From Alphaproteobacteria bacterium (GTDB lineage Bacteria > Pseudomonadota > Alphaproteobacteria > UBA2966 > CAIVPW01): a stretch of DNA of 40,619 nucleotides. The stretch is taken from positions 1-40,619 of the forward strand of contig CANKGV010000022.1 of the NCBI GenBank assembly GCA_947481575.1. The letters run 5' to 3'. The position numbers and the translations under genes were made by a program. Below are positions 1 to 40,619 of this stretch, one piece after another (positions within the stretch are counted from its first letter, which is position 1; every line of letters starts with the position of its first letter). The notes under the pieces are model-generated. The model saw only the letters and a list, made by a program, of their open reading frames with translations, ran no database searches and was not told where the DNA came from.

Positions 1-92
1 AGCAACTCGACATCCTGCGCGCCGCCATGGCTGCCCGCCACCCCAGGAACGAGGTCGACGCTACTCTTGAACCGCAGGCCAACGCTGCGTAG
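1..92 (+). CDS. 3' end of an unidentified gene (partial)
   Basis: One frame is open from the window edge to a TAG at 90-92 and gives a 29-residue tail beginning QLDILRAAMAARH. It is too short to assign to a family. The alternating hydrophobic and charged residues suggest a helical C-terminus, but this could also be a chance open frame cut by the window edge. No function is proposed. Confidence 0.3.
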   Translation, partial: QLDILRAAMAARHPRNEVDATLEPQANAA

Positions 93-371
93 CCTGCTCA
101 ACCAATGACGCCTGCCACACGATTTTCAACAATGGGCGGGACATCCCCCCATCTCAAACTCATGGAGCGAGAGGGTTTCCCGCAGCGCCTTTTCCTGCTT
201 TTTAGCCCCGCCGAATAGACCGAAGATCATGTGCCGTTGCATCCCTAGGACGGTGCCCGAGCGTACCCGCGCCCGAATCCGGCAAACTTACCGGAAAATG
301 ACCCGAAACGCGAGGGTCTACTGCGTCGCAGCAATACCGGCTGTACCGGCCAGCCCGATGGACCACGATCC
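93..371. other. Intergenic stretch
   Basis: This 279-base stretch lies between the tail of the first gene and the end of the minus-strand secreted protein gene. It holds only one weak candidate small ORF on the minus strand (126-242) and a short CCGG inverted repeat near 338-352. I see no convincing promoter, terminator with a U-tract, or RNA gene. Confidence 0.4.
126..242 (-). CDS. Candidate small ORF, 38 residues
   Basis: An ATG at 240-242 and TGA at 126-128 on the minus strand frame a 38-residue peptide, with a second ATG at residue 5. After that it reads IFGLFGGAKKQEKALRETL, an N-terminal style seen in many small cytosolic proteins, and it ends in a Cys-Pro-Ala-His-Cys tail. There is no good Shine-Dalgarno site at either ATG. 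It may be a genuine short gene, the decayed start of a longer one, or chance. Function unknown. Confidence 0.2.
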   Translation of the reverse strand: MQRHMIFGLFGGAKKQEKALRETLSLHEFEMGGCPAHC

Positions 372-824
372 CTAGTGGCCTAGGCTCCGCAAAACCGATG
401 CGATGTCCTTGACGGACTGCATCGCCCGGGCACCCGGGATCGATGCGTCATAGACGCCAAAGACCACGGTTTCGTCGGTCATCGTCACGACCATCGCGAT
501 GTTGCCCGCGCGGGCGTACAGGCCCTTCGGCTCCGACCCGGTAATCGTATAGCGGTTGCCTTCGACGGGAATGGCGCTCGGCCGCGGCACTTTGCCGAGA
601 ATCACGTTGGCGATGCCTTCGGCCTCATCGGCGCTCAGGGTGAAGTTCGGGGTGCGGGCCAACAAATTGCCGTAGAGGTCGGTAATCGCCCCTTTAAGCA
701 GCGCCGAGGTATCCATCGGCTCGCCGGGGAACGGCTGCCAGTCAACGGCTGCGGCAGGCTGCGCCAGCGCCAAAACCGCAGCGGTGGCCAGGATACGGAT
801 CAGAGCGAGTGGGTTGCGAACCAT
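372..824 (-). CDS. Small secreted protein of unknown function
   Basis: The product has 150 residues. A Sec signal peptide is clear: a basic start (MVRNPLALIR), a hydrophobic stretch at about 10-22 and an AQPAAA cleavage region at about 21-26. The mature part (about 124 residues) has no cysteines, no obvious metal motif and no membrane segment, so it should be soluble in the periplasm or outside the cell. Its alternating beta-like stretches near 88-125 resemble a small alpha/beta fold, but I recognise no family. It lies 67 bases downstream of the MFS gene on the same strand and could be cotranscribed with it. The reading frame is well supported by its composition; the role is unknown. Confidence 0.75.
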   Translation of the reverse strand: MVRNPLALIRILATAAVLALAQPAAAVDWQPFPGEPMDTSALLKGAITDLYGNLLARTPNFTLSADEAEGIANVILGKVPRPSAIPVEGNRYTITGSEPKGLYARAGNIAMVVTMTDETVVFGVYDASIPGARAMQSVKDIASVLRSLGH

Positions 825-891
825 GTGCGAACTCCGGGTGGACTGTTCCGTTTAGCGTCCGGCTTCGTTTGCCGTCAACGGGCGCAGGGTG

Positions 892-2106
892 TCACCCCCG
901 GCGCCCAACAACCAGCATGGCGCCCGCCAATCCCACCAACGTGAACGCGGCGCCCGCCGAAAACGTCGCGGCCGGGCCGAAGGCGTCCCACAACACTCCG
1001 GCCAGAACGCTGGCGGCGAGGAGTGCCACCCCGCTGACCAGATTGAACAGGCCGAACGCGGTGCCGCGCAGGTCGGCCGGCGCGGTATCGGCCACCATCG
1101 CCGCCAAGAGCCCTTGGGTGGTGCCCATGTGGAGCCCCCACAGGGCAACCCCGGCGAACACGCCCCACAGATTGCCCGCCCACGCGAGCACCGCGTCCGC
1201 CACGATCAAGATGGCAAACCCCACCATAAGGAGGGTCCGCCGGCCCACCCGGTCGGACAACACGCCGATAGGGTAGGCAGAAACGGCATACACGACGTTC
1301 ATGACCACCAGAACCGCCGGTACCAGCGCGTTCGCGAGGCCGGCATCTTGGGCGCGCAATACCAGGAACGCCTCGCTGAAGCGCGCGACGGTGAACACCC
1401 CGCCGACCGCCGCCACCGCCCAGAACGCACGCGGCAGCCGTCCCGCAGAGGTCCACTGAACCTGCGCACGCGGCGGCGCGGCGGCGAACCCAGGCGGTTC
1501 CCGTACCCCTAGAACCAACACCGCGACCGCTGCCACCGCGGGGATTACCGCGACCCAGAACACCAGGCGATAGTTATCGCCGGAGACTGCCATCAGGGTG
1601 ATTGCCAGCAGCGGGCCAGCGAACGCTCCGATGGTATCCAGCGACTGCCGCAGCCCGAAGGCTGCGCCGCGCTGATCCGGTCCGGCGATGTCGGCGACCA
1701 TGGCGTCGCGCGGCGCCCCACGTATGCCCTTCCCTACGCGATCCGCTAACCGCGCGGCGAACACCCATCCAGCACTGGTGGCAATGGCGAACAGGGGTTT
1801 CGAAACCGCCGCCATGCCATAGCCGATCCCGGCCAGCAGTTTTCGCTTCCGTAGCCGGTCGCTGAGCCACCCCGATCCCATTTTGGCGAACGCCGCCGTC
1901 GCCTCGCCGATCCCTTCGATCAGGCCGACGGTCGTGGTGCTGGCGCCCAAGACTGTGACCAGAAATACCGGCAGCAGACTGTGGATGCTCTCGGACGAGA
2001 CATCCATGAACATGCTCACGAAGCCCAGCATCCAGATGCCTGCGGGCAAGGGAGCGCGCGGCAATCTTGGGGAAGGCATCACGGGAGTAAGCTCAACAGG
2101 GGGCAT
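892..2106 (-). CDS. Major facilitator superfamily permease, 12-TM type
   Basis: The protein has 404 residues with about 12 hydrophobic segments, typical of drug:H+ antiporter-like or sugar MFS carriers. The N-half carries the SDRLRKRK loop (near residues 81-88) in the place of the MFS motif A between helices 2 and 3. It is followed by the DRVGKGIRGAPRDA segment typical of a widespread uncharacterised MFS group. The C-half repeats the loop as SDRVGRR. The substrate cannot be told from the sequence. Two ATGs are possible (2106 and 2079); neither has a strong Shine-Dalgarno site, so the first nine residues are uncertain. It is divergent from the DHA2 exporter gene, and the intervening 285 bases hold a promoter-like region for the latter. 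Confidence 0.88.
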   Translation of the reverse strand: MPPVELTPVMPSPRLPRAPLPAGIWMLGFVSMFMDVSSESIHSLLPVFLVTVLGASTTTVGLIEGIGEATAAFAKMGSGWLSDRLRKRKLLAGIGYGMAAVSKPLFAIATSAGWVFAARLADRVGKGIRGAPRDAMVADIAGPDQRGAAFGLRQSLDTIGAFAGPLLAITLMAVSGDNYRLVFWVAVIPAVAAVAVLVLGVREPPGFAAAPPRAQVQWTSAGRLPRAFWAVAAVGGVFTVARFSEAFLVLRAQDAGLANALVPAVLVVMNVVYAVSAYPIGVLSDRVGRRTLLMVGFAILIVADAVLAWAGNLWGVFAGVALWGLHMGTTQGLLAAMVADTAPADLRGTAFGLFNLVSGVALLAASVLAGVLWDAFGPAATFSAGAAFTLVGLAGAMLVVGRRG

Positions 2107-2236
2107 CCGGACCGGCAGCCAATGCTACCAGAAGCCGTCGCAACGCATCTGAAGCCGAACTCCGTCGCAGCGCGCACGACCAGCGGCCGGCACCTGATCG
2201 AGCAGTCAAAATCGCTGGACTCCGCGCAGGTGTGCG

Positions 2237-2267
2237 TTGACGGCAAAATAGGCAAGGCTATATAGCC
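2237..2267 (+). promoter_or_regulatory. Promoter-like site with a 12-bp palindrome over the -10 region
   Basis: TTGACG at 2237-2242 is followed after 16 bases by TATATA at 2259-2264, a good match to a housekeeping promoter pointing at the exporter gene that starts at 2392. The perfect palindrome GGCTATATAGCC (2256-2267) covers the -10 element, where a repressor would block polymerase. A transcript from here would have a leader of about 120 bases. The site is seen directly; its use as promoter and operator is inferred. Confidence 0.5.
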
Positions 2268-2391
2268 GATGGTGGTGCGCCATACACAAGGGCGCAGACG
2301 CAATCACGCACCAACTTTTCCCGGCAGTCCACGCGAGCCGCCTCCCCGGCCTAAGGGTCCACGGATTCGCCTGCCCGACGAAGGACGCTTC

Positions 2392-4128
2392 ATGAGCACG
2401 GCGGAATCCCCTCCGAACAAAGTTCTGATCATGGCCGGCGGCATGACCGCCTTGTTCTTGGCGGCCCTCGACCAAACGATCGTAGCCACCGCGTTGCCGA
2501 AGATCGTTGCCGATCTGCACGGCCTTTCGCACCTATCGTGGACATTCACTGCCTACATGTTGTCGTCCACCATCGCGGTTCCGGTTGCGGGCAAGCTGTC
2601 GGACTTGATCGGCCGGCGGATGGTGTACCTCTTCGCCGCCGTATTCTTCATCGGCGCGTCGATCCTGGCGGCAATGTCCCAGGACATGATCCAGCTCATC
2701 ATCTTCCGCGGCCTGCAGGGTATCGGCGGTGGCGCGCTGATGGTGAATTCCTTCTCGATCATCGGCGACCTGTTTCCTCCCGCCGAGCGTGGCCGCTGGC
2801 AAGGATTGATGGGCGCAATGTTCGGGCTGTCCTCGATCGCCGGTCCACTGCTGGGCGGTTGGATTACCGATAACTTCTCGTGGCGTTGGATCTTCTACGT
2901 CAACGTACCGGTCGGCGTCGCTGCAGTTTCGGTGATCCTGTACGCGTTCCCGCGGCACCTGAAGAAGGATCGCAAACCTTCGATCGACTACATGGGCGCC
3001 GCGGCGCTGGCCGTGTTCATGGTGCCCTTGATGCTCGCGCTGGTGTGGGGCGGTTCAGAGTACCCGTGGGGTTCGTCGACCATCATGGAACTGCTGGCCG
3101 CGGCCGTACTCGGCCTGGGGTTGTTCCTGTGGATAGAGTCGCGCGCCAAGGAACCGGTCCTGCCGCTCGACATGTTCACCAACCGCACCTTCCTGGTGTC
3201 GGCAGGGGTGACGTTCTTGAGTTCGATCGGAATGTTCGGCACGATTCTGTACATCCCGGTGTTCGGGCAGGCCGTGGTCGGCATCTCCGCGACCAACTCG
3301 GGCTTTGTTCTGACGCCAATGATGTTGGGGATGGTCGTCGCCAGTACGATATCCGGGCAACTCGTCGCCCGCACTGGTCGGTACCGGCTGCTAGCGTTCC
3401 TCGGCATGGTCATCGCCACCGGCGGAATGGTGCTGTTCTCGCAACTCACCACGGAAACCACCGCATTGCGCCTAACGCTTGACATGTTGGTCACCGGCGC
3501 CGGCATCGGGACCACGATGCCGATCTTCCTCGTGGCGGTGCAGAACGCGTTCCCACATTCGAAGCTGGGCGTGGTGACGGCCTCGATCCCGATGTTCCGC
3601 AGCATCGGCGGAACGGTCGGCGGCGCGTTGTTCGGCGGATTGATGAATCATCGTCTCGCCGACGGCCTGGCCCAATTGTCCGCCGATCCGGTGGTGCAAC
3701 AGATCAAGACGGCGGCCCCTCCGGGGACCTTCACCGGGCTCACGGCGAATGCCATTCAGGGCGTCTTGAGCCCGCAGGGCCAACTTGGGCTGAGGGGGTT
3801 GGTGACGAAGGCGCCGGTAGCGGCACAGCCGCAACTCGCTTCGGGCATCGATCATCTGCTGGACGGGATCAAGCTCGTGTTCACCGACGCGGTCGCACAT
3901 CTGTTCATCGCCGCGATCATTGCAACGGCCGCGGCCGCGCTGCTCGCGTTGGCGCTCCCATACATCCCCCTGCGGAAGTCAAACCGCCCGGCGATGCAGG
4001 AAGCTGCCATGGAGATCGGGGCCGAGATCGGCAACGTCGACGCTCGCGACGAGCCGGACCTGACCGGCAGTGGCCCCGCCGAGCCCGGACCTAGTACAGC
4101 GGGTCAAGGCGCGCGCGGACGGCAGTAA
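2392..4128 (+). CDS. DHA2-family drug:H+ antiporter (EmrB/QacA-like), copy 1
   Basis: The protein has 578 residues and about 14 predicted membrane helices, the layout of the DHA2 family that exports toxic organic compounds using the proton gradient in the inner membrane. Family features are DQTIVATALPKI in helix 1, the motif-A loop KLSDLIGRR, and the motif-C region with GPLLGGWI. I place the start at ATG 2392 rather than an upstream in-frame codon because GAAGGA lies just ahead and the residues before it look non-coding. The C-terminus has a soluble tail ([10 protein letters not shown] to DEPDL) shared with the second copy at 4790-6535. No membrane-fusion partner (EmrA) is present, so it may work alone. 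It lies upstream of marR, a likely regulator. Confidence 0.92.
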   Translation: MSTAESPPNKVLIMAGGMTALFLAALDQTIVATALPKIVADLHGLSHLSWTFTAYMLSSTIAVPVAGKLSDLIGRRMVYLFAAVFFIGASILAAMSQDMIQLIIFRGLQGIGGGALMVNSFSIIGDLFPPAERGRWQGLMGAMFGLSSIAGPLLGGWITDNFSWRWIFYVNVPVGVAAVSVILYAFPRHLKKDRKPSIDYMGAAALAVFMVPLMLALVWGGSEYPWGSSTIMELLAAAVLGLGLFLWIESRAKEPVLPLDMFTNRTFLVSAGVTFLSSIGMFGTILYIPVFGQAVVGISATNSGFVLTPMMLGMVVASTISGQLVARTGRYRLLAFLGMVIATGGMVLFSQLTTETTALRLTLDMLVTGAGIGTTMPIFLVAVQNAFPHSKLGVVTASIPMFRSIGGTVGGALFGGLMNHRLADGLAQLSADPVVQQIKTAAPPGTFTGLTANAIQGVLSPQGQLGLRGLVTKAPVAAQPQLASGIDHLLDGIKLVFTDAVAHLFIAAIIATAAAALLALALPYIPLRKSNRPAMQEAAMEIGAEIGNVDARDEPDLTGSGPAEPGPSTAGQGARGRQ

Positions 4129-4221
4129 GGCTTCGGATACCTTTGGAAACGAGCTCCGGCGTCGGGGCTTCGGGTCGGCCTATGCCGCCACGCGACATTT
4201 TGTCCCCGCGAAGATAGTCTG

Positions 4222-4256
4222 TTGACAGACGATCTGTCCGTTCGTAAGTAGCGGGC
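4222..4256 (+). promoter_or_regulatory. marR promoter with perfect inverted repeat (probable operator)
   Basis: A consensus -35 element TTGACA (4222-4227) overlaps the inverted repeat GACAGA-CGA-TCTGTC (4224-4238), which has perfect 6-base arms. A -10 element 17 bases on (4245-4250, TAAGTA) is weak. The marR ATG is at 4257, so a transcript from this promoter would have little or no leader, and no clear Shine-Dalgarno site is seen. MarR proteins bind such repeats and repress their own operons, so autoregulation is a fair inference. Confidence 0.55.
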
Positions 4257-4793
4257 ATGACCGAAGAAGAATTCGCCAAGCTCCGTGCGCTTGCCTCCGA
4301 GCGCAACTTCTCGGACCAGATCGGATTCCTCCTCTATTGGGTGCATCGCCGCGGTAGCCGCGCGCTCAACGAGGCGCTGGCGCCGCTCGGTATCGAGTTG
4401 CGCCACATGCGCATCCTGGGCGTGATCACTCTGGCCGGCCCACAAACCCAGCGCCAGTTGATTGAAATGCTCGACGTCGACAAGTCGTCGATGGTCTACC
4501 TGATCGATACCCTGGAAGAACTTGGGCTGGCAAAACGCGAACCCGCCGCAGGCGACCGCCGCGCGCACGCGATTAGTATCACCCAGGCCGGCGCCGCGAG
4601 ACTCAGCGAGTCGCGCAAGGCCATCAAATCCGTCAACGAGAAGCGCTACGGCGTGCTCAGTGCATCCGAACAGGATCAATTGCGCAACATGCTGTGGCGC
4701 GTCTTGGAAACCGAGGGCGACGCAACGTCCGACTCCGAACTCAACCAGTTCCTCAGGCTGAAATCCAAACTCACCAAGGGCCCGCAACCATGA
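4257..4793 (+). CDS. MarR-family transcriptional regulator
   Basis: The protein has 178 residues, slightly long for MarR (about 140-160) because of a short N-terminal helix and a charged C-terminal tail. The winged helix-turn-helix spans about 50-115, with the recognition helix near 74-90 and a wing reading [16 protein letters not shown], the MarR hallmark of a D-x-R-(R) wing. Flanking helices would dimerise. These proteins release DNA when they bind a small phenolic or other toxic ligand. The stop codon overlaps the start of the downstream exporter (ATGA, 4790-4793), so the two are translationally coupled. With an exporter on each side, it most likely senses the compounds they export. Confidence 0.92.
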
Positions 4794-6535
4794 CCACGAC
4801 GTCCATGCCCTTCGCCCCTCCGGCGGCCCCGCCTAACCGCGTCATGATCCTGGCGGGCGGGCTCACCGCCATGATGCTCGCGATGCTCAGTTCAACCATC
4901 GTGTCGACAGCGATGCCGCGCATCGCCACAGAACTGCAGGGACTTTCCCACCTGTCGTGGATCTTCACGGCCTACATGCTGACATCGACCGTCTCAGTCC
5001 CCGTCGTCGGCAAGTTGTCGGACCTGTTCGGCCGCCGCATTGTTTACCTAGTCGCCATCGCGGTCTTCGTGGGCGCTTCGGTTGCTGCCGGCTTCTCGCA
5101 GAACATGACCCAACTGATCATATGCCGCGGGATTCAGGGCATCGGCGGCGGCGCCCTCATGGTCAACACCATCGCCATGATCGGCGACCTGTTTCCGCCC
5201 GCGGAGCGCGGGCGGTGGCAAGGCGTGATCGGTGCTGTGTTCGGCCTCGCTTCCGTGATTGGTCCCCTGCTCGGCGGTTGGATTACCGATACGCTCAGCT
5301 GGCGCTGGATATTCTTCATCAATCTGCCATTCGGTGCGGTGGCATTTGCCACCATCGTCGCGACATTGCCGAAGGGTGGCGCACGCGCCACCAGACCTTC
5401 GATCGACTACGCCGGAGCCACATTCCTGGCCCTCGGTTTGGTGCCGCTGTTGCTATCGTTGGTGTGGGGCGGCAGCGAGTACGCGTGGAATTCGCCGACC
5501 ATACTGGGGCTCATCGCGGTCGGGCTTGTCAGCATCGTTGCGTTCGGCTTGGTCGAGCCCCGCGTCAAGGAACCGATTCTGCCGCTGCACTTCTTCCTGA
5601 ACCGGACGTTCAGCGTGTCGGCGCTGGCGACCTTCCTGTCGGCGATGGGCATGTTCGGGGCCCTGCTGTTCGTGCCGTTGTTTGCCCAAGTGGTTGTCGG
5701 CTTCTCGGCCACCAATTCGGGTTTGGTGCTGACGCCGATGATTGTCGGCCTGGTCATGGCAAGTGCGGCAAGTGGGCAGATCATCACGCGCACGGGCCAA
5801 TATCGGGTTATGGCCGTGCTCGGCATGCTGGTCGCCACCGCGGGCATGTACCTCTTCACGGGGGTCAATCCGGATACCACCTATGTTCGATTGGCGACCG
5901 ACATGTTTGTCACGGGCATTGGCCTGGGCATGACCATGCCGATCTTCGCCGTCGTGGTGCAAAACGCGTTCGACCATTCGCAAATGGGGGTCGTCACCGC
6001 ATCAACGCAGATGTTCCGCAATATCGGCGGGACAGTGGGATCGGCGTTCTTTGGTGGGTTGCTGAATGCGCGCATCGCCGACGGTCTGGCGGGACTGAGC
6101 AACGACCCGTTCCTCGTCCAACTAGAGGCGCTAATCCCGGCGGCCGCCTCCGCTCCTACTCTGAACGCAAGCGCAATCCAAGGGTTGCTTGGATCGACCG
6201 GTCAGGCACGCATGCACGAGGCATTGGGAAGACTGCCTGCCGCAGCGCAGGCGCAAATTGCGCCGCAGATGGAATCCTTCATGCATGCCGTGAAGTTCGT
6301 CATCAGCGATGCGGTCTCCCATGTGTTCTTCGGGGGCATGATCCTCATGGCGCTCGGCGCGCTCGCCAGCGCCTGGCTCCCACAAGTCGCGCTGCGCAAG
6401 ACCAACCGCCCCGCCATGCAGGAAGCCGGCATGGAATTGGAAGCTGAGTTGGCTACGGCCAATCCAGCGGACGAGCCAGACTTAGCGGGAGCCAATCCAC
6501 CCCTAGTCGAACGCAAGTCGGCGGGCGGGCGCTAA
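4790..6535 (+). CDS. DHA2-family drug:H+ antiporter (EmrB/QacA-like), copy 2
   Basis: The protein has 581 residues with about 14 predicted helices and is a close paralogue of the copy at 2392-4128: long stretches such as [29 protein letters not shown] and NRPAMQEA match in order. I chose ATG 4790 because it overlaps the marR stop as ATGA and leads straight into residues that align with the first copy. It should expel small organic toxins across the inner membrane using protons. Like copy 1 it ends in a soluble tail with a DEPDL motif. Cotranscription with marR implies control by that repressor. The pair probably arose by tandem duplication; the two may differ in substrate. Confidence 0.92.
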
Positions 6536-6541
6536 AAATGC

Positions 6542-6567
6542 AGAGGGGCGGCTCGCGCCGCCCCTCT
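6542..6567 (-). terminator. Rho-independent terminator of the cold-shock gene
   Basis: An 11-bp perfect stem (6542-6552 with 6557-6567) closes a 4-base loop. Read on the minus strand it is followed shortly by TTTTT (complement of 6534-6538), so it ends the cold-shock transcript; the U-tract overlaps the stop codon of the convergent exporter. On the plus strand there is no U-tract, though the hairpin may still slow polymerase. Confidence 0.8.
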
Positions 6568-6596
6568 CAACACTTGGCGTGACCAGTCGCCTGGGC

Positions 6597-6803
6597 TTAG
6601 AGAAGCTTCAGGTTAACGGCTGCCATCTTCCCGGTGCGGCCGCGTTCCAACTCGTAGGACACTTTCTGCCCTTCGCCGAGCTTGGCGATCCCAGCCTGCT
6701 GCACGGCGGAGATGTGCACGAACACATCAGACGAACCGTCTTCGGGCTGAATGAAACCGTACCCCTTCGCCGGGTTGAACCACTTCACGGTGCCAGTACC
6801 CAT
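6597..6803 (-). CDS. Cold-shock protein (CspA family)
   Basis: The product has 68 residues, the normal length of a single cold-shock domain, an RNA/single-stranded-DNA-binding beta barrel that melts RNA structures. Both RNA-binding motifs are present: RNP1 as KGYGFI (near residues 14-19) and RNP2 as VFVHI (near 27-31), after the [11 protein letters not shown] start. The ATG at 6801-6803 is preceded by GGAGGAA; a longer frame would begin at a TTG inside that ribosome site and is not credible. The gene stands alone, faces the exporter operon, and has a long upstream region with an 11-base inverted repeat that could be a structured leader. Whether it is cold-induced or constitutive cannot be told. 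Confidence 0.95.
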
Positions 6804-6864
6804 GATTTCCTCCAAGCTGGCGTGGCCCTACGCGGAACTGCGGAGAGCATCAGAAGTACCTATT

Positions 6865-6972
6865 GGGGGAAATCCGTAACTGCACCCTAGGCGGGGCTTT
6901 TCGGTTGGCCCAAGGTATTCGACATCGCCAAGGATGAAATGGGTGCGAACGCTTTGCAAGTGGATTTCCCCC
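6865..6972 (-). repeat. 11-bp inverted repeat in the csp upstream region
   Basis: GGGGGAAATCC at 6865-6875 is matched by its exact complement GGATTTCCCCC at 6962-6972, 86 bases apart. On the minus strand both arms lie 62-169 bases upstream of the csp start, within the length of the long leader known for E. coli cspA mRNA. If both are transcribed they could pair. The rest of 6804-7201 holds no gene I can support and no clear promoter. Confidence 0.45.
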
Positions 6973-7201
6973 TTACAAGAGTCTGACGCAAAGGGCCCAC
7001 CCTCGGCGCGATTGGGCTGCGGTGGAGCACGCAAATACAACGCTGCGACCCCACCGCGGCCACGTATGATTCATGCTGGGAAGCGTTGGATTGGCCGTAT
7101 CCCGTTCGACACAGTATCCTACCCTCGTGGCTGCTCGACCAAGTGACCGCCCTCCGGCAAATGCGGCGGCACCTGTCTGTCCTCGCACAACGGATGGCCC
7201 C

Positions 7202-7981
7202 GTGACGCTCCTGCGCCTGTGCGCGGTGCTGCTGTCGGCGGCGTTGTTGATGGCGGCTGGTGCGGCGACCGCAGCCGACCTGCTCGTGCCGCCCTGCGCT
7301 GGGGTGCCGGTGCCAGCACCTACCCTGCCGGGCGAAGCCGGGGCGTTCGTGTTGTTGGTCGACGAGGACGCTGCAACATGGCAGGCGCCCAAATGCACGG
7401 GTTGGCAGAGCGCAAAGCCGAACCTGGCACTTGGCGAAGCGGGACGGTTCGTCAATGCTGCCGGACCTTCTGGGATCCTGGAGCGCTTCGCCGCCGTGTC
7501 GGCCTTCACCCAGCCCAAGTACTGGTCGACCACGCGGAATTCTTACCGGCCATTGATCCGCAACGCCTATGCGCTCGACAAGGCGGACCGCAATGCCCGC
7601 CGCGGCGACTTTGCTGTTCAAGACCTTGGCCAAGGCGCCACGAAGTTTGTCGCCCTCGGGAATACGAGCGCCAGCATCCTGGTCTACCGCCTCACGGTGG
7701 TGGAGCGGACCGAGAACCGCGTCACGGTCACCCTGGAGAACACCGATGACGCGTACTTCCTGGTGTTCCGCGTCCTGCCCGCACGAGGAGCGCAAGTCCA
7801 ACTCACGTTTGAGCGAGACGACGGCGACGTATGGCGGTACTACGCGATACTGCGGATCAGCGGAATGCTCCGCCCGGTCGCCCGGTTCGCTCAGACTTCA
7901 TTCCTCGAACCCGCACAAGCCCTGTTGAGTTACCTTGCGGGGGTCCTGCCCGAACCGGCCGAGGACGCGCCGGGCCGCTAG
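7202..7981 (+). CDS. Exported protein of unknown function
   Basis: From the GTG at 7202 the product has 259 residues with a clear Sec signal peptide (VTLLRLCAVLLSAALLMAAG, cleavage near ATAA/AD at about 23-25). An upstream start at 7073 would add 43 residues with poor composition in front of this signal and is rejected. The mature protein has two cysteines near the N-terminus that could pair (in PPCAG and KCTGW), no metal-binding motif and no further membrane span. A beta-rich middle section (about 135-215) suggests a lipid- or ligand-binding fold. I do not recognise the family. Its stop codon overlaps that of the convergent cupin gene within the four bases CTAG. Confidence 0.7.
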   Translation: MTLLRLCAVLLSAALLMAAGAATAADLLVPPCAGVPVPAPTLPGEAGAFVLLVDEDAATWQAPKCTGWQSAKPNLALGEAGRFVNAAGPSGILERFAAVSAFTQPKYWSTTRNSYRPLIRNAYALDKADRNARRGDFAVQDLGQGATKFVALGNTSASILVYRLTVVERTENRVTVTLENTDDAYFLVFRVLPARGAQVQLTFERDDGDVWRYYAILRISGMLRPVARFAQTSFLEPAQALLSYLAGVLPEPAEDAPGR

Positions 7982-8457
7982 TACGGCGTGCCGTCCTTGT
8001 GGGTGAAGGCCCAGGTACCGTCGGGCCTGAGTACCGCCTGCAGATCGTCGTCCGGATAGATACCGGAGTCACCCGGGCCGCGGTCGCCTACCTCAAGGAG
8101 CACCACTTCTCCCGAGCTCCTGTTAACCAAATGGTGGCCGTCGCCGGTCCCCGCCTTGAAGCCGGCGCACATGCCCGGGGCAAGGATCCGTTCACCGTCG
8201 TCGGTGATCAGCGTCGGATTGCCCTCCAAGACATATACGAACTCGTCTTGGCGCGTGTGTGCGTGACGCAACGCCGTGGCGGCGCCCGGCGCCAGCCGGG
8301 TCAGGTTCACGCCAAAGTTGGTCAGGCCGAACACATCGCCCAGAGGACGCTTCACCCGCCCTAGCACCGCCCCGGCGAACTGCGGCGGATAGTTGCTTGG
8401 CTTGATGCGAGGAGCGGCCTCGGCAGCGACGATGGCGGTGGGCTTGGCGGGCTTCAT
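7978..8457 (-). CDS. Cupin-domain protein
   Basis: The protein has 159 residues and one cupin barrel in the middle. Cupin motif 1 is visible near 64-80 as RHAHTRQDEFVYVLEG, with His65, His67 and Glu72 as likely metal ligands; motif 2 follows around 94-112 with GTGDGHHLVNRS supplying a further His. Small single cupins of this kind bind sugars or act as isomerases or dioxygenases, and the substrate is not evident here. A much longer frame extends upstream (to 9351) but only its last third is real: the upstream part is antisense to glgC. The ATG at 8455-8457 gives the natural N-terminus. It is divergent from glgC and may be regulated with it through the inverted repeat between them. Confidence 0.82.
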   Translation of the reverse strand: MKPAKPTAIVAAEAAPRIKPSNYPPQFAGAVLGRVKRPLGDVFGLTNFGVNLTRLAPGAATALRHAHTRQDEFVYVLEGNPTLITDDGERILAPGMCAGFKAGTGDGHHLVNRSSGEVVLLEVGDRGPGDSGIYPDDDLQAVLRPDGTWAFTHKDGTPY

Positions 8458-8497
8458 TGGGGGTCCTGCGACGAATTGTTCCGACGCCACAGAGTAT

Positions 8498-8532
8498 CGG
8501 CACGAGGCCCCGCCGCCCAGGTTCTCGTGCCG
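8498..8532. promoter_or_regulatory. 9-bp inverted repeat between divergent cupin and glgC genes
   Basis: CGGCACGAG (8498-8506) and its exact complement CTCGTGCCG (8524-8532) are separated by 17 bases in the 141-base divergent region. The symmetry about 8515, roughly between the two start codons, fits an operator for a dimeric regulator acting on both genes; it could also be an RNA hairpin. No clear -10/-35 pairs were identified. Confidence 0.4.
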
Positions 8533-8598
8533 CGACACGCCCGCTAGGATGGTGCTGCGCCGGTTCATGGTGGCGCAGCGCGTAGTTGGGGAACGGGT

Positions 8599-9863
8599 AT
8601 GCTGTCCAAGGACATGAAGCTGCGGGGTTTGGCGCGCCTGTCGATGGCGTTCGTGCTCGCCGGAGGCCGTGGCTCGCGGCTGGAGGAACTCACCGACAAA
8701 CGGGCGAAGCCCGCGGTCTACTTCGGTGGCAAGTCCCGCATCATCGATTTCGCGCTGTCGAACGCGCTGAATTCGGGGATCCGTCGCATCGGTGTGGCAA
8801 CGCAGTTCATGGCGCATAGCCTGATCCGCCACTTGCACCGCGGCTGGAACTTTCTGCGCCCGGAGCGCAACGAGAGCTTCGACGTGCTGCCGGCCAGCCA
8901 GCGCATTCCGGGCAACTGGTATGCAGGGACCGCGGACGCCGTGTACCAGAACCTCGACATCATCGAAGGTTACGGTCCCGAGTACATGGTCATCCTTGCC
9001 GGCGACCACGTGTACAAGATGGACTACGAGTTGATGCTGCAGCAGCACGTCGAATCGGAAGCCGACGTGACCATTGGCTGCGTGGAAGTAGCGCGCTCGG
9101 AAGCCAGCGGCTTCGGCATCATGGATGTGGACGCCGGCGACCGCATCACCCGCTTCATCGAAAAGCCCAAGGATCCGCCATCGATCCCCGGACGCCCCAA
9201 TGTTTCCCTCGCGAGCATGGGCATCTACGTATTCAAGACCAAATTCCTGTTCGATCAGCTGCGCCGCGACGCCGCAGCACCTGGCTCGAGCCGCGACTTC
9301 GGCAAAGATATCATTCCGTTCATCGTGAAGAACGGTAAGGCCGTCGCCCACCGCTTCACCAAGTCATGCGTGCGCTCGGGCGCCGAGCCGCAAATCTATT
9401 GGCGCGATGTCGGCACCGTGGATGCCTACTGGGAAGCCAACATCGATTTGACCGACATTGTCCCGGGGCTCGACCTGTACCACCGCGAATGGCCCATTTG
9501 GACGTATGCCGAAATCACCCCGCCGGCCAAGTTCGTGCACAACGAACACGGGCGTCGCGGCATGGCCGTCAGCTCGTCGGTGTCGGGCGGCTGCATCGTA
9601 TCCGGTGCTTACCTGCACCAGTCGCTCCTGTTCACCGGCGTGCGCGTCAACTCGTATTCTCAGTTGGAAGGCGCAGTAGTCCTCCCGTATGCGCAAATCG
9701 GCCGGTCGTCGAGGCTATCCAATGTGGTGATCGACAGTGGGGGCAAATTCCGGAAGGTCTGGTCGTGGGAGCCGATCCGGAACTGGACGCCAAGCGGTTT
9801 CGTCGCACTGAAAAGGGTGTCTGCCTAATCACCCAGCCGATGATCGACCGCCTGCGCGGCTGA
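8599..9863 (+). CDS. glgC: Glucose-1-phosphate adenylyltransferase, with an apparent frameshift near its 3' end
   Basis: GlgC makes ADP-glucose from glucose-1-phosphate and ATP, the first step of glycogen synthesis. The N-terminal nucleotidyltransferase has AGGRGSRL (21-28) and the activator/substrate segment [14 protein letters not shown] (38-51); the C-terminal left-handed beta helix follows. The original frame runs to 9828 but its last roughly 30 residues are unlike the family. From about 9742 the overlapping frame gives the family ending ([19 protein letters not shown] to MIDRLRG) and stops at 9861-9863. The switch sits at a GGGGG run (9739-9743); one added base would restore a protein of about 421 residues. 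This may be a sequencing or assembly error, or a real mutation. glgA starts four bases after the restored stop, as expected of an operon. Confidence 0.9.
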
Positions 9864-9867
9864 TGCC

Positions 9868-11319
9868 ATGCGGGTGCTGTTCGTCGCGTCGGAACTCTAC
9901 CCGCTGGTCAAGACCGGTGGGCTAGCCGATGTGTGCGGGGCGTTGCCCCTCGCGTTGGCGCAGCAGCGTTTCGATGTTCGCGCGCTGATTCCGGCATACC
10001 CGGGCGTCTTGGATGGACTGCGCGCGCAAGTGACCCGCTTGCGCATGGATCCACTATTCGGCGGCGCGGTCCGCGTCGTCGCCGGGCTAAGCGAAACCGG
10101 CACGCAGGTGTTCGCGCTCGACGCCCCACATTTATTCGCGCGAAAAGGCAATCCGTACGTCGGTCCCGACGGGCGTGACTGGCCGGACAACCATTTGCGC
10201 TTCGGTGCGTTGAGCTGGATGGCGCGCGAAATCGGGCTGGGGCGCCTCGGCGATTGGCGCCCGGATATTGTTCACGCTCACGACTGGCAGGCAGGGCTCG
10301 CCCCCGCCTACTTGGCACTGTCGCGCGACCGCCGGCCGGCCACGGTGATCACGATCCATAACATCGCGTTCCAGGGACTGTTCCCGGCCGACACGCTGAC
10401 GCCACTGCGTCTGCCGCAGTCGGCCTTCACACCGGAAGGCGTCGAGTACCACGGCAAAGTTGGGTTCCTGAAAGCAGGCTTGCACTACGCCGACCAGATC
10501 ACGACCGTTAGTCCGACCTACGCCCGCGAGATCCAGACCCCGGAATTCGGCGAGGGCCTCGATGGCTTGTTGCGCCACCGCGCGCGGCAGTTGACCGGCA
10601 TCGTCAACGGCATCGACGCCGGAAAATGTAACCCTGCCGCCGATGCCAGCATCGCCGCCCGCTACACCGCGACGAAGCCCGAGGGTAAGGGCGCCAACAA
10701 AGCGGCGCTGCAGTCGCGCCTGGGTTTGCAGGTCAACGCTGCGGCCCCGCTGTTTTGCGTGATCAGCCGAATGTCGGCGCAAAAGGGCTTGGACTTGCTG
10801 CTTGCCAACTTGCCGACACTCCTGGCGGGTGGAGGACAATTGGCGGTGCTGGGCAATGGCGACGCCAACTTGGAGACCGGCTTCCGCAATGCGATGACCG
10901 CAAACCCGGGGCGGATCGGCGGCGTGATCGGCTACGACGAGCCGTTGGCGCATCTGATGCAGGCCGGCGCCGATGTCATCGTTGTGCCCTCCAGGTTCGA
11001 GCCGTGCGGCCTTACCCAGCTATACGGCCTGCGCTACGGCACCCTGCCCCTGGTCGCGCGGCTTGGTGGATTGGCGGACACCGTGATCGATGCCAACGAG
11101 GCGGCGATGCACGACGGTGTCGCCACCGGCTTCCAGTTCGCGCCTGTGACCACGGAGGCGCTGGGCAATGCGTTCACGCGCGTGTTCGAGCTATACGCAC
11201 GCAAGGATGCGTGGCGTCAGGTCGTTCACCGCGCTATGACGCGCAAGGTTGGCTGGCAGGAACCAGCGGAAAAGTACGCGGCGCTCTACCGAAGTCTTGT
11301 GCCGCCCGAAGCTGTTTAG
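9868..11319 (+). CDS. glgA: Glycogen synthase (ADP-glucose, GT5)
   Basis: The protein has 483 residues, the usual length for bacterial GlgA, which extends alpha-1,4-glucan chains with ADP-glucose in the cytoplasm. The N-terminal signature KTGGLADVCGALP (15-27) contains the ADP-glucose-binding Lys15. A GT-B second domain carries the SRMSAQKGLDLL turn and the conserved acid segment SRFEPCGLTQLYGLRYGT (about 374-391). It is the second gene of the glgC-glgA pair. Its stop overlaps the stop of the convergent pgl gene. No branching enzyme or phosphorylase is in the window, so those must lie elsewhere. Confidence 0.96.
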   Translation: MRVLFVASELYPLVKTGGLADVCGALPLALAQQRFDVRALIPAYPGVLDGLRAQVTRLRMDPLFGGAVRVVAGLSETGTQVFALDAPHLFARKGNPYVGPDGRDWPDNHLRFGALSWMAREIGLGRLGDWRPDIVHAHDWQAGLAPAYLALSRDRRPATVITIHNIAFQGLFPADTLTPLRLPQSAFTPEGVEYHGKVGFLKAGLHYADQITTVSPTYAREIQTPEFGEGLDGLLRHRARQLTGIVNGIDAGKCNPAADASIAARYTATKPEGKGANKAALQSRLGLQVNAAAPLFCVISRMSAQKGLDLLLANLPTLLAGGGQLAVLGNGDANLETGFRNAMTANPGRIGGVIGYDEPLAHLMQAGADVIVVPSRFEPCGLTQLYGLRYGTLPLVARLGGLADTVIDANEAAMHDGVATGFQFAPVTTEALGNAFTRVFELYARKDAWRQVVHRAMTRKVGWQEPAEKYAALYRSLVPPEAV

Positions 11320-12038
11320 GCGCCCTCGGCCGCAGCGCGGTCAAGGAACCAATGCAGCGTCCCTACCGGACGCACATGGGCGATCGGCAGGTCGTCGCCG
11401 CGTTGGATGCGTTGCAGCACCTCGTGCTTGCCAGCACCCGCACCCAGGACCACCAGGTGGCGCGCCGACTCAAGGGTCGGGTAGGTCAGTGTGATACGGG
11501 GCTCGGGTTTGACGCCAACGACGGCAGCCGCCCAGCGGCGGCGCTCCGACAGCACCGCAGTGCCGGGGAACAGAGACGCACAATGGCCATCGTCGCCGAA
11601 CCCCAATAACACAACGTCGAACAACGGCCGCGCGGGATCGAGGGTTGCGCTGCCATAAGCAGACTGCAGCAACCGCTCATACTCCGTCGCCGCTTGGTCC
11701 GGGGTCGTGCCGACCGTCCGCACCGGATGGATGTGGGTGACCGGAACCGCGGCCGGCCCAAACATGGCGATCCGGGTGTTGCGGTAGTTGTTACTCGGGT
11801 CTTCCTGCGGCACGAAGCGTTCGTCACCCCAGAACCAATGCACCCGCGCCCACGGCATGCGCGGAGCAAATTCGGGCGTGGCGAGCAGTTCATACATTCG
11901 CTTCGGCGTCGTACCACCGGCCAAGCAGACTCGTAGATCACCGCTCGCCTGCTGGCACGTTTGCAGAACAAACTCCGCGCCGCGGCGCGCAAGCGCCTCG
12001 GCATCGGGCAATACCTCGCGCAATGTTGCTCCGGTCAT
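11316..12038 (-). CDS. pgl: 6-phosphogluconolactonase (DevB type)
   Basis: The protein has 240 residues, the DevB-type length. It hydrolyses 6-phosphogluconolactone from Zwf to 6-phosphogluconate. Family motifs are the sugar-phosphate-binding LAGGTTPKRMYE (39-50), GDERFVP (71-77), and the catalytic GFGDDGHCASLFPG loop (about 150-163) with its conserved His. The ATG overlaps the zwf stop (ATGA at 12035-12038), so translation is coupled. It is the last gene of the tal-pgi, gnd, zwf, pgl operon, placed directly after the enzyme whose product it uses. Confidence 0.96.
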   Translation of the reverse strand: MTGATLREVLPDAEALARRGAEFVLQTCQQASGDLRVCLAGGTTPKRMYELLATPEFAPRMPWARVHWFWGDERFVPQEDPSNNYRNTRIAMFGPAAVPVTHIHPVRTVGTTPDQAATEYERLLQSAYGSATLDPARPLFDVVLLGFGDDGHCASLFPGTAVLSERRRWAAAVVGVKPEPRITLTYPTLESARHLVVLGAGAGKHEVLQRIQRGDDLPIAHVRPVGTLHWFLDRAAAEGA

Positions 12039-13624
12039 GAACGCTTACTTTCTCCTGGATGCCACGCCATGCGGTTCCATGCCCGCCCGTCGCGCGCTAA
12101 CAAGTCGTCGGCAATTTGCGGCCCTGCGGCGCCCGCCGGGTAGTTCTGGAAGTTCCGGTAGGGGTCGGTGCGCCACGCGTCGAACAACGGCTCGACGATG
12201 CGCCATCCGGCCTCGACCGAATCAGCGCGCTGGAACAACGTCGCGTCCCCCATCATGCAGTCGTAGATCAGCGTTTCATAGCCGGTGCTGGGCGCCGCGT
12301 CGAAGTAGTCGAAGTAGTGGAAGTTCATCCACACGCGGCCAAGTTTCACGGTCGGCCCGGGAACCTTGGCGCCGAACCGGATCGATACGCCTTCGTCCGG
12401 CTGAACGTGGATCACCAGGCGGTTGGCGATCATCTTGTCGACCGCCGTGTCGCGGAACATCACCTGGGGCGGGTGCTTGAACTGGATGCTGATCTCGCTG
12501 AGGCGCTTGGTCATCGCTTTACCGGTGCGCAAATAGAACGGCATGCCGTGCCAGCGCCAGTTGTCGATGGTTAGTTTCATGGCGACGTAGGTCTCGGTCA
12601 TCGACCCCGGCGCCACATCCAGTTCTTCCCTGTACGGCTTGTAGGGTTGTCCTTGCACGGCACCGCCGACGTATTGGCCCCGCACCGCGCACTCGCCGGG
12701 GTGCTTGGCATCGGCGAAGCGTAGCGCGTCCAGCACCTTGACCTTTTCCGTGCGGACGGCGTCGGCGCTGAAGTCGTTTGGCGGCTCCATGGCCGTGAGC
12801 GACAGAAGCTGGAACAGGTGGTTCGGCACCATGTCCTTCAGCGCACCGGCACGGTCGTAGTACCCGCCGCGGCGTTCCACGCCAACGGTCTCGGCCACCG
12901 TGATTTGGATATGGTCGATGTGCTGCCGATTCCACAATGGCTCGAAGATGCCGTTGCCGAACCGCAGAACCAAGAGATTCTGGACCGTCTCTTTTCCCAA
13001 GTAGTGGTCGATCCGGTAGATCTGTCGCTCGTTGAGCACGCTGAGCAGTTGCTCGTTCAACTGACGCGCCGAAGCGTAGTCGGTGCCGAACGGCTTCTCG
13101 ATGATGACGCGCCGCCAGCGGCCGCTGTCGCGCTCTTGGCGCATCAAACCGGCGGCCGCGAGCGCGAGCGCGATGGGCGCAAAGAACCGCGACGCGACCG
13201 CCAGGTAGAACACAACGTTGCCGGCCGTGCCGTGCGTCCGCTCCACTTCGTCAAGGTGTTCGCCCAGGCGCTGGTACCCCGCCGGGTCGTTGAAGTCGGC
13301 CCGCATGAATTCGACGGCGTTCTCGACCTTTTGCCAGGCGTCCGCGTCAAACGCCCCCGCCTCGGCCCCGCGGGTCTTGGCGAAATGCTCCACCGACTCG
13401 CGCAGACCCTGGCGGAAGTCCTCGACGGTCCGCTCGCCGTGGTCGACGCCGATCAGACGAAACCGGTCCGGCAACAGGCCCATGCGCCGCAGGTTGTACA
13501 GTGCGGGCACCAACAGTCGTTTGGTTAGGTCGCCGCCGGCACCGAAGATGACCACCGTGCACGGCGGCGCCGGCAAGGGCGGCGCGCCCTCTTCTTCCAG
13601 GTTCTCGATGACTTCGTCACGCAC
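12035..13624 (-). CDS. zwf: Glucose-6-phosphate 1-dehydrogenase
   Basis: The protein has 529 residues with a GTG start and a purine-rich site (GGGGAG) upstream. It oxidises glucose-6-phosphate to the 6-phospho-lactone. The Rossmann start GAGGDLTKR (28-36), EKPFG (176-180) and the substrate signature RIDHYLGKE (204-212) with its catalytic His and Lys are all present. Coenzyme preference (NAD or NADP) is not clear from the motif alone. It sits third in an operon behind tal-pgi and gnd, and overlaps pgl by four bases. Confidence 0.97.
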   Translation of the reverse strand: MRDEVIENLEEEGAPPLPAPPCTVVIFGAGGDLTKRLLVPALYNLRRMGLLPDRFRLIGVDHGERTVEDFRQGLRESVEHFAKTRGAEAGAFDADAWQKVENAVEFMRADFNDPAGYQRLGEHLDEVERTHGTAGNVVFYLAVASRFFAPIALALAAAGLMRQERDSGRWRRVIIEKPFGTDYASARQLNEQLLSVLNERQIYRIDHYLGKETVQNLLVLRFGNGIFEPLWNRQHIDHIQITVAETVGVERRGGYYDRAGALKDMVPNHLFQLLSLTAMEPPNDFSADAVRTEKVKVLDALRFADAKHPGECAVRGQYVGGAVQGQPYKPYREELDVAPGSMTETYVAMKLTIDNWRWHGMPFYLRTGKAMTKRLSEISIQFKHPPQVMFRDTAVDKMIANRLVIHVQPDEGVSIRFGAKVPGPTVKLGRVWMNFHYFDYFDAAPSTGYETLIYDCMMGDATLFQRADSVEAGWRIVEPLFDAWRTDPYRNFQNYPAGAAGPQIADDLLARDGRAWNRMAWHPGESKRS

Positions 13625-13648
13625 GAACCGCTCCCCGGCGCTTGCGCG

Positions 13649-14623
13649 CTACTTCTTTTCGACGTGGCCGCCGAACTGTTTGCGCATGGCGGAAAGAATC
13701 TTCTCCGCGAACGTGTGAGTTTGCCGTGAGCGGAACCGTACGAACAGGGCGGCGGTGAGCACATCTGCCGGAACCGCCTCGTCGATAGCGGCCTGCACCG
13801 TCCACCGGCCTTCGCCCGAGTCCTCAACGGACCCGGAGAAGCCCTCCAGCTTCGCGTCCTCGGCGAGAGCGATGGCGGTGAGGTCGAGCAGCCAGCTGGA
13901 GACAACACTGCCGCGCCGCCACACCTCGGCGATGTCGCCCAGGTTGAAGTCGAACCGGCGTTCCTCCGGAAGGTTCGTGGAGTTGGCGTTCTTTAGAATG
14001 TCGAAGCCCTCCGCGTACGCCTGCATCAGGCCGTATTCGATGCCGTTGTGGACCATTTTGACAAAATGGCCGGCACCGGATGGTCCCGTGTGCATGTAGC
14101 CGCGCTCCACCCGGGTATCCGCGCCCGTGGGACGCTTCGTGCGGTCTATGGTGCCCTGTCCCGGCGCCAGCGCATTAAGGATCGGGTCGAGGTGGTCGAC
14201 CGCGTCCTTGCTGCCGCCAACCATCATGCAGTACCCGCGCTCGCGGCCCCACACGCCGCCCGAGGTGCCGATGTCGACATACTGGATGCCCTTCTTGGCG
14301 AGCTCCTTGGCGCGGCGAATGTCGTCCTGCCAGAACGAGTTGCCACCATCGATGATGATGTCGCCCGATTCGAGCAATCCGCCGAGTTCGGTCACGGTGT
14401 CGTCGGTGATCTTGCCCGCCGGCAGCATTACCCAAATGATTCGGCGCTTGGACAACTGCTTCGCCATGTCGGCCAAGCCCGTTGCTGGTTTGCTACCTTC
14501 GCGTGCCAAGGCATCCACCGCTTCGCGAGCGCGGTCATACACCACGCAGGTGTGGCCGTGAGCCGCCAGACGCCGGACGATGTTGCCGCCCATCCGGCCA
14601 AGGCCGATCATTCCCATCTGCAT
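13649..14623 (-). CDS. gnd: 6-phosphogluconate dehydrogenase, decarboxylating, short (probably NAD-preferring) form
   Basis: From the ATG at 14621-14623, which follows GGGGAG, the product has 324 residues. This is the short form; the E. coli enzyme has about 470 with a long C-terminal dimer tail. It turns 6-phosphogluconate into ribulose-5-phosphate, CO2 and reduced coenzyme. The coenzyme loop is GLGRMG (7-12), and an Asp (D30, in VVYDR) stands at the end of the second strand where it would select NAD over NADP. The substrate segments [11 protein letters not shown] (91-101) and [18 protein letters not shown] (180-197) with the catalytic Lys are intact. A longer in-frame start at 14704 would overlap the end of tal-pgi and lacks family likeness. 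Confidence 0.95.
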
Positions 14624-14645
14624 TTGGTGTGCTCCCCTATGCGCG

Positions 14646-17477
14646 CTACGCCACGGCCCGGCGAATTGCCGCAGCCAACCGATCAAGCTCCGAGTAAAGG
14701 TCACCGCTCAGGTGGACCCGCAAAGCGCGGCGGCCGCGTTCAGCGAGTACGTCAAAATCACCCCGCGCCTGCGCGGCCTTCACCGTCCCGAACGTGTAAG
14801 TCTGCCCCGGCACAGCTAGGTCGTTTGGGTCGTCGCAGGTGATCTGCAGGAACACGCCGCTGTTCGGCCCGCCTTTGTAGGCCTGACCGGTCGAATGCAG
14901 GAACCGCGGACCGAATCCCACCACCGTCGCCACCTTCCGGGCGTCGCGAACCGCAAGGCGGATATCTTGAAATGCCTTGATGGTTCGCGCGTCGCGCGGG
15001 ATGTAGGCAAGGAACCCCACGTAATCCCCGGCGACAATGCGGCCCAAGTGGGCGCGCAGGTACCCGTCGAGCGACTTGTCCTTGGCGAGCTTGGCTAAGG
15101 CGGCGGCGTTGGCCGGATCGGTGAAGAGCTTGGCGCTGCCGTCGGTAACCACCGGACTCTCGCTAGGCAGCTTTCCGGTCGCTTCGTATGCGTCGGTGAG
15201 TTTGCGCGTGGCGATCTTGCTCGCTTCGACGTCGGGCTGATCGAACGTGTGCACGCCTAGAATCGCGCCCGCGACGGCTGTCGCCAGTTCCCACCGGAAA
15301 AACTCCTGGCCCAGTTGATACGGGTCGGCGAGCGAGATGCGAACCACGGGATGCCCCGCAGCCTCCAACGCCGCGATCTTGGCGGCGTCCGGGTCAGGAC
15401 GTTTGGCCAAGGCGAGATGCACGAACAGCCGGTCCGATCCGTACATGGCCGGCGCAGCCGCTGGCTCCGCGTCCACTGGGATGACGCCCTTGCCCAGCTT
15501 GCCGGTCGATTCAGCGATCAACTGTTCGGCCCAGGCGCCGAAGTCCTCCAGGCCGGGACCCGCAAAGACGGTGATCTTGTCACGTCCCGACTTGCCCGCG
15601 ATGCCGAAGATGGCACCCAGCACCACGCCGGGGTTCACCCGCGCCGGCACGTCGGGGCCACAGCTGCGGACCATCAGCATGGTTGACCTCAGGAACTTCT
15701 CGACGTCGATGCCCATAACCGCGGCGGGAACCATCCCAAATGGCGACAGCACCGAGTAGCGCCCACCGATCGTGGGATCGCCCTTGTAGATGTGCGCAAA
15801 CCGGTCGCGCTCGGCGACTTGCTGCATTTTGGAACCCGGGTCCGTCACGGCGACGAATCGCTTCGAGGCTTGATCTGCCCCAAGCGCCGCTTTGGCGCGC
15901 TCAAAGAAGTACTGCTTCAGAATGTTCGGTTCGAGCGTCCCGCCCGACTTCGACGACACAATGAACAAAGTGCTCTTCAGGTCGAGCTTAGCCTCCGTCG
16001 CCCGAATCTGGGCCGGATCGGTTGTGTCGACGATGTGCAGCTGCGGCCGGTTCGGCAACTTGCCGAACGTCTCCACGAGTACTTCCGGTCCGAGGCTCGA
16101 TCCACCCATGCCCAACAGCACGGCGTGCTTCAGCGGCGCGGCTTCCGCTGCCAAGGCGCGATACGCCGGCAACTCCCCCAGTTGGGTGCTGACGATGTCT
16201 AGCCACCCCAGCCACTTGTTCTCATCCTGGCCGGTCCACAGTTTGGCGTCTTTGGCCCACAGGCGGCGAATACGGCCGTCTTTACGCCAAGCGTCAAGTT
16301 CTACGTCGACCGCCTTTTGCAAGGCCTCCGGCAACGCAGCCGCCATCGTGTTCTGAGTAGTGCCGAGGTACTTCAGGCGCTTGTTTTCGACCGCCTCCAA
16401 CAACTTGTCAGCGGCGTCCGCAAATAGTTGCACTGCGTCGACAACAAGCTTGTCGGTTGCCTGCTTCATCGAGATCCCGGCCGACTCAAGGTCCGCCATG
16501 ACCTTGCGGGCGCCGGGAATGTCGTCTTCGATCGCCGAGCGCGGCTTACCATGGTCGCGAAACGCCGCCATGGTTGCCGGCGGCATCGTGTTGACAGTGT
16601 CGGGACCGATCAGCGTCTCGACATAGTAGACGTCGCTGTAGGCGGGGTTCTTGGTGCCGGTGGAGGCCCACAACAAGCGCTGCGTCTGGGCGCCGCGATC
16701 GGCCAAGGCACGCCAGCGCGGCGAAGAAAACAATCCCTTGTAGTGCTGATAGGCCAGCCGCGCATTAGCTACCGCGACCTTACCCTTGATGCTCTCGAGT
16801 TTGGCCTTGTCGCCGCCATCCTTCAGCTTGGCATCCGCCAACGAGTCCACGAGCGAATCGATACGGCTGATGAAGAAGCTGGCGACCGACGCGATGCCGC
16901 CGAGATCCTTGTTGGTCTTCGCATACCGCTCCAGCCCGCGAATGTAGGCGTTGGCCACGTCGATGTATGCCTCCTGCGCGAACAGCAGGGTCACATTGAT
17001 GTTGATGCCTTCCGAGATCAGTTGCTCGATCGCCGGCACGCCCTCTTTGGTCGCCGGCACCTTCACCATCAGATTGGGGCGAGCGACACGGGTCCACAGG
17101 CGCCGCGCCTCGGTGATGCTGGCCTGCGTATCGCGTGCCAGATACGGCGAAACCTCGAGGCTGACGTATCCGTCGCGGCGCTTGGTGGTTTCATACACAG
17201 TCCGCAGATGATCGGCAGCGGCCTGGATGTCCTCGATCGCGAAGTCCTCGTAGAGCGTCATTGGCCCGAGGTCTTCGCCATGGATAAGCTGTTCGAATTG
17301 AGCGTCGTAGTCGTCGTGGTGGCCGATCGCCATCTCGAAAATGGCTGGGTTCGAGGTGATTCCCTTGACCCCGTCGTCCTTCACCAGGCCGTCCAACTCG
17401 GGACCGATCAGGGTGCGGCGGATGTAGTCGAGCCAAACGGACTGGCCGAGGCCATCAAGCGCCTTCAACGGATTCAT
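14646..17477 (-). CDS. Bifunctional transaldolase / glucose-6-phosphate isomerase
   Basis: One 943-residue chain joins two enzymes. Residues 1 to about 370 are transaldolase, with TSNPAIFE near 41 and the Schiff-base Lys139 in MVKVPAT. The rest is glucose-6-phosphate isomerase, with [11 protein letters not shown] near 455-466, [10 protein letters not shown] near 510 and a C-terminal active-site section around 700-735. Such fusions are known in some alphaproteobacteria and other groups. Together they move carbon between pentose phosphates, fructose-6-phosphate and glucose-6-phosphate, which feeds Zwf in the same operon. The ATG at 17475-17477 follows GGAGA; an upstream in-frame start adds 20 residues without support. 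It is the first gene of the sugar-phosphate operon, 142 bases after the DUF58 gene. Confidence 0.95.
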
Positions 17478-17619
17478 TGGGTGGTCTCCAGGGCGCGAGC
17501 GACCGGCGCGGCACGCCAAAGAGGTAGGGGCACCCATTGGGAATAGGGTAGCGGGTCCTGGGGAAGATTCCGACGCCCGCGCACGTACCGCGGTGTCGCA
17601 GGCCAGACGGAGCCCCGCC

Positions 17620-18495
17620 CTAGGCGATCATGCCCATCTTGCGCCAATCCTGCAGGAACAGGCGCTCGGGCGGCTGGTCGGTCGGCACCAAGAGGTAGCG
17701 GCCATTGGCACGAGTGAACAGACTGTGTAACTGCTCGCGCCACGCTTCCAGGCTGCGCGCATAACGATCGCGGGTGGAGCGATCCAACGCGACCTCGACC
17801 TCGTGGCCGGTTTCGTGGTCGACCAGGCGGACTTCGCCTTCGCCGAGGGCGCTGGGGTCCATCTCTTCGCGCGAGGTAACGTGCATCCCCCACACTTCAT
17901 TGCCGGTGGTGTTGAGAATGCGGATCTCTGATTCGATGCCTTCGGTCCACCAGTCGCTGATGAGCACGATCAGTCCGCGGTTGGTAAGATGGCGCAGCGA
18001 CTCGCGTACCGCAGTGCCATACGCACCCGTGGTCGCCGCCTTTTGCCCCGACATCCAGTTGAATAGCGCCTGTGAGCGCTGGGCGCCGTGCAACTTGGGC
18101 GACCAGTGAATTCGTTCCCCGGCCCCGATGCCGACCTGGACCTGATCGCCGCCCGCCAACCCAATGAAGCCCATCAGGGCCGCCAAGTTGCACGCATATT
18201 CGAACTTGTTCGGAGTCCCGAAGTCCATCGACCGGCTGCCATCGACCAGAATGGTAATGGGTAGCTGGCGATAGACGTCGTACTCGCGCACGTAGTTCTT
18301 GCCGAACCGCGCGTGCAGATGGACGTCGAGATGCCGGAAGTCGTCACCCGCGTGATATTCGCGGTGATCCGCGAATTCCATGCCCGAGCCCTTGGCATTC
18401 GAACGCCGCTCGCCGACGCCGACCGACGCGGTCTGCCAGCGTGTAACCAGCTTTGACCGCGTCAGCTTGCTCAGCAGCGCCGGGTTGGGGGTCAC
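17620..18495 (-). CDS. DUF58 protein, MoxR partner (MxaS-like)
   Basis: The protein has 291 residues, starts at a GTG that overlaps the moxR stop (GTGA), and has no membrane segment. The DUF58 core includes EFADHREYHAGDDFRHLD (about 40-57). A von Willebrand A-like fold follows with a metal-site motif DGSRS (85-89). DUF58 proteins act with MoxR ATPases; in the mxa cluster of methylotrophs the DUF58 member is MxaS, needed for methanol dehydrogenase activity. The link to that role here is inferred from nearness to the PQQ dehydrogenase. It is the last gene of the four-gene operon; the 142 bases that follow hold no clear terminator. Confidence 0.9.
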   Translation of the reverse strand: MTPNPALLSKLTRSKLVTRWQTASVGVGERRSNAKGSGMEFADHREYHAGDDFRHLDVHLHARFGKNYVREYDVYRQLPITILVDGSRSMDFGTPNKFEYACNLAALMGFIGLAGGDQVQVGIGAGERIHWSPKLHGAQRSQALFNWMSGQKAATTGAYGTAVRESLRHLTNRGLIVLISDWWTEGIESEIRILNTTGNEVWGMHVTSREEMDPSALGEGEVRLVDHETGHEVEVALDRSTRDRYARSLEAWREQLHSLFTRANGRYLLVPTDQPPERLFLQDWRKMGMIA

Positions 18496-19529
18496 GCGGC
18501 TTTCCGGGTCTCGGCTTCGAGCAGGCGCGCCATCAGCGCCTGAGCGTCGATCCCTTCTGCTAGGCCCTCGTAGTTGAGCTGGCAGCGATGGCGCATGACC
18601 GGCGGCAAGACCGCCTGCAGGTCCTGGAAGCTGACGTTGTAGCGGCCGCTGAGCAGCGCGTTGCCCTTGGCAGCTAGAATCATCGACTGCGCACCGCGCG
18701 GGCTGAGCCCGAAGGTGAAGTACTTGGCGATCTCGGCCGGGCTACCGGTGTTGCCGGGCTGCGTGGCGATGGCGAAGCGGGCCACCGCGCGTTGCACATG
18801 CGCCGCCACCGGCACTTGGCGCACCAGCTTTTGCAGCAACAGAATGTCTTCGGCCGAAAGGACCTGCTTTGGCACCGGCAGTTCGACACCGGTGGTGAGA
18901 TCGAGAATGCCGTGCAGATCTTCCTCGTTCGGGTAGTTCACCAAGCTCTTGAACAGGAAGCGGTCGATCTGGGCCTCGGGCAGACGGTACGTGCCCTCCA
19001 TTTCGATCGGGTTCTGCGTGGCCAGCACGAAGAACGGCTTCGGCAGCACCATGCTGCGCCCGCCGGCAGTCACCGTGTGCTCCTGCATGGCTTCGAGCAA
19101 CGCAGACTGCGTCTTTGGCGTGGCGCGGTTGATTTCGTCGGTCAGCAGAATCTGGGTGAAGATCGGACCCGGCTGGAACGTCAGCTTGGTGCGGCCGTTT
19201 TCATCGGGGATCAGCGCAAGGCTGCCCGTGATATCGGCCGGCATCAGATCGGGCGTGAACTGGATGCGGGCGAAGCTTAGCCCGGCCACGGTGCCGAGCG
19301 TACGTACCAGCAGGGTCTTACCCACGCCGGGTGCGCCTTCCAGCAACACGTGGCCGCCGCAGATCAAAGCGATCAGCAACTGCTCGACCACGTCACGCTG
19401 GCCCACCACCGAGCGGGCCATTTCGTCGCGCGCACGCCGCAAAGCGTCAAGCATGCGCTCCAACGCCGCGGTGTCCATCGTCTCGACCTTGGGACCGGCG
19501 TTGCCGGTCTTCACTTCATTCAGAGCCAT
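18492..19529 (-). CDS. MoxR-family AAA+ ATPase
   Basis: The protein has 345 residues. Walker A is GAPGVGKT (65-72), Walker B is LLTDEINR (128-135), and the segments LLEAMQE and [15 protein letters not shown] that mark MoxR follow. MoxR ATPases are hexameric chaperones that mature enzymes together with von Willebrand A proteins, often inserting metals or cofactors. It lies between the large VWA protein gene (60 bases upstream) and the DUF58 gene, which overlaps its stop, the usual arrangement. Which enzyme it matures is unknown; the divergent PQQ/lanthanide dehydrogenase is the obvious candidate. Confidence 0.95.
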
Positions 19530-19589
19530 TGTGTCGTCCCCCAGACAACGCTTCGCTACTTAACCCAATTCCGATTTGATTCGCCATCC

Positions 19590-22500
19590 CTACGACGGCA
19601 CCAGGCCGCTCGACCGGCGATTCAGGCCGAACAGCCCCGGCGCATGGCGAATCGCCAAGTCCAGCATGAACAGAATCAGCGCCAACGCTGTCCACAGGCG
19701 CCATTCCGGCTGCGCCACCCAATGGCGGGCGTCGTCGAACACCGGTTTGTCGCCGAGCAACAGCTTGCCGCCGGTGGCGGCGGCCACTGCCTGCAGCTTG
19801 TCGAAATCCGACCGCACGAAATCGTAGCGCGCTGGGTAGCCGACATACACGCCGGCGCTGCGCGACAGCTCATCGGCCTTTACCTCGACCACGTACGATC
19901 CGGTCTGGGTGGCAGCGAACACGCCTTGATAGTGGCCGGGTGAAGACTCGCTGAGCGAGACCGAGGTGCCGGGGGCATCGCCAAAGTTCGCGAGCACCAT
20001 GTGACCGATCAGCGGCGCACCGTCCTTATCCAACAGGTCGGCGGCAACCTCGATGGTATCGCCCGAGCGGTGCAACGCGACCGTCAAGCCCGGACCCGGG
20101 GTATCGCCCAAGAACTGCCGAATCGCCTGCGCCCACAGCAGCGGGTACTCCGCCAAGTGAGTCCATTCCTGGGTACCGGCACCGGCGCCATGGGTAGCGA
20201 ACGACAGCACGTGGCCGTTGCCGTAACGCCAAGACGCAAGCAGCGGCGTGATCTCGCCGTCCTCTTCGTTGACGGTCATGTGCACGTCGGCCGCAGGCTG
20301 CGCGGTGGTGCGGACGTATCCATGCACCGGCGGCATGGACTGCGGCATGCCGGACAGGAAATCCGCACTGCGATCGGCCCAGGCCACTTGCGCAGTCCGG
20401 TCCTTCACCGGCGAAGTGGTCAGCATCAGGGTTTCCTGCGCAAGAATGCTCGGCAGCGCCTTGAAGTCTTCCGTTGCGTAGAACGCACCGCCGCCGCGCT
20501 GGGCGATGTCCTGCGGCTGGCGTACGTCGGCGCTACTGCCGATCGCGATGGCAGAAACCGTGACACCGAGTTTCTTGGCCTTGTCGAGCAGCGCGCCGAA
20601 GTCGGCATCTTGGGACAGGCCGTCGGTCATGACCACGATGTGTTTGATCGCCGCGTCCGACGTGGCGATCATATCGATCCCCAACTGCAGACCCGGAAAG
20701 ATGGATGTGCCGCCGCCAGGCACGAGGGGCCGCAATGCATCGCGGATGCCGGCTTCGTCCTTCTGATCCTGCAGCGCGAGCAAGATGTAGCCTTCCGAGT
20801 CGAACACGACGATCCCGACTTGCGACTCGTCGTTGAGCAGACTCACGGCGGACAAGGTCGCCTGTTTGGCGATGTCGAGGCGCGTGATGATGCCGGTGGT
20901 ATCGACGGCGCCAATCATGCTGCCCGAGCGGTCGAGCACGAACACCATCGCGATGCGCGGAGCTTCGTGCGCGACCTTGGCGGACAGCGGCGAGAGGCGC
21001 TCGAACGGCGTTTCGAAATAGCCGCCGGGGCCGAATGAGTTTTCTCCGCCCAGAATCAGCAGGCCGCGGCCATATACCTGCACCAACTTTTCGAGCTGCT
21101 CCTGCTGCTCGGTGTCCATCGCGATGGCCGGCATGTTCATGAGTACGACCGCGTCGTACTTCATCCAGCCTTCCATCTTCATCGGCACTTTGCTGGGCCG
21201 CACCACGGTTGCGGTCAGCCCTTGAACCGCCAGCGCATGAGCGAAGTAGTCGCCCATGTCGACTTCGTCGGTGATGATCGCGATCGTCGGCGTTGCGGCG
21301 ACTTCGACGAACAGCCCGTCGGTGTTGTTCTGCGCGAAGGTATCGCGATCGGACTTCGCGCTGACTTCCAGCAACAGGTCGCCCGCATCCCCGGCCGGGA
21401 TCACCGATTCGACTCGATTGCGGCCCGGGACAAGATCGACTTCTTCATCCAGCGACGGAACGCCTGCCCGCTTGATGGTGACTCTCGCCTTGGTGGTGCC
21501 CTGGCTGTAGATCACCGCGTCCAGAAGGAACGTGTCGCCGGCAAACACGCGGGACGGTGCGCGGATCGACTCGACCAAAACTTCGCCAGGCGGCAATTCC
21601 GTCAACGGCTGGATGTCGACGGTGAGCCCGCGGGCACGCAGCAGGCCGATCGAACGGCTTATGTCGCCGGCAGTCTCGTTGCCATCGGTCGCCAGCACGA
21701 CGCGGCCGGCGCGGTGCGCCGGCACCATTGCGGCGGCAAGGCGAACCGCTTGCTCCAAGTTCGTGCCGGCCGGCGCAACCTTCGTGACGCCGCCGGCAGC
21801 CACCGCGTTGACGCCGGCGTCGGCCGTAATCGTATTGAATGCACCCGTGGTCACAAGACCCGCATGGGCGCCGCCGGCATTGAGGTTGGCTTGGACCTGC
21901 TTCAGCACGCGGTCGCGGTCGGTGTTCTTGCTTTCGGGCCCGAGGTCCGTGGCAAGCACAACAACGACCTGCTGGGCCGGTTCGCGCAACAGCACCGGCA
22001 TGCCAACGATTGCCGCCACCAGGAGCGCCGCTGCGGCGGCGCGTACCCCCAACTGCAGGCGGCGGCGAACGGCCAGTGGGTTCGTCGAGGCAAGGCCGGT
22101 ACGGCGCAGGAACTGCTCGGGTCCGCGCCCGGCGATCCAGGCTTCGACGAGCAATACGGCGAGCGCCGCGACCAGCAGCCAATTCCATACGGGAACGGTC
22201 GGCTTGGTCTCTTCGGCGGCGGCGGCGGCCGGGTCGAGCGCGGCAAGCGCGGTCTCTCCTGCCACAACGGCGTTAACCGGTACCAGATGCGATTCGTTCT
22301 TGCCCTCGATGCGGTAGAAGCCAGCACGGTCGGGCACGAAGCCAAGTTCGACGCCGGGCAACAAGAATTCGGCGGTGCGGGACGCGCCGGTCCACACCTC
22401 AACTCCATCGGGGCTGAGCACGCGCCCGGTGATCAGACGCGATTCAATCGGGCACGGGACGCCGACGGCGCACACGGCCTCGGCTACAGCACCGGGTTCA

Positions 22501-23957
22501 ACGCCGAGCCAGTGCACCAGATTGGTGATGAATACCGGGAAGCCGGTGCGGTCTGTCCACTCCGAGTCCTTCAGTTCGAACGCAAGCTGGACTTCACGGC
22601 CGCGCGGCGTCGTGCGGGCCTGCACCAGCGGGAAGCCGCCGGTCTCAGCCAGGACGGCAGCACCCGGCATGCGTGCGACGCGGTACGCGGTTTGGGCAGT
22701 GATCGCAGTCCAGTCGACGCCGCGCGCCAACACGTGGTCGGCGTTCCATCCGGTGACGTATGACTCTTTGAGCGCCGCGGGCTTGGTCTGGCCGGCGATA
22801 TACGCGTCGCGCAGCCACAGGACATTGGTGTTGGGCCGCCGCGACAGTGCGACGCCATCGGCGATAACGAGATCATAGATGTCGTCGTCAACCGGCAGCG
22901 CATTGGCGGCGCTGACGACCACGTTCTGGATCGACTGCAGCGCCGAGATCAACTGGTGATTGGGCTCACCGACGTACAACACGTAGGCGACCGCCGGCTT
23001 GTTGCGCAGCACGAAGTTGACTTCGTTGTCGGCTGGCCCCGCGTCGGCGGGCAATTGCAGCGTGAGCGCGCCGGGCCCCGGCACGTCCATCTGCATGGTG
23101 AACGTTTCCTCGGTGTCGCCGCTGCGGCGCACGACCTCGGTGGTTGCCAACTGGATGAATGCTTCCTGGCCCTCGGGCTGGAACAGCGCGCGGACTTCCA
23201 CGCGGTCGGGCTTCGCGCCCCCGAACCGGACTGCGCCGACGAAGCGCCACTTGCCGGTTTCGGCTTTGACCGGCACCGCACGGGCCGTGAGCCCGACATT
23301 CGTCGCGTCCGGACCGGCGACCAGTGTCTGCGTGCTGTGGACCGCCGGGAACATCTCGGCGAAGATCTTGGCGCCCGCGTCTGCACCATCGGTCAGCACG
23401 ACGATCTCGGTCGGCTCGCCATCGCGTACCAGCGGCGCAACCAGATCGGCCGCACCCTTCCAGTCCGCCGGACCATCGCCGGCACGCATGCCATCGGCCG
23501 CGTGCACCGCAGCACTTGCCGCTTGGCGCGCTACCACGAGCTGCGCTGTAGCGCCCGCGAACACGACCGAGACCCGGTTGCCGGGAACTGGCGCGCTCGC
23601 TTCGATCATGCCGGTAAGGCGGGTCACCGCATCTTCAAAGCGGCTCGGCTTGAGGTCGGTCGCCCGCATGCTGGCGGAGGCGTCGACCACATAAATGGTG
23701 TGCTCGCGGCCGCGGCTCGGCCCCAGCAACGGCTGGGCCAGCGCAATGGCGATTAGAATTACCGCCGCAATCTGCAGCAGCATGAGGATATTCGGCGTCG
23801 GCAAGCGCAACGAGCGGCGGCGCGCGACGTTATTTTCCAGCAATCGCCACAGCATGACGCTCGGCACATCGAGATGGCGCCGGCGCTGCATATGGAGGAT
23901 CAGGACGAAAACCGTCAGCGCCCCCACCGCGAGCCAAACGGGGGCTAATAAGCTCAC
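19590..23957 (-). CDS. Large membrane protein with two von Willebrand A domains (BatA-like fusion)
   Basis: The protein has 1455 residues and a GTG start overlapping the upstream stop. Order: a BatA-like N-terminal membrane segment (about 1-25), a second at about 57-75, and a first VWA domain with metal site DASAS (92-96). Two central membrane segments follow near 585-605 and 635-655, then a second extracytoplasmic part. That part has a glutamine-amidotransferase-like Rossmann region (about 885-985, from TIAIITDEVDMGDYFAHAL), a second VWA domain with a perfect DRSGS (1009-1013), a beta-rich region and a C-terminal membrane segment near 1420-1440. It looks like two normally separate proteins joined end to end. 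MoxR ATPases act with such VWA proteins. Its client is unknown. Confidence 0.88.
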   Translation of the reverse strand: MSLLAPVWLAVGALTVFVLILHMQRRRHLDVPSVMLWRLLENNVARRRSLRLPTPNILMLLQIAAVILIAIALAQPLLGPSRGREHTIYVVDASASMRATDLKPSRFEDAVTRLTGMIEASAPVPGNRVSVVFAGATAQLVVARQAASAAVHAADGMRAGDGPADWKGAADLVAPLVRDGEPTEIVVLTDGADAGAKIFAEMFPAVHSTQTLVAGPDATNVGLTARAVPVKAETGKWRFVGAVRFGGAKPDRVEVRALFQPEGQEAFIQLATTEVVRRSGDTEETFTMQMDVPGPGALTLQLPADAGPADNEVNFVLRNKPAVAYVLYVGEPNHQLISALQSIQNVVVSAANALPVDDDIYDLVIADGVALSRRPNTNVLWLRDAYIAGQTKPAALKESYVTGWNADHVLARGVDWTAITAQTAYRVARMPGAAVLAETGGFPLVQARTTPRGREVQLAFELKDSEWTDRTGFPVFITNLVHWLGVEPGAVAEAVCAVGVPCPIESRLITGRVLSPDGVEVWTGASRTAEFLLPGVELGFVPDRAGFYRIEGKNESHLVPVNAVVAGETALAALDPAAAAAEETKPTVPVWNWLLVAALAVLLVEAWIAGRGPEQFLRRTGLASTNPLAVRRRLQLGVRAAAAALLVAAIVGMPVLLREPAQQVVVVLATDLGPESKNTDRDRVLKQVQANLNAGGAHAGLVTTGAFNTITADAGVNAVAAGGVTKVAPAGTNLEQAVRLAAAMVPAHRAGRVVLATDGNETAGDISRSIGLLRARGLTVDIQPLTELPPGEVLVESIRAPSRVFAGDTFLLDAVIYSQGTTKARVTIKRAGVPSLDEEVDLVPGRNRVESVIPAGDAGDLLLEVSAKSDRDTFAQNNTDGLFVEVAATPTIAIITDEVDMGDYFAHALAVQGLTATVVRPSKVPMKMEGWMKYDAVVLMNMPAIAMDTEQQEQLEKLVQVYGRGLLILGGENSFGPGGYFETPFERLSPLSAKVAHEAPRIAMVFVLDRSGSMIGAVDTTGIITRLDIAKQATLSAVSLLNDESQVGIVVFDSEGYILLALQDQKDEAGIRDALRPLVPGGGTSIFPGLQLGIDMIATSDAAIKHIVVMTDGLSQDADFGALLDKAKKLGVTVSAIAIGSSADVRQPQDIAQRGGGAFYATEDFKALPSILAQETLMLTTSPVKDRTAQVAWADRSADFLSGMPQSMPPVHGYVRTTAQPAADVHMTVNEEDGEITPLLASWRYGNGHVLSFATHGAGAGTQEWTHLAEYPLLWAQAIRQFLGDTPGPGLTVALHRSGDTIEVAADLLDKDGAPLIGHMVLANFGDAPGTSVSLSESSPGHYQGVFAATQTGSYVVEVKADELSRSAGVYVGYPARYDFVRSDFDKLQAVAAATGGKLLLGDKPVFDDARHWVAQPEWRLWTALALILFMLDLAIRHAPGLFGLNRRSSGLVPS

Positions 23958-25528
23958 TTACCCGGCTCCACCCTCAATGCTTGGAAGTAGCGGCTGACGA
24001 TCTCGCGCGCGGCCGCCGGCAGCCCTGCGCGGATCACTTCGTGCTCCGTCATCGGCACCCACGCGCCGGCGGTTTCCGGACCCGCCGCAGCGTCCCGCAG
24101 CTGGGCATCGGGCGCCAGGTTGAAGCGAATCTTACGGCCCCCGCCGGTGCCCGGGTTCTGCAACAGCATCTGCCCCGCGGCGTCGAGCTTTTCCTTGAGC
24201 AGGCGGCCATCGGGGCCGAACAAGGCCCGGGTGCCGACGCCGGCCATATCACCCGCGCCAGCGCCGTCGGCCGCACCGACCATCACCCCACCCGGAGGCG
24301 GCTTGCCGCCGCCGCCATCCGGCCCGTCTTCGCCGTAGGTGTCCTTGAAGTCGTCATAGTCCGTCGCACCGGCAGCGGCAGCATCGGCGGCGCCGTCGCC
24401 GCCGGCCCCACCGGGCTTGCCCGGATCGCCGACGATCGTCCCCGGCGGAATAAGGTCGGCGAAGTCATCGCCACCTTCTTCTTCGCGGGTCGTCATTACG
24501 GCTGCGAGCGGATTGTCCTTGGGCAGGCCCGTGCGGTCCGGAGGCGGACGCGGCGCCGGCGGAACCGAGCGCTGCACCGGGCCCTTCGGCTTGTTGGGCG
24601 CATTCTCGTTCAAGCCAGCCACCAAGCGGGACAGATCGCGCTGACCGCCGGCCGCCTCACCCGCACGGCCATAGGCGTCACGCGCGAGACTCACCAAGCG
24701 GTCGATCTCGTCCTGCAGCGCCTGTGCGCCCATGTTCTGGTTGGCCGCGACTTGGTCGCCCAGATTTTGCATCGCCTGCGCAATTGCCTGAAGCGCCGCG
24801 TCGGCACGTTGATCGCCGTCCTGCTTCAGGATTGCGGCGATGGCGCGCAAATTGGCGGCAACCTCTTCGCGTTGCTCTTGCGCCATCACGTCGCCCGGCA
24901 CGGTACCGAACGACGAGAACGCTTGCTGTAACAATGGCGGCGGCGGCATCAGGACAAAGACCGCCGCAATGCCAACCAACACCGGAATTCCCAGCGCCCA
25001 CCGCGACAACTCGAACGGCACTAAGTTGCGCGCGTCGATCGTCTGCGTTTGTGCGCCGGCACGATTCATCAGCGCCTCAATGACGACACCGGTCTTCGGC
25101 GGCCCCGCCGCGACTTCGAGGGCCGTGCTGACGCACTCATCCATCTTGAAGTGCCGGTCGGCGGCGCGGGCGAGCGTGCCAATCTTCGGCAGCCGCGCAA
25201 CGGCGACCGCAAGCACCACGCCAAAACCGACAACGGCCGCGGCGATCGAGACGACCATGTGTTCCGGTACGGGGGCCGCGCGCCACTCCGCCAACCACCA
25301 GGGCAACGGTACCCACGCAAACTGGAAGGCCGTCGTCAGCGAACCCAGGAGCGCATTGGCCAATTCAAACAGGCAGAACGCTACGAGGCCCGTCAGCAAC
25401 CCGCCAACAAGACCCGCGACCACGGTCAGGTATCCGGAGCGGCGGCGCGCGTCGTCTAGGCGACCCACAACGCCCGCCAAGCGCTGATCCGCCGGGCGCG
25501 CGATATCGATGGTGCTGGTTACAGACAT
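23954..25528 (-). CDS. Membrane-anchored, helical and Gly/Pro/Asp-rich protein, first gene of the MoxR operon
   Basis: The protein has 524 residues. Membrane segments are predicted at about 33-62, 92-112 and 178-195. A long helical region follows (about 213-305, rich in Ala and Gln, probably coiled coil), then a Pro-rich and Gly/Asp-rich linker (about 310-430) and a short globular C-terminus. Domain order resembles the DUF4175-type proteins found with MoxR and BatA genes, but I assign that family only tentatively. The stop overlaps the start of the large VWA gene (GTGA). The ATG at 25526-25528 has no strong Shine-Dalgarno site; the bases before it are a run of CCA triplets. Divergent from the cytochrome c gene. 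Confidence 0.8.
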   Translation of the reverse strand: MSVTSTIDIARPADQRLAGVVGRLDDARRRSGYLTVVAGLVGGLLTGLVAFCLFELANALLGSLTTAFQFAWVPLPWWLAEWRAAPVPEHMVVSIAAAVVGFGVVLAVAVARLPKIGTLARAADRHFKMDECVSTALEVAAGPPKTGVVIEALMNRAGAQTQTIDARNLVPFELSRWALGIPVLVGIAAVFVLMPPPPLLQQAFSSFGTVPGDVMAQEQREEVAANLRAIAAILKQDGDQRADAALQAIAQAMQNLGDQVAANQNMGAQALQDEIDRLVSLARDAYGRAGEAAGGQRDLSRLVAGLNENAPNKPKGPVQRSVPPAPRPPPDRTGLPKDNPLAAVMTTREEEGGDDFADLIPPGTIVGDPGKPGGAGGDGAADAAAAGATDYDDFKDTYGEDGPDGGGGKPPPGGVMVGAADGAGAGDMAGVGTRALFGPDGRLLKEKLDAAGQMLLQNPGTGGGRKIRFNLAPDAQLRDAAAGPETAGAWVPMTEHEVIRAGLPAAAREIVSRYFQALRVEPGK

Positions 25529-25859
25529 GGTGGTGGTGGTTGACCCTTACGAACCGGCGCAGATGCTCGCATGAGTCCCCACGCATATGCAAACAACTGA
25601 CGCGTTCTTGGGCACAAGTCAGTGTGACCGCATCAAGGCGGCGGAAACCCGGGGCCGAATTGGATACCCTGGGGTGCTTGGGCATGCGCCGTAAACGGCC
25701 CCATCCGCTGCGCAAGCAATTGTGAATGCGGCTCCATGCGGGCAGATGCCCGGACGGGTCCCAGGATGTTGACAGGCACATCCGGTTCTGCGTGACTCCC
25801 GGCAGTATGCTTGGCGTACTGTAATCGTGTCTCTATGCGTACGGGGGAGGGGATCAAAA
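25529..25859. promoter_or_regulatory. Divergent control region between the MoxR operon and the PQQ dehydrogenase operon
   Basis: This 331-base gap separates two divergent operons and holds no gene I can support. An inverted repeat CAGTA-N9-TACTG lies at 25803-25821, and TGTAAT (25820-25825), five of six matches to a -10 box, overlaps its right arm; no matching -35 is seen. The strong site GGGGGAGGGG at 25842-25851 precedes the cytochrome ATG at 25860. A TTGACA at 25768-25773 has no -10 at the right spacing. Coordinated control of both operons from here is plausible but inferred. Confidence 0.45.
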
Positions 25860-26297
25860 ATGAAATCCACCAATATCGTTCTGTCGGTAGCGGCTCTGGC
25901 TGCTCTGACCGTTTCATTTGGGTTCAGCGCTGTTGCCGTGACGGATCGTCCGGCACCGGCCGGTGTGAACCAAGAACCGATGATTCAAGTTGCGCAGGCT
26001 GTGGACCTGGCGACCCTCATGTCTGAAGGCGCCAAGTTGTATGCGGCGAACTGCTCACCCTGCCACGCCGACAAAGGTCAAGGTGGCGCAGGGCCGAAGC
26101 TTGCGGGGAACGACTTCGTCAAGAGTTCCGGCGCAGTGATCACCCAAATCTTCCAGGGCAACGAGGAACACGGCATGCCGCCGTTTGCCGATGCCCTGAA
26201 GGATCGCGAAATCGCGGCGATTGCGACCTACGTTCGCAATTCGTGGGGCAATACTTCAGGAATCGTGCTTCCGGACGAAGTCGCCAAGACCCGTTAG
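25860..26297 (+). CDS. Periplasmic c-type cytochrome, probable electron acceptor of the PQQ dehydrogenase (XoxG-like)
   Basis: The protein has 145 residues: an N-terminal signal or anchor (about 5-27), then one class I cytochrome c domain. Haem attaches at CSPCH (65-69) and the sixth ligand is probably Met106 in GMPPF. The small mono-haem cytochrome upstream of a PQQ alcohol dehydrogenase is normally its electron acceptor, passing electrons to the terminal oxidase. The start at 25860 follows a very strong ribosome site; an upstream GTG-type start is rejected. The next gene, the dehydrogenase, is 139 bases away with a hairpin in between. Confidence 0.9.
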   Translation: MKSTNIVLSVAALAALTVSFGFSAVAVTDRPAPAGVNQEPMIQVAQAVDLATLMSEGAKLYAANCSPCHADKGQGGAGPKLAGNDFVKSSGAVITQIFQGNEEHGMPPFADALKDREIAAIATYVRNSWGNTSGIVLPDEVAKTR

Positions 26298-26320
26298 GGT
26301 CTCGGTGACAGACTTCGTGA

Positions 26321-26347
26321 GGAACTCCCTGCTTGTTGGGGAGTTCT
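26321..26347 (+). promoter_or_regulatory. Intercistronic hairpin between cytochrome c and dehydrogenase genes
   Basis: GAACTCCC (26322-26329) pairs exactly with GGGAGTTC (26339-26346), with a flanking G-U pair. No U-run follows, so it is unlikely to be a full terminator. It may stabilise the end of the cytochrome message or attenuate read-through so that the two proteins are made in different amounts. Confidence 0.4.
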
Positions 26348-26436
26348 AGTGTAGTGGGCTTGCTCGTCAATGAGCCGGCCTTAGGAGAGGCGTTTACCAC
26401 TTCAACGCTCATATTTTCCAACATTGGGAGGTTTTC

Positions 26437-28329
26437 ATGACCATGCGGATGACAGTATCCGCGTCCTTGCTGGCGATGGCAGCCGCTAGCGGGATGTCTG
26501 GCGTCGCCGTCGCAAACGACGACGTGCTCAAGCTTTCGAAGGACCCTGCCAACGTCGTGATGCCGAGCATCACCTACAACGGCTGGAACTACAGCCAGCT
26601 GACCCAGATTACGCAGGACAACGTCAAGAACCTGCAGCTGGCCTGGACCCTGCAGATCGGCATTCTCGACCAGCACGAAGCTTCGCCGCTGGTCGTTGGC
26701 GACACGATGTACATCGTGTCCCCGAAGCCGAACTACGTGTACGCCCTGGACCTGACGAAAGACGGCGTCATTAAGTGGGAATTCCGTCCCACGATGGACG
26801 TCGCCTTGGCGACTGCCCAGACCTGCTGCGGCGCGCAGACCCGCGGTCTGTACTACGCTGAAGGGAAGATCTTCTACGCAACCCTCGACGGCCAGGTGAT
26901 CGCGCTCGACGCGAAGTCGGGCGAGCAGCTGTGGCGCAACGTCGGCGCGGACATTGTCCGCGGCGAAGGCATGGCCGGCAACGCGCTGGTCATCCACAAC
27001 CTGTTCATCGGCGGTAACGAAGGTGGCGAGCGCGGCGCACGCGGTAAGGTGCACGCCTACGACATCAACACCGGCAAGAACGCCTGGACCTTCTACAACA
27101 TGGGTCCGAACAACGAAGTCGGCATCGGCCCGAAGTTCAAGCCGTTCTACGCCGACGACAAGATCCCGAACCCGGGCCTCGATTCCTGGTGGAAGGATTC
27201 GTGGAAGACCGGCGGCGGCACCTCGTGGGGCTACTTCACGTGGGATCCGGACGTCGACATCTTCCACTACTCGACCGGCAACTGCGGTCCGTGGAACCCG
27301 GACTACCGCCGCGAGTGGGGCAAGATCGACCTGGACGCCAACGGCGGCCTGAAGTCGTACAAGAGCAACTACTGCGCGTCGCAGATGGCGCGTAACGGCA
27401 CCACGGGCGAACTGATCTGGGCGTACAACATCACCCCGCAGGATCATTGGGACCTTGATGAGCCGCTGATCACCCCGTTGGTCGACATGACCATCAACGG
27501 TGTGCTCAAGAAGACGGCGGTCAAGTTTGCCCGCGACGGTTTCTTCTATGTTTGGGACCGCGTCACCGGCGAAATGTTGATCGAGCCGTGGATGGCCGAG
27601 TACCAGGACCTCAGCAAGGGCATCGATATGGCCACTGGTCGTCCGAAGTACGACATCGAGAAGATGATGTTCACCAACGTGGAAGACCGCCGCAAGTACA
27701 CGCAGGCGGATCCGCGCGGCGCGACGAAGCCGGCCGGTTACACGGGCACCGAAGTTGAGTACTGCCCGGGCACTGCGGCCCGCAACTGGGAAAACGACGC
27801 CTGGTCGCCCCGCACCAACCTCCTGTACACGCACTCGGACACGAGCTGCGCGATTCAGATCGTTGTGACCGGTGAGTACAAGCCGGGCGAGGGCTACACC
27901 CTGCGTCAGACCGCGGGCAATCCGGCCATCCCCAACAAGGGCATGGACGGCAAGGCGACGACCGTTCTGTCGAACCTGAAGGCCAACGACCCGATCGGCC
28001 GCAAGACCGCTTGGACCGTGCCGTACAACGACGGCGGCCGCGTCCCGGTCATGGCGACCGCGACCGACTTGCTGTTCCACGGCAACCAGGCTGAGGGCAC
28101 CTTCCAGGCGCTCGATGCCAAGACCGGCAAAGTGCTGTGGTCGTTCCGCGCTGGCGCCCGTTGGGGCCAGTCGCCGATCAGCTACTCGTTCGGTGGCAAG
28201 CAGTACATCGCCATCATCGCCTCGTCGGCCGCGGCCAACACGGCCGTCGCCGCCAACGCGGCCCCGGACAACGCGAACCGTTATCGCCGTTCGGGCACCA
28301 CGCTGTACGTGTTCAAGCTGCCCGGCTAA
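26437..28329 (+). CDS. PQQ-dependent alcohol dehydrogenase, lanthanide type (XoxF/ExaF-like)
   Basis: The protein has 630 residues: a signal peptide (cleavage near AVAN at 24-27), then an eight-bladed propeller. It oxidises a primary alcohol in the periplasm with PQQ and passes electrons to cytochrome c. The vicinal disulfide is Cys130-Cys131. By alignment to methanol dehydrogenase from memory, metal and catalytic residues are Glu198 (in GGERGARG), Asn282 (in STGNCGPW), Asp339 and the extra Asp341 (HWDLD), the D-x-D mark of lanthanide enzymes; calcium-type MxaF has Ala there. Arg366 fits the active-site Arg. The spacing between Asn282 and Asp339 is about 15 residues longer than in MxaF/XoxF. 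A strong GGGAGG site precedes the ATG and codons favour C-ending forms, suggesting high expression. The exact alcohol is not determined. Confidence 0.9.
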   Translation: MTMRMTVSASLLAMAAASGMSGVAVANDDVLKLSKDPANVVMPSITYNGWNYSQLTQITQDNVKNLQLAWTLQIGILDQHEASPLVVGDTMYIVSPKPNYVYALDLTKDGVIKWEFRPTMDVALATAQTCCGAQTRGLYYAEGKIFYATLDGQVIALDAKSGEQLWRNVGADIVRGEGMAGNALVIHNLFIGGNEGGERGARGKVHAYDINTGKNAWTFYNMGPNNEVGIGPKFKPFYADDKIPNPGLDSWWKDSWKTGGGTSWGYFTWDPDVDIFHYSTGNCGPWNPDYRREWGKIDLDANGGLKSYKSNYCASQMARNGTTGELIWAYNITPQDHWDLDEPLITPLVDMTINGVLKKTAVKFARDGFFYVWDRVTGEMLIEPWMAEYQDLSKGIDMATGRPKYDIEKMMFTNVEDRRKYTQADPRGATKPAGYTGTEVEYCPGTAARNWENDAWSPRTNLLYTHSDTSCAIQIVVTGEYKPGEGYTLRQTAGNPAIPNKGMDGKATTVLSNLKANDPIGRKTAWTVPYNDGGRVPVMATATDLLFHGNQAEGTFQALDAKTGKVLWSFRAGARWGQSPISYSFGGKQYIAIIASSAAANTAVAANAAPDNANRYRRSGTTLYVFKLPG

Positions 28330-28355
28330 TCCCGAGCGCTTGTAACTAGACTGTG

Positions 28356-28387
28356 AGGGGGGAGACGGTGTCTCCCCCCTTTTCTTT
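28356..28387 (+). terminator. Strong rho-independent terminator after the dehydrogenase
   Basis: An 11-bp stem (28356-28366 with 28370-28380) closes a GGT loop and is followed by TTTTCTTT (28380-28387). It ends the cytochrome-dehydrogenase transcript, so the downstream xoxJ-like and binding-protein genes need their own promoter in 28388-28509 or depend on read-through. Confidence 0.88.
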
Positions 28388-28509
28388 GCGCGGGTCGTTC
28401 CTTACCAACGCGGTGGTGTAGACTGCCGCGCCGCGCGTTCCCGCGATCCAGCGAAGGACGCCGGCTTGCGCGCTTATGGCCGGGAACGGCAGCAACGGTG
28501 AGAAGTCCC

Positions 28510-29334
28510 ATGATCCGAATTGGCTCAACCCAACCGCTCGGCATTGCAGCCCGCATTGCGGCGCTGACGATCACGGCCCTCGCGGTATTCGCGCCACCGG
28601 CCTCCGCGTGGGAACTGCGTGTTTGTGCCGATCCGGACAAACTCCCCTTTTCGCGCTCCGATGGCGCCGGGTTCGAGAACAAGATCGCCGAGCTGATCGC
28701 CAAGGAACTGCACGCCGACCTTACGTTCCTGTGGACCCCCCAGACCCCGGATATGATCAACCAGGCATTGCGGGTCGGGGAGTGCGATATCATCGCTGGC
28801 GTTGAAGACGGTCAGGCAGCACTTACCTCCACCCTCGCCTACTACCGCAGCCCGATGGTGTTTCTGCAGCGCGCCGATAGCCAGCCGCGCGTCGAGATGT
28901 TCGACGATCCGGCGCTTCGCAATATGCGCATCGGGATCCAGCCTTCCGGCGGCGTCGCCCACGATGCGCTGGAAGTGCGCGGCCTCGGCGCGAACTTGAA
29001 GTTCTATGACTTTCTGATGACTCCAATCATCGAAGACATCGCCAAGGGAACCGAGATTGACATCGGTGTTCTATGGGGGCCGGCCGCCGGGTATTTCGGG
29101 GCCCTGCAGGACGTACCGATGGTGGTCTCGCCGGTCACGCCGGAGTTTGAGCCGCCGTTTACGCCCATGTACATCAATATCGTAATGGGGGTCCGGCGTG
29201 GCGACGAAGCGCTGCGCGACCTTCTCGATTTCGCCATCTCCCAGCAATGGGAGGCAATCAACGCCGTTTTAGCGGAGTTCCACATTCCGGTCATGCCGCT
29301 AAGCCGCCCGATACTTACTTTGGGAGCGCAGTAG
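28510..29334 (+). CDS. XoxJ/MoxJ-like periplasmic solute-binding protein
   Basis: The product has 274 residues with a Sec signal peptide (about 1-31, cleavage after ASA) and a type II periplasmic-binding fold (ELRVCADPDKLPFS onwards). This is the quinoprotein-dehydrogenase-associated group, called MoxJ/XoxJ, encoded next to methanol and other PQQ dehydrogenases. Family members are thought to help mature or activate the dehydrogenase in the periplasm rather than to feed a transporter. I chose ATG 28510 over a GTG twelve bases upstream because it starts the signal peptide more naturally. The gene is two bases from the next binding-protein gene, so the two are cotranscribed. Confidence 0.88.
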   Translation: MIRIGSTQPLGIAARIAALTITALAVFAPPASAWELRVCADPDKLPFSRSDGAGFENKIAELIAKELHADLTFLWTPQTPDMINQALRVGECDIIAGVEDGQAALTSTLAYYRSPMVFLQRADSQPRVEMFDDPALRNMRIGIQPSGGVAHDALEVRGLGANLKFYDFLMTPIIEDIAKGTEIDIGVLWGPAAGYFGALQDVPMVVSPVTPEFEPPFTPMYINIVMGVRRGDEALRDLLDFAISQQWEAINAVLAEFHIPVMPLSRPILTLGAQ

Positions 29335-29336
29335 CC

Positions 29337-30653
29337 ATGTGGACCCCGAACCGTCGCCAACTCCTGGTCGCGGGTGGCGCCGCCGCCTCGGCTGCCCTGC
29401 TTCGCCCGGCCGGCGCGCAGGTCAAGACGCTCCGGCCATTCCGTGTCGGCGTCGTGCTTCCCGCCAAGACGGGATTGTCCACGGTGCGGACCTCGATCAC
29501 CGACTATGCGGGTGAGGCGGGACGCATGGGCACCATTCTGGCCGAGGGCAAGATCGGCGACCCGGCTAGTGCCGCCGGCTGGCACCTTGAGGTCCTGCAG
29601 GCCAATTCGCCGAGCGCGGACGCAGCGAAACGTGCCGGCGAGCGTCTAGCCGCCACCGGCAACATTTGCGCCCTGGTCGGCGGCGTCGGCGACGGCCAAG
29701 CCGAAGTGCTGAGCGCGATTGCCGAGAAGGCAAGAATTCCGTTCTTCAACATCGGCTCGCCAAACGATGCTCTGCGCAACGCGGCCTGCGGGCGCTACAC
29801 GTTCCACATCGAAGCAAGCGCCGCGATGTACCTCGACATGCTGGTCACGTGGTCGGCCGCCAAGGGACAGAAGCGTTGGTTCGTCGTCCACGAGGACAAC
29901 GATGCCGGCAAGCGCTTGCTGCAGCGCGCCACCAAGTCGATCGCAACGTTCGGGGCCGGCGGTACCGTCGTTGCCTCGGCCGCGGTCAAGCGGGAGGCGC
30001 CCGCGTACATCAACGAGCTCAATGCTGCCGGTCGCTCCGGCGCCGATGTCTTCTTGATGCTGCTCAACGGCTCGGACCAGATCGCGTTCCTTGGCAATAT
30101 GGACGATATGGGTTTGCCGGCCGCGGTCGTGGCGTTGCCCGATGCGGTGACGCAAACCCGCGACTACATCGTCTCGGCCCGGTACCTCGCGCCCGGCACC
30201 AACCCGCGCTACCGCCCCACGGCATGGGATTGCACCATGACCGCCAACGGCGCGGCTGAGTTCAACAACTCGTTCCTGTTGCGGTGGAGCTTCCCTGCCG
30301 ACCCGACCGGTTGGGCCGCGTTCAGCGCCATCAAGATGGTATTCCAGGCCGCCCAGGCGACGAACTCGCTCGACGGTCCGACGGTAGCGAAGTACCTCGA
30401 GGCACCGGGCACCACGTTCGACCTGGGGAAAGGGCCGGGCGTGTCGTTCCGTCCGTGGGACCACCAGCTGCGCCAGCCACTCTATATGATCAAGGTCGAT
30501 CAGGACGTGGAGTGGCAGCGGGAGGAAATCCCGACGTGGATCGCGCTTGCCTCGGTCGGTGCCGAATTTCCGGCGGCGAACCAGACCGGAACTGCGATCG
30601 AGCGCCTGGACCGGTTCGGCGATGGCGCCACCGGATCGGCTTGCAAGTTCTGA
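29337..30653 (+). CDS. LivK-like binding protein of the PQQ-alcohol-dehydrogenase ABC system, copy 1
   Basis: The product has 438 residues and a twin-arginine-like signal (NRRQLLVAGG, cleavage near AGAQ). A type I periplasmic-binding fold follows, of the kind usual for branched-chain amino acid receptors. The segments NIGSPNDALRN, ASAAMYLDMLVTW and SFRPWDHQLRQPLY match the second copy at 34758-36044, so they are paralogues. This group is known as the binding protein of the PQQ-dependent alcohol dehydrogenase ABC cluster. The ATG at 29337 follows GGGAG and sits two bases after the XoxJ-like stop; an earlier start inside that gene is rejected. Its ligand is unknown. It faces the ABC operon, separated by 39 bases with a GC-rich hairpin. 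Confidence 0.87.
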   Translation: MWTPNRRQLLVAGGAAASAALLRPAGAQVKTLRPFRVGVVLPAKTGLSTVRTSITDYAGEAGRMGTILAEGKIGDPASAAGWHLEVLQANSPSADAAKRAGERLAATGNICALVGGVGDGQAEVLSAIAEKARIPFFNIGSPNDALRNAACGRYTFHIEASAAMYLDMLVTWSAAKGQKRWFVVHEDNDAGKRLLQRATKSIATFGAGGTVVASAAVKREAPAYINELNAAGRSGADVFLMLLNGSDQIAFLGNMDDMGLPAAVVALPDAVTQTRDYIVSARYLAPGTNPRYRPTAWDCTMTANGAAEFNNSFLLRWSFPADPTGWAAFSAIKMVFQAAQATNSLDGPTVAKYLEAPGTTFDLGKGPGVSFRPWDHQLRQPLYMIKVDQDVEWQREEIPTWIALASVGAEFPAANQTGTAIERLDRFGDGATGSACKF

Positions 30654-30661
30654 GCCCTGGG

Positions 30662-30682
30662 CCGGCGCCCGCGCGGCGCCGG
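30662..30682. terminator. GC-rich hairpin between convergent genes
   Basis: CCGGCGCC (30662-30669) pairs with GGCGCCGG (30675-30682) around CGCGC. It fills most of the 39-base gap between two convergent operons. No U-run follows on either strand, so termination may be weak or Rho-assisted. Confidence 0.4.
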
Positions 30683-30692
30683 TCTGCGCCGC

Positions 30693-31592
30693 TTAGCGGC
30701 TTTTCAGCATCCGGCCCATCATAAAGGCCGCCACAACGGTGGCGACCAGGGGCAGGGCGAAGGTCACCAGCAGGTCGGCGGCCATCGGCAGCTGTTCGAA
30801 GCCCAGCAGCACGTGGCGCAGCAGGTCGAGCTGGTAGCTCACCGGATTGCAGTAGACCAACACCTGAATCCATGCGGGCAACTGCACAACCCAGCCCCCG
30901 CCAATGGCAAAGATGCCGAGCCGGCGCAGTTCATCGCGCAGTGCGTCCGGGATCTGAATGAACCCCACGCCGCCGATCACGCCACGTAGCGGGAAGATTG
31001 AGCCCGACAGAAAGTACAGCGGCTGGATGACGCCGTTGGCGATCGCGCCGAAGCCCTCGTAGGTCTTCAGGCGCGTCGCGATGATGACGCCCACGGCGGT
31101 CATCAGAATGCCCATGAAGAACATGACGACCCACGCCTCGATGATCGCCACCGGGTCGATCGCGACGTAGATGCCGGGCAGGAACAGTAGCGGAATGGTG
31201 CCCTGCACCACCGCGATGCTGGCCCCGCCCAGCAGCTTGCCGAGGGTCACCGACAGCATGGGCGCGGGCGATACCATAACCTCGCGCAACAGCCCAACCT
31301 CGCGATCCCACACCAGCGAGATCGCGCACTGCAGCGACGCGTACAGCACGTTCAGCGTGATCACGCCGGGCAAGATGTATTGGCCATAGGTGTAGCCTTC
31401 GATCTCGCGCAGCGACGCGCCGAGGCCGAAGCCGAGAATCACCAGCCACAGGATGGTTCGCGACAAACCGCCCCACAGCTGCGAGCGGTCGCGGAAGAAG
31501 CGCAACATCTCGCGCTGCCACATGATGTGGACGACCGCGGGGGAAATTCCCATCCAGGCCTTGACGCCGATCGGAGCCGCCATTTCGGTCAT
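30693..31592 (-). CDS. ABC-2 type permease of the PQQ-alcohol system (PedC-like)
   Basis: The protein has 299 residues and about six membrane helices in the ABC-2 export arrangement, with an N-terminal amphipathic helix and the conserved membrane region LYASLQCAISLVWDREVGLLREVMVSP. It should move its substrate outward across the inner membrane using the ATPase in the next gene. Such permeases accompany PQQ alcohol dehydrogenases in Pseudomonas (PedC in the ped cluster), but the substrate is unsettled. Its ATG overlaps the ATPase stop (ATGA, 31589-31592). It is the last gene of the four-gene operon. Confidence 0.88.
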   Translation of the reverse strand: MTEMAAPIGVKAWMGISPAVVHIMWQREMLRFFRDRSQLWGGLSRTILWLVILGFGLGASLREIEGYTYGQYILPGVITLNVLYASLQCAISLVWDREVGLLREVMVSPAPMLSVTLGKLLGGASIAVVQGTIPLLFLPGIYVAIDPVAIIEAWVVMFFMGILMTAVGVIIATRLKTYEGFGAIANGVIQPLYFLSGSIFPLRGVIGGVGFIQIPDALRDELRRLGIFAIGGGWVVQLPAWIQVLVYCNPVSYQLDLLRHVLLGFEQLPMAADLLVTFALPLVATVVAAFMMGRMLKSR

Positions 31593-32410
31593 CGCGTGTG
31601 TTCGCCTCCGCGTTTACCGAAGCTCACGGTCATTTCGCGCGCGGTCGCGCTTTCGGTGCGCAGCGCATGGCCGGTCATCCGGATGAATACATCTTCCAAG
31701 GTAGCGCCGGGCGTGGTGGCGTGTTTGGCGACCAATTCTGCGGGCGGGCCGATAGCAACCAGCTTGCCCTTGTCGATGATGCCAACCCGGTCGCACGCCT
31801 CGGCCTCGGGCATGTAGTGGGTGGTCATCAACACCGTCATGCCGTTTTCGCGCAGGGCACCGATGCGCTCCCACAAGTTGCGGCGCCCTTGGGGGTCGAG
31901 GCCCAAGGTCGGTTCGTCGAGAAACAATACCCGCGGCTTGTGCATGATCGCGCGGGCCAGTTCCAAGCGGCGCTTCATGCCGCCGGAGAACGCGCGCACC
32001 CGGCGCTTACCGACCTCCGTGAGCGAAGCCCAAGTCAGGGCCTCGTCCACCGCCTGGCGGCGGTCGCGCCGCGCGATGCCATACAGCACCGCGTGAATCT
32101 CAAGGTTCTCGGCGGCGGTTAGGCGCTCATCCAGCGCCGGATCCTGGAACACCATGCCCAGTTCGCGCCGCACGGCCTTGGCCTCGGTCACCACGTCGTG
32201 GCCCATCACCGTCGCTTGGCCCGAGGTGGGCGCGACCAGCGTCGTGAGGATGTGCATGACCGTGGACTTGCCGGCGCCGTTCGGGCCCAACAAGGCGAAG
32301 AATTCGCCCCGTGCGACGGCAAACGACACACTTTCGGCCGCCACTACATTTCCGTAGCGGCGGCCGATCTCGATTGCCTCGATGGCGGCGGAAGGCGTTG
32401 TTGGCGTCAA
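31589..32410 (-). CDS. ABC transporter ATPase of the PQQ-alcohol system
   Basis: The protein has 273 residues. Walker A is GPNGAGKST (42-50), the ABC signature is FSGGMKRRLELARA, Walker B is RVLFLDEPTLGLD, and the switch His sits in MTTHYMPEAEACD. This is the drug-export (DRA/NodI-like) ATPase type that works with ABC-2 permeases. The likely start is TTG at 32408-32410, overlapping the upstream stop and preceded by AAGGA; no ATG lies near. It overlaps both neighbours by four bases, so the operon is tightly coupled. Confidence 0.93.
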   Translation of the reverse strand: MTPTTPSAAIEAIEIGRRYGNVVAAESVSFAVARGEFFALLGPNGAGKSTVMHILTTLVAPTSGQATVMGHDVVTEAKAVRRELGMVFQDPALDERLTAAENLEIHAVLYGIARRDRRQAVDEALTWASLTEVGKRRVRAFSGGMKRRLELARAIMHKPRVLFLDEPTLGLDPQGRRNLWERIGALRENGMTVLMTTHYMPEAEACDRVGIIDKGKLVAIGPPAELVAKHATTPGATLEDVFIRMTGHALRTESATAREMTVSFGKRGGEHTR

Positions 32411-33498
32411 TGCAGATCCTTGGCCGCCTCATTGAACACGGTAACCAGCTCCCGGCACAACTGCGCATTCGAAACCTGGCGCGTGTCCGGGGGCAGATTC
32501 TCAAAGCCCTCGTAGAAATCGTATTCCACCTCGACCAACCGCGGAAACACCTGAGTCGCCTTTTGGCGCAGGTTCACCGAAATAAGATCGAGCGTACCGG
32601 CCAGCTGCACCCGGTAGTGATCGAGCACCGCCGACACCCCTTCGACGCCGATGGCATCGTCGCCGCGCTCATAGGCCTCGCACGCGGTGGTCGTGACAGC
32701 CGCCAAGTGAGTTGCCAGGCGCCTCAGATCGCGGCCGGTGTGGAGATACGAATCACCGACCAGTTCGATTAGGCCGACCATCTGGATCGCCAGCGCTTCC
32801 ACGTCTTCGGCTTCCTCCGCCGGGAACGGAATCTTCGGCTCTGGCTTGGCGTAGAACACGGACTTCAACACATCCAGCACGCCGTTGCCTTCGGCGCGCT
32901 GGGCGGGAGTGGCCTGCGGAGCGATTTCCGCCCACAGCACCTCGACGCGGCGAACTGCGGCCCAGCCGTTGGGGTAGCCCCAGTTCTCCCGAATTGCGTC
33001 CTCGAACGCTTCGGCGACGCCATCGTTCGCCATGAGCAGGTTCGCGAGAACCGCGGCTTTGAAGTGCGTGGTCTTCTGCACCGCGGGATCGACGACGACG
33101 TCATAGGCCTGGGCCAGCAGCGCACGCGCTTTGACCACCTCGGCGGTGACCGCCTTGCCTCCCTGCACGTCCGCCATCACGTCATGCAGCGCCGCGGCCA
33201 GGCTCTTCTCCAGCGCCGGGTTGCCCTTCGCGAGGGTGCCGCGAAAGCGGGCGAAGTCGCGTAGTTCCATGCGCTGCAGCTGTGGCACCAACGCGGGGTT
33301 CACCGGCGCGGCGAACGCCTGCGCCATGTTGAGGCGCTGGCCGACCATTTCGAAGCCGTAGGCCTGGCTCTGGAACAGCAGGTTCTCGAAGAACGGATCG
33401 AATTTATGGGTTTCCTGTTGGGCGTTGGCCGGCAGGGCCGCCATCGCGGAAACGCATACGACGCCAGCGGCAATCCACATGCGAATGTGGTTACCCAT
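32407..33498 (-). CDS. Exported helical protein of unknown function in the PQQ ABC operon
   Basis: From the ATG at 33496-33498 (preceded by GGAG) the product has 363 residues with a Sec signal (about 1-26, ANAQQ). The mature protein is almost wholly alpha-helical and contains a single cysteine near the C-terminus (in AQLCRELV). A stretch of alternating charged and hydrophobic helices suggests an all-alpha repeat or bundle. I recognise no named domain. It overlaps the beta-propeller gene by eight bases and the ATPase gene by four, so it belongs to the same protein complex or pathway. A periplasmic adaptor between the ABC exporter and the propeller is possible but is only an inference. Confidence 0.75.
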   Translation of the reverse strand: MGNHIRMWIAAGVVCVSAMAALPANAQQETHKFDPFFENLLFQSQAYGFEMVGQRLNMAQAFAAPVNPALVPQLQRMELRDFARFRGTLAKGNPALEKSLAAALHDVMADVQGGKAVTAEVVKARALLAQAYDVVVDPAVQKTTHFKAAVLANLLMANDGVAEAFEDAIRENWGYPNGWAAVRRVEVLWAEIAPQATPAQRAEGNGVLDVLKSVFYAKPEPKIPFPAEEAEDVEALAIQMVGLIELVGDSYLHTGRDLRRLATHLAAVTTTACEAYERGDDAIGVEGVSAVLDHYRVQLAGTLDLISVNLRQKATQVFPRLVEVEYDFYEGFENLPPDTRQVSNAQLCRELVTVFNEAAKDLH

Positions 33499-34546
33499 GG
33501 GGGATAACTCCGATTTGGACCGAGTGGGCCCCGCGGCCCGCCTGGATGGTGTTGACCACACACATGCACTGCGTGTCGATCACCGACACGCTGTCCGACA
33601 GCCCGTTCGCGGTATAGATCTTCTTGCCGTCGGGAGTCATGGTGACGCCCCACGGGCGGCGGCCCATGTTCTCTTTGATCGTCGTGGAAACCTTGTTGGT
33701 GTCCGTGTCGATTACGTAGATGGAGTTGGTGCCGCCACCAGCCACGTACAAGCGCTTGCCGCTGGGGTCGACGATCAGTTCCACCGGGCGCGAGTCCAGG
33801 CCGAGGTTGATCGTACCGCTTACCAACTGAGTCTTGGTGTCGATGACCGAGATCGTGCCGCCGATTTCGGCGCTCACGTAAGCCTTCGATCCGTCGAGCG
33901 AGAACACCACCACGCGCGGCCGGTTGCCGACGAGCAGGTGCTTGATGATCTTCTTGTTCTCAATGTCGTAGATCGTAACCGTGTGGGTTGCTTCGGCGGT
34001 CAGGTACACCCACTTGCCGTCGGGGCTCACTGCAACGCCTTCGGCCTCGATGCCGGTGCGGAAGGACACGAAGTTTTCGCCGGTGCCGATATCGTACCCC
34101 GCACCCTGCGCGCGCGCTTCGAGCGACGCCCAAATTTGCGTCCCGGTCGGGTTCAGCGCCAGCCGTTCGGGGTTGCCACCCGCGCGGTACTCGCGGATCA
34201 CCTGGCTGGTACGCACGTCGATCGCGATGATCTTGTCTTCCGGAGTTTCGAACTCCGGATGGAAGTCGCTGACCGCCACATAAATGATCGTGCCATCGGG
34301 GCTGACCGACATGCCGCGTGGCCGCACCACTCCGGGACGGCCGGAGATCTGAATGGTGCCGACCAACTTGTCGGTCGCGGTGTCGATCACCGAAATGTCG
34401 GCGCCGTACTCGTTGGCCACATAAATTCGGTAGGTGTCTTGGGCCTGGGCGCTGGCAACGCCCGCACCGAGAACCCCTGCCGCCAACACGAACCCGGCCA
34501 CCGTAGCGCGCGCGCAACGGCGCTTCAGCACTGCAAACATACTCAC
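33491..34546 (-). CDS. YVTN beta-propeller protein of the PQQ-alcohol system
   Basis: The product has 351 residues: a signal peptide (cleavage near ASAQAQ), then repeats with the YVTN/SPDG pattern. Examples are YRIYVANEYGADISVIDT, MSVSPDGTIIYVA, VAVSPDGKWVYLT and MTPDGKKIYTANG, giving a beta-propeller of about seven blades in the periplasm. This protein is a regular member of the PQQ-alcohol-dehydrogenase ABC cluster. The GTG at 34544-34546 has a GGGGAG site at good spacing; an ATG two codons on would be too far. A CMC pair near the C-terminus is unusual. It starts the operon, with regulatory repeats upstream. Confidence 0.9.
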   Translation of the reverse strand: MSMFAVLKRRCARATVAGFVLAAGVLGAGVASAQAQDTYRIYVANEYGADISVIDTATDKLVGTIQISGRPGVVRPRGMSVSPDGTIIYVAVSDFHPEFETPEDKIIAIDVRTSQVIREYRAGGNPERLALNPTGTQIWASLEARAQGAGYDIGTGENFVSFRTGIEAEGVAVSPDGKWVYLTAEATHTVTIYDIENKKIIKHLLVGNRPRVVVFSLDGSKAYVSAEIGGTISVIDTKTQLVSGTINLGLDSRPVELIVDPSGKRLYVAGGGTNSIYVIDTDTNKVSTTIKENMGRRPWGVTMTPDGKKIYTANGLSDSVSVIDTQCMCVVNTIQAGRGAHSVQIGVIPHG

Positions 34547-34592
34547 GACATCATCTCCCCGAGTCGGGCTTGGACCGCGGCGCCGACCCGCT

Positions 34593-34609
34593 TATTGGTT
34601 TTTCCAATA
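34593..34609 (-). promoter_or_regulatory. Inverted repeat TATTGG-TTTTT-CCAATA upstream of the ABC operon
   Basis: Perfect 6-base arms (34593-34598 and 34604-34609) flank five T's, 47-63 bases upstream of the beta-propeller start. The AT-rich symmetrical site in a GC-rich genome looks like an operator. On the minus strand TTGGGC and TATGTG spaced by 17 bases lie just upstream, a weak promoter match. Seen directly; its function is inferred. Confidence 0.4.
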
Positions 34610-34707
34610 GTGCACATAAAGCAAACGCCATGCCAGCCCAACACCGGCGCTCGGCCTTGAAAACTCAAGCAATTTGCTGACACAACCCGTCACCGGCCCC
34701 CTGGCTG

Positions 34708-34736
34708 TGGTGGCTGACAGAAACCACCATTGTCAG
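34708..34736. promoter_or_regulatory. Two interleaved, mutually exclusive inverted repeats
   Basis: TGGTGG (34708-34713) pairs with CCACCA (34724-34729), and CTGACA (34714-34719) pairs with TGTCAG (34731-34736). Only one pairing can form at a time. It lies 22 bases after the second binding-protein gene ends, on the way to the beta-propeller gene. There is no U-run. It may be a terminator/antiterminator-like switch or a protein-binding site. Confidence 0.35.
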
Positions 34737-34757
34737 GAGTTCGCGCGCTCTCCCCGC

Positions 34758-36044
34758 CTACTTCTTGCACTTGGTCTGCGCGGCTAAATCGCCCAACTGG
34801 TCGAGGCGCTCTACGAGTTCGGTGCCGGGGAGGTAAATGGCCGGCAACTCACCGACCAAGTTCCCGTATTCCATCAGCGTTGCCGCCTTGGGATTGATCT
34901 TGTCGAGGAACAGCGACTGGCGCATCTGCCGGTCCCACGGCCGGAACGAAGAGCCCAGGCCCTTGTACAGGTCGAAGATGCTCGCCGGGTTCGTCATGTA
35001 GCCCATGACTTTGGCGGGCTTGTCGGACTCAGAAAAGAACGCTGCCTCGTACAAAATCTTGATGCCGGTGAACACCGACCAAGCCGACTCTCCCATCGGC
35101 TCGTCCCAGCGCACCAGAAAGCGCGCGTTGTATTCACGGGCGCCGTAGGCGTCGAGGCTCGGCTCCCAGGCGGTGGCACGGTAAGCGGCACCCAGGGTCG
35201 GAGCGGCCTTTGCGGCTGCAGCAAAGAACACCCGCGTTTGGGCTTCGGGATACGGGAAGCCGGTCACGTTGAGGGAGATACCAGCGGCGTCCAATTCGCT
35301 CATGGTGCGCAGTTGGTCCTTGGCACTCACAAGCATCACAACGACATCGGCACCCGACTTCTTGATCGCCGCCACCAGGGCGGCACCCCCGCTGGCCCCC
35401 GGCTTCAGAACCGTCCTGCCGGCCTCGCGCGCCCCGAAATGCCGGTTGGCCATCGACCACTTCACCCGGTCGTACTGCGCTTTGCTCTCGGGCGTGTCTT
35501 CTTGGATGAAGTACCACTTGCGGAAGTTGGAACGGACGTACCAACCCACCATGGCATCCAGATACATCGCTGCACTGGGTTGGAGGTGGAATGTCGTAGT
35601 TCCGCACAGCGCGTTGCGCAAAGAGTCCGCCGACGAGCCGACATTCATGTAGGGAATGCCCTTGGCCTTGGCCCAGGCGCTCAGCGCCGCCGACTCTGTG
35701 AGGCTGAACCCGCCAACGATCGCATAAGCACCTTCTTGGGTGACCAACCGCTCGGCAGCGGCAACGACATCAGCCCCCTCGGCGGTGGCGGAAACGACCG
35801 AGAAATCGATTCCCAGCATCTCCGCCGTTATTCCAAGCTCTTCGTTCGCCTGCACGACCCCCTGCTTGGCCGAATGGGCAACCGCATCGCCGAGGACGGC
35901 GTCCGGGGTACCTTTTTCGGGTGGGAGGATCACGCCGACATGAATTGGATGGTCAAACTGGGCCTGGGCCCCCGCAGGCACGGCAAGGAACCCCACCCCC
36001 GCCACGACGGCGACCGCCGACAGGCACTGCAAAAGCTTGTTCAC
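34758..36044 (-). CDS. LivK-like binding protein of the PQQ-alcohol-dehydrogenase ABC system, copy 2
   Basis: The product has 428 residues from the GTG at 36042-36044, which follows GGGGAGA. It has a Sec signal peptide (KLLQCLSAVAVVAGVGFLAV, cleavage near AGAQAQ) and a type I periplasmic-binding fold. It shares NVGSSADSLRN, QPSAAMYLDAMVGWY and SFRPWDRQMRQSLFL with copy 1 at 29337-30653, but has an ordinary Sec signal in place of the twin-arginine-like one. It ends in a Lys/Cys tail (TKCKK). It lies upstream of the ABC operon in the same direction, 211 bases away. A longer frame to 36140 includes non-coding residues. Its ligand is unknown. Confidence 0.87.
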   Translation of the reverse strand: MNKLLQCLSAVAVVAGVGFLAVPAGAQAQFDHPIHVGVILPPEKGTPDAVLGDAVAHSAKQGVVQANEELGITAEMLGIDFSVVSATAEGADVVAAAERLVTQEGAYAIVGGFSLTESAALSAWAKAKGIPYMNVGSSADSLRNALCGTTTFHLQPSAAMYLDAMVGWYVRSNFRKWYFIQEDTPESKAQYDRVKWSMANRHFGAREAGRTVLKPGASGGAALVAAIKKSGADVVVMLVSAKDQLRTMSELDAAGISLNVTGFPYPEAQTRVFFAAAAKAAPTLGAAYRATAWEPSLDAYGAREYNARFLVRWDEPMGESAWSVFTGIKILYEAAFFSESDKPAKVMGYMTNPASIFDLYKGLGSSFRPWDRQMRQSLFLDKINPKAATLMEYGNLVGELPAIYLPGTELVERLDQLGDLAAQTKCKK

Positions 36045-36251
36045 GACGATCTCCCCTGCCAAACCGGACCCCTGCTCCCACAAGGGTCCTGAAGCCAGCG
36101 GGGGATAATGGCCCCACCACCACGGGCCACACAAGTTCACTCCCTCGCGACCGGTCCGTCATCCCCCATCTGCGCCTCGCGCGCGCCTTCGGTTGTAGGT
36201 ATTCTCTGGAATGGGGGTGGGTGCCGCGCAAATGCGGCCCCAGGGTGCGCG
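36045..36251. promoter_or_regulatory. Divergent intergenic region
   Basis: The 207 bases between the binding-protein gene (minus) and the thioredoxin-fold gene (plus) must hold two promoters. I see an inverted repeat GGACCC-N12-GGGTCC (36066-36089) close to the binding-protein start, but no convincing -35/-10 pair in either direction. Confidence 0.3.
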
Positions 36252-36878
36252 ATGGAAAAGAGCCGACAGTCGTTGCTGATGGGCGTTGGCATCGTCGTTG
36301 CGACGGTCGCCGTGATCGTTGGCGCCATCTTTGTTTCCCACCAACAAGGCTTCCCGACGGCTCAACTCGCTGGACAGCAGGCGGGCGCCGAGCCCGATCT
36401 GTTGCCGATGCCCACGTTGGGCGACGACGGCATGTGGATTGAAGCGTGGGAGCACCCGAGCAGCGGCGATCTGGCCCGCGATGCCCAATTGGCGGCGGCC
36501 GAGGGAAAGCTCTTGGCGGTGTTCTGGGAACGCGCGGGCTGTCCCTACTGCCTGCAGCTCCACACGCACGACTTCCGCCTGTTGAGCCTCTACAAGTACG
36601 TTTCGCAACGGTTCTACGTGGTGCGCTTGGATTTTTACGGCACCAAGCCAATTCGGGACATCGACGGAGTGTCCGCCGGCGAACACGAACTTGCCTTGCG
36701 GCATCGCGTACAGGGCACCCCGACTATGGAGTTCCGCACGGCGGACGGCAAAGAGGTCTTGCGGATCCCCGGCTACGTCGAACCCCGCGTGATGGAGTCG
36801 GCGTTCGAATTCGCCTACACCGGCGCATATCGCCAGACCAAGATCAATGACTGGCTCCGCGAACGCGATCTGCTGTAG
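36252..36878 (+). CDS. Membrane-anchored thioredoxin-fold protein (SoxW-like)
   Basis: The protein has 208 residues. A single N-terminal membrane anchor (about 8-28) leads to a periplasmic thioredoxin domain with active site CPYC (97-100) and the cis-proline region GTPT (155-158). SoxW/thioredoxin-like proteins of this length reduce or exchange disulfides in the periplasm. The dehydrogenase here has a vicinal disulfide and the haem cytochrome needs reduced cysteines, so a role in maturing one of them is possible. The ATG at 36252 is chosen because the upstream in-frame residues are unlike protein. It precedes the NosR-like gene by 217 bases on the same strand. Confidence 0.82.
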   Translation: MEKSRQSLLMGVGIVVATVAVIVGAIFVSHQQGFPTAQLAGQQAGAEPDLLPMPTLGDDGMWIEAWEHPSSGDLARDAQLAAAEGKLLAVFWERAGCPYCLQLHTHDFRLLSLYKYVSQRFYVVRLDFYGTKPIRDIDGVSAGEHELALRHRVQGTPTMEFRTADGKEVLRIPGYVEPRVMESAFEFAYTGAYRQTKINDWLRERDLL

Positions 36879-36901
36879 GGGTCGAGTGCCGCGCTATGCA
36901 G

Positions 36902-37042
36902 TCAGCCAACGCCCATGAATGCCCGGCGCACCATCGCTTCGCTGCTGGCGCGGTGGCAGGTTGGGCATGTGATGCGCTGGCGACGCTCGTTCAGTCGGTG
37001 TACTAGGGCAAGCGAATGACCATGGAGAACTGCATCCAGCAT
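36902..37042 (-). CDS. Candidate small ORF with a CPTCH motif
   Basis: A 46-residue minus-strand frame (ATG 37040-37042, TGA 36902-36904) contains RITCPTCHRASSEAMVRRAF. The second two-thirds has the G/C-rich third positions of real genes here; the first third does not. It could be a small zinc-ribbon or haem-binding peptide, a gene remnant, or chance. There is no Shine-Dalgarno site. Otherwise the 217-base gap (36879-37095) holds only short plus-strand frames of no clear merit. Confidence 0.2.
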   Translation of the reverse strand: MLDAVLHGHSLALVHRLNERRQRITCPTCHRASSEAMVRRAFMGVG

Positions 37043-37095
37043 TTGGGCCCGACTTCGCGGGCCTGCGACCTGTTCCGCTCAAATCCTGTAGGCCG

Positions 37096-39342
37096 ATGAC
37101 AAAACAACCGATTGCCCGCCTGTCGCACTCGCTGCGGAATGCCCTTCGGGGCTTCCTGCTCGGTTCTACCGGGGTCGCCTTGAGCGCCTTGCTCGCCGCT
37201 GCACCCGCGATGGCGCAGCAGGCCCAGCCCGCCACCGTTCCGGCAGCGGCCGCGACCGCAGCAGCCAAGGCGCCCGCCGCCCCGGATACCCTGACACCGC
37301 GGCTTACACCGGCGCTGATCCAGCAGTTGTTCCCGGGCGCCGAAAAAACGGTTCCCGCACCGGGACGCCCGCCGGCCCTGCAGGTCCTGATCGGCGGCGA
37401 AGTGAAGGGCTACATCTTTTCGACGCTGGACGTAGTCAATGCGACCGGGTTTGCCGGTAAGCCGTTCGACTTCATCGCCGGCATGTCCCTCGACGGCACC
37501 ATCACCGGCGTCAATCTGCTGCATCACTCGGAAACGATCATCGGCCGCGGCGTACCGCAGGAGAAGTTGGACCAGTTCATCGCGGGGTTTGCCGGCGCAA
37601 CGTTGCAGCGCTGGGGCGGGATCAACCCCGACCTGCTGCAGGGCGCCAGCACGAGTGGCCGTGCGTTGAAGGCTGGTATGCAGAGTGCCGCGCAACGCGT
37701 GTTCGTCGCCCACATCAAGGGCGAGGACGCGGTCGTCGTCACCGAGCCCACGCTGGACCGCAAGGGCTATACCCATTTCACGGCGGACGAGCTCCTTGCC
37801 AAGGGCTCCATCGCGATGGTGAACATGACGGTGCGCGAATCCCTCGCACTGTTCGAAAAGAAATTCGGCACCGGGGCAAAGCCGAGCGATCTGAACAATC
37901 AAGCGCTGCAGCAGCCGGATGCGACGTTCATCAAGTTCACGCTCGCCTTGGTGTCGCCCGCCTCGATCGGCCAGAACATGTTTGGCGACACGCGGTTCAA
38001 GGACATCGTCGCCCGCGAAGCGACCACCGGCCTCAGCGTGTGGATGGGCGACAAAGGCTACTTCTCATTCATGAGCAACAGCGTCTTCAGCAAGGCCGCT
38101 GAGTACACCTACGACCAAGTGAAGATTGTCCAAGATGGCAAAGAAATCCGTCTCCACCGCGACGACGCAATCCGCCTCTTGGTGGCCACCGCGTTCGGCG
38201 GCGAGGTCATTCCGTCGCGCGAAAGCAATATCTTCTTGATCCCGGCCACGGCCGGGCTGGATCCGCTGCGGCCGTGGCAAGCGGTGCTCACCATCCCGGG
38301 CACGAACGCGGCAGGCGCAGCGGTAACCTTGGACGTACCGGTGGCCTACAACCTGCCGGACGTTCACAAGCTCTTGCCGCCGCCGGTACAGCGCCCGCTG
38401 TGGGAAGAGGTTTGGGAACACAAGCGCCCGGCCATTGGAATCCTGCTCGGCCTGCTCACGGTTGTTACGTTGGTATTCGTGCTGCAGGACGTGCTGATGC
38501 GAAGCCGCATGGCCTACAACATCGTTCGCGTCGGCGTGCTGGCGTTCACGCTCGGCTGGCTTGGCTGGTGGGAGGGCGCTCAATACTCGATCGTCAATAT
38601 CCTGTCCTACGTCATGGCACCGGGTACCGGCACCGGCCTGCAGACGTTCCTGCTCGATCCGCTGATCTTCATCCTCGGCATCTACATTGCGATCAGTCTG
38701 TTCGTGCTCGGCCGCGGCGTGTTCTGCGGCTGGCTGTGCCCCTTCGGTGCGCTCCAGGAACTCACCAACAAGCTTGCCGTGCTCTTGCACGTTCCGCAGT
38801 TCAAGATCCCGCGCGGCTTGCAGGAGCGCCTCTGGGTTGTGAAGTACATCATGGCCATTGGCATCATCGGCGTCGGGTTCTACTCGATCGACATGGCCAA
38901 CAACCTCGACGAGGTGGAGCCGTTCAAGACCGCCATCAGCGTGAAGTTTGTGCGCGAGTGGCCGTTCGTTCTGTACGCCGTGGCCCTGTTGGGTACGGGT
39001 CTGTTCGTCGAGCGGTTCTACTGCCGCTTCCTGTGCCCGCTGGGCGGCGCACTGGCGGTGTTCGGCCGCATCCACATGTTCAACTGGCTGAAGCGCAAGC
39101 CGCAGTGCGGCACGCAGTGCCGCATCTGCGAGGCGGACTGCCCCGTCGGCGCCATCGAACCCACGGGTCAGATCAACCTGAACGAATGCCTGCAGTGCTT
39201 GGACTGTCAGGTCGACTACTACGACAGCAACAAGTGCCCGCCGCTAATCGCGCGCAAGAAGCGCAAGGAAATGCGCGGGGACGCCGGTATCGGCGGGGAA
39301 GCGGGTCTGGCGGGGCAACTGGCGAGCGTCCAGCCGCAGTAG
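37096..39342 (+). CDS. NosR-like membrane flavin/iron-sulfur electron-transfer protein
   Basis: The protein has 748 residues. A signal peptide (cleavage near AMAQQ, 38-42) leads to a periplasmic FMN-binding domain. The flavinylation site, normally D-x-x-S-G-A-T, reads DLLQGAS (179-185), so Ser185 would carry the FMN. A periplasmic middle part follows, then several membrane helices from about 447 on. Cytoplasmic polyferredoxin motifs come next: CGWLCP (C544, C548), CRFLCP (C643, C647), and two 4Fe-4S clusters with C671/C675/C678/C682 and C698/C701/C704/C716. The order matches NosR/RnfG-NapH-type proteins, which pass electrons across the inner membrane to a periplasmic acceptor. No nos genes are near, so the partner is probably part of the PQQ system, but this is inference. 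Confidence 0.9.
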   Translation: MTKQPIARLSHSLRNALRGFLLGSTGVALSALLAAAPAMAQQAQPATVPAAAATAAAKAPAAPDTLTPRLTPALIQQLFPGAEKTVPAPGRPPALQVLIGGEVKGYIFSTLDVVNATGFAGKPFDFIAGMSLDGTITGVNLLHHSETIIGRGVPQEKLDQFIAGFAGATLQRWGGINPDLLQGASTSGRALKAGMQSAAQRVFVAHIKGEDAVVVTEPTLDRKGYTHFTADELLAKGSIAMVNMTVRESLALFEKKFGTGAKPSDLNNQALQQPDATFIKFTLALVSPASIGQNMFGDTRFKDIVAREATTGLSVWMGDKGYFSFMSNSVFSKAAEYTYDQVKIVQDGKEIRLHRDDAIRLLVATAFGGEVIPSRESNIFLIPATAGLDPLRPWQAVLTIPGTNAAGAAVTLDVPVAYNLPDVHKLLPPPVQRPLWEEVWEHKRPAIGILLGLLTVVTLVFVLQDVLMRSRMAYNIVRVGVLAFTLGWLGWWEGAQYSIVNILSYVMAPGTGTGLQTFLLDPLIFILGIYIAISLFVLGRGVFCGWLCPFGALQELTNKLAVLLHVPQFKIPRGLQERLWVVKYIMAIGIIGVGFYSIDMANNLDEVEPFKTAISVKFVREWPFVLYAVALLGTGLFVERFYCRFLCPLGGALAVFGRIHMFNWLKRKPQCGTQCRICEADCPVGAIEPTGQINLNECLQCLDCQVDYYDSNKCPPLIARKKRKEMRGDAGIGGEAGLAGQLASVQPQ

Positions 39343-39356
39343 GGTGGGTGGAGCGG

Positions 39357-39379
39357 CGGCCTGCAGCTACTGCAGGCCG
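39357..39379. terminator. 10-bp hairpin spanning the stop codon of the Sel1 gene
   Basis: CGGCCTGCAG (39357-39366) pairs with CTGCAGGCCG (39370-39379); the three-base loop CTA is the Sel1 stop codon on the minus strand. It lies 15 bases after the NosR-like stop and could act for both convergent genes. No U-run is seen. Confidence 0.45.
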
Positions 39380-39900
39380 AGGAGCACGTCGCCGATCTGG
39401 TAGCCCTGGTCTTCCGCGGTCTTATACAGCTGGATCGCCATTGCCTTGTCCTTCGGCACGCCCAGGCCCTCCTGGTACAGATAGCCCAGCATGAACTGAG
39501 CTTCTGGGTGGCCGGCGTCTGCCGCCTTCCGGTACCAGCGCCCGGCCTGAAAAAAGTCCTTGGTCACGCCCTTGCCGAGGAAATAGATGTCGCCCATCGT
39601 CTTTTCGGCGGTGTGATGCCCGGTCGCGGCAGCCTTGCTGAACCAGTTCGCCGCCGCAGCGTCGTCAGGCTTATCGCCCACTAACCCGTCACCAAAGATC
39701 ACGCCGACCTGGTATTGGGCGCGAGCGTCGCCTTGTTCGGCCAAGGGCTTCAGGAGTGTAAGGGCGGTGGCGTAGTCCTCGCCCATATAGGCCCGCATAC
39801 CGTCCTCGTAGGGTCCAGCCAGAGCCGGACTACCGAACACGATCACGCCGAACAACACCGCGCCGAGTAAGGGGCGCCGCGTCCAGTGCGTTGCAGTCAT
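39367..39900 (-). CDS. Exported Sel1-repeat (TPR-like) protein
   Basis: The protein has 177 residues. It has a signal peptide (about 1-28, cleavage near ALAG) and three to four Sel1-like repeats. Examples are ARAQYQVGVIFGDG, AEKTMGDIYFLGKGV and AQFMLGYLYQEGLGVPKD, each two helices forming a right-handed solenoid. Such proteins act as periplasmic scaffolds for protein complexes; the partner is not clear. It follows ccoS on the same strand but with a hairpin and 123 bases between, so cotranscription is uncertain. Confidence 0.88.
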   Translation of the reverse strand: MTATHWTRRPLLGAVLFGVIVFGSPALAGPYEDGMRAYMGEDYATALTLLKPLAEQGDARAQYQVGVIFGDGLVGDKPDDAAAANWFSKAAATGHHTAEKTMGDIYFLGKGVTKDFFQAGRWYRKAADAGHPEAQFMLGYLYQEGLGVPKDKAMAIQLYKTAEDQGYQIGDVLLGLQ

Positions 39901-39978
39901 GGGCAGGCCCTTGTCATTTGTTGGCGCGGCACGCGTTCGTTCCGCAACGTCCCCGCAGCGGATTTCACAATGGAACCT

Positions 39979-39996
39979 ACACCTTACGCAAGGTGT
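39979..39996. terminator. Small hairpin between ccoS and the Sel1 gene
   Basis: ACACCTT (39979-39985) pairs exactly with AAGGTGT (39990-39996) around ACGC. Read on the minus strand it lies 28 bases after the ccoS stop and may end the cco transcript. The U-run is poor, so this is a weak call. Confidence 0.4.
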
Positions 39997-40023
39997 GCCT
40001 GCGAATGCTGGGAATTGCGCCGT

Positions 40024-40209
40024 CTATTGGTCCGATGATCGGGGAACGCGCCGCGTTCGGATCGGTGCCTTGTCCTGTTCAAACAGGATTCTCTCGGCCG
40101 CCCCATCCATATCGTCGTACTGGCCGTTCTTGAGCGACCACAAGAACGCGGCCAGTCCCAGTGCCCCAAGGCCGAGCGAAATCGGAATGAGATAGGCGAA
40201 GCTGGTCAC
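40024..40209 (-). CDS. ccoS: Cytochrome oxidase maturation protein CcoS, cbb3 type
   Basis: The protein has 61 residues with one N-terminal membrane helix ([20 protein letters not shown]) followed by the CcoS signature [22 protein letters not shown]. CcoS is needed to assemble the cbb3-type haem-copper oxidase, the terminal oxidase used at low oxygen. The start is GTG at 40207-40209, sharing bases with the ccoI stop (GTGA), the arrangement seen in many ccoGHIS operons. A longer frame to 40500 runs antisense through ccoI and the insertion element and is not real. With the ccoI promoter side removed by the insertion element, its expression may depend on a promoter in that element. Confidence 0.92.
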
Positions 40210-40472
40210 GCAGCGGAACGCAGAGAGAGCGGCGCGGGGCCGGGGCCCCCAACCGAGGCCTGCATGGCCCCGCGGGACGGTGCGCGCCGCTTGAGACGCA
40301 GCGCATTCGCGACAACGACGAGCGACGACATCGACATCGAGATCGCGGCGACCAACGGTGTCACGTGGCCGAGGATCGCAACCGGAACGGCGACCGCGTT
40401 GTACGCCACGGCAAGCGCAAGGTTCTGGCGCACCAATACGGCGGCATTCCGCGCAACGGCGACGGCCTGAGG
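40206..40472 (-). pseudogene. ccoI: 3' remnant of ccoI (copper P-type ATPase), cut by an IS21-family element
   Basis: Only the last 88 codons remain. They encode the C-terminal membrane segment of the P1B copper ATPase Cco[21 protein letters not shown], then [20 protein letters not shown] and a VVANALRL ending, with a longer-than-usual tail ([13 protein letters not shown] onward). CcoI supplies copper to cbb3 oxidase. Homology stops at 40472, where the insertion-element end begins. The rest of the gene should lie beyond the element, outside the window. If the insertion is real, this copy cannot make a full transporter. Confidence 0.85.
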
Positions 40473-40477
40473 TGTAA

Positions 40478-40541
40478 GCGCCGGAGCAAAAATCCCTCAC
40501 TGAAGCGGCCGGGTATTCCGGTTGCGCCGGAGTAAAAGTCC
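40478..40541 (+). repeat. IS21 multiple terminal repeats
   Basis: GCGCCGGAGCAAAAATCC (40478-40495) recurs as GCGCCGGAGTAAAAGTCC (40524-40541) with two mismatches. In IS21 elements such direct repeats near each end are the transposase binding sites. Confidence 0.75.
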
Positions 40542-40580
40542 GGCAGCAGATAGCCCTTTGCGGTTGGCAGAGGGTGGGGG

Positions 40581-40619
40581 ATGAAGGGCGTGGAGTTGTA
40601 TGGACGGGTTCGCTATGCG
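40581..40619 (+). CDS. istA: IstA transposase of IS21 family (5' end only)
   Basis: The first 13 codons read MKGVELYGRVRYA, the usual start of the IstA transposase of this IS21 subgroup, before the window ends. A GGGTGGGGG stretch right before the ATG is the ribosome site. IstA is a DDE recombinase that needs the IstB ATPase helper. Confidence 0.8.
   Translation, partial: MKGVELYGRVRYA

Follow-up and report, generated by a model that had tools for sequence, protein, structure and literature searches.

The window, the whole 40,619-nucleotide stretch of DNA analysed here, corresponds to contig C22 of a genome 2.45 Mb in size and 98.7% complete. Its central feature is an open frame for a 630-aa protein with a signal-peptide-like N-terminus, which lies in the following locus:

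17620..18495, minus strand: DUF58 protein (PF01882), MxaS-like in position
18492..19529, minus strand: MoxR AAA ATPase (PF07726), conserved in the locus
19590..23957, minus strand: 1455-aa protein with von Willebrand A (BatA-like) regions, conserved in loci L010, L013 and L016
23954..25528, minus strand: 524-aa protein without family, conserved in the locus
25827..26297, plus strand: c-type cytochrome with one CxxCH (PF13442, weak TIGR03872), XoxG/MoxG-like in position, conserved in L010, L013, L014, L016 and L027
26437..28329, plus strand: the 630-aa protein
28498..29334, plus strand: MoxJ/XoxJ-like periplasmic binding protein (TIGR03871, 198.9 bits against a cut-off of 212), conserved neighbour
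29247..30653, plus strand: PQQ-ADH-system ABC substrate-binding protein 1 (TIGR03863, below cut-off), conserved neighbour
30693..31592, minus strand: ABC-2 type permease, PedC-like (TIGR03861, below cut-off), conserved neighbour
31589..32410, minus strand: ABC ATPase (TIGR03864, below cut-off), conserved neighbour
32407..33561, minus strand: 384-aa protein with no Pfam or NCBIfam match, conserved in L011 and L027
33491..34546, minus strand: YVTN beta-propeller, PQQ-catabolism associated (TIGR03866, below cut-off), conserved neighbour
34758..36140, minus strand: PQQ-ADH-system ABC substrate-binding protein 2 (TIGR03863, below cut-off), conserved neighbour

The order cytochrome c, dehydrogenase, MoxJ-like protein, PQQ-ABC genes, 384-aa protein, propeller and second binding protein recurs in genomes of lake Alphaproteobacteria, with the dehydrogenase present in one to four tandem copies per locus (four in L014). 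Roseitranquillus shares the locus from cytochrome c onward, and the MoxR, vWA and 524-aa genes recur in lake genomes and in Bauldia. A gene for a NosR-like protein (37096..39342, plus strand; 515.7 bits against a cut-off of 1000) adjoins the PQQ locus.

The 630-aa protein matches NCBIfam TIGR03075 at 418.2 bits, short of the curated cut-off of 480.05; because the match is full-length though below threshold, we read the protein as a divergent member of the family. Among solved structures its top sequence match is XoxF1 (7O6Z, 340 bits), and the other leading matches are likewise XoxF enzymes. Foldseek matches the predicted fold first to XoxF2 (4MAE, E 2.5e-47), and VIA-align matches it to XoxF 6DAM (Z 42.0, rmsd 2.5 over 539 residues). 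The eight-bladed propeller fold and the PQQ-site residues (CC pair, Glu, Arg, Trp) are those of PQQ-dependent methanol/ethanol dehydrogenases in the broad sense, and the D-x-D motif together with Glu and Asn ligands is that of the lanthanide type. By its sequence, the gene encodes a secreted PQQ alcohol dehydrogenase of lanthanide type that belongs to a new clade; the enzyme class is ordinary and the branch unusual. The residues on which the following analyses turn are these, all on the plus strand:

26824..26829: Cys130-Cys131, adjacent-cysteine pair above PQQ (aligns with CC104-105 of 4MAE)
27028..27030: Glu198, predicted metal ligand (aligns with Glu172 of 4MAE)
27280..27282: Asn282, predicted metal ligand (aligns with Asn256 of 4MAE)
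27283..27285: Cys283, replacing a conserved proline and invariant in the clade (alignment of 28 clade sequences)
27310..27363: inserted segment, about residues 292-309, with a predicted beta hairpin at 296-299/305-309 (alignments; DSSP of the model)
27373..27375: Cys313, replacing a conserved Ser/Thr and invariant in the clade (alignment of 28 clade sequences)
27451..27459: Asp339-Leu-Asp341, D-x-D motif of catalytic Asp and lanthanide-specific Asp (aligns with Asp299/Asp301 of 4MAE)

The original prediction had placed E198, N282, D339 and D341 in the order of a lanthanide-binding enzyme, and the column-for-column alignment with 4MAE bears this out. The Glu198-Asn282 distance is 84, as it had stated, and 84-88 in XoxF2 and XoxF5. 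Across 22 intact clade rows the four ligands, the CC pair, Glu81, Arg136, Trp264 and Arg366 are invariant, gaps aside, D341 among them. The position of XoxF2 Trp467 is Arg or Gln in most clade members, and those of Thr152 and Thr154 are mostly Gly or Ala. In the enzymes tested, the additional Asp is required for lanthanide use (work cited in PMC10875860 and PMC11996626), and Asp341 predicts such use here, short of proof.

An Asn282-Asp339 distance of 57, found in all 25 clade rows measured, had been set against about 42-43 in MxaF and XoxF. The contrast holds for XoxF2 (43), XoxF5 (42 and 42), MxaF (42) and PedH (42) and fails for XoxF1 7O6Z (55), whose published ligands Glu204, Asn290, Asp345 and Asp347 (PMC11845868) agree with the measured spacing. 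Because XoxF1 has 55, the view that such an excess is in itself unusual among lanthanide enzymes finds no support, and we dropped the idea that longer spacing alone marks a new enzyme. The 15-residue excess itself was correctly sized and misplaced in content: C283, C313 and PWNPDYRR occupy ordinary XoxF positions, and the insertion lies between the cysteines, at about residues 292-309. The segment CGPWNPDYRR aligns with the ordinary XoxF segment NPGTWNPxQR, in which C283 corresponds to the proline, and C313 corresponds to a serine.

The two further cysteines noted near the metal site proved to be a constant of the clade, present in 28 of 28 sequences (53-90% identity to the window protein) and in none of five references. 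Neither this constancy nor that of the spacing of 57 is a chance feature of one sequence. Clade cysteines change pairwise: two Bauldia paralogs lack both 130 and 131, four clade rows have both 441/473 in place of 443/471 and an added 549/576, and almost every complete member has an even count (4, 6 or 8). This pairwise gain and loss suggests that C283-C313 is probably a third, clade-specific disulfide that closes the base of the inserted hairpin. In the predicted model (mean pLDDT 72.5; 53-56 near residues 281-290 and 331-340), strands stop at 284 and restart at 316, with the hairpin at 296-299/305-309 in between. Because Cys283 directly follows the metal ligand Asn282, such a bridge would make the wall of the active site more rigid there. 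We think it quite unlikely that C283 and C313 are instead unbonded to each other and bind metal or stay reduced, given that the protein is exported, that cysteines come in even numbers and move in pairs, and that the model puts these two on either side of the base of the predicted hairpin.

Two peptide patterns, which set the reach of the search, were used to find relatives among 84,980 species genomes; they returned 22 loci, carried by MAGs from lakes, by two MAGs of Bauldia and by Roseitranquillus sediminis MCCB 386. Clade copies also occur in five more genomes within the source genome's family. Across 385 class-level and 398 phylum-level genomes, identity falls from at least 66% to at most 40% at the next best matches. 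A mixture-model tree of 55 rows unites its 16 clade rows with 100/100 support. Their stem measures 1.13 changes per column, the sister group of 31 rows contains XoxF1, XoxF2, XoxF5 and MxaF, and placement of the clade outside these enzymes is supported at 100/99 and 100/95. Because columns filled in fewer than 60% of rows, those of the insertion among them, were removed, this placement owes nothing to the insertion; the long stems in the tree are a reason for caution. Named references comprised one XoxF1, XoxF2, XoxF5, MxaF and PedH and two quinohemoproteins, with XoxF3 and XoxF4 at most among the unnamed rows. The phylogeny upholds the suggestion of a distinct clade: on this sequence evidence, it is a distinct, lake-dominated branch, sister to the sampled XoxF/MxaF enzymes. 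PQQ-ADH types 1-9 are said to be the scheme of Keltjens et al. 2014. Our literature search found no description of the clade, and an earlier naming is possible as Huang et al. 2019 and Keltjens et al. 2014 lay outside that search.

The enzyme could be a divergent XoxF1, with the same insertion and the same function and merely fast-evolving: XoxF1 is its best solved-structure match by sequence, the two N-D spacings differ by only 55 to 57, and the insertion has a similar stretch, PxYRxE...AN. The tree, however, groups XoxF1 with XoxF2 inside the clade's sister group. Forcing the clade together with XoxF1, for which there was one reference, costs 27.8 log units and is rejected (p-AU 0.0148), as is forcing it with XoxF1 and XoxF2 together (p-AU 0.0002). 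Moreover, the Asp directly before the metal Glu, diagnostic of XoxF1 (PMC8546591), is Gly197 here and in all intact clade members, and XoxF1 is without both cysteines. We consider a divergent XoxF1 very improbable. Tight placement in an XoxF clade sharing the insertion, which the original prediction had named as telling against it, is matched as to the insertion and contradicted by the tree and by Gly197.

The source genome contains 13 long TIGR03075 matches (contigs C1, C3, C6, C8, C11, C13, C14, C15, C18, C20, C22 and C43), five of which belong to this clade. A quick tree took in seven of the 13, all of which fell outside the XoxF/MxaF group; no tree contained the remaining six. Two of the five clade copies are broken at contig ends. 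Contig breaks fall inside clade copies at the end of C20, in C43 and at the end of C21, and fragments at both C43 ends suggest a tandem array beyond the assembly's resolution. Four paralogs, L018, L042 (the same gene in L142), L140 and L141, have lost E198 and carry S, V or G at 282, G or S at 339 and A or G at 366, yet keep the CC pair, C283/C313 and open frames; simple pairwise dN/dS among these metal-site-less paralogs is 0.22 to 0.44. The Bauldia paralogs L019 and L020, without CC130-131 and with N282S and R366A, have a dN/dS of 0.12 between them. Such ratios suggest that the paralogs are kept by selection.

Genes for formaldehyde handling were sought in seven carrier genomes (the source genome, four relatives, Roseitranquillus and Bauldia). 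None of the seven yielded Fae, and the same search matched G295 and G717. Class III formaldehyde dehydrogenase gave no above-cut-off match in six of the seven; it passed the cut-off in Roseitranquillus (G754) alone among carriers, plus the control G295. Taken together, these results suggest that an alcohol other than methanol may be the substrate. A search of the source genome for hexulose-phosphate synthase found none; the genome encodes a form I RuBisCO large subunit (C11:47993-48913) with the intact active-site motif GLDFTKDDEN. These findings make it less likely that the host is a classic methylotroph, and other formaldehyde routes or direct oxidation of methanol to formate may operate. 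PqqC was found in the four relatives, Roseitranquillus and Bauldia and not in the source genome, where an assembly gap or loss may account for it.

The most serious competitor is that the host is a methylotroph and the enzyme its ordinary methanol dehydrogenase, with formaldehyde handled by an unsampled route and carbon obtained via RuBisCO. The xoxFGJ-like gene order, the RuBisCO gene and the clade's sister relationship to methanol enzymes all fit, and we would still call this somewhat unlikely in view of the searches that found neither Fae nor hexulose-phosphate synthase, the lack of an above-cut-off class III formaldehyde dehydrogenase in six of seven carriers and the substitutions in most members at the XoxF2 Trp467, Thr152 and Thr154 positions. 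The MoxR, DUF58 and vWA genes, which resemble the mxa calcium-insertion set, could also point to a calcium enzyme despite its second Asp; the invariance of D341 in intact clade members and the requirement for that residue in tested lanthanide enzymes leave little room for this reading. The explanation we favour, with reasonable confidence, is a PQQ-dependent, probably lanthanide-dependent alcohol dehydrogenase of a distinct clade, with a disulfide-closed hairpin and perhaps a multi-carbon substrate. Counting against it are the low confidence of the model near residues 281-290 and 331-340 and the fact that, in known methylotrophs, genes of the MoxR/DUF58/vWA type serve the calcium-dependent (mxa) system and are reported to be dispensable for XoxF (PMC11845868).

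In the favoured explanation, a periplasmic PQQ enzyme, probably lanthanide-dependent, would oxidise an alcohol, perhaps a multi-carbon one instead of methanol, with the c-type cytochrome from the gene immediately upstream as electron acceptor. The MoxJ-like protein and a MoxR/DUF58/vWA maturation module would assist it, and the hairpin inserted between Asn282 and the D-x-D motif would have its base closed, probably by Cys283-Cys313. A fuller version, which we put forward tentatively and at rather less than even chances, would make this a separate lanthanide alcohol dehydrogenase family whose active-site loop is closed by a disulfide of its own and whose substrate is an alcohol other than methanol, in hosts without the usual formaldehyde pathways; the family would be tandem-amplified and have metal-site-less paralogs kept by selection for another role.

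To our knowledge, every lanthanide enzyme described to date is a PQQ alcohol dehydrogenase, and most of the tests have been made on XoxF1, 2, 4 and 5 and PedH/ExaF. A deep sister branch would supply an outgroup for the evolution of metal choice and substrate range. The branch is common in the sampled lake genomes of the source genome's family, is present in a named isolate strain and has a conserved locus; it suggests rare-earth-dependent alcohol oxidation in bacteria where standard methylotrophy genes were not found.

Compared with known systems, the window enzyme resembles XoxF1 of Methylacidimicrobium thermophilum AP8 (7O6Z) in fold, the four metal ligands, the CC pair and an insertion of nearly equal length, and departs from it in Gly197 for the diagnostic Asp, C283/C313 for Pro/Ser and a separate position in the tree. 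With XoxF2 (4MAE) and XoxF5 (6DAM, 6OC5) it shares the fold, the ligands, the E-N spacing and cytochrome and MoxJ neighbours, whereas those enzymes, at about 35% identity, have the short N-D spacing, no insertion and no C283/C313. MxaF, the calcium methanol dehydrogenase, has the fold, the CC pair and MoxR-type genes nearby in common with it but carries Ala at the position of the acidic Asp341 and lacks the insertion. The lanthanide ethanol dehydrogenase PedH/ExaF (6ZCW) is alike in fold, D-x-D motif and CC pair, and differs in its N-D spacing of 42 and in its position outside the group formed in the tree by XoxF, MxaF and the window enzyme.
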